64,000 nucleotides of DNA from Rhodovastum atsumiense (lineage in GTDB: Bacteria > Pseudomonadota > Alphaproteobacteria > Acetobacterales > Acetobacteraceae), in NCBI RefSeq assembly GCF_937425535.1, contig NZ_OW485601.1:3765501-3829500 (forward strand), given 5' to 3'. Positions 1 through 64,000 of this stretch are shown piece after piece; the stretch's first letter is position 1, and each line of letters opens with the position of its first letter. Below the pieces are notes generated by a model. The model was not told the DNA's origin and made no database searches. It saw nothing but the letters and a program-made list of their open reading frames with translations. The position numbers were made by a program, and so were the translations under genes.

Positions 1-315
1 GACGAAATCCTCGGAGATGCCCAGGCGCAGCGTGCCGATGCGCGGCGGCTCGCGCAGTTGGCGCATCAGCGCGTCGTTGAATTCCAGCATGCGGCGGGCG
101 CCTGCCAGCAACTGCTCGCCCTCGCCGGTCAGGCTCAGCGAGCGGCTGGTGCGCTCGAAGACGCGCCGTCCCAGGATTTCCTCCAGGCGCAAGACCTTCT
201 GGCTGACCGCGGATTGCGAACGCCCCACCACCTCGGCGGCGGCGGTGAAGCTGCCGGTCTCGGCCACCGCGACGAAGGCCCGCAGAAGATCGAGTTCGAG
301 GTCGGGGGCGGACAT
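1..315 (-). CDS. LysR-family transcriptional regulator, N-terminal part (cut by window edge)
   Basis: The minus frame opens with ATG at 315 and runs off the left edge without a stop, giving the first 105 residues. It is a LysR winged-helix domain: a leucine-rich first helix (LELDLLRAFVAVAETGSFT) and a recognition region (AAAEVVGRSQSAVSQ, about residues 25-39), followed by the wing (LGRRVFERTSRSLSLTGEGE) and the start of the linker helix. The effector-binding domain lies outside the window, so target and ligand cannot be told. The nearest divergent gene is the unknown protein at 489, which would be its conventional target. Confidence 0.9.
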   Translation of the reverse strand, partial: MSAPDLELDLLRAFVAVAETGSFTAAAEVVGRSQSAVSQKVLRLEEILGRRVFERTSRSLSLTGEGEQLLAGARRMLEFNDALMRQLREPPRIGTLRLGISEDFV

Positions 316-355
316 GATCAAGAAACTCCGCTGCCTGATGGCGTCAGATCTATGT

Positions 356-377
356 GCTTGCCTTCTTGATGGCAAGC
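356..377. promoter_or_regulatory. Inverted repeat between the LysR gene and the divergent gene
   Basis: GCTTGCC at 356-362 is mirrored by GGCAAGC at 371-377 across an 8-base gap. It sits in the 173-base region between the divergent LysR start and the gene at 489. It could be a LysR binding site or a small hairpin; only the symmetry is seen. Confidence 0.3.
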
Positions 378-488
378 GACATGCAGGTCCGGCGTCATGC
401 CGCGCGCCCGGGATGGCGCGGTTGACACGGACTCAGCCGACGCGCACACGCTCTCGGCAGGCAATGAAACCATGGCACCTGCGCAGCG

Positions 489-971
489 ATGAGCACGACA
501 TCGGACGGCAACACCTACTACTTCTTCTACGTCTGCTTTGGGGATGAAAACCTGAAGTTCGGCATCCCGACGGCACTGGGGCAGAAAATCGTCGAATCAA
601 CCCAGAAAGGCATCAAGAAGCACAAGGCCAGTCTCGCCGCGGCCATCGAGAACGGCGAGAAGGCCATTGCCGAAGCCTTCCGCAAGAACCTGCATCGCAA
701 CGAGAAGACCAGCAAGAACATCGCGCCGCTGATCATTTCGTGCTGCCTGCTGTCCAGGGAGGCCCAGGAGAATCCCGATGCGCGGGGATTCATCCTTGAG
801 ATCTCGCACAGCGCGGCCGCGTCATGGGCGGCCGGAGCGGACGCCGCCCCGCCGGGCGAGGCGGGCGAGCCGAAGACGCATGTCCATTACAAGGCTGTCG
901 CCGGCAGGGACGAGATCGATGCCTTCCTGGCCGAAGTCCGGGCGGGGGCAACGGGCGAGGCGGCGAGCTGA
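489..971 (+). CDS. Hypothetical protein, unknown family
   Basis: A 160-residue protein that I do not recognise. It begins MSTTSDGNTYYFFYVCFGDE and has no signal peptide or membrane segment. Residues about 30-75 are helical and rich in lysine and glutamate (IVESTQKGIKKHKASLAAAI). A cysteine pair lies in the middle (LIISCCLLSREAQ), and the C-terminal third is Ala/Gly/Pro-rich and acidic. No strong ribosome binding site precedes the ATG. The lower GC and non-shadow-like composition of the first 100 codons argue for a real gene. It stands divergent to the LysR fragment and upstream of the broken chemoreceptor. Confidence 0.6.
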   Translation: MSTTSDGNTYYFFYVCFGDENLKFGIPTALGQKIVESTQKGIKKHKASLAAAIENGEKAIAEAFRKNLHRNEKTSKNIAPLIISCCLLSREAQENPDARGFILEISHSAAASWAAGADAAPPGEAGEPKTHVHYKAVAGRDEIDAFLAEVRAGATGEAAS

Positions 972-1091
972 CGACAGCGCCCGGGCAACCGGCCCGGGCG
1001 GACATGTCCAGGCCGTACCGCGGTCGCCGCGGCCGTAAATCATTTGTCAAGATTTCCGGCCCAGGTTTGGCGGGCGTCGCCGGAGTCCGCC

Positions 1092-1953
1092 ATGCCTGCC
1101 GTTCTGACCCGAAGCCTGATGATCCGGACGGTGACACCGATATGCGCGTTGCTGGCCGCGACCATTGTCATGGCGGTGCTCGGGGCGGTTTATGTGACCA
1201 CCCTGGACGGCCGCAATGCCCTGGAAGATCGCGTGCGTCTCACCGCCGCGCTCCTGTCCGGTGGCGCGGGCGACGCGTTGTGGAACCTGGACGCGAATGC
1301 CGCAAGGGCCTTGCTGGCGCCGCTCGGCCAGGACGCGGATTACGCGGGGGCCATCCTGTTCGATCAGGATGGCAGGATCTTCGTGCGCGACAGCGCGGAT
1401 GCCGCTGACCGGGATGGCCTGATCGTCCGGCGCGTGCCGATCCAACGGGCCGAAGGCAGTGGAAAAGCCGAGCAGATCGGGATCCTGGAACTGCATCTGG
1501 CGACAACCCGCGCGGATGCCCAGGTGCGCCAGCGGGCCTGGACCATCGTCGGCATTGGCAGCTTCGTCCTGCTCGTGGTGTGTGGCGCCCTTGCCCTCAT
1601 CGTCCGTGGCATCATCAGGCCGATCGTTGCCCTCGACCGCACGATGGGCGCGCTGGCCAACGGCATCCATGACGTCAGGGTGCCGGCGCTCGGCCGCGCC
1701 GATGAACTGGGCCGGATGGCGGCGACGGTCGAGATCTTCAAGGCGAATGCCATCGCCAGGCTGCGCCTGGAAGCCGAGGCGGAACAGCTGAAGCGCGAGG
1801 CCGAGATCGAGCGCGGCCGCTCCCTGCGCCGGGTCGCCGAGGCCTTCGATGGCGAGATCAAGACGGTGCTGGCTGCCGCCTCGGGCACCGCGCAGGCGAT
1901 CGGCGCCGCATCCCGGTCCGTCGCCGATACCGCCACGGGAAACACGCGCCTGA
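1092..1953 (+). pseudogene. Methyl-accepting chemotaxis protein, 5' part, interrupted by an IS630-family element
   Basis: The first about 287 residues of a chemoreceptor. The ATG at 1092 follows GGAG at a good distance; an in-frame TTG at 1044 is less likely. In order: a transmembrane helix (about residues 12-32, ICALLAATIVMAVLGAVYV), a short periplasmic sensor of about 110 residues, a second transmembrane helix (IVGIGSFVLLVVCGALALIV), a HAMP domain beginning IIRPIVALDRTMGALANG, then a coiled coil entering the signalling domain. The frame is open until IS630-like DNA begins at 1954, after which it reads foreign sequence. The signalling domain continues on the far side of the element at 3128. 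The receptor is therefore almost certainly inactive as an intact membrane protein. Confidence 0.88.
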
Positions 1954-1964
1954 TACCAACCGCC

Positions 1965-2545
1965 CTAAATTTTGACCGATGCCCAGGCACGCTGAGTGAT
2001 GGACTTGATGGTGTCTGGGGTAGCCATCAGAAAGTTCCAGGCATCCAGGCAAGCGACCAGGATGGCGTTGTAGCTGTTCCATACGCGCAGACTGAGCTTG
2101 TTGGCCCGCAGATATTCCCAGACGTTCTCCATCGGGTTCAATTCCGGCGCGTAGGCTGGCAGGCGCAGCAGGCTGATGTTGTCGGGCACAGGCAGGCGTT
2201 GGCTGGGCTGGTGCCATCCGGCCCCGTCACAGACCAACACAGCGTGCGCGCCGGGTGCCACCTGCCGGCTGATCTCGATCAGATGCTCGGCCATGGCTTC
2301 GCTGTTGACCGCCGGCATGATGATCGCGGCACCAACAGCCCGTTCGGGGCAGATGGCACCGAACAGGTAGGCAGAATCATGACGATTATCGCGTACCGCC
2401 CCCGGACGCGAACCACGCGGCGCCCAAACGTAGGTCAGCGTACCTTGCTGTCCGACCCTGGCTTCATCCTGAAACCAGATCTCGATCGGCTTGTCGGTAG
2501 CACCCGGTGGCAGCGCCGCGGTTACCAGGTCGGCAAAGTTTTTTT
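1965..2545 (-). CDS. IS630-family transposase, catalytic part (orfB, by frameshift from orfA)
   Basis: This frame carries the DDE catalytic core: first Asp in IWFQDEARVG, second Asp in VLVCDGAGWHQP and Glu in PELNPMENVWEYLR. These are the IS630/Tc1-mariner signatures. It has no good independent start and is reached from orfA by a -1 slip on an A7 run (2539-2545, complement). The joined protein would be about 365 residues, a normal size for the family. The stop falls inside the left terminal inverted repeat. All key residues are present, so the element may still be mobile. Confidence 0.85.
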
Positions 2546-3061
2546 GAAAGCCTCCTGGGCATCAGCATCCTTCTTGGGATGGCAAGGCCGTGGCTTCAGG
2601 GGCACCAGATCCAGCCGATGCAACAACTTGCTGACCGTACGCTCATGGATGTCCACGTCGTAGCGCGTGGCGATCTGCTGGCGGAGGTCAACGCAGCGCC
2701 AACGAACTACGCCGTCGCGCTCCGGGTCTGGACCCGCCACCACCAACGCTTTCAGCTCCTGCATCTGTTCGGCCGTCAGCACAGGTGGCCGGCCTTCGCG
2801 CGGTTGGTCTGCCAGTCCGGCAATCCCCTCCGCATTATAGCGGTGTACCCAATCCCGCAGCGTCTGCCGGTCCATCCCGCCGGCCGCCGCCGCCTCGGCC
2901 CGCGAAGCGCCTTCCAGAACCATCGCAAGGGCCAGCAAGCGACACGACACACGCCCATCCCGCGTGCGCGATGCCTCGCGCCGCAGGTCAGCCGCATCAA
3001 ACTCCCGCCGCGTGATCGTCACCGCCCGGCCCATGTCCCCTCCCGTCATTTGACCCGACAA
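2522..3061 (-). CDS. IS630-family transposase, DNA-binding part (orfA)
   Basis: A 179-residue N-terminal frame with helix-turn-helix segments: AMVLEGASRAEAAAAGG and DRQTLRDWVHRYNAEGIAGL, then the linker PREGRPPVLTAEQMQEL and a winged-helix segment VDIHERTVSKLLHRLDL. This is the usual IS630 arrangement of two HTH modules ahead of the DDE domain. On its own the frame stops at TAA just after FKKTLPTW; slipping -1 on the A7 run continues into the catalytic frame as FKKNFADLV. Confidence 0.85.
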   Translation of the reverse strand: MSGQMTGGDMGRAVTITRREFDAADLRREASRTRDGRVSCRLLALAMVLEGASRAEAAAAGGMDRQTLRDWVHRYNAEGIAGLADQPREGRPPVLTAEQMQELKALVVAGPDPERDGVVRWRCVDLRQQIATRYDVDIHERTVSKLLHRLDLVPLKPRPCHPKKDADAQEAFKKTLPTW

Positions 3062-3127
3062 CCAGAGTGAACCGAACCAGCGCCAGTCCGAAACTCACAT
3101 AAGAGTCAACACTTTGGGCGGCTGGTA

Positions 3128-3837
3128 TGAGTGCGGCCGCGGTCACGACCGCCGACCGGGTCAGCCTCGGCGTCCAGACCGTGGCCAGCGCGGTCGAGGA
3201 GTTCGCGGCGTCGATCCAGGAAATCACCCGCCAGGCCCAGATGTCGAGCCAGGCCGCGGAGGCCGCCAGGACCCGGGCCGGCCAGACCATGACCCTGGTC
3301 AGGGGCCTGGTCGACGCGGCAGCGAGGATCGACGATGTCGTGGCCCTGATCACCAGCATCGCCTCCCGGACCAATCTTCTGGCGCTCAACGCGACGATCG
3401 AGGCCGCGCGTGCCGGCGAGGCCGGCAAGGGCTTCGCCGTGGTCGCAGGCGAGGTCAAGGGCCTGGCGTCCCAGACGGCCCGGGCGACCGAGACGATTTC
3501 CGGCCAGGTCGAGGCGATCCAGGCGTCGATCCGGGCGGTGGCCCGGGAAATCGAGCAGGTCAGCGACGCCGTCGGCACGCTCGGCACCTCCAGCGGCGCG
3601 ATCGCGGCCTCTGTCGAGCAACAGAATGCCGTCACCCATGAAATCAGCCGCGCCCTCGCCGATGCCGCCCAGGGCTCGGCCGAACTGGGCGAGACGGTCC
3701 ACGGCGTCGCCGGAACGGCGGAACGCAACAGCGAGGCTTCCGCCATCCTGCTCGACGCCGCCGCCAGTCTCGAAGTGCGCTTCAACGAGCTGCGACAAGA
3801 AGCCGACCGGTTTGTCAGCCGGCTCGTCGCGGCGTGA
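3128..3837 (+). pseudogene. Methyl-accepting chemotaxis protein, 3' part (signalling domain)
   Basis: The remainder of the chemoreceptor split by the IS element. It holds the methylation helices and the conserved hairpin tip, with [20 protein letters not shown] followed by [20 protein letters not shown]. It ends in a C-terminal coiled coil. An ATG formed exactly at the IS junction (3127-3129) could in principle start a soluble 236-residue signalling fragment, but no ribosome binding site is evident. Removing 1954-3127 joins CTG to ATG AGT GCG in frame. Confidence 0.88.
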
Positions 3838-3882
3838 TCCCGGCCCGTATCGCCGGGCGTGCCGGTCGAGCCGTGCCCATGA

Positions 3883-5787
<1,905 letters not shown>

Positions 5788-5812
5788 CACGCAAGACAGT
5801 CGCTGGACCCGG

Positions 5813-5936
5813 CAGGGGCCACAAGGCCCCTGCACCCCATAAGCGCTGCGCGGCACAGAATGGGTTCCAAGGGCGAAGCCCTTGGTAGAGGTCCAGGAGG
5901 CAAAGCCTCCTGGTGGGGCGCGGGGCAACGCCCCGC
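5813..5936. repeat. Dispersed tandem-hairpin repeat, copy 1
   Basis: Four consecutive hairpins: CAGGGGCC/GGCCCCTG (5813-5832), CCAAGGGC/GCCCTTGG (5867-5885), CCAGGAGGC/GCCTCCTGG (5893-5913) and GCGGGGC/GCCCCGC (5920-5936). The last three, in the same order and with the same linker (GTCCAGGAGGCAAAGCC), recur elsewhere in this window. The stretch from about 5825 to 5861 also resembles 32249-32286. It lies just after the IS110 recombinase and at the end of the truncated RND operon. Confidence 0.85.
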
Positions 5937-6013
5937 CAACGCGGCGGCTTAGGTTTTCCTGACGGTACAGGCGAGCGTGGTGGCGCTGGCGCCCGGATCG
6001 GCCGCGCTGACCT

Positions 6014-6034
6014 TATGAAGAAGCGGGAGATCAC
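6014..6034 (-). pseudogene. Possible stub of the missing RND pump gene
   Basis: A GTG at 6034 overlaps the adaptor stop codon (GTGA), the usual coupling in adaptor-pump operons. It reads V-I-S-R-F-F-I, matching the conserved start of many RND pumps. After about seven codons the similarity ends and the frame runs into the repeat DNA. The rest of a pump gene (about 3 kb) is absent. The match is short and could be chance. Confidence 0.4.
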
Positions 6035-7191
6035 CGGTTGTCGTCCCCATGCGCATCGGCACCGGGGGGCGTTTCGCGCGGCCGCACCCTCTGGCCGGCC
6101 CTGGCATATTGCAACCCTTCCACGATGATGCGGTCATCCGCCCCGAGCCCGGATGCGACGACCCGCATCGCGCCCTCGCGGACGCCAGGGGAGATGGTGC
6201 GGGCCTGCACGACGTCATCGTCGGTGACGGTCAGCACGGTCCAGCCGCCCCGATCCAGGTGGATTGCCGCGTCGGGCACCAGCAGCGCCGCCTTGCGCAG
6301 GCCGATCGTCACGCGGATGCGGACGAAGGCGCCGGGCAACAGGGCATGATCGGGGTTGTCGAACTGCCCACGCAGCGTCAGCGTGCCGGTGGCGGCATCG
6401 ATCTGCGGGGCGACGTAGTCGATGCTGCCCCGATGCGGATAGCCGGCCTCGTCCTGCAATCCGATCTCGACCGCGACGTCCTGCGCCATGCGCGCGGCCC
6501 GAAGCCGCAGCGCGTCCTGCTCGGGGATGGTGAAGGTGACCCAGAGCGGGTCGAGCTGGATGATCGTTGCCAATGGCGTCGGCTGGCCCCCGCCCACCAG
6601 TGCCCCGACATTCGCCTGATGCGCCGTCACCAGACCCGCAAACGGCGCCAGCACATGGGTATAGCCATAGGTGATCTCCGCCTGGGCGAGGGATGCCTGC
6701 GCCTGCGTCACCGTGGCGCGGTTGGCGTCGCGCTCGAAGAGCGCCTGGTCCACCTGCTGGCGCGAAGAGGCATCGGTCCTGGCGAGGTCCGCATGGCGGC
6801 GGTACTGGCGCTCGCTGAACGCCGCCTTTGCCTCCGCCGAGGCGAGGCTCGCTTTCGCCTGTTCCAGCTGTGCCAGATAGGGGGCCGGCTCGATGGTGAA
6901 CAGCAGGTCGCCCTGGCGCACCTTCTCGCCATCGCGATAACCGATGGCCTGCAGCGAGCCCTGGACCCGCGCCACCAGTTCCACCGTGTTCACCGCGGCG
7001 AGCTGGCCGCTGGCTTCGAGATATTCCGTCACGTCGCGCTGCAGGGGCGGTGCCACCGTCACGTCGGGCGGCGGCGCCTGGTATTCGTCGCGTGGCTTGC
7101 AGCCGCCGAGCAGCGTCAGCGACAGCAGCAGGGGCAGGGCAAGCTGGGGCGGCCTCCGCGGCTTCATGGCGGAGGGGAGGGCGTTGCGCAT
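6031..7191 (-). CDS. RND efflux periplasmic adaptor (membrane fusion) lipoprotein
   Basis: A 386-residue HlyD/AcrA-type adaptor. It has a lipoprotein signal ending in the lipobox LTLLGGC (Cys about 30) and the two lipoyl half-motifs (VELVARVQGSLQAIGYRDGE and THVLAPFAGLVTAHQANVG). A helical hairpin rich in Ala/Gln lies between them, and beta-barrel and membrane-proximal domains follow (LRGQFDNPDHALLPGAFVRI). It would link an inner-membrane RND pump to an outer-membrane channel. It lies 13 bases after the DUF3313 gene. The pump gene expected downstream is missing, so this adaptor must work with a pump elsewhere or be non-functional. Confidence 0.93.
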   Translation of the reverse strand: MRNALPSAMKPRRPPQLALPLLLSLTLLGGCKPRDEYQAPPPDVTVAPPLQRDVTEYLEASGQLAAVNTVELVARVQGSLQAIGYRDGEKVRQGDLLFTIEPAPYLAQLEQAKASLASAEAKAAFSERQYRRHADLARTDASSRQQVDQALFERDANRATVTQAQASLAQAEITYGYTHVLAPFAGLVTAHQANVGALVGGGQPTPLATIIQLDPLWVTFTIPEQDALRLRAARMAQDVAVEIGLQDEAGYPHRGSIDYVAPQIDAATGTLTLRGQFDNPDHALLPGAFVRIRVTIGLRKAALLVPDAAIHLDRGGWTVLTVTDDDVVQARTISPGVREGAMRVVASGLGADDRIIVEGLQYARAGQRVRPRETPPGADAHGDDNR

Positions 7192-7204
7192 CGAGGCCAG
7201 TGCG

Positions 7205-7924
7205 TCACTTGGCCGCGGCGAAGCCGGCCTTGGAGAGATCCTGCTGGAAGTGCTTCGCCCCGATCCGGACGCCTGTCTTCGCCGCGTCCAGGTATCCGAT
7301 GGTGGCGGTCACATCGAGCGCATCCGGCGTTTGCCTGGTGACGTAGGCGTAGAGGAGATCATTGGTGGTGCTGTCGGACAGTTCCACGGCGTACGACACC
7401 GACCCGAAATTCGTGCCGTTCCGGTCGGCAACCTGCAGGGCGCCGTTGATGGCGAGGCCCACCGGTGTGAGATGGGACACGGTCGAAAGCACCGGGGTGC
7501 TGCGTTCGATGCCGGTCAGCGTCAGATGCAGCCGTGCCGTCGCCGGATCGGCGGTCTGGACGACCTGATACGTCCTACCCAGGACTTCCACGAACTGTGC
7601 CCGCAGATAATCGGCGATGATCTGCCGGTCCTCGGCCGAGACATCGCCGATGAAGGAATGAAACTGCGCGTCATGGCCATCGTAGATGGTCACGGGATCG
7701 ACGATGATCTTCGTGTATCTGCCAAGGGGGATCTGGGGATTGCTGTACAGGTAAGGCTTCTCGCGGTTGTCCACCTGGTACAGGCGCGATGCCGAGGCGA
7801 GGTTCTGGTGTGGCACGGGCGACGTGCAGCCGGTCGCGGCCAGACATGTCGCGACCACCGCCGCGAACGCCGCGCCGCGGCTGCGGGGGCATCGGGGCAT
7901 GATATTTTTAAATCGGAATGACAT
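7205..7924 (-). CDS. DUF3313 family lipoprotein
   Basis: A 239-residue exported lipoprotein: basic N-terminus, hydrophobic core and lipobox CLAATGC. The remainder matches the DUF3313 family of envelope lipoproteins, with a segment YTKIIVDPVTIYDGHDAQ and a later TYQVVQTADPATARLHLTL. AAGGA precedes the chosen ATG by about 9 bases. It sits between the histidine kinase and the RND adaptor in one minus-strand run, so it is probably part of the same regulated envelope/efflux operon. The molecular role of the family is not established. Confidence 0.85.
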   Translation of the reverse strand: MSFRFKNIMPRCPRSRGAAFAAVVATCLAATGCTSPVPHQNLASASRLYQVDNREKPYLYSNPQIPLGRYTKIIVDPVTIYDGHDAQFHSFIGDVSAEDRQIIADYLRAQFVEVLGRTYQVVQTADPATARLHLTLTGIERSTPVLSTVSHLTPVGLAINGALQVADRNGTNFGSVSYAVELSDSTTNDLLYAYVTRQTPDALDVTATIGYLDAAKTGVRIGAKHFQQDLSKAGFAAAK

Positions 7925-8072
7925 CCGCCGGATCCTTCGCGTGCAACGAGCCGGGGCGGGGCCTTCGGTGCTTTCCCCGTCCGCGGGCGGCAGGATATCC
8001 GGCGAATTTCATCCCCTGATGTCGGGCTTGTTTGCGCCATCGCATGATGTTTCAGCACTGACACAAGACGGG

Positions 8073-9467
8073 TCAGCCCGGCCGCCCGGGATCGGCCGGC
8101 CTGCCGGTCTTCGGCAGCACGATGCGCGCTTCCAGCCCGCCACCCGGCCGGTTGGCGAGCGTGATCTTTCCGCCATGTTCGTGGATGATGGCCTGCGCCG
8201 CGGTCAGGCCGAGGCCGACGCCGCCCGTTGCCCGGTTGCGCGACCGGTCGAGACGGAAATAGGGGTCGAACACGCGCGTCAGGGCGTCCGGCGGCAGTCC
8301 GGGACCACGGTCGCGCACGGCGATGACCAGGGCTTCGTCCTCGCGCGACAACGCGATGTCCGGGGGGGTGGCGTATTTGATGGCGTTCTCGACCAGATTG
8401 GTGATGGCGCGCTTCAACGCGAAGGGGCGCCCCCGGCAGATGCCGCGCGGCGGGCCGCTGTATCCGAGTTCGATGCCCTGGTCGGCATAGTCGTTGATGA
8501 TGGTCTGCAGCACGCCGGGCAGGTCGAAGGTCGTGGGCGCCTCGTCGGCGGCATTGTCGCGGAAGAAGGCCAGGGCGCCGTCGATCATCGCCTGCATCTC
8601 GTCGACGTCGTGGAACAGCCGCGCCTGTTGGTCCGGGTCCTCGATGAACTCGCCCCGCAGCCGCATGCGGGTCAGCGGGGTGCGGAGGTCATGCGAGATC
8701 GCCGCCAGCATGGTGGTGCGATGGGTGACGAAGCTGTGGATCTGTGCCCGCATGGTGTTGAAGGTTTCGATGACCTGCCGGATTTCCTGCGGTCCGGATT
8801 CCACGATCGCGGGGGACTGGGGATTGAGGCCGAAGGTGCGCACGGCTTCGGCGAGTTGCCGCACCGGCCTGGCGAGCCGGCGCGCGGCCAGGGTGGAAAC
8901 GACACCGATGGACAGCAGGCAGATGCCGCCGAAGATCATCCATCGCGCCTGCCGGCTGACGCCCCAGATCCGGGTCGGGGCGCTGAAGACCACCCAGCTT
9001 CCGTCGCGGAGCCTGATCGCCAGGAAATAGGACTGCGGATAGCGCGCCCGTGTCTTGTCGAGCCCGGGAATGGTCGCGACCGGATCTTCCGGCAGGAACA
9101 ACTTCATCACCGGACCGGCCTGGTCCAGGGGGGGAAGCCTCCGGGGGGACGGAATGGCATGGGCGGCGCTGTCCCGCAGCGCTGCTCCGGTGGGGCTGGC
9201 GGCGTCATACCATTCAACCTGCAGAAGGCCATCGGTGGACGCCGCGGCGGCCAGGCTGGGGCGCAACTCCGGCGGGGCGGCGTTGGTCAGGCGTGCGACG
9301 GTGGTGACCGTTTTGGGGATGCCCAGGCTTTCGGGATCGGGTTGCGCCCATTCGCCGCCGAAGATGAAGAACAGCCCCATGCAGCCGAGCGTCACGCCGA
9401 TCGCGAGCACGATGGTCACGGCGAAGCGCAGGGCGATCGTGTCCCGGGGCCAGAGCCTCGGCTTCAT
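8073..9467 (-). CDS. Sensor histidine kinase (EnvZ-like, HAMP)
   Basis: A 464-residue two-pass membrane kinase: transmembrane helices at about 12-36 and 177-196, a periplasmic domain of about 140 residues, a HAMP domain (RRLARPVRQLAEAVRTFG), an H-box with His259 (LAAISHDLRTPLTRMRLRGE), an N-box (AITNLVENAIKYA), a G1 box (VRDRGPGLPPD) and a G2 box (TGGVGLGLTAAQAI). The ATG overlaps the response-regulator stop (ATGA), so the two are translationally coupled. All catalytic boxes are intact. The downstream DUF3313/adaptor genes suggest it senses envelope or drug stress (inference). Confidence 0.95.
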   Translation of the reverse strand: MKPRLWPRDTIALRFAVTIVLAIGVTLGCMGLFFIFGGEWAQPDPESLGIPKTVTTVARLTNAAPPELRPSLAAAASTDGLLQVEWYDAASPTGAALRDSAAHAIPSPRRLPPLDQAGPVMKLFLPEDPVATIPGLDKTRARYPQSYFLAIRLRDGSWVVFSAPTRIWGVSRQARWMIFGGICLLSIGVVSTLAARRLARPVRQLAEAVRTFGLNPQSPAIVESGPQEIRQVIETFNTMRAQIHSFVTHRTTMLAAISHDLRTPLTRMRLRGEFIEDPDQQARLFHDVDEMQAMIDGALAFFRDNAADEAPTTFDLPGVLQTIINDYADQGIELGYSGPPRGICRGRPFALKRAITNLVENAIKYATPPDIALSREDEALVIAVRDRGPGLPPDALTRVFDPYFRLDRSRNRATGGVGLGLTAAQAIIHEHGGKITLANRPGGGLEARIVLPKTGRPADPGRPG

Positions 9468-10180
9468 CTGCGGGTTACGGCCTGGGTGAAGACATAGCCC
9501 CCCTGCCGGACGGTGCGGATGATCGTCGGGTTCTTCGGATCTTCCTCCAGCTTGTGGCGAAGCCGGCTGACCTGCACGTCGATGCTGCGGTCGAAGGCAT
9601 CGTGGGACGGCCCGTGGGCCAGGTCGAGCAATTGCTCCCGGGTCAGCACCCGTTGCGGATGCTCGACGAACGCCAGCAGCAGGTCGAATTCGCCGCCGGA
9701 CAGCAGCACCAGCGCGTCGTCGGCGGATCGCAGTTCGCGCCGGGCCACGTCGAGCCGCCAGCCCGCGAAGCACAGCGTTGGCCGCATCGTGCCGGCGGCG
9801 GGGGGCGCGGCCATCATGCTCGTGCGGCGCAGCACCGCCTTGACCCGCGCGAGCAATTCCCGCTGGTCGAAGGGTTTGGTCAGGTAGTCGTCGGCGCCGA
9901 TTTCCAGTCCGACGACACGATCCGTATGGTCCGCCATGGCGGTGAGCATGATGACGGGCACGCGGGAGACGGCGCGCAGCCGCTGGCACAGGCTGAAACC
10001 GTCCTCGCCCTGCAGCATCACGTCGAGGATCACCAGGTCGATGGGCTGCTGCGCGGCGATGGTCCGGAACATCGCGGTCCCGTCCTGCGCGGTCGTGACT
10101 TCGTGGCCGTGCCGGCGGAAGAACGTGGTCAGCAGGGACAGGATGTCCTCGTCGTCATCGACCAGCAGAAGATGGGGCAT
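9464..10180 (-). CDS. OmpR-family response regulator
   Basis: A 238-residue regulator. The receiver domain has the acidic pocket Asp8-Asp9, phospho-acceptor Asp53 (DLVILDVMLQGEDGF), Thr80 (VIMLTAMAD) and Lys102 (DDYLTKPFD). The C-terminal winged helix has LLLAFVEHPQRVLTREQLL, SIDVQVSRLRHKLEEDP and IRTVRQGGYVF. The ATG at 10180 is preferred because GGGA stands 9 bases upstream; an in-frame ATG at 10189 is also possible. It is first in the operon with the histidine kinase. Two near-identical 15-bp direct repeats upstream are candidate binding sites. Confidence 0.95.
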   Translation of the reverse strand: MPHLLLVDDDEDILSLLTTFFRRHGHEVTTAQDGTAMFRTIAAQQPIDLVILDVMLQGEDGFSLCQRLRAVSRVPVIMLTAMADHTDRVVGLEIGADDYLTKPFDQRELLARVKAVLRRTSMMAAPPAAGTMRPTLCFAGWRLDVARRELRSADDALVLLSGGEFDLLLAFVEHPQRVLTREQLLDLAHGPSHDAFDRSIDVQVSRLRHKLEEDPKNPTIIRTVRQGGYVFTQAVTRR

Positions 10181-10222
10181 GGCATCCATTCCCAAACACT
10201 GGCAGCCGATTCTAACGGCTTG

Positions 10223-10288
10223 ATGTCCGGAATGGAGCAGCATGTTTCAGGTCATACACATTATGCCGGCATCATGTCCGGACTGGAG
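10223..10288. promoter_or_regulatory. Pair of direct repeats upstream of the two-component operon
   Basis: ATGTCCGGAATGGAG (10223-10237) and ATGTCCGGACTGGAG (10274-10288) match at 14 of 15 bases and lie 51 bp apart, roughly five helical turns. A weaker relative, ATCATGTCAGGCCAGG, starts near 10331. OmpR-type regulators usually bind direct repeats, so these may be sites for the regulator just downstream. The assignment is inference. Confidence 0.35.
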
Positions 10289-10462
10289 GCATGACCGGTC
10301 GGCCGGGGGGGGGAATGGTGCGAGGCCCGTATCATGTCAGGCCAGGGCCGGCTGTGCCGGCATCCGCCGGGACGCCACCAATCATGCCGAAATGAAAGTG
10401 GAACGGGACGGCCGGCATCCGGTGCCAATGAGCCGGCTGATGCGTGCGAGGGTAAGAGAGCC

Positions 10463-11062
10463 ATGAGTGCAACGGCCTCCGGTGGCCGCGCCTGGATCGC
10501 GAGACTGCTCCCCGCCATCGTGACGGCGGGAGTGGCAGGATGTGCCGCCCCTGCGCCGCTGGGTCCGACCGTTCTGGCGGTTCCGGCCAAGGGCGAGAAT
10601 TTCACCGTGTTTCAGCAGCACGATGTGACCTGCCGGCAGTACGCCGCCGGGCAGGTCGGCGGGCAATCGCCGGGGCAGGCCGCCGCAAGGAGCGGCGTGG
10701 CCGGTGCGGCGGTCGGAACCGGTGTCGGCGCGGCCGCCGGTGCGTTGATCGGCTCGGCGACGGGACATGCCGGCGCCGGCGCGGCGATCGGGGCGGGCGG
10801 CGGATTGCTGGCCGGCACGGCGCTGGGGGCCGGCGCCGGACGCAACGTGGCGGCCTCGACGCAGTCCCGGTACAACAATGCCTACACGCAATGCATGATC
10901 GCGAATGGGGAACAGATCGCCCCGCCGGCGCCGCCGCCACCGCGCGTGGCCTATGTGGCGCCGCCGCCCGTGGTCTATGCCGTGCCTCCCGCCGTGGTCT
11001 ACGCGGCGCCTCCGGCCGGCGTTGCCTATGTGCCGGTCGTGCCGCTTCCCGCAAGGCCCTGA
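10463..11062 (+). CDS. Glycine-zipper lipoprotein
   Basis: A 199-residue exported protein. The signal ends in a lipobox-like TAGVAGC. A central glycine-zipper region (about residues 70-130) carries repeated G-x-x-x-G spacing (GAAAGALIGSATGHAGAGAA), as in outer-membrane YMGG/Gly-zipper proteins. The tail is rich in Pro, Val, Tyr and Ala (PPPVVYAVPPAVVYAAPP). A GAGAG motif lies just before the ATG. Two cysteines besides the lipobox one remain (VTCRQYA, YTQCMIA). It is transcribed away from the two-component operon and is followed by another low-complexity envelope protein. Probable role: envelope structure. Confidence 0.8.
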   Translation: MSATASGGRAWIARLLPAIVTAGVAGCAAPAPLGPTVLAVPAKGENFTVFQQHDVTCRQYAAGQVGGQSPGQAAARSGVAGAAVGTGVGAAAGALIGSATGHAGAGAAIGAGGGLLAGTALGAGAGRNVAASTQSRYNNAYTQCMIANGEQIAPPAPPPPRVAYVAPPPVVYAVPPAVVYAAPPAGVAYVPVVPLPARP

Positions 11063-11129
11063 TGAGGGCGGGACAGGACGGACGGTCGTCCCGCAATGCC
11101 CGAGGCGGCCCCGACGAAGGAGGGTGGTG

Positions 11130-11573
11130 ATGACGGTGCGTGGTGTTCTGGTGTGGTATCTCGGCGGCCTGATGGTGGTCGGCGGCGTGGGGGCCGGAGC
11201 GTATCAGGCATTGCATCGCCAGCCCGCGGTGGCGCCACCGACCGCCATCGCGGCGTCGGCCGTGGTGGCGCCGCACCTGCCGCCGACGCCGGCCGTGGCC
11301 GAGCCGCCGTGCCAGGCTTCGGCGCCGGTTGCAGCGGTGAAGCCTCGCCCGCAGGGCGTGAAGCCGGGCAGGACGGTGGCACCGCAGCAATCCCGTGCCG
11401 TAGCGGTGGCTCCCCGGCCACGCCGGTCGTCCCCGGCGGCACCGGTGCATCAACGGCCGGCGCCGCCTGCGCCGGCACCGGCCTATGACACATACTATGT
11501 GTATTCCGGGTACTACCCGTATCGTGGATATTATGTCTATTACCCGGGTTACATTTCCTATCGCCGGTTCTGA
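11130..11573 (+). CDS. Small single-pass protein with Pro/Ala linker and Tyr-rich tail
   Basis: A 147-residue protein I cannot place in a named family. It has one N-terminal transmembrane helix (VLVWYLGGLMVVGGVGAGAY), a long Ala/Pro/Val linker and a striking tyrosine-rich C-terminus (DTYYVYSGYYPYRGYYVYYP). AAGGAGGG lies 8 bases before the ATG, so expression is likely. It follows the Gly-zipper lipoprotein with a 67-base gap and may be co-transcribed. The Tyr-rich tail resembles that of other small alphaproteobacterial envelope proteins of unknown role. Confidence 0.7.
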   Translation: MTVRGVLVWYLGGLMVVGGVGAGAYQALHRQPAVAPPTAIAASAVVAPHLPPTPAVAEPPCQASAPVAAVKPRPQGVKPGRTVAPQQSRAVAVAPRPRRSSPAAPVHQRPAPPAPAPAYDTYYVYSGYYPYRGYYVYYPGYISYRRF

Positions 11574-11594
11574 CTGGCGGCAGGGCTTTTTCGT

Positions 11595-12827
11595 CTATAC
11601 CGCTACCGGTCGGCCGTGCCCTCGCGCCATGCGGATCGCCAGGGCAACGAGGGAGGCGAGGCTGGCCAGCGCCATGACGCCGCCCCAGCCGGCGAAGGAC
11701 TGGGCGAGGCTGCCAAGGCCGGTGCCGAGCGCCATGCCGATGAAGATACCGGTGAACATCAGTGCGTTCAGCCGGCTGCGTGCTTCCGGTTGCAGCCCGT
11801 AGACGATGGTCTGGTGCGCCACCAGCGTGGCCTGGATGCCGAAATCGAAGCCGACCGCCCCCACCGCGAGCAGCGCCAGTTGTGCCCCGAGGGACAGGGG
11901 AATGAATTGTGCTCCCAGCAGCACCGCGAAGGAGAGGGCGCAGAGCGCGGCGCCGAGCCGGGTCACGATCTCGGCGCCATGGCGGTCGGCCAGGCGGCCG
12001 GCCAGCGGGGCGGCGAGGGTGCCGGCGGCGCCGGCCAGCCCGAAGGCACCGGCGAGGGCGCTGCCGGCGTGGTGCTGCTGGTGCAGCATGATCGCCAGGG
12101 TGGACCAGAAGGCGCTGAAGCCGATGGACAGCGTGGCCTGGGCGAAGGTGGCGCGGCGCAGCGGTGCCTGGGCCCGCCAGAGATGCAGCATGGACCTCAG
12201 CAGGTTGCCATAGGGCAGCGAGGTGGTGGCCTTGAAGCGTGGCAGCCAGATCCAGCTCGCCAGCACGATGCCGGCTTCCGCCGCTGCCGCCAGGAAGAAC
12301 ACCGCGCGCCAGCCGTATTGTTCCGCGATCAGGCCGCTGGCCACGCGCGAGAGCAGGATGCCGAGCAGCAGCCCGGTCATCACCATGCCGACGAGGCGGC
12401 CGCGGCGATGCGGCGGGGCGAGCACGGCGACGGCGGGCACGATGTCCTGTGCCGCGGTCGCGGTCAGGCCGGCCAGCAGGCTGCCGGCCAGCAGCCAGGG
12501 GACGGTCGGTGCCAGGCCGCACAGCAGCAGGGCGAGGACCAGCAGGCTGGCCTTGGTCAGGATGATGCGGCGGCGGTCATAGCGGTCCCCCAGCGGGGCG
12601 AGCAGCAGGATGCCCAGGGCGTAGCCGGTCTGCGCCAGCATGGGGGCGAGGCCGACCAGCCCGGCCCCGCCACTCATCTCCGTGCCGAGCACGCCGAGCA
12701 AGGGCTGCGCGTAATACAGCGCCGCCACGCTGAAGCCGGCGCCGCTGGCCAGCAGCAGGACCAGGGCGTTGGAGGGCTCCCTGACCGAAGATGCATGCAG
12801 CGTATGGGAAGGTTGGATATTCGCCAT
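11595..12827 (-). CDS. MFS transporter (drug/arabinose-efflux type)
   Basis: A 410-residue, 12-helix major facilitator. The cytoplasmic loop 2-3 motif A is visible as LLAPLGDRYDRRRIILTKA, and a half-copy recurs in the C-terminal half (PLAGRLADRHGAEIVTRLG). The start is set at MANIQPS, behind GGGGG; upstream in-frame codons are low-complexity. It is divergent to a LysR gene, with a perfect palindrome in the shared promoter, so it is probably that regulator's target. Substrate cannot be predicted. Confidence 0.9.
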   Translation of the reverse strand: MANIQPSHTLHASSVREPSNALVLLLASGAGFSVAALYYAQPLLGVLGTEMSGGAGLVGLAPMLAQTGYALGILLLAPLGDRYDRRRIILTKASLLVLALLLCGLAPTVPWLLAGSLLAGLTATAAQDIVPAVAVLAPPHRRGRLVGMVMTGLLLGILLSRVASGLIAEQYGWRAVFFLAAAAEAGIVLASWIWLPRFKATTSLPYGNLLRSMLHLWRAQAPLRRATFAQATLSIGFSAFWSTLAIMLHQQHHAGSALAGAFGLAGAAGTLAAPLAGRLADRHGAEIVTRLGAALCALSFAVLLGAQFIPLSLGAQLALLAVGAVGFDFGIQATLVAHQTIVYGLQPEARSRLNALMFTGIFIGMALGTGLGSLAQSFAGWGGVMALASLASLVALAIRMARGHGRPVAV

Positions 12828-12909
12828 GATGGCAGGCCCCCGATTGGTGTCGGTAGCCAGATAACCGCAGCCTCCCGACCGGTGTAGTGGCCGGCGCCGT
12901 AGAATCATG

Positions 12910-12924
12910 ATACGTGCGACGTAT
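12910..12924. promoter_or_regulatory. Perfect palindrome, probable LysR operator overlapping the LysR start
   Basis: ATACGT-GCG-ACGTAT forms a perfect 6+6 dyad with a 3-base centre. It lies 82 bases upstream of the MFS start and overlaps both candidate start codons of the divergent LysR gene (GTG 12914, ATG 12923). This would fit autorepression combined with control of the transporter. Binding is inferred from position and symmetry. Confidence 0.5.
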
Positions 12925-13858
12925 GATCGACCAGACTGGCGGCGCCGACCGGATCGACCTGCTGCGCACCTTCCTGCGCATCGTCGAGGCTGGCACGCTC
13001 TCGGCCGCGGCGCAGCACCTGGGCACCAGCCAGCCCACGGTGAGCCGGCGGCTGCAGCTACTGGAACGGATGCTGGGCGTGCGGCTGCTGCAGCGCTCCA
13101 CCCATGGCCTGGCGCTGACCGAGGATGGCGAGCGCTGCCTGGCGCATACCCGCGAGTTGCTGGATAGCTGGGGGGCGATGGAGGCCGAGCTGCGCGGCGC
13201 GCAGGACCGGCCGCGCGGGCTGCTGCGGGTGCAGGCGCCGCACGCCTTCGGCCAGGAGCAACTGGTCGCGCCGCTGGCCGAGTACCTGCGCGCGCATCCG
13301 GAGGTGTCGGTCGAATGGAAGCTGCACGACCGCTCGCCTGACTTCATCGCCGACGGCATCGACTGCGCCATCCGGGTGGGCTGGATCGAGGATCCCTCGG
13401 TGGTGGCGATCCGGCTGGCGGAGGTGCCGCGCATCGTCGTGGCGGCGCCGGGGCTGCGGGGCGACCGTCCGCCGCCGGCCGAGGCCGCCGAACTGGCGGG
13501 GCTGCCCTGGCTGGCGCTGACCACCTACTACCGGGACGAAGTGGTTCTCTCCCATGCCGGGCGGGGCGAGGAGCAGCGCTTCCCCATTCGTCCCCGCCTC
13601 GGCACCGACAGCCTGCACGCGCTGCGTGCCGCCGCGCTGGCCGGGCTGGGGGCGGCGATCGTTTCCGCCTGGATCGTCGCCGATGACCTGCGCGAGGGGC
13701 GGCTGGAACAACTGGTCCCCGACTGGACGGCAGCACCGCTGCCGGTCTTCCTGATCTGCCCGGCGGGCCGTTTCAGGCCGGCCAAGCTGCGGCATTTCAT
13801 CGAGCTGATGCGCGGCTGCATGTCCAACGTGGTCGGGATGGCGCCGGCGCGGGGATAA
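12923..13858 (+). CDS. LysR-family transcriptional regulator
   Basis: A 311-residue LysR protein: N-terminal winged helix (LLRTFLRIVEAGTLSAAAQH, then LGTSQPTVSRRLQLLERMLG) and a periplasmic-binding-protein-like effector domain ending in PVFLICPAGRFRPAKLRHFI. ATG 12923 is used; GTG 12914 would add three residues. No clear ribosome binding site is seen for either. It is divergent to the MFS exporter and shares the palindrome in the promoter. The effector is unknown. Confidence 0.92.
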   Translation: MIDQTGGADRIDLLRTFLRIVEAGTLSAAAQHLGTSQPTVSRRLQLLERMLGVRLLQRSTHGLALTEDGERCLAHTRELLDSWGAMEAELRGAQDRPRGLLRVQAPHAFGQEQLVAPLAEYLRAHPEVSVEWKLHDRSPDFIADGIDCAIRVGWIEDPSVVAIRLAEVPRIVVAAPGLRGDRPPPAEAAELAGLPWLALTTYYRDEVVLSHAGRGEEQRFPIRPRLGTDSLHALRAAALAGLGAAIVSAWIVADDLREGRLEQLVPDWTAAPLPVFLICPAGRFRPAKLRHFIELMRGCMSNVVGMAPARG

Positions 13859-13873
13859 GCCGGCCGCTGTCGG

Positions 13874-14770
13874 TCATGGGCCGCGATGGCGCAGTGCCTC
13901 CACCACCAGGGCGAAGGCGGCGGAAGGCTGCCGGCGGCTCGGGTAGTAAAGATGGTAGCCGGGAAAGGGCGGGCACCAGTCCTCCAGCACGCGCAGGAGA
14001 CGGCCCGCCGTCACGTCGGCCTCGACCTGGTCTTCCAGCACGCAGGCAAGTCCGAAGCCGGCACAGGCAGCCTGCAGGATCAGCCGGGCATCGTCGAAGA
14101 TGAGCTGGCCTTCCACCCGTGCCTTCAGCGCCCGGCCGTTCTTTTCGAATTCCCAGGCATAGAGCCCGCCGAGGGTCTGCATCCGCAGATTGATGCAACG
14201 GTGCGCGGCCAGGTCCTGCGGCGTGCGTGGCCGGGGGTGCGTCGCAAAATAGGATGGCGCGCCGACGACCGCCATGCGCAGCTCGGGCCCGATCCGCACC
14301 GCCACCATGTCGCGCGCGAGGTGTTCGCCGAGCCGGACCCCGGCGTCATAGCGTTCCGCCACGATATCGGTCAGCCGGGAATCGATGCTCAGCTCGACCT
14401 GGATGTCCGGATAGGCCGGCAGCAGTTTCTCCAAGGCCGGCCAGAGCACGGCCTCGGCGGCGTGCCGGGAGGCGGTGATGCGGATCGACCCCGCTGGCCT
14501 CTCCCGCATCTCGCCCAGGGAAGCCAGTTCCGCCGCGATGTCGTCGAGCGCCGGGCGGAGGGTCCGCAGCAGCGTCTCGCCGGCCCCGGTGGCGGCGACC
14601 CGCCGCGTGGTGCGGGTCAGCAGGCGCACGCCGAGCCGTGCCTCCAGGCGCCGCAACGTGTAGCTGAGCGCTGATTGCGACGTACCCAGCTTCGCCGCCG
14701 CGCGGGTGAAGCTCTGTTCCTCGGCCACCACGAGGAAGGCGTTCAGGTCGACCAGGTCCTCCCGCCGCAT
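13874..14770 (-). CDS. LysR-family transcriptional regulator, divergent to the reductase operon
   Basis: A 298-residue LysR protein with HTH (LNAFLVVAEEQSFTRAAAKL, then GTSQSALSYTLRRLEARLG) and a complete effector domain (SIRITASRHAAEAVLWPALE through FPGYHLYYPSRRQPSAAFAL). This subfamily often stands divergent to oxidoreductase genes and is autoregulated. Here it faces an aldo/keto reductase and a zinc alcohol dehydrogenase, with a T-N11-A box in between. It converges tightly with the previous LysR gene (15 bases between stops). Confidence 0.93.
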   Translation of the reverse strand: MRREDLVDLNAFLVVAEEQSFTRAAAKLGTSQSALSYTLRRLEARLGVRLLTRTTRRVAATGAGETLLRTLRPALDDIAAELASLGEMRERPAGSIRITASRHAAEAVLWPALEKLLPAYPDIQVELSIDSRLTDIVAERYDAGVRLGEHLARDMVAVRIGPELRMAVVGAPSYFATHPRPRTPQDLAAHRCINLRMQTLGGLYAWEFEKNGRALKARVEGQLIFDDARLILQAACAGFGLACVLEDQVEADVTAGRLLRVLEDWCPPFPGYHLYYPSRRQPSAAFALVVEALRHRGP

Positions 14771-14782
14771 TCATGAATCCCG

Positions 14783-14803
14783 AATATAGGTCCTTGCCAT
14801 ATT
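14783..14803. promoter_or_regulatory. T-N11-A LysR box between LysR and aldo/keto reductase genes
   Basis: AATAT (14783-14787) and ATATT (14799-14803) flank exactly 11 bases, giving the canonical T-N11-A LysR recognition pattern. It lies 12 bases upstream of the LysR start and about 90 bases upstream of the reductase. This local AT-rich patch stands out in otherwise GC-rich DNA. Confidence 0.5.
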
Positions 14804-14888
14804 TACCCACTAATCGCGGGCAATCGCACGCGTTATCTCCGGGCCACGACAGCGGCATGGATGGCCGCCCCCCCCCGATGGGAGATGA

Positions 14889-15878
<990 letters not shown>

Positions 15879-15920
15879 ACGCGCGCGTCCCCTTTTGTCA
15901 TTTCCAGTCGAGGTCCCATC

Positions 15921-16973
15921 ATGATCCCGGTTCGCGGCTTCGCCGCCCATTCCGCCACCACGCCGCTGGTTCCCTTCCGCTTCGAGCGCCGCCGTCCCGG
16001 TCCGCACGACGTGCAGATCGAGATCCTCTATTGTGGCGTCTGTCATTCCGACCTGCACCAGGCGCGCAACGACTGGAGCAATTCGCTCTATCCCATGGTG
16101 CCGGGGCACGAGATCGTGGGTCGCGTCGTCGCCGTTGGCGCGCATGTGACGAAATTCAGGATCGGTGATGTCGCCGGCGTCGGCTGCATGGTCGATTCCT
16201 GCCGGCGGTGCGAGGCCTGCGAGGCGGACCTGGAGCAGTACTGCCCGGATTGCCTTCTCACCTACAACGCCCGCGATCCCCGCAACGGGGAACTGACCTT
16301 CGGCGGCTATTCGGAGCAGATCGTCGTCGAGGAACGCTTCGTCGTGAAGATTCCCGACACGATGGAGCTGAAGGCGGTAGCGCCGCTGCTTTGCGCCGGC
16401 ATCACCACTTATTCGCCGCTGCGACACTGGAAGGTTGGCCCCGGGCAGAAGGTCGGTGTCATCGGCCTTGGCGGCCTTGGCCACATGGGGGTGAAATTCG
16501 CCCGCGCGATGGGCGCGCGTGTGGTCATGGTCACCACCTCGCCGGAGAAGGGCAAGGACGCGCTGCGCCTCGGTGCCGACGAGGTGCTGGTCTCGACCGA
16601 TGTGGCGGCGATGGCGGCAGCGCGCGGCAGCTTCCACTTCCTGCTCAACACCATTCCGGTCGGGCACGACGTCAATCCTTACCTGGGATTGCTGCGGCTC
16701 GACGGCGTGATGGTGCTGGTCGGCGTGCTGACGCCGGTCGAGCCGCTGGCCGGCATCAACCTGATCCATGGGCGGCGCAGCCTCGCCGGGTCGGGGATCG
16801 GCGGCATGGCGGAGACGCAGGAGATGATCGATTTCTGCGCCGAACACGGCATCGTCAGCGATGTGGAAATGATCCGCATCCAGGACATCAACGCCGCCTA
16901 TGAGCGCCTGCTGCGCAACGACGTGCGCTATCGCTTCGTCATCGACATGGCGTCGCTGCGGCAGCCGGCCTGA
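15921..16973 (+). CDS. Zinc-dependent alcohol dehydrogenase, cinnamyl-alcohol-dehydrogenase type
   Basis: A 350-residue medium-chain dehydrogenase. Catalytic zinc ligands: Cys41 (YCGVCHSDLHQARNDW) and His63-Glu64 (MVPGHEIVGRV). Structural zinc: four cysteines at about 94, 97, 100 and 108 (CRRCEACEADLEQYC). The nucleotide-binding glycine motif is VGVIGLGGLGHMGVKFA. This is the YahK/CAD-like NADP(H)-dependent aldehyde reductase subgroup. Together with the aldo/keto reductase it suggests detoxification of reactive aldehydes (inference). A short hairpin overlaps its stop codon. Confidence 0.93.
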   Translation: MIPVRGFAAHSATTPLVPFRFERRRPGPHDVQIEILYCGVCHSDLHQARNDWSNSLYPMVPGHEIVGRVVAVGAHVTKFRIGDVAGVGCMVDSCRRCEACEADLEQYCPDCLLTYNARDPRNGELTFGGYSEQIVVEERFVVKIPDTMELKAVAPLLCAGITTYSPLRHWKVGPGQKVGVIGLGGLGHMGVKFARAMGARVVMVTTSPEKGKDALRLGADEVLVSTDVAAMAAARGSFHFLLNTIPVGHDVNPYLGLLRLDGVMVLVGVLTPVEPLAGINLIHGRRSLAGSGIGGMAETQEMIDFCAEHGIVSDVEMIRIQDINAAYERLLRNDVRYRFVIDMASLRQPA

Positions 16974-16980
16974 GGCCGGC
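16964..16980. terminator. Hairpin at the end of the alcohol dehydrogenase gene
   Basis: GCCGGCC and GGCCGGC pair around the TGA stop codon, giving a tight 7-bp GC hairpin. No T-run follows. The next 240 bases to 17222 have no gene; they include a relatively AT-rich patch (about 16990-17050, with TATAAC at 17041) that probably holds the promoter of the ABC operon. Confidence 0.4.
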
Positions 16981-17222
16981 GGCGCCGAGCATTGATTTTG
17001 GGCGCACTATAACCTGGACGATTAGAAACGGCGATAAATGTATAACGTTTCGACTTGAACGGCCCAATCCATGTGCGAAAATTCGCCCCGCCCGGGTCCG
17101 TGGAGCCGGGTTTGGCGAAAAAGGTCGCACATACGTGCCTCGCATTCTTCGCAGCCCCGTCCGCACGACCTCGTCACGACGGGGCAGTTCGCCGGAATGC
17201 GAGGCACCGGAAAGGGATCGGC

Positions 17223-18281
17223 ATGCAGGATAACACCGGGCGCGGCATCGGACGCCGCGCGGTCACCACCGCCCTGGCCGCCGGGCTGGCACTGCCGGCG
17301 CTGCGGCGCGGCGCCGCGGCGGCCCAGGTGGAGACACCGAGCTTCGAGGTGATCGGCGTGCGCGACCCGCAGCTCGGCGCCCAGCTCGCCGTCGCCGAGG
17401 CGCTGTCCCTGTTCAAGGAACAGGGGCTCGACGTCACCGTGCGCTGGACCCAGTCGGCGGCCGATACCCTGACCATCATGGGCGGCGGCGCGGCCAATGT
17501 CGCGGTGGGCAGCAGCTTCACCCAGGTGGTGCTGAGCGGGCAGAAATTGCCGGTGCGCACCATTTCCTCGCTCGCCAACATCGCCGGCACCCAGGGCTTC
17601 GTGCTCAGCCCGGGGGTGAAGCTGTCGCATCCGCGCGAGCTGGAAGGCAAGCGCCTGGCCTTCACCCAGGGCAATTCGCAGGTGCTGCTGCTGGCCAAGC
17701 TGGGCGAGATCTACGGCTTCGATCCGACCAGGATACAACTGGTCAACATGAACCAGAGCGAGGGCGTGGTCGCCGCCTCGCGCGGGGACGTGCAGGGGCT
17801 GCTGGGTTGGGAGCCGAACCTGTATCGCCTGGTCAGCATGGGCGGCACGCTCTACGCCACCGGCTCGACGGTTTATGTCAGCGGCAAGCCGGAGCCACGC
17901 CCGGACGGCGACCTGCTGCTGTTCAACCATTCCCTGCTGGTGGCGACGCAGGACTGGATCGATACGAAGCCGAATACGCTGGCGGCGCTGCTGCGCGCTC
18001 TGGTCAAGGCCAACGAGGTGCTGCTGAAGGACCGGGCGAAGGCACTGACCGTGCTGCAGCGCGTGCTGCGCATCGATCCCGAGGCGCTGAAGGTGATGAC
18101 CACCGCCAACAAATACGAGCTGGGCATCACCCCGGCGCTGATCGCGAGCCATCGCTTCCAGAGCAACTGGGCGAAGAGCATCAACCGCATCCAGGAGATC
18201 GCCCCGCCGGAAGCCTGCTTCAGCACCCGCATCGCGCAGATGGTTTCCCCCGCGCTGGTCACCTGGAAACCGGCTACATGA
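17223..18281 (+). CDS. ABC transporter substrate-binding protein, NMT1/SsuA-like
   Basis: A 352-residue binding protein of the nitrate/sulfonate/taurine type. The N-terminus has a twin-arginine-like signal (GRGIGRRAVTTALAAGLALP). The mature part begins FEVIGVRDPQLGAQLAVAEA, with LSLFKEQGLDVTVRWTQ and a lobe GRDVQ-like stretch ASRGDVQGLLGWEPNLYRLV. ATG 17223 follows GGAAAGGGA. The stop overlaps the permease start. Family members bind small organic S- or N-compounds; context here points to a cyclic ureide or N-carbamoyl compound. Confidence 0.9.
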   Translation: MQDNTGRGIGRRAVTTALAAGLALPALRRGAAAAQVETPSFEVIGVRDPQLGAQLAVAEALSLFKEQGLDVTVRWTQSAADTLTIMGGGAANVAVGSSFTQVVLSGQKLPVRTISSLANIAGTQGFVLSPGVKLSHPRELEGKRLAFTQGNSQVLLLAKLGEIYGFDPTRIQLVNMNQSEGVVAASRGDVQGLLGWEPNLYRLVSMGGTLYATGSTVYVSGKPEPRPDGDLLLFNHSLLVATQDWIDTKPNTLAALLRALVKANEVLLKDRAKALTVLQRVLRIDPEALKVMTTANKYELGITPALIASHRFQSNWAKSINRIQEIAPPEACFSTRIAQMVSPALVTWKPAT

Positions 18282-19066
18282 AAGGCGGCTGGACGGAACG
18301 GGCGGTGGCTTTCGGCGGAAGGGCAGGGTCCATCCTGCTCTTCCTGGCGATCTGGTGGGGCGTGAGCCTGGGCAACGCGCATCTGTGGAAAGCGTTCAAC
18401 CCGATGCTGCTGCCCTCGCCCCTGGAGGTGATCCAGGCCGGCATCGACGAGATCCAGTCCGGCGCCCTGCAACGCAACATCCTTGCATCCCTGGCGCGCG
18501 TGCTGCAGGGCTTCGCGCTGGCGGGCGTGCTCGGCGTGGCGGTCGGGGTGGCGGTCGGAAGCTGGCGCCCGCTCGAACGCCTGGTCGAGCCGCTGATCGA
18601 GCTGCTGCGGCCGATCCCGCCGCTGGCCTTCCTGCCGATGATGGTGCTGTGGTTCGGCATCGGCGAGATATCGAAGATCGCCTTCATCGCCTATGCCGCC
18701 TTCTTCCCGATCTTCACCACCACGTTGGAGGGCATCCGCTACGTCGATCCGGTGCTGGTCCGGGCCGCGGCCAGCCTCGGCGCCACGCGGGGGGAGATGT
18801 TCCGCTACGTGATCCTGCCCGCGGCGACGCCTTCCATCATCACCGGGCTGCGGCTGGGCTTCGGCCTGTCCTTCTTCGTCATCGTCGCCGCCGAGTTCAT
18901 CGCCGCCGATTCCGGCCTGGGCTACATGATCAACGATGCCCGCACCTTCTTCATGGTCTCGCACATGTTCCTGGGCGCGCTGGTGATCGGCATCATCGGG
19001 TTCGTGGTGAATATCGGCCTGCGGCAGGTCGAGCGGCGCCTGTTGCGCTGGCGTGGAGCAGTATGA
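18278..19066 (+). CDS. ABC transporter permease, NitT/TauT type
   Basis: A 262-residue inner-membrane permease with about six helices. The cytoplasmic ATPase-contact EAA loop is AAASLGATRGEMFRYVILPA. An N-terminal helix (AGSILLFLAIWWGVSLG) and the conserved PPLAFLPMMVLWFGIGEISK are typical of SsuC/TauC-like permeases. It starts inside the binding-protein stop (ATGA) and its stop overlaps the ATPase start in the same way, so the three genes form a tightly coupled importer operon. Confidence 0.94.
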   Translation: MKGGWTERAVAFGGRAGSILLFLAIWWGVSLGNAHLWKAFNPMLLPSPLEVIQAGIDEIQSGALQRNILASLARVLQGFALAGVLGVAVGVAVGSWRPLERLVEPLIELLRPIPPLAFLPMMVLWFGIGEISKIAFIAYAAFFPIFTTTLEGIRYVDPVLVRAAASLGATRGEMFRYVILPAATPSIITGLRLGFGLSFFVIVAAEFIAADSGLGYMINDARTFFMVSHMFLGALVIGIIGFVVNIGLRQVERRLLRWRGAV

Positions 19067-19851
19067 GCATGAGCGGTGTCGACCTTTCCGGGGCGCCGGC
19101 CAAGATCAGTTTCCGCGGCGTGCGCAAGAGCTACGACAACGTGCCCGTGCTGGAGCGGGTGGACCTCGATCTTGCCGAGAACAGCTTCACCTGCCTGCTC
19201 GGGCCATCCGGCTGCGGCAAGTCCACCCTGCTCAACATGATCGCCGGCTTCGCCGCGCCGACCGCGGGCGAGGTGCTGGTCGGCGGGCGGCGCGTCGACG
19301 GCCCGGATGCCGACCGTGGCGTGGTGTTCCAGGAATACGCGTTGTTTCCCTGGCGCACGGCGCTGCAGAACGTCGCCTTCGGGCCGATGCTGAAACGCCT
19401 GCCCCGGCGCGAGCAGCAGGTGATCGCGCGGAAATACCTCGCTTTGGTCGGCCTGTCCGGGCACGAGGACAAATACCCGTCCAGCCTTTCGGGCGGCATG
19501 AAGCAGCGCGTGGCGATCGCCCGGGCGCTGGCGAACGATCCCTCGGTGCTGCTGATGGACGAGCCGTTCGGCGCGCTGGACGCGCAGACGCGCGAGACCA
19601 TGCAGGAGGAACTGCTGCGCATCTGGGAACGCGAGCGCAAGACGCTGGTGTTCGTGACCCACAGCATTTCCGAGGCGATCTTCCTCGCCGACCGCATCGT
19701 CGTCATGGGCACCCGGCCGGGCGGCATCAAGGAAGTGCTGGACAACGACCTGCCGCATCCGCGTGACCGCACCCATGCCGGGTTCATCGAGATGGAGCGG
19801 CACATCAAGCAGATCCTGCGTGCCGAGGTGCAGAAGCTGGGGGTGATCTGA
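19063..19851 (+). CDS. ABC transporter ATP-binding protein, NitT/TauT type
   Basis: A 262-residue ATPase: Walker A GPSGCGKST (47-55), Q-loop GVVFQEYALFPW, signature LSGGMKQRVAIARAL (142 onward), Walker B VLLMDEPFGALDAQT and switch His in VFVTHSISEA. All motifs are intact. It completes the importer with the two upstream genes. Immediately downstream lies the long palindromic repeat that separates it from the convergent LysR gene. Confidence 0.95.
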   Translation: MSMSGVDLSGAPAKISFRGVRKSYDNVPVLERVDLDLAENSFTCLLGPSGCGKSTLLNMIAGFAAPTAGEVLVGGRRVDGPDADRGVVFQEYALFPWRTALQNVAFGPMLKRLPRREQQVIARKYLALVGLSGHEDKYPSSLSGGMKQRVAIARALANDPSVLLMDEPFGALDAQTRETMQEELLRIWERERKTLVFVTHSISEAIFLADRIVVMGTRPGGIKEVLDNDLPHPRDRTHAGFIEMERHIKQILRAEVQKLGVI

Positions 19852-19859
19852 AAAAGAAC

Positions 19860-20020
19860 GGGATCCAAGGGCCTTGTGGCCCTTGGCAGGTCCAGGGCAG
19901 CGCCCTGGTGGGGTCTGGGGCGAAGCCCCGGTGGTTCAGGCACCGGGGCTTCGCCCCAGACCCCACCAGGAGGCTTTGCCTCCTGGACCTCCACCAAGGG
20001 CCACAAGGCCCTTGGATCCC
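19860..20020. repeat. Two inverted copies of the tandem-hairpin repeat forming a 160-bp palindrome
   Basis: A forward copy (GGGATCCAAGGGCC at the left) is followed, after a short centre near 19935, by an inverted copy ending GGCCCTTGGATCCC. Each arm contains its own hairpins (AAGGGCC/GGCCCTT; CCAGGGC or CCAGGAGGC with complements; GGGGC/GCCCC). The arms also pair with each other over most of their length. The element sits between convergent genes and would act as a bidirectional terminator or block read-through. Confidence 0.88.
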
Positions 20021-20025
20021 ATTCC

Positions 20026-20949
20026 TCAGTGCTGGCCCCGCAGCACCGCCGTGGTCTGTGCCAGCACGTCGCGGATTTCCTGCAGGAATCGTCGCGCCGT
20101 CGGCGAGATCTGCCGCCGCGCCGACCAGAACACATAGGCGACCGAGGGAATCACCGGCTCGAACGGCTTGACCATCAACCCGCCGCCGGCAAGCCCGGAG
20201 GGTGAGAACGGGTCGACCACCGAAGCGCCCAGCCCCGCCGCGGCAAGGACGCAGGCGGTTTCGCAATAGCGCACCTCGACAGTGAAGGTGAAAGGCTGGT
20301 GCAGATCGGCGAAAGCCCGACGCACCGCCGCCCCCATGCGCGTGCCGGCCTCGAGGGCGACGAAGCCATGCCCGGCCAGGTCTGCCGGCGTCACCACCTC
20401 CACCCGCGCCAGCGGATGGTCATGGGGGCAGACGCACACCATGCGGCCCTCGAACAGCGGTTCCATCTGCAACGCCGGGTGCGGCGACATGCCCAGGCCG
20501 AACCCGAGGTCGGTGGTGCCGGCTTCCACCGCCTTGATGACGTCGTCCAGTTCGCGCACGTGAAAGAAGCTGCGCAGCCGCGGGTGATGTCGCGTGAAAC
20601 GTTGCAGCGCCAGCGGCAGCACGCCATGGCCGAGCGGCGGCGTGCTGAGGATGTGCAGGCGGCTGACCTTGTCCTCGCGCAGATCCTTCAGCCGCTTGTC
20701 CAGCGCCGCGTACATGGCGAACAGCGGATCGGATTCCTCCTGCACCAGCCGCGCCGCCTCGGTCGGGAACAGGCGGTTGTTCACGCGCTCGAACAGCGCG
20801 AGGCCGGATTGCAGCTCCATCTGGCGGATGGCGTTGCTGACCGCGGGCTGCGACATCCCCAGGTGCCGGGCCGCGGCCATGGTGGTTTCGAAGCGCATGA
20901 CCGCGCGCAGGATTTCAAGCTGGCGAAGCGTCAATCTTGGGCACCCCAT
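20026..20949 (-). CDS. LysR-family regulator, probable regulator of the hydantoin cluster
   Basis: A 307-residue LysR protein: HTH (LRQLEILRAVMRFETTMAAA, then RHLGMSQPAVSNAIRQMELQ) and an effector domain with ELDDVIKAVEAGTTDLGFGL and FVALEAGTRMGAAVRRAFAD. It is transcribed divergently from the carbamoylase-hydantoinase-racemase genes and converges on the ABC operon, so it lies in the middle of the putative pathway. A dyad in the 126-base divergent promoter is a likely binding site. The inducer is unknown; a hydantoin or N-carbamoyl amino acid would be logical. Confidence 0.92.
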   Translation of the reverse strand: MGCPRLTLRQLEILRAVMRFETTMAAARHLGMSQPAVSNAIRQMELQSGLALFERVNNRLFPTEAARLVQEESDPLFAMYAALDKRLKDLREDKVSRLHILSTPPLGHGVLPLALQRFTRHHPRLRSFFHVRELDDVIKAVEAGTTDLGFGLGMSPHPALQMEPLFEGRMVCVCPHDHPLARVEVVTPADLAGHGFVALEAGTRMGAAVRRAFADLHQPFTFTVEVRYCETACVLAAAGLGASVVDPFSPSGLAGGGLMVKPFEPVIPSVAYVFWSARRQISPTARRFLQEIRDVLAQTTAVLRGQH

Positions 20950-20960
20950 AACCTGGGCGA

Positions 20961-20982
20961 ATGATTATCCGGCAAATATCAT
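20961..20982. promoter_or_regulatory. Dyad between LysR and the carbamoylase gene
   Basis: ATGAT (20961-20965) and ATCAT (20978-20982) form an inverted repeat with 12 bases between, in an AT-rich patch 12 bases upstream of the LysR start and about 95 bases before the carbamoylase. It is close to, but one base longer than, the canonical T-N11-A LysR box. Confidence 0.4.
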
Positions 20983-21075
20983 AAGCAGAACCGTTGATAC
21001 GCTCAATGAAAAGGCTGAACCTGCCGCATCCCCGACCGCATCGCGGTCCTTCCCCTTCAGCAGGGAGCCCTTCCC

Positions 21076-22017
21076 ATGACCCGTCTCGTTCGCATCGCCG
21101 CCGCGCAGATGGGACCGACGCAACGCGCCGATGCGCGGCCTGCCGTCCTAGCCCGCATGATCGCCCTGCTCGAGCAGGCGGCCGGCCGTGGCGCGGAGTT
21201 CGTCGTCTTCCCGGAACTGGCCTTCACCACCTTCTTTCCGCGCTGGCTGCTCGATCCGGCCGAACTGGATGGATTCTTCGAGCCGGCGATGCCGAACCCG
21301 GCGGTGCAGCCGCTGTTCGACCGCGCCCGCGCGCTCGGGGTCGGCTTCTATGTCGGCTATGCCGAGCTCACCGCCGAAGGGCAGCGCTTCAACAGTGCCA
21401 TTACCGTGGGGCCGGACGGCGCCATCCTGGCCAAGTACCGCAAGGTGCATCTGCCCGGTTCGGTCGAGCCACGCCCCGGCGAGCGATTCCAGCAGTTGGA
21501 AAAACGCTACTTCGAATATGGCGACCTGGGTTTCCCGGCCTTCTACGGCGCGGAAGGTTGGGGCCGTCCGGTGATGGGCATGCTGATCTGCAACGATCGC
21601 CGCTGGCCGGAGGCATGGCGCGTCTACGGCCTGCAGGGGGTGGAGTTGATGGTCATGGGCTACAACTCCGCTGCCTATGATCCCAATGGCGGCAACAGCG
21701 AAAGCCCGGCGCGGCGGGTGTTTCACTCGACGCTGTCGGTGCAGGCGAATGCGTACATGAACGCGACCTGGGCGGTTGCCGCGGCCAAGGCCGGTGTCGA
21801 GGACGGGGCCGGACTGATCGGCGGTTCCTGCATCGTCGATCCGAACGGCGTGGTCGTGGCGGCGGCGCAGGGCGAGGGTGACGAAGTGCTGGTGGCATCC
21901 TGTGATCTCGATGCCTGCCGCCAGGGCAAGGAGAAAATGTTCAACTTCGCCGCCCATCGCCGGCCGGAGCATTACCGCCGGATCATCGATCAGGTCGGGG
22001 CTGAACTGCCCCGCTAA
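21076..22017 (+). CDS. N-carbamoyl-D-amino-acid hydrolase (nitrilase superfamily)
   Basis: A 313-residue nitrilase-fold amidohydrolase closely resembling D-carbamoylase in length and motifs. Catalytic triad: Glu47 (EFVVFPELAFTTFFPRW), Lys123 (AKYRKVHLPG) and Cys172 (GMLICNDRRWPEAWRVYGL). Substrate-site phrases typical of D-carbamoylases are present: LEKRYFEYGDLGFPAFYG and FNFAAHRRPEHY. It converts N-carbamoyl-D-amino acids to the amino acid, CO2 and ammonia in the cytoplasm. It is first of the three-gene run carbamoylase, cyclic amidohydrolase, racemase, divergent from the LysR gene. Confidence 0.92.
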   Translation: MTRLVRIAAAQMGPTQRADARPAVLARMIALLEQAAGRGAEFVVFPELAFTTFFPRWLLDPAELDGFFEPAMPNPAVQPLFDRARALGVGFYVGYAELTAEGQRFNSAITVGPDGAILAKYRKVHLPGSVEPRPGERFQQLEKRYFEYGDLGFPAFYGAEGWGRPVMGMLICNDRRWPEAWRVYGLQGVELMVMGYNSAAYDPNGGNSESPARRVFHSTLSVQANAYMNATWAVAAAKAGVEDGAGLIGGSCIVDPNGVVVAAAQGEGDEVLVASCDLDACRQGKEKMFNFAAHRRPEHYRRIIDQVGAELPR

Positions 22018-22018
22018 A

Positions 22019-22092
22019 GGGATCCAAGGGCTTTGCCCTTGGTGGAGGTCCAGGAGGCAAAGCCTCCTGGCGGGGCCGGGGCAGCGCCCCGG
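22019..22092. repeat. Dispersed tandem-hairpin repeat, copy in the hydantoin operon
   Basis: Begins GGGATCCAAGGGC two bases after the carbamoylase stop and contains three hairpins in series: CCAAGGGC/GCCCTTGG, CCAGGAGGC/GCCTCCTGG and CCGGGGC/GCCCCGG. It lies between two genes on the same strand and ends 12 bases before the next start codon, so it may tune read-through or mRNA stability within the operon. Confidence 0.85.
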
Positions 22093-22104
22093 GAAGGAGG
22101 GGCG

Positions 22105-23427
22105 ATGATGGATGGTTTCGATCTGGTCCTGCGCGGCGGCTGGCTGGTCTTGCCCTGGGGCATCGAGCAGGCTGATGTTGGTGTGCGTGCCGGGCGCATC
22201 GCCGCCATGGGTGATCTCGGCCAGGTGCCGGCGGCGGCGACGCTGGAATGCCGTAACCTGCATGTGTTGCCGGGGCTGATCGATCCGCATGTGCATCTGC
22301 GTGATCCCGGCGACCCGGCGGTCGAGACCATCCCCGACGGCACCCGGGCCGCGGTGCTGGGCGGCATCGCCACGGTGTTCGACATGCCCAACACCGCCGA
22401 GCCGATCACCGACACGGCGCGGCTCGATCGCAAGCGGGCCGGCCTGGCCGGCCGCGCCTGGTGTGATGTCGGCCTTTATGTTGCCGCCACCAAGGCCAAC
22501 ATCCCCGGCCTCGCCGCGCTGGAGCAGCAGCCCGGCGTCTGTGCCATCAAGGTGTTCACCGGTTCGGCGCGTGGCGAGATGCTGGTGGAGGACGATGCCA
22601 GCCTGGAAGCGCTGATGCGCAGCGGCCGGCGCCGCGTCTGCTACCATGCCGAGGACCATTTCCGCCTGACCGAGCGCCGCGCCTTGTTCGAGGTGGGCGA
22701 TCCGCCGGCGCGGCACATGGACTGGCACGACGTGGAATGTGCTTTCCTCGGCACGCGCCGGGTGGTGGCGCTGGCGCGGGCGACCGGGCGGCCGGCGCAT
22801 ATCGTGCATGTCTCCACCGCCGAGGAACTCGACTACCTGGCGGAGCATCGCGACATCGCCAGCGTCGAGGTACTGGTCAACCATCTCTCCCAGGTCGGGC
22901 CGGAGGCGTACGAGAAACTCGGCGGCTATGCGGTGATGAGTCCGCCGATCCGTGAGCGGCGCCATCTGGACGCCGCCTGGGCGGCGGTGCGCGACGGGCG
23001 GGTGGACTGCATCGGTTCCGACCACGCGCCGCACAGCCGCGCGGCAAAGGAGCGGCCCTGGCCGGAGACGGCGTCCGGGCTGACCGGGGTGCAGACGCTG
23101 TTGCCGGTGATGCTGGACCATGTCGCCGCCGGCAAATTGTCGTTGACCCATCTGGCGGAGCTGATGAGCGCCGGTCCGGCCCGCGTCTACTGGGCATTGC
23201 GCAAGGGGCGGCTCGCGGTCGGCTATGATGCCGACTTCACCGTGGTGGATACGCGGCATCGCCGCACCATCGAGGAGAGCTGGATTGCCTCGCCCTGTGG
23301 CTGGACGCCCTTCGCCGGGCATCGCTGCACCGGCTGGCCGAAGGCGACCGTGGTGCGCGGCAACGTGGTGATGCGGGAGGACGAGGTGCTGGGCACGCCG
23401 GTCGGCGCGGCGGTGGCGTTCCGATGA
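22105..23427 (+). CDS. Dihydroorotase/hydantoinase-type cyclic amidohydrolase
   Basis: A 440-residue metal-dependent amidohydrolase. Metal ligands: HxH in LIDPHVHLRDPGDPAVE (His62, His64), carbamylated Lys149 (CAIKVFTGSARGEM), His181 (VCYHAEDH), a later His in HIVHVST and the catalytic Asp in IGSDHAPHSRAAKE. By motif this is class I dihydroorotase, but family members also act as allantoinases and hydantoinases. Between a D-carbamoylase and a hydantoin racemase the likely reaction is ring opening of a 5-substituted hydantoin or related cyclic ureide. Strong GGAGG precedes the ATG. Confidence 0.9.
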   Translation: MMDGFDLVLRGGWLVLPWGIEQADVGVRAGRIAAMGDLGQVPAAATLECRNLHVLPGLIDPHVHLRDPGDPAVETIPDGTRAAVLGGIATVFDMPNTAEPITDTARLDRKRAGLAGRAWCDVGLYVAATKANIPGLAALEQQPGVCAIKVFTGSARGEMLVEDDASLEALMRSGRRRVCYHAEDHFRLTERRALFEVGDPPARHMDWHDVECAFLGTRRVVALARATGRPAHIVHVSTAEELDYLAEHRDIASVEVLVNHLSQVGPEAYEKLGGYAVMSPPIRERRHLDAAWAAVRDGRVDCIGSDHAPHSRAAKERPWPETASGLTGVQTLLPVMLDHVAAGKLSLTHLAELMSAGPARVYWALRKGRLAVGYDADFTVVDTRHRRTIEESWIASPCGWTPFAGHRCTGWPKATVVRGNVVMREDEVLGTPVGAAVAFR

Positions 23428-24071
23428 CGGCGCGGCGCGTTCTCGTCGTCAATCCGAACAGTTCGGTGTCCTGCACCGCGGCGATCCGTGATGCCGTGGC
23501 GCCCTTCGCGCTGCCGGGGCGGGCGCGCCTCGACGTGGTGTCGCTGGCGGAGGGACCGCCGGCGATCGCGAACTGGCGTGACTGGCACGATGTTGCCGCG
23601 CCGCTGTGTGATCTGGTCGGTCGCGAGGACGCCGATGCCTATGTGGTGGCCTGCGTCTCCGACCCCGCCATCGACCTGCTGCGCAGCACGACCGACCGGC
23701 CGGTGTTCGGCGCGTTGCGCTCCGGGATTGCCACCGCGGTGGCGCGCGGCGAGCGCTTCGGCATCATCGCCTTCGTCGCCGCCAGCGTGCAGCGCCAGCG
23801 CCGCGTGCTGCAGGCGATGGGGCTGGAGGCGCGCTCGGTCGGCAGCCTGCCGCTCGATTTGCCGATGGAGGTGCTGACCAGCGCGGAGGGACCGCGCGCG
23901 CGGCTTGTGGCGGTCGGCCAGGAGCTGAAGGCGCGCGGGGCCGAGGTCGTGGTATTGGGCTGCGCCGGCATGGCCGCGCATCGCGGCTTCGTCGAAGCCG
24001 CGATCGGGTTGCCGGTGATCGAGCCCTGTCAGGCCGCCGCGGCGCAGGCGCTGCTGGCGGTACTGGGGTAG
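23424..24071 (+). CDS. Asp/Glu/hydantoin racemase family protein
   Basis: A 215-residue cofactor-independent racemase. The two catalytic cysteines are in place: Cys77 (AYVVACVSDPAIDLL) and Cys180 (VVVLGCAGMAAHRGF), a spacing like that of hydantoin racemase. It starts with VLVVNPNSSVSCTAAI, typical of the HyuE group. The ATG overlaps the stop of the preceding amidohydrolase (ATGA). It would interconvert L- and D-5-substituted hydantoins so that both enantiomers feed the D-specific carbamoylase. Confidence 0.9.
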   Translation: MTARRVLVVNPNSSVSCTAAIRDAVAPFALPGRARLDVVSLAEGPPAIANWRDWHDVAAPLCDLVGREDADAYVVACVSDPAIDLLRSTTDRPVFGALRSGIATAVARGERFGIIAFVAASVQRQRRVLQAMGLEARSVGSLPLDLPMEVLTSAEGPRARLVAVGQELKARGAEVVVLGCAGMAAHRGFVEAAIGLPVIEPCQAAAAQALLAVLG

Positions 24072-24078
24072 GCGGCGG

Positions 24079-24348
24079 CTAGTCCGCTTCCGGTGCTTTG
24101 GATGGCTTGCGGCGCTCGGTGGGGAAGGGGTGCAGCCTTTCGCGCGCGAACATCACGACCAGGAAGATGAGGATGGCGGCGGCTTCGACGGCCGGCTCGG
24201 GCGGCATCGCCTCATGCGCGATCAGCCAGGCGGCCGCCCCGACCACCACGGCCGCCCCCGGCTTCCAGGAAACGCCCGGCCAGGCGACGATGCCGGCAAC
24301 CCCCCAGACATAGCCCAGCAACATGCTGATGATGACCAGGTTTTCCAT
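24079..24348 (-). CDS. Small membrane protein, unknown function
   Basis: An 89-residue protein with three predicted transmembrane segments (MENLVIISMLLGYVWGVAGI; AAVVVGAAAWLIAHEAM; AAAILIFLVVMFARERL) and a basic cytoplasmic tail (PTERRKPSKAPEAD). GGGGG lies just before the ATG. It is convergent with the racemase gene and follows the DUF2269 gene on the same strand. No family is recognised. Confidence 0.65.
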   Translation of the reverse strand: MENLVIISMLLGYVWGVAGIVAWPGVSWKPGAAVVVGAAAWLIAHEAMPPEPAVEAAAILIFLVVMFARERLHPFPTERRKPSKAPEAD

Positions 24349-24393
24349 GTTCCCCCGCTCCTCTGTGGTTGTGCGGGGCGATGCTAAAGCATG

Positions 24394-24855
24394 TCAGGGC
24401 TTGAGGACCATGATGCAGACCGCAATGAACAGCGGAACGGTGGCCACCACGCCCCAGGCCATGCCCGTCGCGCTGTCGCGCCAGTACTGCGCGTCCACCT
24501 GGCTGCCGTCGCGGAAGGCACGTGCCTGCCGGGACTGACGGATTTGTAATGGCACCAGCACGACCAGCCAGATCGCCACCGAGACAGCCATGAGGACGTG
24601 GCCGGAGAGGATCCAACTGGTGCGGAACGGATCCAGCCCGCTCACCATGGCGGCCGCATAGCCGGCCCCCATGGTGAGCGCGCCGCCCGTGAGGGTCAGC
24701 CACCAGTCGGTGAGGATCATCAGCCGCACCGCATGGGCCATGATCGCCGGATGGCAGGTCCGGTCGGCCAGCAGCTTCCAGACGGCGCTCACCGTGACGT
24801 TGCCGAGCAGCAGCACCACGCCGACGACGTGGAGTGCCTTGAACAGGAGATACAT
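24394..24855 (-). CDS. DUF2269 family integral membrane protein
   Basis: A 153-residue, four-helix membrane protein. It begins MYLLFKALHVVGVVLLLGN, the hallmark of the DUF2269 family, and continues with ILTDWWLTLTGGALTMGAGY, WILSGHVLMAVSVAIWLVVL and a final helix GVVATVPLFIAVCIMVLKP. The conserved His and Trp residues in the helices are present. Function of the family is unknown. It is followed by the small membrane protein and preceded by the diguanylate cyclase, all on the minus strand. Confidence 0.85.
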   Translation of the reverse strand: MYLLFKALHVVGVVLLLGNVTVSAVWKLLADRTCHPAIMAHAVRLMILTDWWLTLTGGALTMGAGYAAAMVSGLDPFRTSWILSGHVLMAVSVAIWLVVLVPLQIRQSRQARAFRDGSQVDAQYWRDSATGMAWGVVATVPLFIAVCIMVLKP

Positions 24856-25013
24856 GGTCCGGGTTGTCCGCAGAGACAGGCGGCTGAACGCCGGCGGGCG
24901 GGTGCCGTTCTGCGGCGGGCGGTTAAAGTGGCCTTGAGGACGTGGTTCAGGACCAGGCCCGGTGGCGAGGAGGCCCGCCAGTTTGCCCGGTGCATCCCAA
25001 TTCCAGCGGACAG

Positions 25014-25712
25014 CTAGGCGGATTCGGCAATGTGCCAGTTGTTCCGGCCGTTTTCCTTGACCTGGTAGAGAGCCTTGTCGGCGCGCTCCAGCAGGCGCTC
25101 CGGGTCGCACGGGTGTTCGCCCATGTGAACGGCGATGCCGACGCTCGCGCCGATCACCGCAGTGCTCCCATTCAGCTCGAAAGGTTTGCAGATCACACCG
25201 ACAATCCGCGCGGCGACCGCGTCCGCGTCCGCCGCATTCCTGATGGGATCGAGCAGGATCGCGAACTCGTCGCCCCCCAGCCGCGCCAGCGTGTCGTGGT
25301 CGCGCACATGTGCCCGCATGCGCACCGCGACCTCCACCAGGAGTCGATCCCCTGCCTGATGACCCAGGCTGTCGTTCACGGCCTTGAAGCGGTCCAGGTC
25401 GATCAGGATCAGCGCGAAAGGCAGGCCCCGCCTGCCACGTTGGGCGGCTTCGTGCAGGTATTGCCGGAACAGCAGCCGGTTGCCGAGCCCTGTCAGGGCG
25501 TCCTGCAGGGCCTGGCGGCGCAGTGTCTCGTGCAGCTCTTCCATCTCCTCGCACATGAGCGTCGCCGCCCGGTCGGTCCGGCGGCGATCCCGGTCCGCCT
25601 CCTCGTACGCGGCGCTGATCTCGGCCAGAAGCGCGGCGTAGTCGATTTCCCCGGAGGATGTGCGCGCCCGCTGAATCTGCCGGCGCAGCAGGCGATGAAA
25701 CCCTTCATCCAT
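25014..25712 (-). CDS. Diguanylate cyclase (GGDEF), cytoplasmic
   Basis: A 232-residue protein: an N-terminal helical region with a coiled coil (about 25-68), then a complete GGDEF domain. The active-site motif ARLGGDEFAILL is at 146-150. An allosteric inhibitory site RDHD lies five residues before it (137-140), and the metal-binding ILIDLDRFKAVNDSLGHQAG is intact. There is no membrane segment, so sensing must come from a partner. It overlaps the 3' end of the FIST gene by 8 bases, strongly suggesting that the FIST protein controls its c-di-GMP output. Confidence 0.93.
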   Translation of the reverse strand: MDEGFHRLLRRQIQRARTSSGEIDYAALLAEISAAYEEADRDRRRTDRAATLMCEEMEELHETLRRQALQDALTGLGNRLLFRQYLHEAAQRGRRGLPFALILIDLDRFKAVNDSLGHQAGDRLLVEVAVRMRAHVRDHDTLARLGGDEFAILLDPIRNAADADAVAARIVGVICKPFELNGSTAVIGASVGIAVHMGEHPCDPERLLERADKALYQVKENGRNNWHIAESA

Positions 25713-26853
25713 GGCCGGCTGCCTCGGCGAGCAGCGTCACGCTCATGGTTTGGTTGTGCAGTTGCGGCTCCGCATCCCGTTCGCTGCGGCAGATTTCGCC
25801 GTAGCTGTAGAACCCGATGCCGGCGGCATCCCCGAGTTCCGCGGCGGCGTCCTCGACCTCCTCCGGCGCTTTCTGTCCGAGAAGCCGCAGACGTCCGATG
25901 CAACTGACCATCAAGGCAAGCCGCCCGGGGCCGGCGTCAGCCGGCAGGGCATGCATGGCCATGCGGGCCGCATCGGCCGCTGCCATGGCCACCCGGTCGA
26001 GGGAGCCGCGCATCAGGCGCGCCAGGTATCCCTCGGGGACGTTCCCGGCGAACAGCATCTTGCCGCCTTCGTCGTCGTGCCGGATGAGCGTTCGCACAAC
26101 CGCCTGTTCCGGATGCCCCACCGGCCAGACGAGCAGGGGAAAGAGCAGGTGTCCCTCGGGACCGAGGTATTCATCGCCCAGGTAGCGGCGGTAGAGGTCA
26201 AGGGCCGGTCGCCCGTCCAGCGTCTTGAGCAGGTTGCCGTCCGACCCCGTGATGTGTCGTACGGGGCCGAACACGTCCCATCCGGCGGCCGTCCCATCGC
26301 CAATGCGCAGCCGGGGGCCGTAGAATCCGACGGCAGCGGCATTTCCCGGGCCGGGGCGTGCGTCAAGGCCGAGCGAGGTGCTCGGGCTGCCGAACGCACC
26401 GGTGGTCATGCCGCCAAACACGGTGCAGCCGGCGGGGACAACCGATCGCAGCCCGGCGAGCAATTCGCTGCCATTCACCCCAAGGCCATCGGCCAGCAGC
26501 AGGATGCCGGCCGGGCGGTCGCCTGCCGCCAACTGCGCGGCCAGACGCCGGCCCGCTTCGAAAGACGCCCCGGCGCCGACCTGGATACAGCTGGCCTCGA
26601 TGCGCGTGTAGGAGAAGCCAACCGCCGCGGCGACGGCCCCCTGCTGGATGACGGCGTGTCCCTGGATGGACGCCACGGCGGTGGAGGCAACAATGCGTGC
26701 CTTCGGGAACATGGCCCGCAAGGCTTCGAACGCCCCTGCTTCGTAGGCGTCCGTATCCCCGAAGCACAGAACGAGATCCGCCGGATCGCTCTCGAGGGCG
26801 CAATCGGGATCCCAACCCTGCCTGGCCTTCCAGCGAAGCTGTCGGGTCCACAT
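25705..26853 (-). CDS. FIST-domain sensory protein
   Basis: A 382-residue cytoplasmic protein with FIST_N and FIST_C regions. Visible signatures: DLVLCFGDTDAYEAGAFEAL, ARIVASTAVASIQGHAVIQ, GMTTGAFGSPSTSLGL and the family-typical C-terminus GIGFYSYGEICRSERDAEP followed by LHNQTMSVTLL. FIST proteins bind small ligands; one branch (NosP) binds haem and senses nitric oxide. The ATG at 26853 is used, with GAGGA upstream; earlier in-frame starts exist. It is co-transcribed with the diguanylate cyclase. Confidence 0.88.
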   Translation of the reverse strand: MWTRQLRWKARQGWDPDCALESDPADLVLCFGDTDAYEAGAFEALRAMFPKARIVASTAVASIQGHAVIQQGAVAAAVGFSYTRIEASCIQVGAGASFEAGRRLAAQLAAGDRPAGILLLADGLGVNGSELLAGLRSVVPAGCTVFGGMTTGAFGSPSTSLGLDARPGPGNAAAVGFYGPRLRIGDGTAAGWDVFGPVRHITGSDGNLLKTLDGRPALDLYRRYLGDEYLGPEGHLLFPLLVWPVGHPEQAVVRTLIRHDDEGGKMLFAGNVPEGYLARLMRGSLDRVAMAAADAARMAMHALPADAGPGRLALMVSCIGRLRLLGQKAPEEVEDAAAELGDAAGIGFYSYGEICRSERDAEPQLHNQTMSVTLLAEAAGHG

Positions 26854-26996
26854 TCTTTTGCGCATCCTCAAGTTGTCTTATGTAATCGTATATCTACCAA
26901 TGGCTGTGTTTTAAAGGGTATTTCGGGAGGGGGGCGTACAAACACGCGGCGTGGCCCGGATCTGCAACGATGCGGGCACCGGTCTGCGGTGCGCGG

Positions 26997-28283
26997 CTAA
27001 AGTGGGCCTGATGACCCTGTCCGACCGCTCCGGCGTGGCTGCCGGCCGAGCAGCACGACTGCCGCCGCCGCCAGTTGGATCGCCGCCGCGGCGGCGAACA
27101 GGGCGGCACCGCCGGTCCCGTCCTGCCGCAGCAGGCCGAACAGCGCCGGCGCGAAGGCGTAGCCCGCCTGGCTGGTGGCGGTGACCAGGGCGACGACGCG
27201 GGCCACGTCGGCGGGACGGAACTCGGCCTGCGCGATCAGCGGCGGCAGGGAGGTGACATTGCCCAGGCCCAGCCCGAACAGCCCGCATCCGAGCAACAGC
27301 CACGGCACCGACCCGCCGGCCAGCAGCAGCACCGCCGAGCCCAGCGCCTGCATCCCGACATTGGCCGCGGCGACGCGGCGGCGGTCGGCCCCGGGCGGCA
27401 GCCGCGCCCCCAGCAGGGAGCGTCCGCCGATGGCGCAGGCCGTCGCCGCCCCCATGGTCAGCCCGGCGCTGCTGTCGCCCAGGACCGGCGCCAGCAGCGA
27501 GAACAGATGCGCCACCAGCCCGATCTGCGCCACCAGCCCAAGCGTTGCCGCCGCCGCCAGCGTCACGCAGCGCCGGTCCCGCCAGGGATGCACCAGCGGC
27601 GCCAGGGCCTGCCGGTCAGGTCGCGCCGGGCCATGCGCCGGAGCGGCGGGGTCGCCATCCGGCCGCAGGCCCATCTCCGCCGGGCCGCGGCCGAGATAGC
27701 GGCCGGCCAGCACCCATGCCACCCCGGCCGCCGTGATCCCCACCAGCAGCGCCGCCACGGGGAAGCCGAGCCCACTGATCAACGCCACCCACAGCGGCGA
27801 GAACACGATGCCGCCCATGCTGGCGCCGTTGAAGGCCATGCTCAGCGCCGCCGGCCGGCGGCGGTCGAACCAGGGCGAAACCATCGCATTCAGGGCGGCG
27901 CCGCTGCTCAGCGCCCAGCCGGCCCCGCTGACCGGGGCGGCGAGGAACAAAAGCCACGGGGCCGGCGCGATCGCCCAGCCGAGCGCGCCGAGGCCGGTCA
28001 GGATGGCGCCGGCCCGCGTCGTTGCCATCACCCCGAAGCGGCGGTGCAGCGTGGCGAGGCGGACGACCAGCGCCGCGCCGCAGAGGAAATGCGCGGTGAT
28101 CGCGGCCGAGATCACCGGCACCGGCCAGTCCCGCGTGGTGTGCAGCACCCCGAGGAAGATGGGCGGGCCGTAGAAGCCGATGCCCCAGGCGAATACGGCC
28201 AGGGCGAAGGCCGCCCCCACCACGCGCCAGCCGAAGAAGGAACCGGCGGGGGCCTGCACGGGGATCAACGGGGATGCGGTCAT
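26997..28283 (-). CDS. MFS transporter
   Basis: A 428-residue, 12-helix transporter of the oxalate/formate or YbfB-like branch (WRVVGAAFALAVFAWGIGFY at the start; ALVVRLATLHRRFGVMATTR as loop 2-3). The start is the ATG behind GGAG at a spacing of 8. It is divergent from an ArsR-type regulator, the probable repressor. It ends 143 bases before the FIST start, in relatively AT-rich DNA. Substrate unknown. Confidence 0.88.
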   Translation of the reverse strand: MTASPLIPVQAPAGSFFGWRVVGAAFALAVFAWGIGFYGPPIFLGVLHTTRDWPVPVISAAITAHFLCGAALVVRLATLHRRFGVMATTRAGAILTGLGALGWAIAPAPWLLFLAAPVSGAGWALSSGAALNAMVSPWFDRRRPAALSMAFNGASMGGIVFSPLWVALISGLGFPVAALLVGITAAGVAWVLAGRYLGRGPAEMGLRPDGDPAAPAHGPARPDRQALAPLVHPWRDRRCVTLAAAATLGLVAQIGLVAHLFSLLAPVLGDSSAGLTMGAATACAIGGRSLLGARLPPGADRRRVAAANVGMQALGSAVLLLAGGSVPWLLLGCGLFGLGLGNVTSLPPLIAQAEFRPADVARVVALVTATSQAGYAFAPALFGLLRQDGTGGAALFAAAAAIQLAAAAVVLLGRQPRRSGRTGSSGPL

Positions 28284-28464
28284 GGAGAGACTCCGTTGCG
28301 GGGACGGGTGAAGTCTCCCCGTCGCGGCGCCAGGGCGTTTCGGGCGCGGCCGAAGCAACCGCGCCGCCGCCGTGCCAGGGTTCCGGCCGCGACCAACCAG
28401 GGGGTGGCGCCGTGGGCACCACGGCCCTATCGGTCGTGGACGCAGCACCAGGGGCGATGGCGCC

Positions 28465-29193
28465 ATGCTCAGTATCTCAGCGTTCGCCGGGATCGCCGCC
28501 CTCGTCGGGGATCCGGCCCGCGCCAACATGCTGGCCGCCCTGATGGACGGCCGCGCCCTCACCGCGACCGAGCTGGCCGGCGCGGCGGGGATCACGCCGC
28601 AGACCGCCAGCGGCCACCTGGCACAATTGACGGAGGCCGGGTTGCTGGCGGTGCAGCGCCAGGGACGGCATCGCTATCACCGCCTCGCCTCGCCCGGGGT
28701 GGCCACCATGCTGGAAAGCATCATGGCGGTGGCCGCCGCGTCCGATGGCGCGGGCGCGGTCCGGCGGCGCCCGTCCCCGGTGGTCGGCCCGCGCGACCGG
28801 GCGCTCCGGCGCGTCCGCACCTGCTACGACCACCTGGCCGGACAACTCGCCGTGGCCATGGCCGACCGGATGGTCGAGCGCGGGCAGCTCGAACTCTCGG
28901 CGGATGGCGGCGCCGTCACCGAGGCCGGCGCGGCCTTCCTGCGCGGGCTCGGGGTCGATCTTGCCCCGGCGCCCCGGCGCGGGGGCGGCCGGATGTTCTG
29001 CCGGCCCTGCCTGGACTGGAGCGAGCGGCGCCCGCATATCGCCGGGACGCTGGGGGCGGCCCTCTGCGGCGCCTGCTTCGCGCAAGGCTGGCTGCGGCGC
29101 ATCGACGGCACCCGCGCCGTCGCGGTGACGCCGGTCGGCGAGATGGCATTGCGGCAGGCCTTCGCCTGGTCCGCCCTGGGGGAGGATCGGTAG
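28465..29193 (+). CDS. ArsR-family transcriptional regulator with C-terminal cysteine cluster
   Basis: A 242-residue regulator. Winged helix in residues about 5-80 (DPARANMLAALMDGRALTAT, then GITPQTASGHLAQLTEAGLL and QGRHRYHRLAS). The C-terminal half carries two paired cysteines, FCRPCLDWSERRPHIAG and ALCGACFAQGW, which could bind metal or sense redox state. Divergent to the MFS gene, so probably its regulator. An ATG behind GGCGATGGCGCC is chosen; longer frames upstream are low-complexity. Confidence 0.88.
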   Translation: MLSISAFAGIAALVGDPARANMLAALMDGRALTATELAGAAGITPQTASGHLAQLTEAGLLAVQRQGRHRYHRLASPGVATMLESIMAVAAASDGAGAVRRRPSPVVGPRDRALRRVRTCYDHLAGQLAVAMADRMVERGQLELSADGGAVTEAGAAFLRGLGVDLAPAPRRGGGRMFCRPCLDWSERRPHIAGTLGAALCGACFAQGWLRRIDGTRAVAVTPVGEMALRQAFAWSALGEDR

Positions 29194-29201
29194 CGCGCGG
29201 A

Positions 29202-30440
29202 TTAGGTCCCGTAGCCGTCGGTCAGGGTCCTGAGGAACGCCACCAGATCGGTAATCTCGCTGTCCGTCAGTGCGGGTTCGTCCCCCGGCTGCCCGCCGAA
29301 CGGCGGTTCCATGTTGACGTTCTCGTGGTACTGGGCGGGCAGGTCGTCGAATTTGCGCACGCTGCCGTCGGCGGCGCGGGGATACCATTTCTCAGGGTTG
29401 GTGTCGCGCTGCACGTAGAAGCGGACCACCTCCCGCAGGTCGTGGAAGGCGCCGTTGTGGAAGAACGTCGTCCGCAGCGCCACGTTGCGCAGGGTCGGCG
29501 TCTTGAACAGGCCACAATACTCCGGACGGTCCTGCAGGTCCGTCCGCATCGGCCCGCACAGACCCAGGTCGTGATAGCCGGGATCGGCATTCGCCGGAAT
29601 CTCCGGGTTGCGCGGCACGCCGAGGGCGATCAGCCCGTGATCGGTGAACTGCGGCGGCGTGCCGTCCTTGGCCCGCTCGCTGATGTGGCAACTGGCGCAG
29701 TTGCCCTTGGCGGGATCGTTGAACAGCGCCAGCCCGTGCGCCTCCGCCTCCGTCAGCGTCGCCTTCCCGGCCAGCACGGCATCGTATTTGCTGCTGTAGG
29801 GCTCGAAGGTGGCGACATCCTGCTCGAAGCTCTCGAAGGCCATGGTGATGGCGTCGAAGGCCCGGTCCGCATCGTCGAACAGGGTCTCGCCGAACAGGCG
29901 CCGCAGCTCCGCGTCGTAGCCGGCGGCGCGTGCGCGTTCCACCACCGCCGCCACCGAGGCATTGGCCATCTCGGCGGGGGAGAGCAGCGGCAGCCGGGCC
30001 TGGGCATGGCCGGAATCGACGCGCCCGTCCCAGGTCAGGCCGCCGGTCGGCCCGTTATCGACGCTCTCGTCGGCCTCTTCGTCGGAATCGTGGTAATGTT
30101 CCTGGAACTGCGGCGTCGCCCGCAGATATTTCAGCCCGGGAACCGCCCGTGGCCCGGACTGGCGCATGTCCTCCCCCCCGAGCTGCACGGCCCGGCCGTT
30201 CGGCGGGCCATAGGCAAAGGCCGGATCGTGGCACGACGCACAGGACAGCCGGCCGGAGGCGGACAGCCGGGTGTCGAAGAACATCCGCCGCCCGAGATCG
30301 GTGAGGGCGGCGGCCCGCCGGTACACCTCGGCCCGCGAGAGCCCGGCCTGCTCCGCCGGGGCGGGGGCGGCCGCCAGCAGCCAGCCGGCGCAGGCGGCCG
30401 GCATCAGCGTCCAGGAAATTCGGGTGACCCAATGTGCCAT
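29202..30440 (-). CDS. Di-haem cytochrome c peroxidase family protein (MauG/CcpA-like)
   Basis: A 412-residue exported protein with a signal peptide (WTLMPAACAGWLLAAAPAPA) and two haem-binding CxxCH motifs at about 67-71 (LSCASCHDPAFAYG) and 248-252 (GNCASCHISERAKDG), the spacing expected for bacterial di-haem peroxidases. The conserved TPTLRNVALRTTFFHNGAFH and a C-terminal LTDSEITDLVAFLRTLTD complete the fold. It would act in the periplasm, reducing peroxide or oxidising a partner. Divergent from the phosphoesterase gene. Confidence 0.92.
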   Translation of the reverse strand: MAHWVTRISWTLMPAACAGWLLAAAPAPAEQAGLSRAEVYRRAAALTDLGRRMFFDTRLSASGRLSCASCHDPAFAYGPPNGRAVQLGGEDMRQSGPRAVPGLKYLRATPQFQEHYHDSDEEADESVDNGPTGGLTWDGRVDSGHAQARLPLLSPAEMANASVAAVVERARAAGYDAELRRLFGETLFDDADRAFDAITMAFESFEQDVATFEPYSSKYDAVLAGKATLTEAEAHGLALFNDPAKGNCASCHISERAKDGTPPQFTDHGLIALGVPRNPEIPANADPGYHDLGLCGPMRTDLQDRPEYCGLFKTPTLRNVALRTTFFHNGAFHDLREVVRFYVQRDTNPEKWYPRAADGSVRKFDDLPAQYHENVNMEPPFGGQPGDEPALTDSEITDLVAFLRTLTDGYGT

Positions 30441-30647
30441 GGTTTGCCTGCGCCGCCGGGGCCGGGAAGGCGGCCCGCTGTCGGACCCGGCCCTTAGCGC
30501 CGGGGGGCGCGGCGGGTCCATACTGGAACCAGGCGGTTTCCTGATTTCACCGAAATGCCATTCTTGATGTCACGAGGCGGGCTATTTCTTCACGCGATAT
30601 ATGAACTGATTTGCAACGGTTCGACGCGACAGGGGGACAAAAGCCCG

Positions 30648-32177
30648 ATGATGAAACGGCATCTCTTGCTGGCGACGGCGCTGGCGGCCGGACTTGGTAT
30701 CACCGGTGGCACGGCGCGCGCGGCGGGCCTCGACGAGATCCGCAATATCGTCGTGATCTATGCCGAGAACCGCAGCTTCGACAACCTGTACGGGCATTTC
30801 CCGGGGGCCGAGGGCGTCGAGGGATTGCCGGCTTCGGCGTCCGCGCAGGTCGATCGGAACGGCTCCCCGCTGGCGACCCTGCCGCCGATCTGGGGCGGGC
30901 TGACCGCCGTCGGGGTGACGCCGGCGGTGACGCAGGGGATGACCACGGATCTGGCCAACAAGCCCTTCGCCATCGATGCCGCGGACAGCTTCGCGACCTC
31001 GATCGCCGTGCCCACGCGCGACCTCGTGCACCGGTTCTACCAGAACCAGATGCAGATCAACGGCGGGCGCAACGACCGCTTCGTCGCCTGGGGTGACAAC
31101 GGCGCGCTGGCCATGGGGCTCTATGACGGCGCGCAGCTGCCGATGTGGAAGATCGCCAGGGACTATGTCCTGGCCGACCGGTTCTTCATGGCCGCGTTCG
31201 GGGGATCCTTCCTGAACCACCAATGGCTCATCTGCGCCTGTACGCCCTTCTATCCCAACGCCGCCACCAGCCCGGGCAAGGCACAGATCTCGGTGGTCGA
31301 GGAGGACGGCGTGACCCTGAAGACCGCGGCCAACTCGCCGGCCTCCGCCAGGGAAGGGGGGCCGAAATGGGTCAATGACGGTGGCCTCACCCCGGATTTC
31401 TACGCCGTCAACACGATGCAGCCGCCCTACCAGCCCAGCGCCAGCAAACCCGCCGCCGGCGGCGATGCCCGCTTCGCCGATCCCGCCGTGCCCAGCACGC
31501 TGCCGCCGCAGACCGCGACCACGATCGGCGACCTGCTGAGCGCGGCCCATGTCAGCTGGGCCTGGTACGCCGGCGCCTGGCAGGCGGCGCTGGACGGGAA
31601 GGGCAACGGCGCGACGCCGAATTTCCAGACCCACCATCAGCCTTTCAATTACTTCGCCGCCTATGCGCCCGGCACCAAGGCCCGCGAGGAACACCTGCTC
31701 GATGGCGGCCTGAACGGCGCGGCCTTCATCGCGGCGATCGACCAGGGCAAGCTGCCACAGGTCGCCTTCTACAAGCCGCAGGGCAACCTGAACGAACACC
31801 CCGGCTACGCCGACGTGCTGTCGGGCGACCAGCACCTCGCCGACGTGATCGCGCATCTGCAGGCCAGCCCGCAATGGTCGCACATGGTCGTGGTGGTGAC
31901 CTACGACGAGAATGGCGGGTTCTGGGACCACGTCGCGCCCCCCAAGGCGGATCGCTGGGGGCCGGGAACCCGCATTCCGGCCATCATCGTCTCGCCCTTC
32001 GCCAGGCGCGGCGTGGTCGATCACACGCCCTACGATACCACCTCGATCCTGCGGCTGATCACGCACCGCTTCTCCCTGCCGGTGCTGCCGGGGCTGACCG
32101 AACGTGACCACGCCATCGCCGCCCATGGCGGCACGCCGTTGGGGGATCTGACCAACGCACTGACGCTCACGCCGTAA
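30648..32177 (+). CDS. Secreted phosphoesterase family protein (phospholipase C / acid phosphatase AcpA type)
   Basis: A 509-residue protein with a signal peptide (LLLATALAAGLGITGGTARA). It is an alkaline-phosphatase-superfamily phosphoesterase: IVVIYAENRSFDNLYGHFPG carries the metal/nucleophile region, with later motifs LPQVAFYKPQGNLNEHPGY, VVVVTYDENGGFWDHVAPP and RIPAIIVSPFARRG. AGGGGGA precedes the ATG. Related proteins act as non-haemolytic phospholipase C or acid phosphatases in the periplasm; the substrate here is undetermined. A strong hairpin pair follows the stop. Confidence 0.92.
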   Translation: MMKRHLLLATALAAGLGITGGTARAAGLDEIRNIVVIYAENRSFDNLYGHFPGAEGVEGLPASASAQVDRNGSPLATLPPIWGGLTAVGVTPAVTQGMTTDLANKPFAIDAADSFATSIAVPTRDLVHRFYQNQMQINGGRNDRFVAWGDNGALAMGLYDGAQLPMWKIARDYVLADRFFMAAFGGSFLNHQWLICACTPFYPNAATSPGKAQISVVEEDGVTLKTAANSPASAREGGPKWVNDGGLTPDFYAVNTMQPPYQPSASKPAAGGDARFADPAVPSTLPPQTATTIGDLLSAAHVSWAWYAGAWQAALDGKGNGATPNFQTHHQPFNYFAAYAPGTKAREEHLLDGGLNGAAFIAAIDQGKLPQVAFYKPQGNLNEHPGYADVLSGDQHLADVIAHLQASPQWSHMVVVVTYDENGGFWDHVAPPKADRWGPGTRIPAIIVSPFARRGVVDHTPYDTTSILRLITHRFSLPVLPGLTERDHAIAAHGGTPLGDLTNALTLTP

Positions 32178-32188
32178 GAAAGGGAAGG

Positions 32189-32241
32189 CGAGGGCGCTGC
32201 CCTCGATCCGGCGTCGCGCGAAGGCGCGCAGTCGCGCGACG
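32189..32241. terminator. Two hairpins after the phosphoesterase gene
   Basis: CGAGGGC/GCCCTCG (32189-32205, 3-base loop) is followed by a 9-bp stem CGTCGCGCG/CGCGCGACG (32212-32241). They sit 11 bases after the stop. The next 45 bases (32249-32286) resemble the left part of the repeat near 5825-5861, so this may be a degenerate relative of the dispersed repeat family. Nothing else is seen up to the small gene at 32467. Confidence 0.55.
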
Positions 32242-32466
32242 CCCACACGGCCCCTGCACCCCGGTCTCGCTGCGCGGCGACAGCATGACCCGGCCATTCA
32301 CCGCGCCGCAGCCGTTCTCAACCCAATGGGTTGACACAGGGGGTCTCACACCTGATCTCCTTGCCTCCACGGCGTTGTGCCCCATCCTCTCAAGCTGGCC
32401 CTGGCGCGATGCTATCCACCAAGGGTAGGAGCTGCGGCGCTTCGCCAACCGGCTGCGGAGGCAGGT

Positions 32467-32634
32467 ATGAGTATTTCGGAGACCACAGAGACATCGGCCG
32501 TTCTGGCGCTGGCGAAAATCCTGATGCGCCAGGCTGATTTCCACGGCAGCCCGAAACTGGCCGAAGACGTCGCTGCCGATCTGTTGCATGACCTTGCTGC
32601 TGCTGGTTGGAAGGTTGAACGGGCAAATGACTGA
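32467..32634 (+). CDS. Small hypothetical protein (55 aa)
   Basis: A short soluble protein, helical and acidic (SETTETSAVLALAKILMRQA; LAEDVAADLLHDLAAAGWKV). GGAGGCAGGT directly precedes the ATG, a convincing ribosome binding site, which is the main reason to accept it. No family recognised. It is isolated between the phosphoesterase and a convergent AraC gene. Confidence 0.5.
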   Translation: MSISETTETSAVLALAKILMRQADFHGSPKLAEDVAADLLHDLAAAGWKVERAND

Positions 32635-32719
32635 CCCGTAAAGCCGACGACCTTGCTCGGGCAGAGCAAAATCAGGGCAGTCATGTCATATTATTCTCCG
32701 GGCATTTCGAATCGGCCTC

Positions 32720-33514
32720 TTACTCCGGGCGGAAATACCGGGTTGGCACGACGCCGAAGACACGACGGAACACCGCGCTGAAGGCACTGGGGCTCTGGTA
32801 TCCCAGGTCGAGCGCGATCCCCAGCATCGGCCGGCCTTCCGCCAGCATCGGCAGGCTGGCCAGCAGCCGCGCCTGCTGGCGCCAATGCCCGTAACTCATA
32901 CCGAGGTCTCGCTGGAACAACCGGATGAAGCTGCGGCGGCTCATGCCCAGTCGCGCTGCCGCCGTGATGAGATCCGGCGCTGTCGCCGGGTCTGCCAGCA
33001 GACCGGCACAGAACCCCGCCAGCCGCGCATCCTGCGGCAGCGGCAGATGCAGCGGCGGATCCGGCAGGAAACGCAGCTCCTCGCGCAGCAGCGCGAAAAG
33101 CTGCGTGGCGAAGCGGCCGGACAGGTCGGCGCGGGGCAGGGCCGTGGCGCGCAGGATCAGCTCGCGCAGCAGCGGCGAGACCGCGACGGCGGCACAACGA
33201 TCCGGCGCCGCGTCCGGCACCGCGTCGGCGCGGAGATACAGCGTGCGGAACGCCACCGCGGCGCGGCTGCCGGTGACGTGCTCGGTCTCCGCCGGGATCC
33301 AGACGGCGCGGTTGGGCGGGATCACCCATTCGCCCTGGCCGGTGCGCACCGTGACGATGCCGGCGCTGGCCCAGACCAGTTGCGCGCGCCCATGCCGGTG
33401 CGGCGGGCTGACGAAGCGGTCGGACGAGTCATGGATGAAGGGAATGACCGGCAGCGCCGGGTCGGCCAGCGCCCGCGCGATGCGTTCCGCCACCGGGATG
33501 TCTGGCCCTTTCAC
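32720..33514 (-). CDS. AraC-family transcriptional regulator with N-terminal cupin
   Basis: A 264-residue regulator. The N-terminal cupin-like sensor includes SPPHRHGRAQLVWASAGIVT and WVIPPNRAVWIPAETEHVTG. The C-terminal double HTH includes AARLGMSRRSFIRLFQRDLG and IALDLGYQSPSAFSAVFRRV, ending GVVPTRYFRPE. This group usually regulates a neighbouring transporter or enzyme gene. Here the divergent neighbour is leuA with its leader region, which need not be its target. Confidence 0.92.
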   Translation of the reverse strand: MKGPDIPVAERIARALADPALPVIPFIHDSSDRFVSPPHRHGRAQLVWASAGIVTVRTGQGEWVIPPNRAVWIPAETEHVTGSRAAVAFRTLYLRADAVPDAAPDRCAAVAVSPLLRELILRATALPRADLSGRFATQLFALLREELRFLPDPPLHLPLPQDARLAGFCAGLLADPATAPDLITAAARLGMSRRSFIRLFQRDLGMSYGHWRQQARLLASLPMLAEGRPMLGIALDLGYQSPSAFSAVFRRVFGVVPTRYFRPE

Positions 33515-33560
33515 GACGATCCTTGGCCCTTCCGCGCGCGCGTGTCGCCCGGGCGGGGGC

Positions 33561-33566
33561 TATACT
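33561..33566 (+). promoter_or_regulatory. Candidate -10 element of the leuA leader transcript
   Basis: TATACT lies 27 bases upstream of the leader ORF start and matches the -10 consensus at five of six positions. No convincing -35 is visible at the right distance (GC-rich), so promoter assignment is tentative. Confidence 0.35.
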
Positions 33567-33592
33567 GGCTTTTGCTTCGGACCTGAAGGCGG

Positions 33593-33676
33593 ATGGTGAT
33601 CCTGTTGCCCGCATCCCTGTGCCTCGCGTCGTGCTGCCGTGGCGGGCTGCGACTTCGGTGCGGCCGCCGGGCCTGA
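33593..33676 (+). CDS. Candidate leucine-rich leader peptide upstream of leuA
   Basis: A 27-residue ORF (ATG at 33593, TGA at 33674) reading MVILLPASLCLASCC, then RGGLRLRCGRRA. Six of 27 residues are leucine, and four are cysteine. GAAGGCGG lies immediately upstream. The stop codon falls in the loop of a GC-rich hairpin, 74 bases before the leuA start. This layout resembles amino-acid-dependent attenuation, in which ribosome stalling at Leu codons alters the hairpin. The Cys content is unexplained. It is inference; the ORF is short. Confidence 0.45.
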   Translation: MVILLPASLCLASCCRGGLRLRCGRRA

Positions 33677-33692
33677 CGGCGACCCGGTGGCC
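33662..33692 (+). promoter_or_regulatory. Candidate attenuator hairpin before leuA
   Basis: GGCCGCCGGG (33662-33671) pairs with CCCGGTGGCC (33683-33692), including one G-U pair, across an 11-base loop that contains the leader-peptide stop codon. No T-run follows, so any termination would be non-canonical; it might instead sequester downstream sequence. Confidence 0.4.
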
Positions 33693-33749
33693 GTAGTCGC
33701 GCCGTGCTTCGCGTTTCCTTTGCACGACCCTCCGGCACAAGGTGGCATC

Positions 33750-35435
33750 ATGCTGCGTCACCCCCAGACCAAGTACCGTCCCTTTTCCCCGATGTCCCTG
33801 CCCGATCGCGGCTGGCCCGACCGGGTGATCACCGCCGCGCCGCGCTGGTGCTCGACGGATCTGCGCGACGGCAACCAGGCGCTGGTCGATCCCATGGACG
33901 TCGCGCGCAAGCGGCGTTTCTTCGATCTGCTGCTGCGCATCGGCTTCAAGGAAATCGAGATCGCCTTCCCTGCGGCGTCGCAGACCGAGTTCGATTTCGT
34001 CCGCCTGCTGATCGAGCAGGACCTGATCCCCGAAGACGTGACGCCGCAGGTGCTGACCCAGTCGCGCGCGGAGCTGATCGAGCGGACCTTCGAGTCCCTG
34101 CGTGGTGCCCGGCAGGCCATCGTGCATCTCTACAACGCCACCGCGCCGGTGTTCCGTCGCGTGGTGTTCGGCCAGGACGAGGCGGGCACGATCGCGCTGG
34201 CGGTGTCCGGCACGCGCCTGATCCGCGCGCGGGCCGAGGCGGCGCCGCAGACGCGCTGGACCTACGAGTATTCGCCGGAAACCTTCTGCTTCACCGAGCC
34301 GGATTTCGCCCTGGAGGTCTGCGAACGGGTGATCGAGGCCTGGGACCCGTCGCCGGCGCGGCCGATGATCCTGAACCTGCCGGCCACCGTGGAAGTGGCG
34401 ACGCCCAACGTCTATGCCGACCAGATCGAGTGGATCTGTCGGCACCTGTCGCGGCGGGACGCGGTGACGATCAGCGTGCATCCGCACAATGACCGCGGCA
34501 CCGCGGTTGCCGCGGCCGAACTGGCGGTGATGGCCGGCGCGGATCGCGTCGAGGGCTGCGTGTTCGGCCATGGCGAGCGCACCGGCAATGTCGATCTCGT
34601 CACCCTGGCGCTGAACCTCTACACGCAGGGCGTCGATCCGGGGCTCGATTTCTCCGACATGCGCGCGGTGGTCCGCACCATCGAGGACTGCACCCGCATC
34701 GGCGTGCATCCCCGCCATCCGTACGCGGGCGAACTGGTCTTCACCGCCTTCTCCGGATCGCACCAGGACGCCATCCGCAAGGGCTTCGCCGCCCGGGCCA
34801 GCGGCAACGATGCGACCTGGGAGGTGCCCTATCTTCCGGTCGATCCGGCGGATCTCGGCTGCAGCTACGAGGCGGTGATCCGCGTCAACAGCCAGTCCGG
34901 CAAGGGCGGCGTCGCCTGGGTGCTGGAACAGGAGCAGGGGCTGCGCCTGCCGCGCCGCCTGCAGGTCGCCTTCAGCCGCGTCGTGCAGGCAGCGACCGAT
35001 GCGAGCGGGCGGGAGATGGCGGCCGCCGACATCGTCGCGCTGTTCCGCAGGACCTACGGGCTGGAGGGCGAGAAGCGGCTGGCGCTGGCCGGTTACACGC
35101 TGGCGCCACCGGGACGGAAGGGGGGATCACGCCGGTTCAGCGGGCGGGTGGTGCTGGACGGGCGGATGCTGGTGATCGCGGGGGAGGGGAACGGCCCGCT
35201 TTCCGGGCTGGCCGATGCGCTGGCCCGGGACGCCGGCCTCCGGCTGGACGTGGTGGACTACCAGGAACACGCGATCGGCCAGGGTGTGCAGGCCATGGCG
35301 GCGGCCTATGTGGAATGCGCGCTGCCGGACGGGCGCATCGTCTTCGGCGTGGGCATCGACGCCGACAGCGCCTCCGCCTCGATCGAGGCGTTCATCGGCG
35401 CCGCCAACGCGGCCTTGTCGTCGCCGGCGGGCTGA
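33750..35435 (+). CDS. leuA: 2-isopropylmalate synthase
   Basis: A 561-residue enzyme that condenses acetyl-CoA and 2-oxoisovalerate, the first committed step of leucine synthesis. It is the long, fungal/actinobacterial-type form: N-terminal RPFSPMSLPDRGWPDRVI, catalytic barrel with STDLRDGNQALVDPM and HPHNDRGTAVAAAELAVMAG, GCVFGHGERTGNVDLVTLAL with the metal-binding region, and a C-terminal LeuA regulatory domain (RRFSGRVVLDGRMLVIAGEG). ATG 33750 follows AAGGTGG. No other leu genes are adjacent. Confidence 0.96.
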   Translation: MLRHPQTKYRPFSPMSLPDRGWPDRVITAAPRWCSTDLRDGNQALVDPMDVARKRRFFDLLLRIGFKEIEIAFPAASQTEFDFVRLLIEQDLIPEDVTPQVLTQSRAELIERTFESLRGARQAIVHLYNATAPVFRRVVFGQDEAGTIALAVSGTRLIRARAEAAPQTRWTYEYSPETFCFTEPDFALEVCERVIEAWDPSPARPMILNLPATVEVATPNVYADQIEWICRHLSRRDAVTISVHPHNDRGTAVAAAELAVMAGADRVEGCVFGHGERTGNVDLVTLALNLYTQGVDPGLDFSDMRAVVRTIEDCTRIGVHPRHPYAGELVFTAFSGSHQDAIRKGFAARASGNDATWEVPYLPVDPADLGCSYEAVIRVNSQSGKGGVAWVLEQEQGLRLPRRLQVAFSRVVQAATDASGREMAAADIVALFRRTYGLEGEKRLALAGYTLAPPGRKGGSRRFSGRVVLDGRMLVIAGEGNGPLSGLADALARDAGLRLDVVDYQEHAIGQGVQAMAAAYVECALPDGRIVFGVGIDADSASASIEAFIGAANAALSSPAG

Positions 35436-35443
35436 GGCGCAGC

Positions 35444-35470
35444 GCCCCGGGGCCTGGCAGGCCCCGGGGC
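35444..35470. terminator. Terminator-like hairpin after leuA
   Basis: An 11-bp GC-only stem, GCCCCGGGGCC/GGCCCCGGGGC, around TGGCA, nine bases after the leuA stop. No T-run follows. The DNA changes soon after to a markedly more AT-rich composition (about 35520-35800). Confidence 0.6.
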
Positions 35471-35644
35471 TGTCCGGATGGGAAGGTCTGCGGCGAGAGG
35501 ATCGCCGGCAACCTGTCAAGTTTCAGAACGTTCCTAAATAACGACATATCAGGCATCATTAACCTGAGTGGCTTCTACGGTTGGGATGCGTGTTTAGATG
35601 CGATTCCGGGTTGATTGTTGGGTTCAAAGGCCAAGGAAACGACA

Positions 35645-37018
35645 ATGTTCGAAGTTGAATCCTCTGACCGGTTATTCTGCATCGTCCTGGACAAATGGCT
35701 GGCCTTTGCCATCTCGTATTCGGACATTCCTGGTTTGCAGATTGCTGTCCGTAAAAAAGAAAAGTTAATATTTTCAAAATCTTATGGCCTGGCTGATCTC
35801 GAGGGGGCTGAAGCCTATACGCCCCGCCATCTCGGGCATCTGGCCTCCCAGAGCAAAATGGTGACGTCGTGCCTTACGATGCAACTTGTCCAGGACGGGG
35901 TCCTGACGCTGGATCAACGGCTTGCGAAGCTTGTTCCTTGGGCCGGCGCGCACAAGGACAACAGATTCCGCGACATCACTGTTCGTGATCTGCTTTCGCA
36001 CCGCTCGGGGCTGTGCAGCAACGGCAGTGAAGGAAGCTATTGGGAATTATTCCGGGATTTCCCATCGGAGGCACAATTTATCGCGGAACTGAAGGAAACG
36101 CCTCTGGTCTATGCCCCGGATACCTGCACGAAGTACTCCAATTACGGATTCGCTCTGCTCGGCCTTGTCCTGCAAGAGGTGACGGGAAAGCCGTACCATG
36201 CCCTGGTCGCAGAGGCGGCCGCACGACGGTGGCGGATTTCGGAACTACTTCCTGACCATGCGGAGGGACAATTCCCCTTCGCGACAGGATATTCCAAGAA
36301 AATCTATGATGGTGCCTGCAAGCCCTTCCGGCATGTGTGCGCGAACGCGCTGGCCCCGGCGGTCGGCCTTTGCGGGAACGCGGAATCGGCATCGCTGTTT
36401 GCCTGGCGCTACTACTGCAGCAACGACTTCCTGACTCCGGCCCTTCGGGAGGAGCTGACCCGTTCAAAGTGGAACATCAAGAACCTGACTGAGGAATTTT
36501 ATGGCCTTGGCACGATGTTTTCGCCGTTCAAGGACACGTTCCTGACAGGGCATTCCGGAAGCACGCCGGGGTTCTACTCCCAGACACGCTATCTGGCCGG
36601 GACCGATTATGTTTTCAGCGTGGTGGTCAACGGGAGCGAGCCGGTCGCGGCGAGCATCGTCTGCTCGGTGGCGAGGCTGTTGCATAACCTGGCGCGGAAT
36701 TTCGACGACGTCGAATCCGGCACCGTCATCACTTCCGATATCCTGATGAACTGGTGGGGGGCAAGCCTCTACGCCGTCTCGCCCCGACGGGCTTTGCTCT
36801 TCTCCGTGTCAGGGTGGGGGTTCGGCGACTGCACCGCCCTGGAACGTCGTGCTGACGGCACCTACGCCAGTGACGACATCAGCGGATATAGCAGCGTGGG
36901 GGAGGCTGTCCGATTCAAACGGGACGGGGAGAAGATCGTCGAGGCGAAATTCGCCGCCTTCACCGCACTGCCTTTTGCCGACTTCATCACGAAATCCCAG
37001 GTTTCCTTTACCTCCTGA
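35645..37018 (+). CDS. Serine beta-lactamase-like hydrolase (class C / esterase fold)
   Basis: A 457-residue protein with the penicillin-binding-protein-like fold: nucleophile SxxK at Ser68-Lys71 (GHLASQSKMVTSCL), YxN at Tyr164-Asn166 (TKYSNYGFALLGLVL) and an HxG third motif at 303-305 (TGHSGSTPGFYS). No signal peptide is evident, which suggests a cytoplasmic esterase or D-aminopeptidase rather than a true beta-lactamase. AAGGAAACG precedes the ATG. The first about 50 codons and upstream region are AT-rich compared with neighbours (for example GAAAAGTTAATATTTTC), suggesting recent acquisition. Confidence 0.85.
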   Translation: MFEVESSDRLFCIVLDKWLAFAISYSDIPGLQIAVRKKEKLIFSKSYGLADLEGAEAYTPRHLGHLASQSKMVTSCLTMQLVQDGVLTLDQRLAKLVPWAGAHKDNRFRDITVRDLLSHRSGLCSNGSEGSYWELFRDFPSEAQFIAELKETPLVYAPDTCTKYSNYGFALLGLVLQEVTGKPYHALVAEAAARRWRISELLPDHAEGQFPFATGYSKKIYDGACKPFRHVCANALAPAVGLCGNAESASLFAWRYYCSNDFLTPALREELTRSKWNIKNLTEEFYGLGTMFSPFKDTFLTGHSGSTPGFYSQTRYLAGTDYVFSVVVNGSEPVAASIVCSVARLLHNLARNFDDVESGTVITSDILMNWWGASLYAVSPRRALLFSVSGWGFGDCTALERRADGTYASDDISGYSSVGEAVRFKRDGEKIVEAKFAAFTALPFADFITKSQVSFTS

Positions 37019-37100
37019 TACGCATGGCCCGGGGGCTGCCGGGCCCCGGTGCTTTCCGGGGCGGCAGGTCATCCGTTCCCGAGCAGGCGTCCCGATCCAT

Positions 37101-37727
37101 CTACCCATAAAGGTCATGGCGCATCGCATGGTCGTAATGCGCATCGATTGCCTCGGCGGCGGCGGCATCCGCGCCACTCATCGCGGCCACCATCTGGCCG
37201 GGGGTGGGCAGGCTGCTGCGATCGATCCGGGCCGCGGGATCCCATAGCCGGGCGCGGTTCACGGCCTTGCCGCAATGAAACAGCACCTCTTCCACCGTCA
37301 CCACGATCGCGGTCCTGGGCAGCTTGGGTCCTTCGGCCAGCGCCGTTCGCAGGTCGGCATCGGCGGTGACACGCCCGCGCCCGTTGATCCGCATGAAAAC
37401 ATCGAGGCCGGGGAAGAGAAACAGCATGCCCAGCCGGTCGTCCTCCAGCAGGTTGCGCATCGACTCGATCCGGTTGTTGCCGGGCCAATCGGCGAATGCC
37501 ACCGTCTTTGCGTCGATGACCCGCACGAACCCCGGAGGCCCGCCGCGCGGCGAGGCGTCGAGCCCGATGCTGCGCCCGGTTGCCAGGCAGAAGAAGGTGG
37601 CCTTCTCCAGATACCGGACATGGAAGGGGATCAGCGCTGGCATCACCGCCTTCCGGATACGTTCCGTGGGTGGATCGTAGAGCAGGTCGAGATCGGGCCT
37701 ATCGGAGGAAAGGGGGGGTTCAATCAT
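37101..37727 (-). CDS. Pyridoxamine 5'-phosphate oxidase-like flavin-binding protein
   Basis: A 208-residue split-barrel flavoprotein of the PNPOx-like group: FHVRYLEKATFFCLATGRSI, the substrate/FMN phrase LDASPRGGPPGFVRVIDAKT, NRIESMRNLLEDDRLGMLFL and the C-terminal VEEVLFHCGKAVNRARLW. Family members bind FMN and reduce diverse substrates; true PNPOx activity is unlikely. It is divergent from an AraC regulator only 70 bases away. Confidence 0.9.
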   Translation of the reverse strand: MIEPPLSSDRPDLDLLYDPPTERIRKAVMPALIPFHVRYLEKATFFCLATGRSIGLDASPRGGPPGFVRVIDAKTVAFADWPGNNRIESMRNLLEDDRLGMLFLFPGLDVFMRINGRGRVTADADLRTALAEGPKLPRTAIVVTVEEVLFHCGKAVNRARLWDPAARIDRSSLPTPGQMVAAMSGADAAAAEAIDAHYDHAMRHDLYG

Positions 37728-37797
37728 GGCGGGCTCCTGTCGGTCTTTCAGGATAGCCGATGGGGGCTGGCGCCGCTAAGCTGTACCGGCCAATCGA

Positions 37798-38592
37798 TTG
37801 CGAGTTCCCGCCATTCTTGAGGGCAAGCTCAGCCTCGCCGCCCGCAATGCCAGCGAACCGCTGATCGTCGCGGTTGCTGATGCCCGCCAGGCCATTCGCA
37901 GCACCGAACTGCACAGCCACGCCCGTGGCCAGATCACGGCGATCCGGCGTGGCGTGGTAACCGCGGGGACCGAGACCGAAGCCTGGGTGGTCCCGCCCGA
38001 CCATGCCGTGTGGATGCCGCCGCACCAGCTGCATTTCGGCTATTCGCACGGCCTGTTCGACAGCTGGAGCTGCTACGTCGCCGAGCCGTCCTGTGCCGGC
38101 CTGCCGGAGCGCCCCTGCACGATACGGGCCTCGGGCCTGCTGCGCGAAGCGGTGCTGCATGCGGCGAGTTGGCAGGATCCGGTGCTTGACGAACGGCGTC
38201 TCCGTGTCGCCCTGATCATCCTCGACGAACTTCACGCGGCTCCGGTTGAATCTTTCAGCTTGCCCATGCCGAAGGATCCACGCCTGCTCCGGATCGCCCG
38301 TGCCCTCCTCAACGATCCCGGTGATCGTCGCGGCATGGATGCGTGGGCATCCTGGGCCGCTGTTTCCGAACGCACCCTGAGCCGCCGCTTTGCCGCGGAG
38401 ACCGGATATAGCTACACCGCCTGGCGCCAGCGCGTTCGGCTGATGCGGTCCCTCGAACTGCTGGCGGACGGAGCACCGGTGACCACCGTCGCCCTGGATC
38501 TCGGCTATGACAGTGTCAGCGCGTTCATCGCCCTGTTCAGGCGTACGCTGGGCATGACTCCCTCGGCTTATTTCGGGCGGTACCAAAGGTAG
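37798..38592 (+). CDS. AraC-family transcriptional regulator
   Basis: A 264-residue regulator similar in build to the one at 32720: a cupin N-terminus (TELHSHARGQITAIRRGVVT; VVPPDHAVWMPPHQLHFGYS) and a double HTH (WAAVSERTLSRRFAAETGYS; VALDLGYDSVSAFIALFRRT), ending GMTPSAYFGRY. The frame has only a TTG start in this region; no ATG fits. The divergent PNPOx-like gene is the likely target. A REP palindrome begins six bases after its stop. Confidence 0.88.
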   Translation: MRVPAILEGKLSLAARNASEPLIVAVADARQAIRSTELHSHARGQITAIRRGVVTAGTETEAWVVPPDHAVWMPPHQLHFGYSHGLFDSWSCYVAEPSCAGLPERPCTIRASGLLREAVLHAASWQDPVLDERRLRVALIILDELHAAPVESFSLPMPKDPRLLRIARALLNDPGDRRGMDAWASWAAVSERTLSRRFAAETGYSYTAWRQRVRLMRSLELLADGAPVTTVALDLGYDSVSAFIALFRRTLGMTPSAYFGRYQR

Positions 38593-38597
38593 CAAGC

Positions 38598-38627
38598 GTA
38601 GGGCGGATAAGCGCAGCGCCATCCGCC
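38598..38627 (+). repeat. REP palindrome upstream of the RAYT gene
   Basis: GTAGGGCGGATAAGCG followed by CAGCGCCATCCGCC: a GTAG head and a hairpin GGCGGAT/ATCCGCC. It differs at only two of 30 positions from the copies downstream of the transposase gene and points in the same direction as the third copy. Confidence 0.88.
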
Positions 38628-38671
38628 ATCAGCACCTTCCGCGATCCCCGGTATCACCGCATACTCCCCGC

Positions 38672-39205
38672 ATGCCGGACTATCGTCGCAATCGCGTCGT
38701 GGGCGGAATATTTTTCTTCACGGTCACTCTGTGCGACCGAGATTCCGACTTGCTGGTCCGCCGCATCGAGGCCCTGCGCGACACGGTGCGCGAGGTCCGT
38801 GCCCGGAGGCCATTTTACATCGATGCCTGGGTCGTGCTGCCCGACCACATGCATTGCCTTTGGACCCTGCCGCCGGGCGATGCCGATTTTCCGGGGCGGT
38901 GGCGCGCGATCAAGACCGCCTTTTCCAAAAGGTTGCCTGCCGGCGAGCCGCGGTCGACGGTGATGATCGCCCGTGGCGAACGGGGCATCTGGCAACGGCG
39001 CTATTGGGAGCACACGATCCGCGACGAGAGAGACTATGCCGCTCACATGGATTACATCCATTTCAATCCGGTGAAGCACGGTTACGTCACGCAGCCGCAG
39101 GATTGGGCTTATTCGACGTTCCGGCATTGTGTGATGCAGGGACTCTATCCGGCCGGATGGAGCGGCGGTTGTGCGGAGCCGGCTGGGACAGGCGAGCGGC
39201 CGTGA
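38672..39205 (+). CDS. REP-associated tyrosine transposase (RAYT, Y1 HUH superfamily)
   Basis: A 177-residue single-strand transposase. The HUH motif is His59-x-His61 (WVVLPDHMHCLWTLP) and the catalytic tyrosine is most likely Tyr128 (HMDYIHFNPVKHGYV). GIFFFTVTLCDRDSDLL at the N-terminus and GIWQRRYWEHTIRDERDY are typical of the family. RAYTs are usually single-copy chromosomal genes that act on REP sequences. Here one REP lies 45 bases upstream and an inverted pair 48 bases downstream, a complete REP-RAYT unit. A cysteine and proline-rich tail extends the C-terminus. Confidence 0.93.
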   Translation: MPDYRRNRVVGGIFFFTVTLCDRDSDLLVRRIEALRDTVREVRARRPFYIDAWVVLPDHMHCLWTLPPGDADFPGRWRAIKTAFSKRLPAGEPRSTVMIARGERGIWQRRYWEHTIRDERDYAAHMDYIHFNPVKHGYVTQPQDWAYSTFRHCVMQGLYPAGWSGGCAEPAGTGERP

Positions 39206-39252
39206 GGGGCTTGGTCAAGAAACAAGCGGCGGGCGGAGATTGAGGACCGATC

Positions 39253-39333
39253 GGCGGATTGCGCTTCGCTTATCCGCCCTACACCAACCGGCCTCTGACG
39301 GCCGTAGGGCGGATAAGCGAAGCGCAATCCGCC
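39253..39333. repeat. Inverted REP pair downstream of the RAYT gene (BIME-like)
   Basis: Two REPs face each other: the complement of GTAGGGCGGATAAGCG-type sequence at 39253-39282 and a direct copy at 39304-39333, 21 bases apart. The two are identical over 30 bases in inverse orientation, so the pair can form a single long hairpin or two small ones, as in bacterial interspersed mosaic elements. Confidence 0.9.
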
Positions 39334-39360
39334 ATCGCAACGTGCCGCCCGGCATCGATT

Positions 39361-39405
39361 GCCGCATCCGTCCGCCGGGCCGGTGTCCCGGCGGACGGAT
39401 GCGGC
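39361..39405 (-). terminator. Strong 19-bp hairpin downstream of pheC
   Basis: GCCGCATCCGTCCGCCGGG (39361-39379) pairs perfectly with CCCGGCGGACGGATGCGGC (39387-39405) around a 7-base loop. It begins 18 bases after the pheC stop (on the minus strand), the right place for its terminator, and also closes the REP region. Confidence 0.8.
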
Positions 39406-39422
39406 CTGGCATCAGTCGCCGG

Positions 39423-40223
39423 TCATTGCAGCCATTTGGCGGTCAGGCGGGCGTATTCACCGGTTTCCTGGCTGACGTGCAGCCACTGGTCGATCCATGC
39501 CTTCAGCACGGCGTCGCGCGGCAGCAGATAGGCGAGTTCCCCGAAATCGAAGGGACGGTCCGGATGGATGGCGCAGAGCTGCGGATGCAGCTTCTGCTGC
39601 AGCCGGGTCTCCACGGAGTCCGTGATCATCACGTCACCCTTCCCGGCGACCAGGGCGTCGAAGATCGCGGTGTTGGTCGGAATCATCACGATCTCCGCGG
39701 CCTTGAGGTTGGCGCGGTCGAAGCGCTCGTTGGTGCCGCCGGGATTGGCCAGCACCTTCACGCCGGGCCGGTCGATGGCGGCGAGGCTGTCGAAGCGGTC
39801 CTTGTCGGTGCAGCGGGCGATCGCCGCCTTGCCGGTGCGCACCAGCGGGGTGGAGAAGAAGGCGGTCTTCTGCCGCTCCAGCGTCACCGAGATGCCGCCC
39901 ATGGCAAGGTCGAACCGGTCCGCGGCAAGGTCGCCGAGCAGGCCGCCCCAGGTGGTGGGCACCAGCTCCACCTTCACGCCAAGTGCGCGGCCGAGGCTTT
40001 CGGCCATGTCGACATCCAGGCCCTCGAATGTGCCGCTGGCCTTGTCGAGCAGCGAGAACGGCCGGTAATCGCCGGTCAGGCCGACGCGGATGGTGCCACG
40101 GGCGAGGATGGCGTCGAGCTTCGAGCTTTCCGCGTGGGCCGGGGTGGAGGCGGCGGGCAACAAGGCAAGGGGCGTAGCCGCCAGCACGAGGGCCAGCAGG
40201 ATCGGGCGCAGCAGATGGCGCAT
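39423..40223 (-). CDS. pheC: Periplasmic cyclohexadienyl dehydratase (prephenate/arogenate dehydratase)
   Basis: A 266-residue protein with a signal peptide (LLALVLAATPLALLPAASTPA). The mature part has a solute-binding fold but carries motifs of PheC: TGDYRPFSLLDKASGTFEG, MGGISVTLERQKTAFFSTPL, NPGGTNERFDRANL, MITDSVETRLQQKLHPQLCA and HPDRPFDFGELAYLLPRD. PheC converts prephenate to phenylpyruvate (or arogenate to phenylalanine) in the periplasm. It stands alone, with no ABC genes, which supports an enzyme rather than a transporter component. Confidence 0.85.
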   Translation of the reverse strand: MRHLLRPILLALVLAATPLALLPAASTPAHAESSKLDAILARGTIRVGLTGDYRPFSLLDKASGTFEGLDVDMAESLGRALGVKVELVPTTWGGLLGDLAADRFDLAMGGISVTLERQKTAFFSTPLVRTGKAAIARCTDKDRFDSLAAIDRPGVKVLANPGGTNERFDRANLKAAEIVMIPTNTAIFDALVAGKGDVMITDSVETRLQQKLHPQLCAIHPDRPFDFGELAYLLPRDAVLKAWIDQWLHVSQETGEYARLTAKWLQ

Positions 40224-40310
40224 GGGGGAGTCGCTCCGTGGTTACGGGACGATATTGAACGCCGCGCCGGGATATGCGGCAATCCTCCAGCCAGGGCGTC
40301 CTGCGCCGCC

Positions 40311-40343
40311 ATTGCGGGGGAGATCGGTTTTCGCGCAACGTGC
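40311..40343 (+). repeat. 33-base repeat, copy upstream of the P-loop gene
   Basis: ATTGCGGGGGAGATCGG followed by TTTTCGCGCAACGTGC. It matches a second copy at 40969-41001 at 29 of 33 bases. Each copy lies 20-30 bases before a start codon. TTGCG and CGCAA within it are complementary. Confidence 0.6.
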
Positions 40344-40371
40344 TGATCGCCCAACGCATGACGAGGGAACC

Positions 40372-40899
40372 ATGCCGGTCATCTGGCTCAACGGCACCAT
40401 CGGGGCGGGCAAGAGCGCCGTGGGCCAGGCCCTGGCCGTGCGGCTGCCGGCGTCGCGGTTCCTCGACGGTGACGACCTTGCCGGGCCGTCACATCTGCCG
40501 AATCCCCGGCGCTGGCGCATGGCCCTGGATGCCCTGCTGCGCGCGGCGGCACGGCCGGGGCGCCAGGCCGCGCTGGTGATCGCCTATCCGCTCGACGCGG
40601 CCGGATGGCGGCGGCTGCGGACGGTGTGCGGCCGGGGGCGGCGGGCCTTGGTGGTGCTCAACCTCGCGCCGCCGCTGGCCATGACGTTGCGTGGCCGTGG
40701 CGGCAGGAATTTGTCACCGCCGGAACGGGCGCGGGTGCGGGTGATGCGCGCGGAGGGCTATCACCGCCGCCCCTTCGCCACGGCCACGCTGGCCAATGCC
40801 GCGTCCTCTGCCGCCGGGACCGCCCGCCGCATCGCCCGCCTGCTGCCCGTGTGGGTGGCGCACCGGCCCTCGCGCAACGGCATCGGGCCGATGAGCTGA
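40372..40899 (+). CDS. P-loop nucleotide-binding protein, kinase-like
   Basis: A 175-residue protein opening with a Walker A motif (VIWLNGTIGAGKSAVGQAL) and continuing with a short nucleotide-kinase-like domain (FLDGDDLAG; ALVIAYPLDAAGWRRLR; LAPPLAMTLRGRGGRNLSP). GAGGGAA precedes the ATG. It resembles shikimate- or gluconate-kinase-type P-loop proteins but no lid or substrate motif is decisive. Substrate unknown. Confidence 0.75.
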   Translation: MPVIWLNGTIGAGKSAVGQALAVRLPASRFLDGDDLAGPSHLPNPRRWRMALDALLRAAARPGRQAALVIAYPLDAAGWRRLRTVCGRGRRALVVLNLAPPLAMTLRGRGGRNLSPPERARVRVMRAEGYHRRPFATATLANAASSAAGTARRIARLLPVWVAHRPSRNGIGPMS

Positions 40900-40968
40900 A
40901 TCGGGAAAGCCCGCCCTTCCCGCGAAAGCCGACGATGCGGGCACCGGTCGCGGTGCAGCGTTTGTTTC

Positions 40969-41001
40969 ATTGCGGACAAGATCGGTTTTCGCGCAAGGTG
41001 C
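40969..41001 (+). repeat. 33-base repeat, copy upstream of the alpha/beta hydrolase gene
   Basis: ATTGCGGACAAGATCGG followed by TTTTCGCGCAAGGTGC, the partner of the copy at 40311-40343, and 21 bases before the ATG of the hydrolase. A weaker relative of its right half (complement of GGCGCAACGTCCTGATC) lies near 44868-44890. Confidence 0.6.
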
Positions 41002-41021
41002 AGCGCGGCCAGAAGGGGCGG

Positions 41022-42008
41022 ATGCGGCCCAAGCTGGAAATCCTTGTGCTGGCCTGCCTGCTTCTGGCCTGGCCTGGCCGGGCGGAAGAACCGAACATGT
41101 CGCAGGAAACCACGCTGCAGGCACCCGGACCGAACGGACCGCTCGCGGGCACGCTGCTGGTGCCGCCGGTTCCCGGCGCGCCCGTCGTTTTCATCATCCC
41201 CGGCTCCGGGCCGACCGATCGCGACGGCAACAGCCCGTTCGGGATCAGGGCGTCCACCTACCGGCTGCTCGCCGAGGATCTGGCGGCGCGGGGGATCGCC
41301 TCGCTGCGCATCGACAAGCGCGGCCTGTTCGGCAGCCACCATGCCATCCCCGACGCCAATGCCGTGACCATCGACGACTATGCCGCCGATGTGCGGGCCT
41401 GGATCGGCGTCCTCCGGCAGCGGACCGGGGCCGCCTGCGTCTGGGTGCTGGGCCATAGCGAAGGCGGGCTGGTGGCGCTGGTCGCGGCGCAGCAGCCCGG
41501 CGCGATCTGCGGGCTGATCCTGGTCGCCACCGCTGGCCGCCTGCTCGGCCAGGTGCTGCGCGACCAACTTGGGGCAAACCCCGCCAACGCCGTCTTGCTG
41601 CCCCAGGTCGAGGCCGTGATCGCCACCCTCGAAGCCGGGCAGAGAGTAGCGGCAGAGGAGATTGATCCCGCGTTGCGCTCCCTGTTCCGCCCCGAGGTGC
41701 AGGGCTTCCTGATCGATGCCTTCGCACGCGATCCGGCGCGGCTGATTGCCTCCGTTCCCGGGCGCGTGCTCATTCTGCAGGGCCTGCGGGATCTTCAGGT
41801 CGGGCGGGTGGATGCGGAACGCCTGGGCCTCGCCCGCCTGGAGGCGAGGCTGGTGTTCGTCGATGCGGCCAACCATGTCCTCAAGGCCGTGGCGAGCGAT
41901 GGGCGCTCCGACAACATCGCGGCCTACCAGGATCCGGACAGGCCCCTGGCGCCGGGCGTGGTCGATGCCATTGCCGGCTTCATCGCCAGCAACACGGAAA
42001 GCCGCTGA
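41022..42008 (+). CDS. Exported alpha/beta hydrolase
   Basis: A 328-residue protein with a signal peptide (LEILVLACLLLAWPGRAEEP). The nucleophile elbow is WVLGHSEGGLVALVAA (GHSEG). The likely acid is in LQGLRDLQVGRVDAE and the histidine in VDAANHVLKAVASDG, in the correct order. An oxyanion region IIPGSGPTDRDGNSPFG is near the N-terminus. AAGGGG precedes the ATG. It would act in the periplasm as an esterase or peptidase; the substrate is unknown. Confidence 0.87.
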   Translation: MRPKLEILVLACLLLAWPGRAEEPNMSQETTLQAPGPNGPLAGTLLVPPVPGAPVVFIIPGSGPTDRDGNSPFGIRASTYRLLAEDLAARGIASLRIDKRGLFGSHHAIPDANAVTIDDYAADVRAWIGVLRQRTGAACVWVLGHSEGGLVALVAAQQPGAICGLILVATAGRLLGQVLRDQLGANPANAVLLPQVEAVIATLEAGQRVAAEEIDPALRSLFRPEVQGFLIDAFARDPARLIASVPGRVLILQGLRDLQVGRVDAERLGLARLEARLVFVDAANHVLKAVASDGRSDNIAAYQDPDRPLAPGVVDAIAGFIASNTESR

Positions 42009-42033
42009 CCCGGGCGGTGTGTTCCCCGGCCGT

Positions 42034-43902
42034 TCAGTCGATCTTTTCCAGGCTGATCCGCGCGTCGATGTCGCGGCGGATCGCCGGCAGCGCCCGCGCC
42101 GCCTCGGCCCGCCGGGCGCCCTCGCAGAGCGCCTGGTCGGTCGTGGACACCAGCGAGCGTCGTACCCTGACCGCGCCTTCGGTGAAGCTCCAGTGGCTCT
42201 CGTAGCGAAAGAAGCTGCCGTCCACTGCCACGTCCCTGGGCAGGCGCGCCGGACGGGTGCCGGAGGGCAGCATCAGGGTCAGCTCTTCTTCCTGGCGTCC
42301 GGCATGGCAGGGGGTCGGTTCCAGTGCAGGCAGGTCATGCCGTTCCAGTGGCCCGATCGGCCCATCACCGGTGCGCTGGAGCAGGCGCAGCCCGGTCGGC
42401 ATCATGAAGCTGTCACCCTCCACCCAGCCCGGATGCGGGACAAGCGCGAACCGTCCCTCGCTGCTGGCCTGCGGCTCGGTGCCTTCCGCCGCGACGGCGG
42501 TGAACTCGCCCTCGCCGTCCTGGTGCAGGGTTCGCAACTGCCGGGCCGCGGCCGCACGGGGTTCCTGCGCCACAATCGCGCGCCCGACGATGCGCAGCGC
42601 GGTGACATAAGGGCCGCTCGCCTGCGTCGTGCTCGTGCCGCTGACGGTGCCGTCGGCGGCCAGGGTCGCGCGGGTGGACAGATGTTCGGTCGCCACCTCG
42701 GGCGGCAGCGGGGCGATGCGGCCCGGTGCCGCCCCCGCCGCCGTGACGCGCAGCACCGGCTTGCCGTATTCCCGCAGCGGCAGCGTGCCGAAGGGCGCGC
42801 CGCCGGCCGTGGTGTCCGCGTACAGGTCCCAGTCCGGCAGGTAGGTGATGGTGTGGTCGAAGCGGAAGACCGGCGGCTCGCTCAGGGTATAGGTCGGGGC
42901 GAGGTTGATCAGCACCGGTTCGGCGGCGATGCCCCTGGCCCGCAGCAGGGCGACCAGCAACGTCGCCTGGTCCTTGCAGTCGCCGTAGCCGCGGTCGAGC
43001 ACGGACTCGGCGGTGTGCGGCACCCAGCCATCGTTGCCAAGCCAGATCGCCACCCAGCGCACATGCCGGCTGACCCAGTCGTACAGCAGGCGCGCCTGCT
43101 CGCGCCGGTCGGTGGTGCCGGCGGTGACTTCCTCGGCGAGCGTGCGGAGGCGTGGCGTCACCGCCGCCTGCGGCGCCACCACGGCCGCGTAGTCGCGCGA
43201 GAACGCCGGCCAGTCGGCGAAGGTCGAAGCGAACAGGCGCGGCGCCCGGTCGAACGGCGCCAGCGCGGCGGGATCCTCGGCGAGCGCATCCGGCGCGCGG
43301 TAATGCCAGTGATAGACATGCCGTCCATCCGTCGCCGTGCTTTCTTCCAGCACCGGCCCGTGCGCCTCGGTGCGCAAGGGCTTGCCGGCCGGGGTGGTGA
43401 TGCGGACCTCGACGCTATCCCAGGGGGTGGTGCGCGGGAAGGCCCAGCCGAAGGAGAATTCGCCCGGGACCACGGGATGCGTGAGGGTCCAGCGCCAGGT
43501 GGTGACCAGCAGGTCCCCGCCGGCGGCATCGGGCAGCACCGCCACGATCTGCTTGCGGTCGGTATACAAAGGCAGGTTGGGGGTGCCTGGCGCGAGCTGC
43601 GTCCGCACCGCGCGGGGCTCGACGGGAATGCGCCGCCCGTCCGGTTTCTGCGTGTAGCCCTCGACCAGTTCCACCTGCTCGATCGCTTCCGAGAACTGCC
43701 TTGCCTGCTGGGCCTGGCGCCGGGCGATGGCATCGTTAGCGACGGCGAATTCCAGGTGCTGCGTTCCCACCGCCGTGCCGTCTTCGTGGACCTCGATATC
43801 CCAGAGGAACGCGCGGGTACGCAGCGGCGGCTCGGCCGCAAGCGCGAGGCCGGAGAACGTCGCAGCCGAGGCGACGATCCCGAGCCGGACCCAAACTGAC
43901 AT
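42034..43902 (-). CDS. DUF3857 / transglutaminase-like exported protein
   Basis: A 622-residue protein with an N-terminal signal peptide (LGIVASAATFSGLALA), a DUF3857 beta-rich domain (about 30-240) and a transglutaminase-like domain with the catalytic triad Cys309 (DRGYGDCKDQATLLVALL), His350 (RFDHTITYLPDW) and Asp363 (DLYADTTAGG). The chosen ATG has GGAGG 6 bases upstream. Family members are periplasmic or surface proteins thought to act as peptidases or cross-linkers; the role is not established. It converges on the alpha/beta hydrolase gene. Confidence 0.88.
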   Translation of the reverse strand: MSVWVRLGIVASAATFSGLALAAEPPLRTRAFLWDIEVHEDGTAVGTQHLEFAVANDAIARRQAQQARQFSEAIEQVELVEGYTQKPDGRRIPVEPRAVRTQLAPGTPNLPLYTDRKQIVAVLPDAAGGDLLVTTWRWTLTHPVVPGEFSFGWAFPRTTPWDSVEVRITTPAGKPLRTEAHGPVLEESTATDGRHVYHWHYRAPDALAEDPAALAPFDRAPRLFASTFADWPAFSRDYAAVVAPQAAVTPRLRTLAEEVTAGTTDRREQARLLYDWVSRHVRWVAIWLGNDGWVPHTAESVLDRGYGDCKDQATLLVALLRARGIAAEPVLINLAPTYTLSEPPVFRFDHTITYLPDWDLYADTTAGGAPFGTLPLREYGKPVLRVTAAGAAPGRIAPLPPEVATEHLSTRATLAADGTVSGTSTTQASGPYVTALRIVGRAIVAQEPRAAAARQLRTLHQDGEGEFTAVAAEGTEPQASSEGRFALVPHPGWVEGDSFMMPTGLRLLQRTGDGPIGPLERHDLPALEPTPCHAGRQEEELTLMLPSGTRPARLPRDVAVDGSFFRYESHWSFTEGAVRVRRSLVSTTDQALCEGARRAEAARALPAIRRDIDARISLEKID

Positions 43903-43943
43903 TCCAGGCCTCCGCACTTACATTTCGTTACGTTCGGCATAGC

Positions 43944-44300
43944 ATGGGGACCGTCCGTGCGAAAATAGCCAAACCGGAACAATATGCCCGGGCGGAAACC
44001 CGCCCTTCCCGGGCACGCTATCTGCGGCAAGCAACGGAAAGCCAAACGCCATGCCGCAGTCGCGTGCCGCTGGCGTTGCTGTTGATCGCGGGGGGCTTCC
44101 TGGGCTTGCTTCCGATCCTGGGCTTCTGGATGGTGCCGGTCGGCCTGCTGCTGCTGGCCGGGGACGTGCCGTTCCTGCGCAAGCCGGCAATGCGGGCGCT
44201 GGCAGCGGTGCAGCGTTGGTGGGATCGGTATTCCCGGCGCCGGGACGGTGCCGGGGCAGCGATGAGGGAGCGCGATGGCCGCGACCGGGCAGCCGGGTGA
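43944..44300 (+). CDS. Small membrane protein, unknown function
   Basis: A 118-residue protein with a basic N-terminus and two closely spaced transmembrane helices (VPLALLLIAGGFLGLLPILG and FWMVPVGLLLLAGDVPF), then an amphipathic basic tail (MRALAAVQRWWDRYSRRRDG). The start is uncertain because no good ribosome binding site is seen; internal starts are possible. Its 3' end overlaps the DUF924 gene by 26 bases, suggesting co-transcription. Confidence 0.6.
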   Translation: MGTVRAKIAKPEQYARAETRPSRARYLRQATESQTPCRSRVPLALLLIAGGFLGLLPILGFWMVPVGLLLLAGDVPFLRKPAMRALAAVQRWWDRYSRRRDGAGAAMRERDGRDRAAG

Positions 44301-44865
44301 TCCGAAGTCTTCCGCCCCGCCGCCGGTACCGCCCGAGGCGCGCGCGGTCGTCGATTTCTGGCGCGACGCCGGGCCTGGCCTGTGGTTCGCCAAGGATGCC
44401 GGTTTCGACCGCAGGTTTCGCGACCGCTTCCTCGCCTGGCACGAGGCGGCGGCGCGCGGCGACTGCGACGGCTGGATCGCCACGCCCGAAGGCGCCCTCG
44501 CGCTGCTGTTGCTGCTGGACCAGTTCCCGCGCAACGCCTTCCGGGGCACCCCGCGGATGTACGCGACCGACGCGATGGCGCGCGTCGTCGCCGCCAGGGC
44601 GATCGCGGTCGGCGCCGATACCGGCGTCGCGCCGGCCCTGCGGCAATTCTTCTGCCTGCCCTTCGGCCATTCGGAAGACCCGGTGGATCAGGACCGCTCG
44701 GTCGCCTTTGCCGCGCGCCTCGGCGAACCGGACCTTTCCCACGCGCGGCGGCACCGCGACATCATCCGGCGGTTCGGCCGCTTCCCGCACCGCAACCCGA
44801 TCCTCGGCCGTGCCATGACGGTGCAGGAGCAGCGCTTCCTCGACGAGGGCGGCTATTCCGGCTGA
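44275..44865 (+). CDS. DUF924 family protein
   Basis: A 196-residue cytoplasmic protein with the DUF924 signatures: AVVDFWRDAGPGLWFAKDAG, DRRFRDRFLAWHEAAARGDC, ALALLLLLDQFPRNAFRGTP and a C-terminal RHRDIIRRFGRFPHRNPILG. The family is common in proteobacteria, is TPR-like and helical, and has no firm function. It overlaps the preceding membrane-protein gene. Confidence 0.9.
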   Translation: MAATGQPGDPKSSAPPPVPPEARAVVDFWRDAGPGLWFAKDAGFDRRFRDRFLAWHEAAARGDCDGWIATPEGALALLLLLDQFPRNAFRGTPRMYATDAMARVVAARAIAVGADTGVAPALRQFFCLPFGHSEDPVDQDRSVAFAARLGEPDLSHARRHRDIIRRFGRFPHRNPILGRAMTVQEQRFLDEGGYSG

Positions 44866-44948
44866 CAGGATCAGGACGTTGCGCCGGAATTGACGGCCGC
44901 GCCGGAACGGTATCACCTTTGCCGACCAGGGAGGGGGAGGCCGCAGTC

Positions 44949-45458
44949 ATGAAACCCAGCGTCGTCGTGCGAGAAGCCAGGCGCAGCGATCTGCACTTCA
45001 TCATGGCGGCCGAGCGCGTGCCCGGCTTCGAGCGGATCATCGCGCAATGGTCGGAAACGCAGCACCGGGCGGCGATGGCGTCGGACGACCATGCCTATCT
45101 GATCGGCACCGACCCGGCGGGCGATCCCTGCGCCTTCGCCCTCATCCACGATCTGCACGACGCGCATGGCAATGTCTGCCTCAGGCGGATCGCCGTGGCC
45201 CGGCCGGGCCAGGGGGTCGGCAGCGTGTTCCTGGCCCGGGTGGTGCGCCGGATCTTCACCGCGACGCGGGCGCATCGCCTGTGGCTCGACGTGCTGGCCG
45301 AGAATGCCCGGGCCCGGCATGTCTATGCCGCGCAGGGCTTCGTCGAGGAAGGCCGGCTGCGCGCCGCCTTTCAGCGCCCGGACGGCAGCCGTGCCGATCT
45401 GGTGGTGATGTCGCTGCTGCGCCCGGACTGGCAGGGCCGGCAGGCCATCGCCGCCTGA
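44949..45458 (+). CDS. GNAT family N-acetyltransferase
   Basis: A 169-residue acetyltransferase. The acetyl-CoA-binding motif A is LRRIAVARPGQGVGSVFLAR, followed by LWLDVLAENARARHVYAAQG, the typical motif B, with FVEEGRLRAAFQRPDGSRAD at the end. A strong GGAGGGGGAGG precedes the ATG. Substrate unknown; the sequence resembles the RimJ/RimL-like branch. Confidence 0.9.
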   Translation: MKPSVVVREARRSDLHFIMAAERVPGFERIIAQWSETQHRAAMASDDHAYLIGTDPAGDPCAFALIHDLHDAHGNVCLRRIAVARPGQGVGSVFLARVVRRIFTATRAHRLWLDVLAENARARHVYAAQGFVEEGRLRAAFQRPDGSRADLVVMSLLRPDWQGRQAIAA

Positions 45459-45501
45459 CCAGGCCGAAGCCCGCCAGGGGCCCTGGCCTTGCGGCCGTGG
45501 C

Positions 45502-47598
45502 TCAGGCGGCGCGGATCCCGGTGACGAAGCCGTCGATCTCGCGGTTGAGCTCGGTGACGCCCCGCGTGACCTGGGCCGCGGCGTCGAACACGCCCTGCAC
45601 GGCCGCGCCGGTGTCGCGGGTCGCCTGGCTGACCTCGCCGATGCTGCCGGTGACATCCTGGGTGCGCGTCGCCGTCTGCGCGACGTTGCGCGCGATCTGC
45701 TCGGTGGCCGCCCCCTGCTGCTCCACCGCGCTGGCGATGGTCGTGGAAATGCCGCTGAGTTCCTCGACCGCGGCGACGATCCCCTGGATCGCCGCCACCG
45801 CCTGCCCGGTGGTTTCGCGGACCTGCTGGATCTGGCTGCTGATTTCGTCGGTGGCCCGCGCGGTCTGGGTGGCAAGGTTCTTCACCTCGCCGGCGACCAC
45901 GGCGAAGCCGCGCCCGGCCTCGCCGGCGCGCGCTGCCTCGATGGTGGCGTTCAGCGCCAGCAGGTTGGTCTGGCCGGCGATGCTGTTGATCAGCTCCACC
46001 ACCCGGCCGATCTGCTGGGTGCTGCCGGCCAGCGCCTGCACGATCGCATCGGTGCGGCGGGCATCGGCGACGGCGCGGCCGGTGATCGCGTTGCCCTGCG
46101 CCATCTGCCGGCCGATCTCGTTGATCGAGGCGGCAAGCTCGCGGGTCAGCGTCGCCGTCGCCTGGACGCTGGCGCTGGCCGCGCCCGCGGCGGTTGCCAC
46201 CTCGGCGGCCTGGCGCTCGGCGCCGTTCGCGGCTGCGGTCATGGCCGTGGCGGTGCCTTCCAGCCGGGAGGCGGCGCCCAGCAGCGGCGTCACCAGCGTG
46301 CCGATCTGCCCCTCGAACCGGCGCAGCAGGGCCTCCAGCCGGTCGGCATGCGCGGCGCGGGCCTGCTGGTCGGCGGCCTGGGTGGCGGCGAGGGCGTCGG
46401 CCTGGCGCAGCCCGTCGCGGCAGACCATCACCGCCGCCGCCATCGCGGCGATCTCGGCCGGCTGCCGCCCGTCCGGCAGGGCGAAGCCGTAATCACGGCG
46501 GGCCAGCAGGTGCATCGCCTCGGCCAGCCGGGCCAGGGGGCGCAGCATGTGCCGGCGCGTCAGCAGCAGCAGGGCGGGGATCGCCAGCAGCGCGAGCAGG
46601 GCCTGGCCGCAGGACCAGACGACCTCGCGCAGCGCCTGCGCCGCCTCGGCCTGGGCGGCCTCGCCGGCCAGCCGCAACGGCAGCTCGGACAGGCGCATCA
46701 GCGGTGCCAGCGCGGCATCCATGGCCCGGTCCATCGCCTCGACGCCGACCGGCGAGGCCTGCCCCGCCGCCAGTGCCGCCTCGATCGAATCCCGCAGGGC
46801 GACGAAGCGGCCGAAATACGCCTCCCGCACCTCGGCGAGCGTGGCCGCCAGCGCGGGCGGCACCTCCGTCGTGCCGATGGCGGCGAGGGTGAGCTTCCAG
46901 GCGGTCGCCGCCGCGGCGCGGCGTTCCAGCATCTGCTGCCGCGCCGCGGGGGCGGGAAGGCGGCCGTCGCGGATCATCGTCGCGATCACGGTCCGCTCCA
47001 GCCCGGCGGCGTCGCGCAGGGCGTAGGCGGCATCCTTCACCGCCGCCATGCGGGCGCCGGCCATCGACCCGGCGCGCAGGCGATCGGTGAGCACCGCGAC
47101 CACCTGCTCGGTCGGCTCCACCAGCCGCGTGGCGGTGGCGTACCAGCGATCGGCCAGCCCCGCCGGGCGCCCCGCCAAAGGCTGGCGCAGGGCCGCATAG
47201 GCGGCGTCGCGGGCGGTGTCCACCTCGGTGCGCGCGCCGCGCAGCCCCTCGGCGGCCGGGCCGCAGGACAGCCGCGCGCAGGCGGCGAGCAGCCGGTCCA
47301 GGGCGGGGTTCAACGCGGCCGGCACCGCCTGGTAGCGGGACAGGTCGGAGACCGGCTCCGGGGCGCGCAGGGCGATCTGCAGCGGGCCGCGTTCGGAGCG
47401 CTCGGCCTGCAGGGCGGAGAAGGCGTCGCGGGCGGCGAAGGCGACGGCGGTGGCTTCGTCGGCGGCCTGCAGGCGACGGGTCGCATCCAGCGTCTCTGGC
47501 ACGGTGGCCAGCAGCAGCAACGCGCCGAGCACGCCGAGCACCACCTGGAACAACGTGCCCAGCGACCAGGCGGTCGGGGTGGTGCGGGACAAGGACAT
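45502..47598 (-). CDS. Methyl-accepting chemotaxis protein
   Basis: A complete 698-residue chemoreceptor. Transmembrane helix 1 (about 15-35, [20 protein letters not shown]), a large helical periplasmic sensor of about 300 residues, transmembrane helix 2 ([19 protein letters not shown]), HAMP ([20 protein letters not shown]) and the signalling hairpin with [18 protein letters not shown] and [20 protein letters not shown]. No pentapeptide tether is visible at the C-terminus. Unlike the receptor at 1-4 kb it is intact. Its promoter region is AT-rich with a small palindrome. Confidence 0.95.
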
Positions 47599-47704
47599 GA
47601 TAACCGACTCCGCCAGGGCAGGATGGGCCGCGACCGGACGCCGTCGGGGGGGATCCGCCGCTTGGCCAGGAATGATGGTATGATCTATTACTATAATACC
47701 AGAA

Positions 47705-47725
47705 AAATCAACCTCAGATTGATTT
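47705..47725. promoter_or_regulatory. Palindrome in the AT-rich promoter of the chemoreceptor
   Basis: AAATCAA (47705-47711) and TTGATTT (47719-47725) form a perfect 7+7 inverted repeat with 7 bases between, about 110 bases upstream of the receptor start. The region 47670-47760 is distinctly AT-rich for this genome, fitting a promoter. Regulator unknown. Confidence 0.35.
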
Positions 47726-47846
47726 AACGTATTCAAGCATCCTGTCGCGAAAATAATACGCCCTGCCAAATAACGGTCTGGTTTCGATTGTCCTGCACCC
47801 TGCCCGGTGCGACGGCGGCGGGGCCGGGCCGCCGTCGCGGGCCGCC

Positions 47847-48857
47847 TCAGCGCCGGCCGAGAATGCGGTAGAGCACCACGCCCGCGCCCAGCGCGAACAG
47901 CGCGGCGAGCACCAGTGAGACGATGCCGCCCGTGCTCATGCCCTGGCCGCCGCCACCCTGCGGCGCGGCGTGGCCGCGGCCGGATGACCCGCCGCGCGGC
48001 TGGGTGGAGGCCACCGCCGCGCCCTCGCGGTCGCAACTGCCGCGCACGTTGCTCGGCTTCGGCTCCGGCAGGGTCATGGCCCGGTCCTGCACCGCCTTCG
48101 GCAGCGAGGGGAAGGCGTCGATGCCGGTCAGGCCGCGCAACTCGGCGAGCGAGACGGCGCGCCATTCCATCCCCGGCGCGTTCGGCGCGACATAGGCCCC
48201 CGCCTGTTGCCGCGACGGCACGTAGATCGCCTTGTAGAGGCTGGTCGGCACCAGCACGCGCCCGTTCAACCGCTGCAGGTTGCCGCCTTCGAAGATCGGG
48301 CCGGTAAGGATCCACACCTCGCCGTCCTGCATCGCCAGTTCGCGCACGCTGCTCTCGATCCCTTCCCACAGGCAGCGGTTCGATCCGGGGTGCTGCGGCA
48401 CCATGTTGGCGAGCGAGAAGCTCTCGGCCTGCGCCTCGGGCGTGGGCATGTCGCCGGAGGGCGCCATGTGGCCGCGGTCGAAGCCGGAGCGGGCGTAATC
48501 GCCCAGCCGCGCGCGATGCTCGGGCGGCAGCGCGTCCTCATCGTGGAAATTGTTCTCCCGCCCGATCTTGCGCGCCGCCTGCACCTGGGCGCGGGTGAGG
48601 TGCTCGGCGACGGCGAGCGGGGTGCGGGAGATGCCGCTGTGGATCACCGCGAATTCGCGGAAGCACAGCTCGCGCGTCTCGGCCGCGAGCTGCGGGCGGA
48701 CGATCGCCGGCGCCACCCCGCCGGGATGCTGCCCGGCGCAGAAGGCGGCGGCGGTGTGGCCGAAGCCGGCGAGGCCGGGGAGGAGCAGAAGGGCGAACAG
48801 GGCCAGGCGCAGGCCGCGCCTGCCCGCGGGGCGGGACGAATCGGAGTCTTTGACCAT
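47847..48857 (-). CDS. DNA/RNA non-specific endonuclease with C-terminal membrane anchor
   Basis: A 336-residue exported nuclease of the NUC1/EndA family. A signal peptide ([20 protein letters not shown]) is followed by the catalytic DRGH motif at 127-130 ([20 protein letters not shown]) and the metal-binding Asn region ([20 protein letters not shown]). After the nuclease domain come a low-complexity linker and a glycine-rich stretch ([11 protein letters not shown]), then a transmembrane helix ([19 protein letters not shown]) and basic residues RILGRR at the very end. The tail resembles GlyGly-CTERM sorting signals. Confidence 0.9.
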
Positions 48858-49094
48858 GATGCGTGCGTTTGTAGGGGCGTTCGTGCCTGGCCGACACACA
48901 CGATCCGTCAGCCTGCACCAGCCGTTGCGCCGCCGCGCGAGCTCGGGCGGCGGCACGATCGTCGCGCGCGCAGTCCTGTGCCGTCCCGGCGACATCGCGC
49001 CGCCGTGGTGCGGTCGTTGCCGGAATTGCATGGACAAGCCGGCGCCCCCATGCCGACACTCGCCGCAGCAGCCATCCCGAGGGAGGGGCACGCA

Positions 49095-49871
49095 GTGGGC
49101 ACGAATGCGCTTCGTCGCCGTGCGCTGATGGCGTTCGCCATCGGCGGTGCCGTGGCACTCACGGCCGGGGCAGGAAGGGCGGCCACGCCGGAGGAGAAGC
49201 CGGTTGTCGCCGAGGCGGCGCGGGAGGCGGTGCTGCGCATGGGCCGCACGCTGTCCGCCGAGAGTTTCTCCTTCCGCAACCGCACGATCCGCGAATATGT
49301 CGGCCCCGGCGGGGAAACGCTGCACATCTTCCATGTCGGCGACGTGGTGGTGCGCCGCCCCGACCGGCTGCTGGTGAACCTGACCGGCGATGACGGCACG
49401 GTCAGGCTGCTGTACGACGGCAAGGCCCTGGTCGCGTTCAACGAGGACAGCAACCGGTACGCGATCCTGCCGGCGCCCGGCGGCATCGAGCCGATGCTGC
49501 GGGTGGCCGCCGAGAAGTTGCGGGCCGATTTCCCGCTGGCCGACCTGCTGGCGGAATCGCCCGGGCAGGCGGTGCTGTCGGAGGTGACGGCGGGATCCGT
49601 CATCGGCGGCGCATTGGTCGACGGCGTGCCCTGCCAGCACCTGGTGCTGACGCAGCCGCCGGGGATCGATATCGAGCTCTGGCTCGAGGACAACGAGCAG
49701 GCGCTGCCGCGCCGGGTGATCGTCACCTATCGCGCGCTGGCCGGCGCGCCGCGCTTCATCGCCGAGATCTCCGACTGGCAGATCGGCCTGCGTCCGCCCG
49801 ATGCGGATTTCGTCTTCCGCGTGCCGGCCGGGGCGACCCGGGTCGCGATCGGGCAGGAGCAGGCGGAATGA
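49095..49871 (+). CDS. DUF2092 family exported protein
   Basis: A 258-residue protein with a signal peptide (RRRALMAFAIGGAVALTAGA) and a LolA-like beta-rich mature part: MGRTLSAESFSFRNRTIREY, VVRRPDRLLVNLTGDDGTVR, LLYDGKALVAFNEDSNRYAI and HLVLTQPPGIDIELWLEDNE, typical of DUF2092. GTG 49095 is used because GGGAGGGG stands 8 bases upstream; an ATG at 49050 is an alternative. It overlaps the next gene by ATGA. Confidence 0.85.
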   Translation: MGTNALRRRALMAFAIGGAVALTAGAGRAATPEEKPVVAEAAREAVLRMGRTLSAESFSFRNRTIREYVGPGGETLHIFHVGDVVVRRPDRLLVNLTGDDGTVRLLYDGKALVAFNEDSNRYAILPAPGGIEPMLRVAAEKLRADFPLADLLAESPGQAVLSEVTAGSVIGGALVDGVPCQHLVLTQPPGIDIELWLEDNEQALPRRVIVTYRALAGAPRFIAEISDWQIGLRPPDADFVFRVPAGATRVAIGQEQAE

Positions 49872-50227
49872 GGATGGTCCTGGCCGGGCTGGTGCTGGGC
49901 GGTGGCCTGGTGCTGGCGGCCCCGCCCGCACTGGCCTGGGGCGCGGTGCAGGGGGCCTATGGCGGCGCGGCCTATCGCGGGCCGGCCGGTGGCGCGGCGG
50001 TGCGGGCGCCCTCGGGGGCGGCGGTGGCGGTCGGCCCCGGCGGAGGGGCCGCCTATCGTCCGCCCGCCTATGGCTATCACCCGCCACCGCCGCCGGCGGC
50101 CGGCTTCGCCGCGGGGGTGGCCACCGGGGCGGCGATCGGCGCCGCGGCGACGCGGCCGTACTATCCGCCGCCGCCACCTCCGCCGCCGGCCTATTACCGG
50201 CCGCCCACCGTCGTGGTGGTGCCCTGA
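49868..50227 (+). CDS. Exported Gly/Pro-rich low-complexity protein
   Basis: A 119-residue protein with a signal peptide (MVLAGLVLGGGLVLAAPPALA), a Gly/Ala/Tyr-rich body (GAVQGAYGGAAYRGPAGGAA) and poly-proline runs (YYPPPPPPPPAYYRPP). Similar small proteins often accompany DUF2092 genes in this type of bacterium. Its start overlaps the DUF2092 stop, so they are co-translated. Role probably structural in the envelope. Confidence 0.75.
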   Translation: MRMVLAGLVLGGGLVLAAPPALAWGAVQGAYGGAAYRGPAGGAAVRAPSGAAVAVGPGGGAAYRPPAYGYHPPPPPAAGFAAGVATGAAIGAAATRPYYPPPPPPPPAYYRPPTVVVVP

Positions 50228-50365
50228 GGCCGTGACCGTGAGGCCGGACCCGGTCCCCGAGGGGGCCGGCCGGCCCGCTCACAACGCTGTCAGATCCTGG
50301 CGTCGCGCCCGTTGCAATCGAAGTCATCGGGGGCGGTGACGTTCTTTGCAGAGCAGGCGTTGCCT

Positions 50366-50412
50366 GCCTGAATGGGCCGGGCTGCGGCCGCCCGCGCCCA
50401 GCCCATTCAGGC
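50366..50412. terminator. 12-bp hairpin after the DUF2092 operon
   Basis: GCCTGAATGGGC (50366-50377) pairs with GCCCATTCAGGC (50401-50412), with further GC pairing in the loop. It lies about 140 bases after the operon end. The rest of the 50228-50516 region shows no gene; its right half is AT-rich and probably holds the promoter of the next gene. Confidence 0.6.
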
Positions 50413-50516
50413 CGCTCTTGCGGATTTGAAATGAGATTGAGAGGGAAATGTCCCATCGTGATCGCGGAATGAAACGTATACAGGCATAAGCGGGATTCAT
50501 TGAAGTAAAAGCCAGC

Positions 50517-51176
50517 ATGAAACAGGCAGACATAATGTCATGCGGTATTCATTGGCTGATCTCCAATGTATTTTTTGTGCCCGTTGGGAAGGACGCGGTG
50601 ACCGGTAACAACAAACCACCCGCCATTGCGGCAGGCCAGCCAGGTGCGCCAGCGGAAGCCGTGCCGGGCGTTGCCGAAATACTGGCCACCGCGAAGGCGC
50701 ACAGGATGGCACATATCGTGTGGCGGAACCCTACCTTCGCGGAATTCTCGGCGGCGCTGGCGGCTGGCGAGCAGAGCGGCGACGGCTTGCGCGCGCTGCT
50801 GACCGCGACCGACATCACGGTGTGGTGGAGCCACACGTTGCTGCATCAGCACTATGTTAAGACGATTGGCGCAGATGGTGTCCGTCTCTGGTTGAAGCCG
50901 GCCCTGGTGCTGGTGAGCGAGGAAACCATCTGCAAGATTGACCAGTTCCCCTGGATTTCCATGGAGACGGCGACTGATCCGGTGCCCGCGTCCGTGGCGC
51001 GGCGGACGGCGGTCTTCCTGGCGATCCAGAACGATCCCCGGCTGCGCGCGCTTTACCCGACGGGGTTCAGGACCGGGTGGTACATCCCTGCCGACCATCG
51101 GGGCGATCATCTGCCCGACTGGCAGGGGCAGCGCATCCGGCCGGCAGCCGCTCGTACGGCTGTTCCGGCAGATTGA
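50517..51176 (+). CDS. Hypothetical protein, unknown family
   Basis: A 219-residue protein that I do not recognise. The N-terminus may be hydrophobic (CGIHWLISNVFFVPVG). The body has clear non-repetitive composition, with ILATAKAHRMAHIVWRNPTF, TDITVWWSHTLLHQHYVKTI, LKPALVLVSEETICKIDQFP and TGFRTGWYIPADHRGDHLPD. The conserved-looking His/Trp/Asp patches suggest an enzyme or binding protein. The start is uncertain (50517 or a later ATG such as 50535). The AT-rich upstream region supports a promoter. Confidence 0.55.
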   Translation: MKQADIMSCGIHWLISNVFFVPVGKDAVTGNNKPPAIAAGQPGAPAEAVPGVAEILATAKAHRMAHIVWRNPTFAEFSAALAAGEQSGDGLRALLTATDITVWWSHTLLHQHYVKTIGADGVRLWLKPALVLVSEETICKIDQFPWISMETATDPVPASVARRTAVFLAIQNDPRLRALYPTGFRTGWYIPADHRGDHLPDWQGQRIRPAAARTAVPAD

Positions 51177-51201
51177 AGCTCCTGCCGCACAGGCCCGGAT
51201 C

Positions 51202-51720
51202 GTGAGACGGCGTTTCCTCGCGGTTTGCACGGCCGCGGCCATCGTGTCCGCGGCCGGTGCCGCTGTGGCCGGCGTCCCCCGGCCCCCCCATCATTCCGGC
51301 GAGCAGCGTGCGGCCAAGCCCGGCAAGGGGGCGCATGCGCCCGACCATGCCGCCGCCGTCAGGGGCACCCGGTTCCGTCACGACCGGGGGGTGGTGCACC
51401 CGGAGCAGGCGGTGATGTCGGGGGTGGTGCAACATGGCGGTGCCTCGGTGTATTCGCCTGGCCTCGTCGGGCAGCCCACCGCGTCTGGGCGGCGCTTCCG
51501 TCCCACCGAACACGTCGCGGCCAGCAAGAGCCTGCCCCTGGGCAGCACGGCGCGGGTGACGAACCTGCGCACCGGCCGGAGCGCGGTGGTCGAAGTGGTG
51601 GATCGCGGGCCCTATGTGCGCGGGCGGATCATCGACCTGAGCCCGGCGGCGGCCAGTGCACTGGGCATGGACCGGCACGGCATCGCCTATGTCATGGTCG
51701 AGCCGGTCCCGGCCCGGTAG
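51202..51720 (+). CDS. RlpA-like double-psi beta-barrel protein
   Basis: A 172-residue exported protein. After a signal (RRRFLAVCTAAAIVSAAGA) and a low-complexity linker it has an RlpA-type DPBB domain: GGASVYSPGLVGQPTASGRR, LPLGSTARVTNLRTGRSAVV and EVVDRGPYVRGRIIDLSPAA, ending ALGMDRHGIAYVMVEPV. The catalytic Asp (VVDRGPY) typical of RlpA lytic transglycosylases is present. No SPOR domain is found. GTG 51202 is used; no ATG fits. Role: peptidoglycan remodelling. Confidence 0.85.
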   Translation: MRRRFLAVCTAAAIVSAAGAAVAGVPRPPHHSGEQRAAKPGKGAHAPDHAAAVRGTRFRHDRGVVHPEQAVMSGVVQHGGASVYSPGLVGQPTASGRRFRPTEHVAASKSLPLGSTARVTNLRTGRSAVVEVVDRGPYVRGRIIDLSPAAASALGMDRHGIAYVMVEPVPAR

Positions 51721-51750
51721 GGCTCCGGTGCGCCGGCGGGGCAGGCGTGC

Positions 51751-52269
51751 ATGACTGAACCGGGGGCCGACGCCGCGCCGCCGGCTGGTCCTGAGGGTGA
51801 ATGTACTTTCGTGCTCGGCTACACGGCGGCGGTGGTTGTTGCCGATGTGACCTTCGTCCTCGGTGCCATCGCCTGGAACCACGTCTCCATTTCCGTCCCC
51901 GAAGGCGACAGCCTGGCCCTCGGCCTGATGCTGCAAATGATGATCCTGTTGCTGCTGTGGCTGGTGGCGTCGGTCCCCTTCGCCCTGCTGCGGATGCTGA
52001 TCGGCTTTCGCTGTGTTGCTACCGCCTGGCGTGCCATGGCGTTCGGCGCCCTGCTGGGCCTCACCATGCTTCCCTTCGTGGTATGGCTGTACGGGCTTGG
52101 GGACTTCCTGGCCACCCATCCGACCCCGTTCCTGACCGACCTGTACGAGACATTGGCGTCGCGATGGCCTCTCTACGCGATTTCCGGCGCGACCGGCGGG
52201 CTGGTCTACTGGCTGATCGAGGTCGCGACCTTTGATGGCGCCATCGCGAAGTTTCGGGCGTGGCCGTGA
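51751..52269 (+). CDS. Integral membrane protein, unknown function
   Basis: A 172-residue protein with four predicted transmembrane segments (GYTAAVVVADVTFVLGAIAW; LMLQMMILLLLWLVASVPFA; MAFGALLGLTMLPFVVWLYG; YAISGATGGLVYWLIEVATF). No family is recognised. It follows the RlpA-like gene by 30 bases and may share its transcript. It converges with the EamA gene. Confidence 0.7.
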   Translation: MTEPGADAAPPAGPEGECTFVLGYTAAVVVADVTFVLGAIAWNHVSISVPEGDSLALGLMLQMMILLLLWLVASVPFALLRMLIGFRCVATAWRAMAFGALLGLTMLPFVVWLYGLGDFLATHPTPFLTDLYETLASRWPLYAISGATGGLVYWLIEVATFDGAIAKFRAWP

Positions 52270-52294
52270 CCGGGCCCCGCCGGTGCAAAGGGGA

Positions 52295-53185
52295 TCAGCG
52301 CCCGCGCCGGCAGAGAGACACGCCCGACAGGATCAGCCCCAGCGCCAGCAGCAGCGTCGGCGATACGTCCTCGGCCAGGAAGGCGGCGGCGATCAGCAGG
52401 CTCACCACCGGTTGCGCGAATTGCAGCAGCGCGATCGAGGCCACGCCGCCCCGGTCGAGCGCCCAGAACCACGCGGCGAAGCCGATCACCGTGCAGCCGG
52501 CGGCGAGGAAGCCGAGTGCGGCGCCCCCCACCGGGGTCAGGGCTGGCACGGCACTGCCGAGCGCGGGCAGCAGCGGCAGCATGACCAGGGCGCCGGCCAG
52601 GATCGACCAGGCGGTGGCCGCGAACAGGCCGATCCGTGCCGACAGCCGGGCCCCCGCCAGATAGCCGATGCTGACGGTGACGGTGCCGGCGAACACGATC
52701 AGGTCGCCGGCGATCGAGGCGGTGCCGGCGGCCGTCGCCAGGCCGCGCCCGAGGATCAGCACGGCGACGCCGGACAGGGCGAGTGCGCTGCCCAGCCACC
52801 ACACGGGGCGTGGCCGGTGCCAGGACAGCAGGAATTGCAGCAGCGCGGTGATGACCGGGGCCGCCGCCAGCACGAGCGCGGCATGCGCGGTGCTGGTGCG
52901 GGCGATGCCCAGGCCCTGCAGCACGAAGGAGGCGGCAAACCCGACCAGGGCGCTGATGCCGAGCGCCGCCCAGCCGCCCGCGTCGCGCGGCAACCGGGGC
53001 CGGAGCACCAGCACGACCGGCACCAGCAGGGCGGCCGAGGCCAGCAGGCGGGCGGCGCCGACCAGCGAGGACGGCATGTCGCGGGCGAGCAGCGCCGTCG
53101 CGGCCGGGGTCGCGCCCCAGAACAGCACTGCCAGCGCGCCCGCGGCATAGGCAAGAGGCGGTGCAGGATGGGTCATGGTGGCCAT
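52295..53185 (-). CDS. EamA/DMT superfamily transporter
   Basis: A 296-residue, 10-helix drug/metabolite transporter made of two EamA repeats: AYAAGALAVLFWGATPAATA at the start and VVSLLIAAAFLAEDVSPTLL near the end. The start at 53185 follows GGGAG; a second ATG is three codons later. It is divergent from an XRE-cupin regulator across 79 bases with a palindrome, so it is very probably the regulated gene. Substrates of the family include amino acids and metabolites. Confidence 0.92.
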   Translation of the reverse strand: MATMTHPAPPLAYAAGALAVLFWGATPAATALLARDMPSSLVGAARLLASAALLVPVVLVLRPRLPRDAGGWAALGISALVGFAASFVLQGLGIARTSTAHAALVLAAAPVITALLQFLLSWHRPRPVWWLGSALALSGVAVLILGRGLATAAGTASIAGDLIVFAGTVTVSIGYLAGARLSARIGLFAATAWSILAGALVMLPLLPALGSAVPALTPVGGAALGFLAAGCTVIGFAAWFWALDRGGVASIALLQFAQPVVSLLIAAAFLAEDVSPTLLLALGLILSGVSLCRRGR

Positions 53186-53225
53186 GGCGCTCCCGGTCCG
53201 GGCTGGCTTGTCACCACCGAGACTG

Positions 53226-53240
53226 GAAACTAAAGTTGCC
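53226..53240. promoter_or_regulatory. Candidate operator of the XRE-cupin regulator
   Basis: AACT-AA-AGTT (53228-53237) inside GGAAACTAAAGTTGC is a perfect dyad, midway between the divergent EamA and XRE starts (40 bases from one, 27 from the other). Position and symmetry fit an autorepressor site controlling both genes. Confidence 0.5.
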
Positions 53241-53264
53241 GGAGTCAAGCAAGGGGGCGTGGCC

Positions 53265-53813
53265 ATGGAGGTCAGCATCCCGGCCCGGTTGCGGGCCATC
53301 CGCGCGGCCCATGGCCTGACCCAGCGTGACCTCGCGCGCCGGGCCGGGCTGAGCCATACGGCGATCGCCCGGATCGAGCGCGGGGCGATGAGCCCGACCG
53401 TGGCCTCGCTGCAGAAGATCGCCGCCAGCTTCAACCTGCCGATCACCGCGCTGCTCGGCGAGGATGGCGGCGCGCCGGAGGGGATCTTCTTCCGCCGCGA
53501 GGACCTGACGTGCCTGACCTTCGGCGGGCATACCATCCGCCAGATCGGCCGCAACCTCAGCCGCCATGCGCTGCAGATGATGGAAGACACCTACGCGCCG
53601 GGGGCCGATACCGGCGAGGCCATGCTCAGCCATGCCGGCGAGGAGGCCGGGCTGGTGATCCGGGGCGAGCTGGAGGTGACGGTCGGCGACCAGGTCAGGG
53701 TGCTCGGCCCCGGCGAGGCCTATTTCTTCGAAAGCCGCATCCCGCATCGGTTCCGCAACATCGGCACCGAGACCTGTGTCGTGGTGGCGGCGGCCACGCC
53801 CCCGAGCCTGTAG
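53265..53813 (+). CDS. XRE-family regulator with C-terminal cupin
   Basis: A 182-residue PuuR-like regulator: HTH in residues about 8-62 (LRAIRAAHGLTQRDLARRAG, then LSHTAIARIERGAMSPTVAS) and a small cupin sensor in the C-terminal half (EEAGLVIRGELEVTVGDQVR; LGPGEAYFFESRIPHRFRNI). AAGGGGG precedes the ATG. Divergent to the EamA transporter, a well-known pairing in which the regulator represses the exporter. Confidence 0.93.
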   Translation: MEVSIPARLRAIRAAHGLTQRDLARRAGLSHTAIARIERGAMSPTVASLQKIAASFNLPITALLGEDGGAPEGIFFRREDLTCLTFGGHTIRQIGRNLSRHALQMMEDTYAPGADTGEAMLSHAGEEAGLVIRGELEVTVGDQVRVLGPGEAYFFESRIPHRFRNIGTETCVVVAAATPPSL

Positions 53814-53863
53814 CCCCGGCCGTGCCAACCGGCGCCGGGCTGGAAACTATCGTGATCCTGTTG

Positions 53864-53932
53864 GCGGGGTTTCACCCCGCACCCGACCAGGGCTCCGCCC
53901 TGGACCTGCCAAGGGCTTCGCCCTTGGAACCC
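53864..53932. repeat. Dispersed tandem-hairpin repeat, inverted copy
   Basis: Read on the minus strand it gives the same order as the other copies: CCAAGGGC/GCCCTTGG, CCAGGGC/GCCCTGG and GCGGGGT/ACCCCGC. It lies between the convergent XRE-cupin gene and the small secreted-protein gene at 53968, where it could terminate both. Confidence 0.82.
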
Positions 53933-53967
53933 ATGAATTTTTTGGGCAGCGCCAGCGCCCTGGCCCT

Positions 53968-54276
53968 TCATCGGGCGCCCAGGGTCGAAGGGGGGGCAGG
54001 ACGAGCCGGGCGCCGTCCTGCCGGTTGGGACTGTCCCGCCGGTGCCTTTGCGGTGGTACCGGGCGCCACCGGGCGGCTCGACGGCCTGGCACCCGGTGGT
54101 GTGGACGGACGGGTCCAGCCGCGCACGTCGGCCCAGATATCCCCTTCCTCGGGCTGCAGCGGCGCGGGGGCCGGGGCCGGGGGCGGAGGTTTCGTGAGCT
54201 GTGCCTGGGCGGTCGCCACGGAGCAAGCCAGGAAAACCCCGATGGAAGCGGTCAACAGGAAGGATCGGGCCATCAT
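53968..54276 (-). CDS. Small exported proline-rich protein
   Basis: A 102-residue protein with a clear signal peptide (ARSFLLTASIGVFLACSVATAQAQ) in two segments and a Pro/Ala-rich mature part (KPPPPAPAPAPLQPEEGDIW; then WTRPSTPPGARPSSRP). Only the DIWADVRGWTR patch looks conserved. Similar short proteins occur in related bacteria without known role. It is convergent with the XRE-cupin gene and ends just right of the hairpin repeat. The evidence for expression is the good signal peptide. Confidence 0.55.
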   Translation of the reverse strand: MMARSFLLTASIGVFLACSVATAQAQLTKPPPPAPAPAPLQPEEGDIWADVRGWTRPSTPPGARPSSRPVAPGTTAKAPAGQSQPAGRRPARPAPPSTLGAR

Positions 54277-54397
54277 CGCTTATGTAACGGAATCCATGCG
54301 GGAAATTGGCTGCGGGTGCCGTACGGGAGCATGAATTCCGCCGTTGCGCCCGAGTCAAGCGCCGCGGCCCTGCCCGGGCCGGGCGCCCTCCGCCGGC

Positions 54398-55585
54398 TCA
54401 GGCCGTGCAGCCCGAGGGCACGCCGCCCCCGCACCGGCCGCGGACCAGCAGGCTCGACCAGGCCAGGCCGAGCAGCAGTGCCGAGGCGCCCAGCACGCCG
54501 CCGGCCCCCAGGCGCGGATAAAGCTGGCCGGCGAGTGCGGCCCCGGTGGCCATGCCGGTGAAGATCAGCGAGGCGGTGAGGGCCAGCCCGATGCCCCGGT
54601 GGGCCGCCATCACCTCGGCCACGCGGCGCTGCTGCGAGGGCCAGAGGATGTCGGTGGCGAAGGCCCAGACCACCAGGGCGGGAAACAGCACCGCGAGGTG
54701 GCGCGGCAGCACGCAGAGCAGGGCGATGTCGGCCAGCAGCAGGGCGATGCCTGCTGCCAGCAGCCGCCCGGCGTCGTGGCGCGTGGCGAGGCGGGTGACC
54801 ACCAGGTTGCCCAGGATGCCGGCGATCCCCAGCACTGCCAGCGCGATCGAGGTCATGCCCTCGTCGGCGCCATAGGCGTCCCGCAGCGCCGGGCCGATCA
54901 CCGACAGGCTGGTGTAGACCCCGGCGGCAAGGAAGAACGCCACCAGCAGCGCCGCCACGTTGCCCCGGTCCGCCAGCAGCCGCGCCATGGTCCGCAGGCT
55001 GGTGCCCTCGCCGCTGGCCCCTTCCGGCACCCGGGCCCGCATCAGCAGTGCGGTGAGCAGCCCGGTGGCGCCGATCGCCGCGAACATCACGCGCACGCCG
55101 GCATGCGTTGCCAGCCACGCCGCCAGCGGCAGGCCGGCCACGCCCGCGACGCTCAGTCCCAGCAGCACGGTGGCGATGGCCGCGCCGCGCAGCTGCGGTG
55201 CCACCAGATCGGCGGCGAGCGCGCCGAGCACCGGCCCGATCAGCGCCGCCCCCAGCCCCATGACGATGCGCGCCGCCACCAGCACCGGGTAGTCCGGTGC
55301 CAGCGCCAGCACCAGCGCGGCCAGGCTGAAGATCGCCAGCCCGGTCAGCACCTGGCGGCGGCGGGCGACATGGCCGATGGCCACCTGCAGCAGCGGCGCG
55401 GCGAGGGCGAAGGTGATGCCGAAGGCCGTCATCAGGAAGGTGCCCTGGGCGAGCGAGAGCTGCCAGGTCGCGGTGATCGGCAGCAGGGCTGCGATCACCG
55501 CCATGGCACCGGTCGCCTGCACGAAATAGGCGAGGCTGAGGATGCGCAGCGCGGTCAGGCTGCGCGCGGGAAGGGCGGGGGGCAT
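54398..55585 (-). CDS. MFS transporter (drug efflux type)
   Basis: A 395-residue, 12-helix transporter: LTALRILSLAYFVQATGAMA at the start, loop 2-3 as LLQVAIGHVARRRQVLTGLA, motif C-like GLGAALIGPVLGALAADLVA in helix 5 region and a half-repeat in the C-terminus. It is last in a minus-strand run of SDR, SDR, MFS that is divergent from a GlxA-type regulator, so it probably exports or imports a compound handled by the two reductases. Confidence 0.9.
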   Translation of the reverse strand: MPPALPARSLTALRILSLAYFVQATGAMAVIAALLPITATWQLSLAQGTFLMTAFGITFALAAPLLQVAIGHVARRRQVLTGLAIFSLAALVLALAPDYPVLVAARIVMGLGAALIGPVLGALAADLVAPQLRGAAIATVLLGLSVAGVAGLPLAAWLATHAGVRVMFAAIGATGLLTALLMRARVPEGASGEGTSLRTMARLLADRGNVAALLVAFFLAAGVYTSLSVIGPALRDAYGADEGMTSIALAVLGIAGILGNLVVTRLATRHDAGRLLAAGIALLLADIALLCVLPRHLAVLFPALVVWAFATDILWPSQQRRVAEVMAAHRGIGLALTASLIFTGMATGAALAGQLYPRLGAGGVLGASALLLGLAWSSLLVRGRCGGGVPSGCTA

Positions 55586-55641
55586 GGGGGGCTCCGGCAG
55601 GGGGGGCGCCCGCCACAGGTGGGCGGGCGCGGTGCGGTGGG

Positions 55642-56406
55642 TCAGGCGGCCACGGGGATGGGGCGGGCTACCAGCGAGAGGTTGAACTGGTTGACCAGGG
55701 CGTGCTCGCCGGGGCCGGGATTGGCGCGGGCCGGACGGACGCGCTCGACCAGCACTTCCTCGGCGTCGGTGGCGAGGGCGGCCATCGTCTCCGCGATGAA
55801 GGCATCGAGCGGCATGGCGCGGTCGTCGCCGCTTTTGTGGATCAGGTCGGTATCCACCCAGGGCGGGGCAATTTCCTGCACGCGCACATTGGTCTCGCGC
55901 AGCATGAAGCGCTGCGACAGCGCATAGGAATGCAGTGCCGCCTTGGTGGCGGAATAGACCGCCGTCGCCGCCAGCGGCAGGAAGGCCAGCACCGAACTGG
56001 TATACAGGATGGTCGCGCGCGGCTGGTGCTTCAGCGTTTCGATCAGCGCCGAGGTCATGCGGATCGGCCCGAGCAGGTTGGTTTCGATCAGCCGCCGCGC
56101 CGCCGCGTCGTCCATTTCGGCGGAGGCATCGTCGAAGGTCATGATGCCGGCGTTGTTGAGCAGCACGTTCAGCGTGGGCTCTTCCTGCCGCAGCCGTGCC
56201 GCCACCGCCTCGATGTCGGCCGGGTCGGTGATGTCCAGGCGGATGCCGCGCAGGCCCGGATTGGCGGCGGCGACGGCATCCAGCAGATCCTGCCGCCGGC
56301 CGGAGATGATCACCCGGTTGCCGCGCCGGTGCAGCGCCTCGGCGAGGCCGCGACCGATGCCGGAGGTGCCGCCGGTGATGAAGATGGTGTTGCCGGTCAG
56401 GTCCAT
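55642..56406 (-). CDS. SDR family oxidoreductase (DltE-like)
   Basis: A 254-residue short-chain dehydrogenase. Cofactor motif TIFITGGTSGIGRGLAEAL, NNAG motif LNVLLNNAGIMTF and catalytic YxxxK in TAVYSATKAALHSYALS. The arrangement resembles DltE. It lies 29 bases after the preceding SDR gene and 56 bases before the MFS gene, in one operon. Confidence 0.92.
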   Translation of the reverse strand: MDLTGNTIFITGGTSGIGRGLAEALHRRGNRVIISGRRQDLLDAVAAANPGLRGIRLDITDPADIEAVAARLRQEEPTLNVLLNNAGIMTFDDASAEMDDAAARRLIETNLLGPIRMTSALIETLKHQPRATILYTSSVLAFLPLAATAVYSATKAALHSYALSQRFMLRETNVRVQEIAPPWVDTDLIHKSGDDRAMPLDAFIAETMAALATDAEEVLVERVRPARANPGPGEHALVNQFNLSLVARPIPVAA

Positions 56407-56435
56407 GGTCTTTGCTCCCAGGGGTGGAGAGGGGG

Positions 56436-57254
56436 TCAGGCGGCCCGGTGCAGGCCGTAGCGGGGGGCGGGGGCGGTCGCGGACAGGTGCGCCGCCATCG
56501 CCGTGCGGGCGGCTTCGAAGCGCTGCCATTCGGTGATGTCGGCCAGCGCCGGGATGGTGACGACCTCGCCCTGGTCGAAGCCCGCGAGCGCGGCGTCCAC
56601 CATGTCCTCGGCGCGCATGGTGATGCCGGGCGGCAGTTGCTCCAGGTTCAGCCCGCCGCGCGGCCAGAACTCGGTCGCGGTGGCGCCGGGCAGCACCGCC
56701 TGCACGCGGATGCCCTTGCCGCCCAGCTCGTGCTGCAGCGAGGTGGTGAAGGCGTGCACGAACGCCTTGCTGCCGCCATAGACGCCGTTCAGCAGCTCCG
56801 GCGCGAGGCTGACGATCGAGGCGATGTTGATGATCGCGCCGGTGCCGCGCGCCACCATGCCCGGCGCCACCGCATAGGTCAGGCGGGTGAGGGCGATGAC
56901 GTTCAGCCGGATCATCGCTTCCATCGTGTCGACGTCGCTGTCCAGCAGCGGCGCGAAGGTGCCGAAGCCGGCATTGTTCACCAGCAGTGTCACGCTGGCG
57001 TCCCGGCGCAACGTCGCCTCCACCCCGGCCAGCGCGGCGGGATCGGCGAGATCGGCGGCGAGCACCTCGACGGCGCGTCCGGTTTCGTTGCTGATCCGCT
57101 GCGCCTGGGCCGTCAGCCGGTCGCGGCTGCGGGCGATCAGGATCAGGTCGTGGCCGCGGCGGGCCAGCCGGTCGGCATAGATCGCGCCGATGCCCGAGGA
57201 CGCGCCGGTAACGACGGCCGTGCCCTTGTCGCTGTGGGTGTCGTTGCGGGTCAT
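56436..57254 (-). CDS. SDR family oxidoreductase
   Basis: A 272-residue short-chain dehydrogenase. Cofactor motif AVVTGASSGIGAIYADRLA, NNAG motif TLLVNNAGFGTF, catalytic Ser in NIASIVSLAPELL and YxxxK in GVYGGSKAFVHAFT. It is first in the SDR-SDR-MFS operon and divergent from the GlxA-type regulator, with a palindrome in the shared promoter. Substrate unknown. Confidence 0.93.
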   Translation of the reverse strand: MTRNDTHSDKGTAVVTGASSGIGAIYADRLARRGHDLILIARSRDRLTAQAQRISNETGRAVEVLAADLADPAALAGVEATLRRDASVTLLVNNAGFGTFAPLLDSDVDTMEAMIRLNVIALTRLTYAVAPGMVARGTGAIINIASIVSLAPELLNGVYGGSKAFVHAFTTSLQHELGGKGIRVQAVLPGATATEFWPRGGLNLEQLPPGITMRAEDMVDAALAGFDQGEVVTIPALADITEWQRFEAARTAMAAHLSATAPAPRYGLHRAA

Positions 57255-57319
57255 GTCGGGGGCTCCATCGTTTGCTTGCGATGGCCGGACCGTAGGCCGG
57301 CTTCCCCATGGCCGAAATG

Positions 57320-57334
57320 ACGTATAACATACGT
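57320..57334. promoter_or_regulatory. Perfect palindromic operator between the SDR operon and the GlxA-type regulator
   Basis: ACGTAT-AAC-ATACGT is a perfect 6+6 dyad. It lies 66 bases upstream of the SDR start and 35 bases upstream of the regulator start, in a locally AT-rich patch. It is the natural site for the divergent AraC-type regulator or another repressor. Confidence 0.5.
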
Positions 57335-57368
57335 TTTCAGGACATCGGCTGACGCAGGAGGGACCCAC

Positions 57369-58319
57369 ATGCCGCAGGTGGGATTCGTCATCTTCCCGGA
57401 CTTCCAGGTCGCCGCGCTCTCCGCCCAGGCGGCGTTCGAATTCGCCAACCTGGTGGCGCGGGAGCCGTTCTACACGCTGGTGCTGACCTCGATCCCCGGC
57501 GGGATGGTGCGCAGCTCGCTGGGTTTCCAGGTGGAGACGCAGGCGCTTGCCACGCATCCGTCCTTCGACACGCTGATGATCACCGGCGGCAACCTGCCCA
57601 ATGACCGGCTGACGGCGGCGGATCTCGCGGTGATCCGCCGGCACAGCGCGGAGGCCCGCCGCACCGCCGGCATCTGCACCGGCGCCTTCGTGCTGGCGCA
57701 GGCGGGGCTGCTGCGCGGGCGCCGCGCCACCACCCACTGGCTGTTCGGCCGGCAGATGCAGCTGCGCTTCCCGGAGGTCGAGGTCGAGGAGGACCGGATC
57801 TTCATCAATGAAGGCCCCATCTGGACCTCGGCGGGGATGACCGCCGGGCTCGATCTCGCGGTGGCGATGGTGGAGAAGGACCTCGGCGCGGAGGTGGCGC
57901 GCTCGGTCGCGCGCAAGCTGGTGATGCACCATCGCCGCGCCGGCGGGCAGTCGCAGCATTCGGAATTGCTGGAACTCGCGGCCAGTTCCGACCGCATCCA
58001 GAAGGCGCTGATCTACGCGAAGGAAAATCTCGGCCAGGCGCTGACGGTGGAGCGGCTGGCCGAGGTGGCCAGCCTGAGTCCGCGCCAGTTCAGCCGCGCC
58101 TTCCGCGCCGAGACGGGCCAGACGCCGGCCCGGGCGATCGAGCAACTGCGCCTGGAGGCGGCCCGCATCCTGCTGGAGGACAGCCGCCATCCGCTCGATG
58201 TGGTGGCGCGCGAGACGGGGTTCCTGGACCCGCGGCGCATGCGCGAATCCTTCCTGCGCGTCTACGGGCAGCCGCCGCAGGTGATGCGTCGGGCGGCACG
58301 GGAACGCAGCGCCGCGTAG
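57369..58319 (+). CDS. GlxA-family transcriptional regulator (DJ-1/PfpI domain + AraC HTH)
   Basis: A 316-residue regulator. The N-terminal DJ-1/PfpI-like domain begins PQVGFVIFPDFQVAALSAQA and has the nucleophile-elbow phrase RRTAGICTGAFVLAQAGLL. The C-terminal double HTH includes LTVERLAEVASLSPRQFSRA and LDVVARETGFLDPRRMRESF. GGAGG stands 9 bases before the ATG. Divergent to the SDR-SDR-MFS operon, which is the likely regulon. Confidence 0.93.
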   Translation: MPQVGFVIFPDFQVAALSAQAAFEFANLVAREPFYTLVLTSIPGGMVRSSLGFQVETQALATHPSFDTLMITGGNLPNDRLTAADLAVIRRHSAEARRTAGICTGAFVLAQAGLLRGRRATTHWLFGRQMQLRFPEVEVEEDRIFINEGPIWTSAGMTAGLDLAVAMVEKDLGAEVARSVARKLVMHHRRAGGQSQHSELLELAASSDRIQKALIYAKENLGQALTVERLAEVASLSPRQFSRAFRAETGQTPARAIEQLRLEAARILLEDSRHPLDVVARETGFLDPRRMRESFLRVYGQPPQVMRRAARERSAA

Positions 58320-58392
58320 GCCTGCGGTTCCGCTTCCCGGCCCGTCCGGTCCCGGGACTGTGAATGCCGTCCCGATACGCTAGATTTCCTGC

Positions 58393-58743
58393 ATGATCAG
58401 GACCCCGCCTCTGACCAGGCCTTCGCGGCGCAAGCAGGTAGCCGACGCACCATCCCGCCTGTCTGACCGGCAGTTCGCCGCGATCGCAAGGGCGCTGGCG
58501 GACCCCCGGCGATACGGCATCATCAGCGAGATCGCGTCGGCCCCCGGCCCCTTGCCGTGCTGCGCCCTGAAGGCGGCCGAGGCGGTCAGCGCCGCCACTA
58601 TTTCACACCACATCAAGAGCCTGGAGGCAGCCGGGCTGATTGCCGTCGTCCGCGAGGGCAAGTTCGCGCGCCTGACCTTCCGGCGCGACACCTTCGAGGC
58701 CTACCTGCGGCAGCTTGCCGGCGCCCTGCGACCGCCGCCTTGA
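58393..58743 (+). CDS. ArsR-family transcriptional regulator
   Basis: A 116-residue winged-helix repressor: FAAIARALADPRRYGIISEI, the recognition helix AVSAATISHHIKSLEAAGLI and the wing VREGKFARLTFRRDTFEAYL. A cysteine pair CCALK occurs mid-domain, but the usual metal-site CxC motif is absent. It is 66 bases upstream of an SDR gene, and a dyad between them is a likely operator, giving a repressor/target unit. Confidence 0.92.
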   Translation: MIRTPPLTRPSRRKQVADAPSRLSDRQFAAIARALADPRRYGIISEIASAPGPLPCCALKAAEAVSAATISHHIKSLEAAGLIAVVREGKFARLTFRRDTFEAYLRQLAGALRPPP

Positions 58744-58764
58744 CATCCGGCCAATGCGGAACAC

Positions 58765-58780
58765 TTAGACACCCATCTAA
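58765..58780. promoter_or_regulatory. Dyad between the ArsR gene and the SDR gene
   Basis: TTAGA-CACCCA-TCTAA is a perfect 5+5 inverted repeat 29 bases before the SDR start codon, in an AT-rich patch (CTAACTATTATCC follows) that probably includes the promoter. It fits an ArsR-type operator. Confidence 0.5.
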
Positions 58781-58809
58781 CTATTATCCGCAAAGGTCGA
58801 AGCAGAGCG

Positions 58810-59556
58810 ATGAGCAAGCTGGCAGGCAAGGTGGCCGTCGTCACCGGCGCCTCGAAGGGAATCGGCGCCGGGATCGCCAGATCGCTGGCGGCCGAGGGCG
58901 CCGCGGTGGTGGTGAACTATGCGAGCAGCCGCGAGGACGCCGACAAGGTGGTCGCCGACATCGTGGGCCAGGGCGGCAAGGCGGTGGCGGTGCAGGGAAG
59001 CGTCGCCGTGGCCGCCGACGTGGACCGGATCTTCGCCGAGGCACGGAGCGCTTTCGGAAAGGTCGATATCCTCGTGAACAACGCCGGGGTCTACCGGTCC
59101 GGCCCGATCGAGGAGGTCACCGAGGCGGAGTTCCACCGGCAATTCGACACCAACGTGCTTGGCCTCCTGCTCGCGACCAAGGCGGCCGTTGCCCAGTTCG
59201 GCCCGGACGGTGGCAGCGTGGTCAATATCAGCTCGCTGGTGACCCGCCTGACGCCGCCGGGTTTCTCCATCTATAATGCCACGAAGGGCGCCGTGGATGC
59301 GATCACGCGGAGCCTCGCCAGGGAACTCGGCCCCCGCGGGATCCGTGTCAACGCCATCAATCCGGGCGTGGTCGAGACGGAAGGCACCCATGCCGCGGGC
59401 ATCATCAGCGGCGGTTTTGCCGCGCAGGCGGCGCAGCAGACGCCGCTTGGCCGCATCGGACAGCCGGCCGACATCGCCTCCGTCGCGGTGTTTCTTGCCT
59501 CCGACGACGCCCGCTGGGTGACCGGCGAAATCCTGTTCGTCTCCGGCGGCATGTAG
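58810..59556 (+). CDS. SDR family oxidoreductase (3-oxoacyl-ACP reductase-like)
   Basis: A 248-residue classical SDR. Cofactor motif AVVTGASKGIGAGIARSLA, NNAG motif DILVNNAGVYRSG, catalytic Ser in VVNISSLVTRLTP and YxxxK in SIYNATKGAVDAITRSLA, with an AINPGVVETEGTHAAG loop and C-terminal GEILFVSGGM. It is an FabG-like reductase of unknown substrate, probably repressed by the ArsR protein just upstream. Confidence 0.94.
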   Translation: MSKLAGKVAVVTGASKGIGAGIARSLAAEGAAVVVNYASSREDADKVVADIVGQGGKAVAVQGSVAVAADVDRIFAEARSAFGKVDILVNNAGVYRSGPIEEVTEAEFHRQFDTNVLGLLLATKAAVAQFGPDGGSVVNISSLVTRLTPPGFSIYNATKGAVDAITRSLARELGPRGIRVNAINPGVVETEGTHAAGIISGGFAAQAAQQTPLGRIGQPADIASVAVFLASDDARWVTGEILFVSGGM

Positions 59557-59589
59557 CTGTTCCCGCGTGCCATCGAAACCGGGGTGAAG

Positions 59590-59625
59590 ACGGATGGACG
59601 GCATACGCGTGTGCCGTCCATCCGT
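59590..59625. terminator. Bidirectional hairpin between convergent SDR and GNAT genes
   Basis: ACGGATGGACGGCA pairs perfectly with TGCCGTCCATCCGT around an 8-base loop. It lies 33 bases after the SDR stop and 35 bases beyond the GNAT stop. Confidence 0.75.
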
Positions 59626-59660
59626 CGGCGGTTCTGCTGCGGGGCGGATCCCGATACCGC

Positions 59661-60095
59661 CTAACGGAAGCGCTTTTGGAAGAAGATACGGCTATGTCCG
59701 GGCGGATAATCTTCGATTTCGCCGAAGCGTATGAATCCTGATTTTTCGTAGAAGCCGGGCGCCTGATAACTGAATGTATCGACCCAGGCGCCGATGCAGC
59801 CACGTCGGGCGCCCTCGTTTTCTGCCAGCCTCATCACTTCGGACCCCAATCCCGAGCCCCGATAAACCTCCGGAACAAAAAGCAGCTCTATCGTTAGCCA
59901 CTTCCAGGATGTTCGGCCCCAAAGCCCGCCGACGATTGTACCCTCGGTGGGCTCCTTGATGAGCACGGCAAGGGGAGTGCGTCCGTGCTCCCCCGCCCGG
60001 CCAACATTGAAGGCCAGAAGCGGGTCCAGAATGCAACTGCGCGCCACCTCGTCAGGCGTGCTGGTCAGTATGAGGTCCGGCTTGACAGACACCAT
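59661..60095 (-). CDS. GNAT family N-acetyltransferase
   Basis: A 144-residue acetyltransferase. Motif A is LLFVPEVYRGSGLGSEVMRL followed by AENEGARRGCIGAWVDTFSY, and the C-terminal motif is APGFYEKSGFIRFGEIEDYP. The sequence is distinctly less GC-rich than its neighbours, a possible sign of transfer. Substrate unknown. Confidence 0.9.
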   Translation of the reverse strand: MVSVKPDLILTSTPDEVARSCILDPLLAFNVGRAGEHGRTPLAVLIKEPTEGTIVGGLWGRTSWKWLTIELLFVPEVYRGSGLGSEVMRLAENEGARRGCIGAWVDTFSYQAPGFYEKSGFIRFGEIEDYPPGHSRIFFQKRFR

Positions 60096-60167
60096 GCCCG
60101 ATAGCCCGCATTTTCATGCCGATTACGCCACAGACGGCGACCAGCGTCCAGACGGTGAAACGCCCTC

Positions 60168-61382
60168 TCAACGAACGGGATCGGGCCGCGAAGCCTGGCC
60201 TTCCTGCGCAAATCCCGGCGGCCTCAGCCGCCACGGATAGCCGTTGCGCGCCTTCTCATACCCGTACTCGAACAAAGCCCTCATATAGGCGGGTTCGAAC
60301 GACTGCCTGTGCTCCATCTGGAAGTCCGCGTCGATATAGGCCAGCCGGAAGCCGATGTGATCGCGTCGTGTCGTCTGGTAGATCCGCACCACGTCGTTCA
60401 GCCCGCTGAAATGGATCATCGTCGAGATCGAGCGCGCGGCGATGCGCATCAGCCGGCGTTCGGTGCTCGCCCATTCGGGGTCCATGCGGGCGTTGCGGAT
60501 GACATAGGCGATCCGCTCCCGCTGGATGCCACGGTCGCGCAGGCGGCGGCCGAGTTGCAGCGAGGGCGGGTAGAGGAAGACCTGCGCCGTGGCGCCGCCG
60601 TCCACGTGCATTTCCTGATACTGCCGGCCGCTGCTTTCAACATCGATCATCACCGGCGGGAAGGCGCCGGGGATCGAGGCGGAGGCGAGCAGGATGCTGC
60701 GGAACAGTGCCAGCGCCTCGGGATGGCCGCTGGCGGCGATGGCGCCGATGTTCCACAGCACAGGGCGTTGCAGGTCCAGGTTGGTGGTGCCGATCAGCAG
60801 CAACCGTCCCTTGGCGTATTCGCGGGCGATGGCGGCCAGCATGTCTTCGTTGGTATAGCGGCTGATCAGGCGATAGAGCGGCGCGGTATCAGCCAGTGCC
60901 TCGCCGAACAGCAGCGCCGAGCCCAGCCAGCGCAGCAGCACGATGTCGCGGCGCGCGGAACCCGTGTAGACCTCGCGCAGTTGCGTGTCGTAATCCGGGC
61001 CGAGGAAGGCGAACGGCGCGGTCAGCGCGCCGGTGGAGATGCCGGTGACCACCTGGAATTGCGGGCGCGTGCCGGCCGCACTCCAGCCCACCAGCAACCC
61101 GGCCCCGAAGGCGCCGTCGTCGCCGCCGCCGGAGATGGCAAGGAAGCTGGTCGTCGGACGGCGCCCGTCCGGGCCGGGCGGCGTGGTCGCGGCCTCGCGT
61201 TCGGACAGCCGGATGACTTCCTGCAACAGACCTTCCGGGCTGCGGTCGACCCAGAACCGGGCATTGGGGAGACCGAGCACCGCGATCGCCTCCGTGTCCG
61301 GGCCGGGCGGCGCCGGCACCCGCGTCAGCGCGCAGGCGGCCGGCAGGACCAGCAGCAGCATCGCGGCGAGCCAGCGCGCCAT
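60168..61382 (-). CDS. Patatin-like phospholipase lipoprotein
   Basis: A 404-residue lipid-anchored hydrolase. A lipobox-like LLLVLPAAC sits near residue 17. The patatin fold is shown by the oxyanion loop SFLAISGGGDDGAFGAGLL, the GxSxG nucleophile Ser116 (VVTGISTGALTAPFAFLG) and the catalytic Asp261 in MHVDGGATAQVFL (DGG). It would act at the cell envelope on phospholipids or lysophospholipids. It lies 40 bases beyond the RND pump gene on the same strand. Confidence 0.92.
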   Translation of the reverse strand: MARWLAAMLLLVLPAACALTRVPAPPGPDTEAIAVLGLPNARFWVDRSPEGLLQEVIRLSEREAATTPPGPDGRRPTTSFLAISGGGDDGAFGAGLLVGWSAAGTRPQFQVVTGISTGALTAPFAFLGPDYDTQLREVYTGSARRDIVLLRWLGSALLFGEALADTAPLYRLISRYTNEDMLAAIAREYAKGRLLLIGTTNLDLQRPVLWNIGAIAASGHPEALALFRSILLASASIPGAFPPVMIDVESSGRQYQEMHVDGGATAQVFLYPPSLQLGRRLRDRGIQRERIAYVIRNARMDPEWASTERRLMRIAARSISTMIHFSGLNDVVRIYQTTRRDHIGFRLAYIDADFQMEHRQSFEPAYMRALFEYGYEKARNGYPWRLRPPGFAQEGQASRPDPVR

Positions 61383-61422
61383 CGCCTCCCCCCATGACGG
61401 AGCCGGGGCGGGCGCCGCCGGT

Positions 61423-64000
61423 TCAGTCGCCGTGCGCCTCCGCCATGGTTTCCGTGCGGGCGGCGGGCTCGCGCACGCGGAACCAGGTGACGTAGAGCAC
61501 CGGCAGGAACACCAGGGTCAGCACGGTCGCCACCAGCAGCCCGCCCATCACCGCGATCGCCATCGGACCCCAGAAGATCGTCGCCGCGATCGGGATCAGC
61601 CCGAGCACCGTCGAGATCGCCGTCAGCGTGATCGGCCGGAACCGTGACAGGCTCGCCGCGATCACCGCGTCCCAGGGGCCGCGGCCCTCCGCTTTCTCCG
61701 TCTCGATCTGCTCGATCAGGATCACCGCGTTGCGGGCGATCAGGCCGAGCAGCGAGAGGATGCCGAGGATGGCGACGAAGCCCAGCGGCTTGCCGAAGAT
61801 CAGCAGCGCCGCGACGATGCCGATCAGGCCGAGCGGCACCACGCTGAGCACCAGGAACAGCAGGTTGAAGCTCTGCAACTGGATCATCAGGAAGGTGATC
61901 ATCAGGAACAGCATCAGCGGGATCACCGCGACCACCGAGGCCTGCGAGCGCTGGCTTTCCTCCACGGTGCCGCCGACCACGACGCGATAGCCGGCGGGCA
62001 GCTCCGCGTTGAGCGTCCCGATCGCCGGTGCCAGCGCGTCGACCACCGCCTCCGGCAGTTCGCCCGGTGCCACGTCCGCCTGCACGGTCAGGGTGGGGAC
62101 GCGGTCGCGCCGCCAGACCAGCGGGTATTCCTGTTCGAACTCGAAGCTCGCCAACTGGCTGAGCGGCACCGTACGACCGTTCGGCAATGCCACCTGCAGG
62201 CTGCGCAGCGTCGCCAGCGAGACGCGCTGCTCGTCGGTCGCGCGCGCCAGCACATCAACCAGATAGATGCCGTCGCGCACCTGCGTCACCGGCGCGCCCG
62301 ACACCACGCTGTTCAGCACACTGGCGATCGCCTGGGAACTCAGGCCGAGCAGCCGCGCCTGGTCCTGGTCGATGCGGATGCGCAGCTTGCGCCCCGGCTC
62401 CATCCAGTCGAAGTTCACCCGCCGCACGCCGGCATGCGGCGTCATTACCGCGGCGACGCGCAGTGCGATCTCGCGCACCTCGCTCGCATCCGGGCCGCTG
62501 ACGCGGTACTGCACCGGCCAGCCGACCGGCGGGCCGAGCCCGAGCGGCGACACCCGCGCGACGACGCCGGGGAACTGCTCCGCCAGCACCGTTTCCAGCT
62601 TCGCTTCCAGCCGCTTGCGCGCGGCGATGTCCTTGGCGACGATGACGGCCTGGGCGAAGAAGTCGTTGGGCAGCTGCACATCAAGCGGCAGGTAGAAGCG
62701 GATCGCGCCGCGCCCGACATAGGTGCTCCAGTGATCGACATCGGGATCGGCCTTCAGCACCGCATCCAGCCGCGCCGCGGTGGCTTCGCTGGCGTAGATG
62801 GACGCGTTCTGCGGCAATCGCAGGTCGACCATCAGGTCCGGCCGGTCGGAGGGCGGGAAGAACTGCCGTGGCACCAGCGGCACGGCCAGCAGCGCGCCCA
62901 CGAAGCAAACCAGGGTGATGCCGAGCGTGAGCCAGCGCAGCCGCATGGCGCCGACCAGGAAGGCGCGGAAGCCGCGCAGCACCCGCCCCGGCTGGTCGGC
63001 GACGCGATCGGGTTTGCGCAGGATCGCCACCCCGAGCAGCGGCGTGAACAGCACCGCGACGATCCAGGACAGGATCAGCGTGATGCCCACGACGGCGAAG
63101 ATCGAGAAGGTGTATTCGCCGGCAGAGCTGCGCGCGAAGCCGATCGGCACGAAGCCGGCCGCCGAGACGAAGGATCCGGTCAGCATCGGGAAGGCCAGCG
63201 ACTGGTAGGCGAAGGTCGCCGCCGTTTCCTTGCTGTCGCCCTGCGCCAGCCGCGAGGTCATCACGTCGACCGTGGTCATGGCGTCATCGACCAGCAGGCC
63301 GAGCGCGATGATCAGCGCCCCGAGCGAGATGCGTTGCAGGTCGATCCCCGCCGCCTCCATGGTCGGGAACACGATCGCCAGGGTCAGCGGGATCGACAGG
63401 GCGACCACCGCCCCGGCACGGAAGCCGAGCGAGAGGAAGCTCACCCCCATGATGATGGCGATCGCCTGCCACAGCGAGGTGGTGAAGTCGGAGATGGCGT
63501 GGTCGACCACCACCGGCTGATCGGCCACCAGGAACGGCTCGATGCCGACCGGCAGGTCGGCGGTGATCTCCTGCATCGCCTTGCGGACATTGCGCCCGAG
63601 CGTGAGGATGTCGCCGCCCTCGCGCATGGCGATGGCGACGCCGATCCCGTCCTGTCCGTTCACCCGGAACAGCGGCTGCGGCGGATCGGCGGTGCCGCGG
63701 TGCACCTCGGCGATGTCGCGCAGCCGGATCAGCCGGCCGCCCGAGACGAAATTGACCGCCAGGATGTCCTGTTCCGACTCAAAGGCGCCGGAGATGCGCA
63801 GCGTCAGCTTCTCGTTGCCGGTCTGCACCGTGCCGGAGGGCGCCACCGCGTTCTGCGCCTGCAGTGCCGCGATCAGGGCGGCGCGGTCGATGCCCAGGCC
63901 GGCCAGCTGCTCCACCGAGAACTCAACGAAGATGCGGTCGTCCTGGGCGCCGAGGATCTCGACCTTGGAGACGTCGGGAATCCGCAGCATGCGCGAACGG
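61423..64000 (-). CDS. RND multidrug efflux pump (AcrB/HAE1-type), C-terminal part, cut by window edge
   Basis: At least 859 residues of an RND transporter; the N-terminus lies beyond the right edge. Visible: porter-domain segments (SKVEILGAQDDRIFVEFSVE), transmembrane helices 2-6 with LGLLVDDAMTTVDVMTSR (the helix-4 region with paired Asp), FVPIGFARSSAGEYTFSIFA, the large second periplasmic loop and final helices (GLIPIAATIFWGPMAIAVMG; LTLVFLPVLYVTWFRV). Essential charged residues of the proton relay appear intact. Its adaptor presumably lies further right. This is not the pump missing at 6 kb, because orientation and spacing differ. Confidence 0.94.
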   Translation of the reverse strand, partial: RSRMLRIPDVSKVEILGAQDDRIFVEFSVEQLAGLGIDRAALIAALQAQNAVAPSGTVQTGNEKLTLRISGAFESEQDILAVNFVSGGRLIRLRDIAEVHRGTADPPQPLFRVNGQDGIGVAIAMREGGDILTLGRNVRKAMQEITADLPVGIEPFLVADQPVVVDHAISDFTTSLWQAIAIIMGVSFLSLGFRAGAVVALSIPLTLAIVFPTMEAAGIDLQRISLGALIIALGLLVDDAMTTVDVMTSRLAQGDSKETAATFAYQSLAFPMLTGSFVSAAGFVPIGFARSSAGEYTFSIFAVVGITLILSWIVAVLFTPLLGVAILRKPDRVADQPGRVLRGFRAFLVGAMRLRWLTLGITLVCFVGALLAVPLVPRQFFPPSDRPDLMVDLRLPQNASIYASEATAARLDAVLKADPDVDHWSTYVGRGAIRFYLPLDVQLPNDFFAQAVIVAKDIAARKRLEAKLETVLAEQFPGVVARVSPLGLGPPVGWPVQYRVSGPDASEVREIALRVAAVMTPHAGVRRVNFDWMEPGRKLRIRIDQDQARLLGLSSQAIASVLNSVVSGAPVTQVRDGIYLVDVLARATDEQRVSLATLRSLQVALPNGRTVPLSQLASFEFEQEYPLVWRRDRVPTLTVQADVAPGELPEAVVDALAPAIGTLNAELPAGYRVVVGGTVEESQRSQASVVAVIPLMLFLMITFLMIQLQSFNLLFLVLSVVPLGLIGIVAALLIFGKPLGFVAILGILSLLGLIARNAVILIEQIETEKAEGRGPWDAVIAASLSRFRPITLTAISTVLGLIPIAATIFWGPMAIAVMGGLLVATVLTLVFLPVLYVTWFRVREPAARTETMAEAHGD

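Follow-up and report, generated by a model that had tools for sequence, protein, structure and literature searches.

Among the described systems of repetitive extragenic palindromic (REP) sequences, the REPtron Ec of E. coli (tnpAREP with y, z1 and z2 REPs; group 2; structure 4er8) is closest to the one considered here, with the same HUH and tyrosine residues and C-terminal tail in its enzyme, a single gene copy, and GTAG REPs that have an interrupted stem and are paired as heterodimers (PMC8266576, PMC3733652). According to the published account, the E. coli enzyme recognises single-stranded REPs through their GTAG, cleaves near the REP between C and T, and proceeds through a 5'-phosphotyrosine intermediate to strand transfer; Y115F is a catalytic mutant, and K82 contacts a bulged base (PMC8266576). 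In the same account interrupted REPs pair with group 2 and perfect REPs with group 3 enzymes, i.e. interrupted-stem and perfect-palindrome REPs are currently assigned to two separate enzyme groups (PMC8266576). In Pseudomonas fluorescens SBW25, REPINs consist of two inverted REPs with a spacer of set length, and are extragenic and capable of hairpin formation (PMC3116915). An arrangement REP(+)-RAYT-REP(-) was described for the RAYTs of Stenotrophomonas by Nunvar et al. 2010 (PMC2817692), and in Anabaena variabilis dimers of GTAG-15 REPs lie in long palindromes (PMC3733652). REPs have also been counted in Lichenicola cladoniae, another alphaproteobacterium (PMC12306157), and no report joining "repetitive extragenic palindromic" with "Rhodovastum" was found in a limited literature set.

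The locus reported here lies in a 64,000-nucleotide stretch (hereafter the window) of the chromosome contig (C1; 6,482,810 bases) of a genome of nine contigs and 7.42 Mb. The host is likely strain G2-11 of Rhodovastum atsumiense, a non-magnetotactic phototroph whose published assembly agrees with these figures (a chromosome of 6.48 Mb plus eight plasmids) and for which conjugation and the making of a deletion mutant are on record (PMC9938234). An intact open reading frame of 177 codons (38672-39205, + strand) encodes a RAYT (TnpAREP), scoring 197 bits against the NCBIfam model NF047646 (REP_Tyr_transpos, cut-off 80) and barely passing Pfam Y1_Tnp (PF01797, about 24.2-24.7 bits, cut-off 23). 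The nearest solved structure by sequence is 4er8, the E. coli TnpAREP-REP complex (E 4.6e-51), and the same entry (4er8_A) is the best PDB match of the predicted fold (E 7.8e-19, TM 0.79/0.84; AlphaFold2 model with mean pLDDT 87.4, residues 166-177 below 50). The protein is 52% identical to E. coli TnpAREP, from which it differs by a 13-residue insertion before the GIW motif and by T82 in place of K82, and it aligns with 4er8 from residue 1 into the C-terminal tail, an extension of the group 2 type (some 20 residues) without extra N-terminal residues. Its HUH motif (H59-M60-H61, codons at 38846-38854, + strand) and catalytic Tyr128 (39053-39055, + strand) align with H59, H61 and Y115 of the E. 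coli enzyme; both histidines and the tyrosine are invariant in an alignment of 35 sequences, so that a closer alignment found the catalytic residues in place, as the preliminary description had claimed for the HUH pair and the tyrosine.

A wider comparison covered 88 RAYT loci, i.e. the best 80 of 566 confirmed on named genome contigs and 8 from the genus, one of them (L060) a 52-residue fragment; H59 is present in 87 and H61 in 86 of these. At the GTAG-contact positions Q95, 100 and R104 of E. coli the window RAYT has Q, E and R (the middle residue is printed as D100 in PMC8266576 and is E100 in 4er8), contacts that are relatively conserved in group 3 as well (PMC8266576) and hence cannot separate the two groups. 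The bulge-contacting K82 of the E. coli enzyme is a threonine here, and position 82 is variable, with lysine in only 4 of the 88 loci (best 80 of 566 plus 8 from the genus); K82 is therefore probably no defining feature of group 2 TnpAREP. Judged by its sequence, the RAYT is of the E. coli (group 2) type, in a comparison without a group 3 sequence.

Three 30-nt REPs flank the gene; allowing up to 3 mismatches, the window contains no further match, and 100 dinucleotide shuffles gave none. The upstream copy (38598-38627, +), with its GTAG head at the left end, lies 44 nt before the start codon; the first downstream copy (39253-39282, -), with GTAG at the right, outer end, lies 47 nt after the stop codon; the third (39304-39333, +) follows after 21 nt and is identical to the second and inverted, the GTAG heads of both facing each other. 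The upstream REP differs from these two at 2 of 30 positions. As single-stranded DNA each REP folds to an interrupted hairpin (-10.2 kcal/mol for the upstream copy, -10.2 to -10.7 overall), with a 7-bp stem interrupted by unpaired bases and an inner stem of 3 bp, and a single long hairpin is possible for the two downstream REPs together (-47.0 kcal/mol, z -12.65). The preliminary description, which had proposed a complete REP-RAYT unit with three near-identical GTAG REPs within about 50 bases of the gene, is borne out on these points. The sequence AGCAAGC (38591-38597) precedes the upstream REP and overlaps the TAG stop codon of the neighbouring gene, which encodes an AraC-family regulator (37798-38592, +); among 62 REPs of this long type in the genome, the commonest bases at -7, -6 and -4 are A, G and A, and position -1 is T or C in 59. 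On the other side lies a gene for a family 3 solute-binding protein (39423-40223, -). Just past its stop codon a perfect 19-bp inverted repeat with a 7-nt gap (39361-39405, -29.9 kcal/mol) was observed, perhaps the terminator of this gene and unrelated to the REPs. Elsewhere in the window, a 248-nt inverted repeat (3327-3574 and 45765-46012, 72% complementarity) perhaps represents paralogous genes on opposite strands.

The REPs are not confined to the locus. The REP pattern has 62 exact matches in the genome (reversed-pattern control 0), all on the chromosome contig and none on the eight smaller contigs (C2-C9), and the REP body has 70 matches at up to 1 mismatch. DNA was fetched around 67 of these 70 places (C1:4585720, 4593659 and 5617450 were left out), and, the short REPs (see below) included, 59 REP units were read, excluding places without a REP at up to 6 mismatches (e.g. 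2590754, with 7) and a degenerate second REP beside 3075759. If the units were spread evenly, their chromosome-only placement would have a chance of 0.0003. A search of plasmid records yielded only 3 partial 40-nt matches of 87.5%. The units comprise 40 pairs with GTAG outside, 3 pairs with GTAG inside, 15 single long REPs and one triple. The 40 (of 43 two-REP units) are REPINs, inverted pairs with GTAG outside and a set spacer, exactly 34 nt long in 34 of them; they measure 76-94 bp, their spacers are related to each other in sequence, and the units probably extend a few nucleotides beyond GTAG/CTAC. Only 2 of the 59 units fall in coding-like open reading frames, compared with 167 of 236 control windows (by the author's own GC-phase test). 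Within 1 Mb of the RAYT there are 27 of 57 units against 17.6 expected (KS P 0.025); clustering opposite the start of the record is nearly as good (KS P 0.078), and no claim of clustering near the RAYT is made.

Two of the 59 units belong to the RAYT locus: the upstream REP (among the 15 singles) and the downstream pair. The latter (39253-39333) is one of the 3 pairs with GTAG inside, its heads pointing inward across 21 nt, and hence no REPIN; the dispersed unit, of opposite GTAG orientation, is not a copy of it, and the close pair was rejected as the mobile unit since GTAG lies inside in just 3 of 43 two-REP units. A second inward-facing pair of long REPs, 23 nt apart, was noted at C1:1612205-1612287, where it adjoins a copy of a larger hairpin repeat (see below).

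A comparison of RAYT loci gives a different view of the downstream REPs. GTAG hairpins within 300 bases form the frame REP(+)-RAYT-REP(-) in 54 of the 88 loci (best 80 of 566 plus 8 from the genus), opposite-strand hairpins are found on both sides in 6, and the bracket does not occur in 20 sets of shuffled flanks. This is the canonical frame of RAYT loci, and in the window it is formed by the REPs at 38598 (+) and 39253 (-). What distinguishes the locus from those of Stenotrophomonas is that a third REP follows and that two of the three GTAG heads face inward (PMC2817692). Immediately beyond this third REP, ATCGCAACGTGCC (39334-39346, +) resembles one end of the REPIN spacer, end A (ATCGCAACGCTCC), with a score reached by 0.04% of 5,000 random 22-mers from the window; the 3' flank of the upstream REP has a marginal likeness (P 0.044, uncorrected), and that of the 39253 (-) REP has none (P 0.59). 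Because a sequence like spacer end A follows it, the third REP looks like half a REPIN. The copies and orientations given in the preliminary description, one REP upstream and an inverted pair downstream, thus stand; of the two downstream REPs, the first (39253, -) is preferably taken as the closing member of the frame and the second (39304, +) as an additional, third REP.

The same results bear on the proposal that the REPs are terminators or mRNA stabilisers selected at gene ends, with an incidental association to the RAYT. It would account for the 57 of 59 units outside coding-like open reading frames and for the -47 kcal/mol hairpin that the downstream pair can form. It leaves unexplained why GTAG-outside flanks bracket the RAYT in so many of the 88 loci and in no shuffled flanks, and why REPINs have a set spacer length and polarity (see below), neither of which a terminator needs; we consider it hardly tenable.

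The frame has the same geometry as a REPIN, GTAG outside, with the gene replacing the spacer, and this lends some appeal to the alternative of an autonomous element of the IS200/IS605 kind, bounded by the inverted REPs and taking the RAYT gene along when it moves. So does the comparison with relatives: five of the 6 genus relatives encode the solute-binding protein found beside the RAYT, at 78-84% identity, and the five corresponding loci (L165-L169) share only that gene with positions 30001-46000 of the window and have no similar RAYT DNA that could be found beside it. A different sequence, by eye like another conserved gene, follows the gene there; no close homologue of the AraC neighbour was found in the 6 relatives, and the DNA next to the RAYT appears to have undergone rearrangement in the window's genome. 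A search for an empty site of the locus in the 6 relatives yielded none, as the neighbourhood differs. An IS200/IS605 element would be expected in several or mobile copies, each bounded by a left and a right end; here there is one copy in 7.4 Mb, with no second copy, remnant or empty site found, and the protein resembles 4er8 more than it does the TnpA of IS608 or ISDra2. An element of this kind is accordingly very unlikely.

Within the genus, REP counts broadly follow the RAYT in 7 genomes, several of which are fragmented so that counts may be low. Against 70 REPs in the window's genome, there are 13 in G004 (RAYT copies of 72%, 66% and 63%), 6 in G001 (72% and 52%), 2 in G005 (one RAYT of 63% plus fragments), none in G003 (one of 52% and a fragment), one, with one mismatch, in G002 and none in G006, the last two having no RAYT match.

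The REPINs of the window's genome contain REPs of two types. The long type (L, GTAGGGCGGATAAGCGCAGCGCAATCCGCC) has the interrupted stem of the REPs flanking the RAYT; the short type (S, GTAGGGCGGACGCAGTCCGCC) is by sequence a perfect 7-bp palindrome, with 32 matches at up to 2 mismatches (control 1), unlike the three E. coli REP types, which all have a mismatch bulge (PMC8266576). The 40 REPINs divide into 23 LS, 12 LL and 5 SS units. The short REPs were sought at up to 4 mismatches in the fetched DNA and up to 2 genome-wide, so that SS units may be undercounted, as may LS units, the "single" at C1:4364602 being followed by a decayed short REP. All 23 LS units have the same polarity when judged against a leave-one-out consensus, with end A of the spacer next to the long REP and end B next to the short REP; the GI REPINs of SBW25, by comparison, are symmetrical (PMC3116915). 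The two arms of LL units differ from each other by 4 mismatches versus 13.8 in shuffles (P 0.00015), and those of SS units by 0 versus 3.2 (P 0.21, not significant), in shuffles that ignore descent. Since LL arms are more alike than shuffled arms, copying of one arm onto the other is suggested for LL units. Mixed REP pairs as such are not new, because heterodimers with loops of different length have already been reported in enterobacteria (PMC3733652).

Both types appear to be served by a single enzyme. One protein matches NF047646 and one matches PF01797 in the genome, and profile searches with these two models, the ones used among HUH families, found no second RAYT or other Y1_Tnp enzyme. 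A separate transposase for the short REPs was looked for and not found with NF047646 and Y1_Tnp; the RAYT itself barely clears the latter model (24.7 bits), and a divergent second Y1 enzyme could escape it.

A short perfect-palindrome REP is present on at least one flank of 5 of the 88 RAYTs (L022, L061, L084, L142 and L148; best 80 of 566 plus 8 from the genus). Three of these, L022, L142 and L148, share with the window RAYT a branch of 14 rows (ultrafast bootstrap 100, SH-aLRT 89) in a midpoint-rooted tree from which the fragment L060 was omitted. REP architecture does vary, therefore, within one branch of E. coli-like RAYTs. This is no refutation of the group 2/group 3 scheme, group 3 sequences having been outside the comparison. 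Two other RAYT loci, L145 (in the genus relative G001) and L084 (Amphritea sp.), have a long interrupted as well as a short perfect REP of similar stem in their vicinity, which suggests that long/short pairing recurs.

Taken together, the locus is a REPtron of the ordinary kind, and its novelty is confined to its being one more member. We put at about 0.88 the probability that it is a canonical one, in which a single chromosomal copy of an E. coli-type (group 2) RAYT stands between two long REPs in inverted orientation, joined by an apparent half REPIN, and whose enzyme disperses, or has dispersed, REPINs in trans. The RAYT would bind the GTAG-tagged REP hairpin as single-stranded DNA, cut near it with formation of a Tyr128-5' phosphate link, and rejoin the DNA elsewhere in the genome, acting from or through this locus; the units so moved would be pairs of REPs with GTAG outside and a spacer of usually 34 nt, mostly an interrupted-stem REP with a short perfect palindrome, and the RAYT would not move itself. 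The locus would then be the source of the REPs of this genome, as the preliminary description had put it. The T82 that replaces the bulge-contacting K82 is a point against this reading.

A source role cannot be distinguished here from that of a RAYT that maintains old REPs. It may be that the REPs spread in the past and that the protein is now domesticated or resting, with a housekeeping role or none, the locus being no active source. A single copy without a sign of mobility of its own fits this, and so does the published statement that tnpAREP is closer in its behaviour to housekeeping genes and has given no evidence of being mobile (PMC8266576). Against it stand the 22 long REPs that are identical to one another and the restriction of strict LS units to the window's genome, with 12 there and none in the 149 other genomes of a family-wide sample of 150, which includes only two further members of the genus; both fit expansion within the lineage. 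We regard a domesticated RAYT as a real possibility of less than even odds; it shares the anatomy of the REPtron and differs on present activity, and its odds overlap with those of the canonical reading. For SBW25, REPIN excision reads exist (PMC3116915); the REPINs described here are known from the genome sequence alone.

Besides REPs, the genome contains a mosaic family of larger hairpin repeats, with copies in the window at 5803-5935, 19856-20024, 22016-22081 and 53865-53934. Eight copies fold at -54.7 to -76.3 kcal/mol, several of them consisting of two halves that form one cruciform-like hairpin and others being half copies. The tail of the repeat, CCCATTCGCGCTGCGCGGCACAG, has 173 matches in the genome (control 7); the signal lies in this longer tail, and GCGGCACRGCA was rejected as a genome-wide target repeat when its count proved equal to that of the reversed pattern (78 vs 78). 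All 83 zero-mismatch tails are on the chromosome contig and none on C2-C9 (chance 0.00001 if even), and they are not clustered near the RAYT (P 0.54; REPs vs tails P 0.020). The preliminary description had regarded the REPs as distinct from these larger repeats. That is correct for their sequences and not for their placement, 21 of the 59 REP units being flanked by the larger repeat, 4 of them on both sides.

This association is seen in 25 of 118 REP-unit flanks of 80 bases (3 of the 25 matches being shorter than 30 nt) versus 1 of 236 control flanks, which were taken 600 and 900 nt away, mostly in coding-like DNA, and were not matched for intergenic position; part of it may come from both kinds of repeat being extragenic. 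Such a shared location does not explain a fixed offset. Downstream of 9 of the 83 zero-mismatch tails a long REP starts at 5-11 nt, in 6 cases at exactly 5 nt and in one of the 9 in opposite orientation; no long REP was found within 60 nt upstream of these tails. For the remaining 74, none of the REPs read lies in the 60 nt that follow the tail, and the flanks of the RAYT locus have no match to the family. Clues on the mode of nesting come from C1:916343, where the arrangement CACAG-AGTC-ATGGG of REP-free copies reads CACAG-AGTC-[AGCAGGC-REPIN-ATCGA]-ATGGG. The REP-free copies are a possible related empty site for this REPIN, and retention of their junction AGTC beside it favours its insertion into the larger repeat. 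In the predicted folds of 25 REP-free copies, bases at the insertion site are unpaired in 50% of cases (126/250) versus 33-34% overall, which only weakly suggests insertion at the unpaired tip. The GTAG-15 dimers of A. variabilis are likewise found inside or beside a second palindromic repeat, but palindromes lacking REPs were not found there, in contrast to the 74 REP-free tails here; the same text mentions a few comparable nestings (PMC3733652).

These observations allow a more speculative extension of the canonical reading, which we put forward as a doubtful combination: that one E. coli-type RAYT disperses REPINs with two unlike ends, an interrupted-stem REP and a perfect palindrome, that it prefers to insert them at the tips of larger cruciform-forming repeats, where these would be single-stranded, and that LL and SS units derive from the polar LS form by arm copying. 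RAYTs of one supported branch (100/89, 14 rows) are flanked by either REP type. The interest of the locus lies in its mixed-end REPINs, which a single enzyme seemingly serves, and in their position next to another family of repeats. The system offers a clean test bed: a single enzyme of this kind found in a single genome, REPs of two architectures, and a further repeat that may provide numerous target sites, empty as well as filled.
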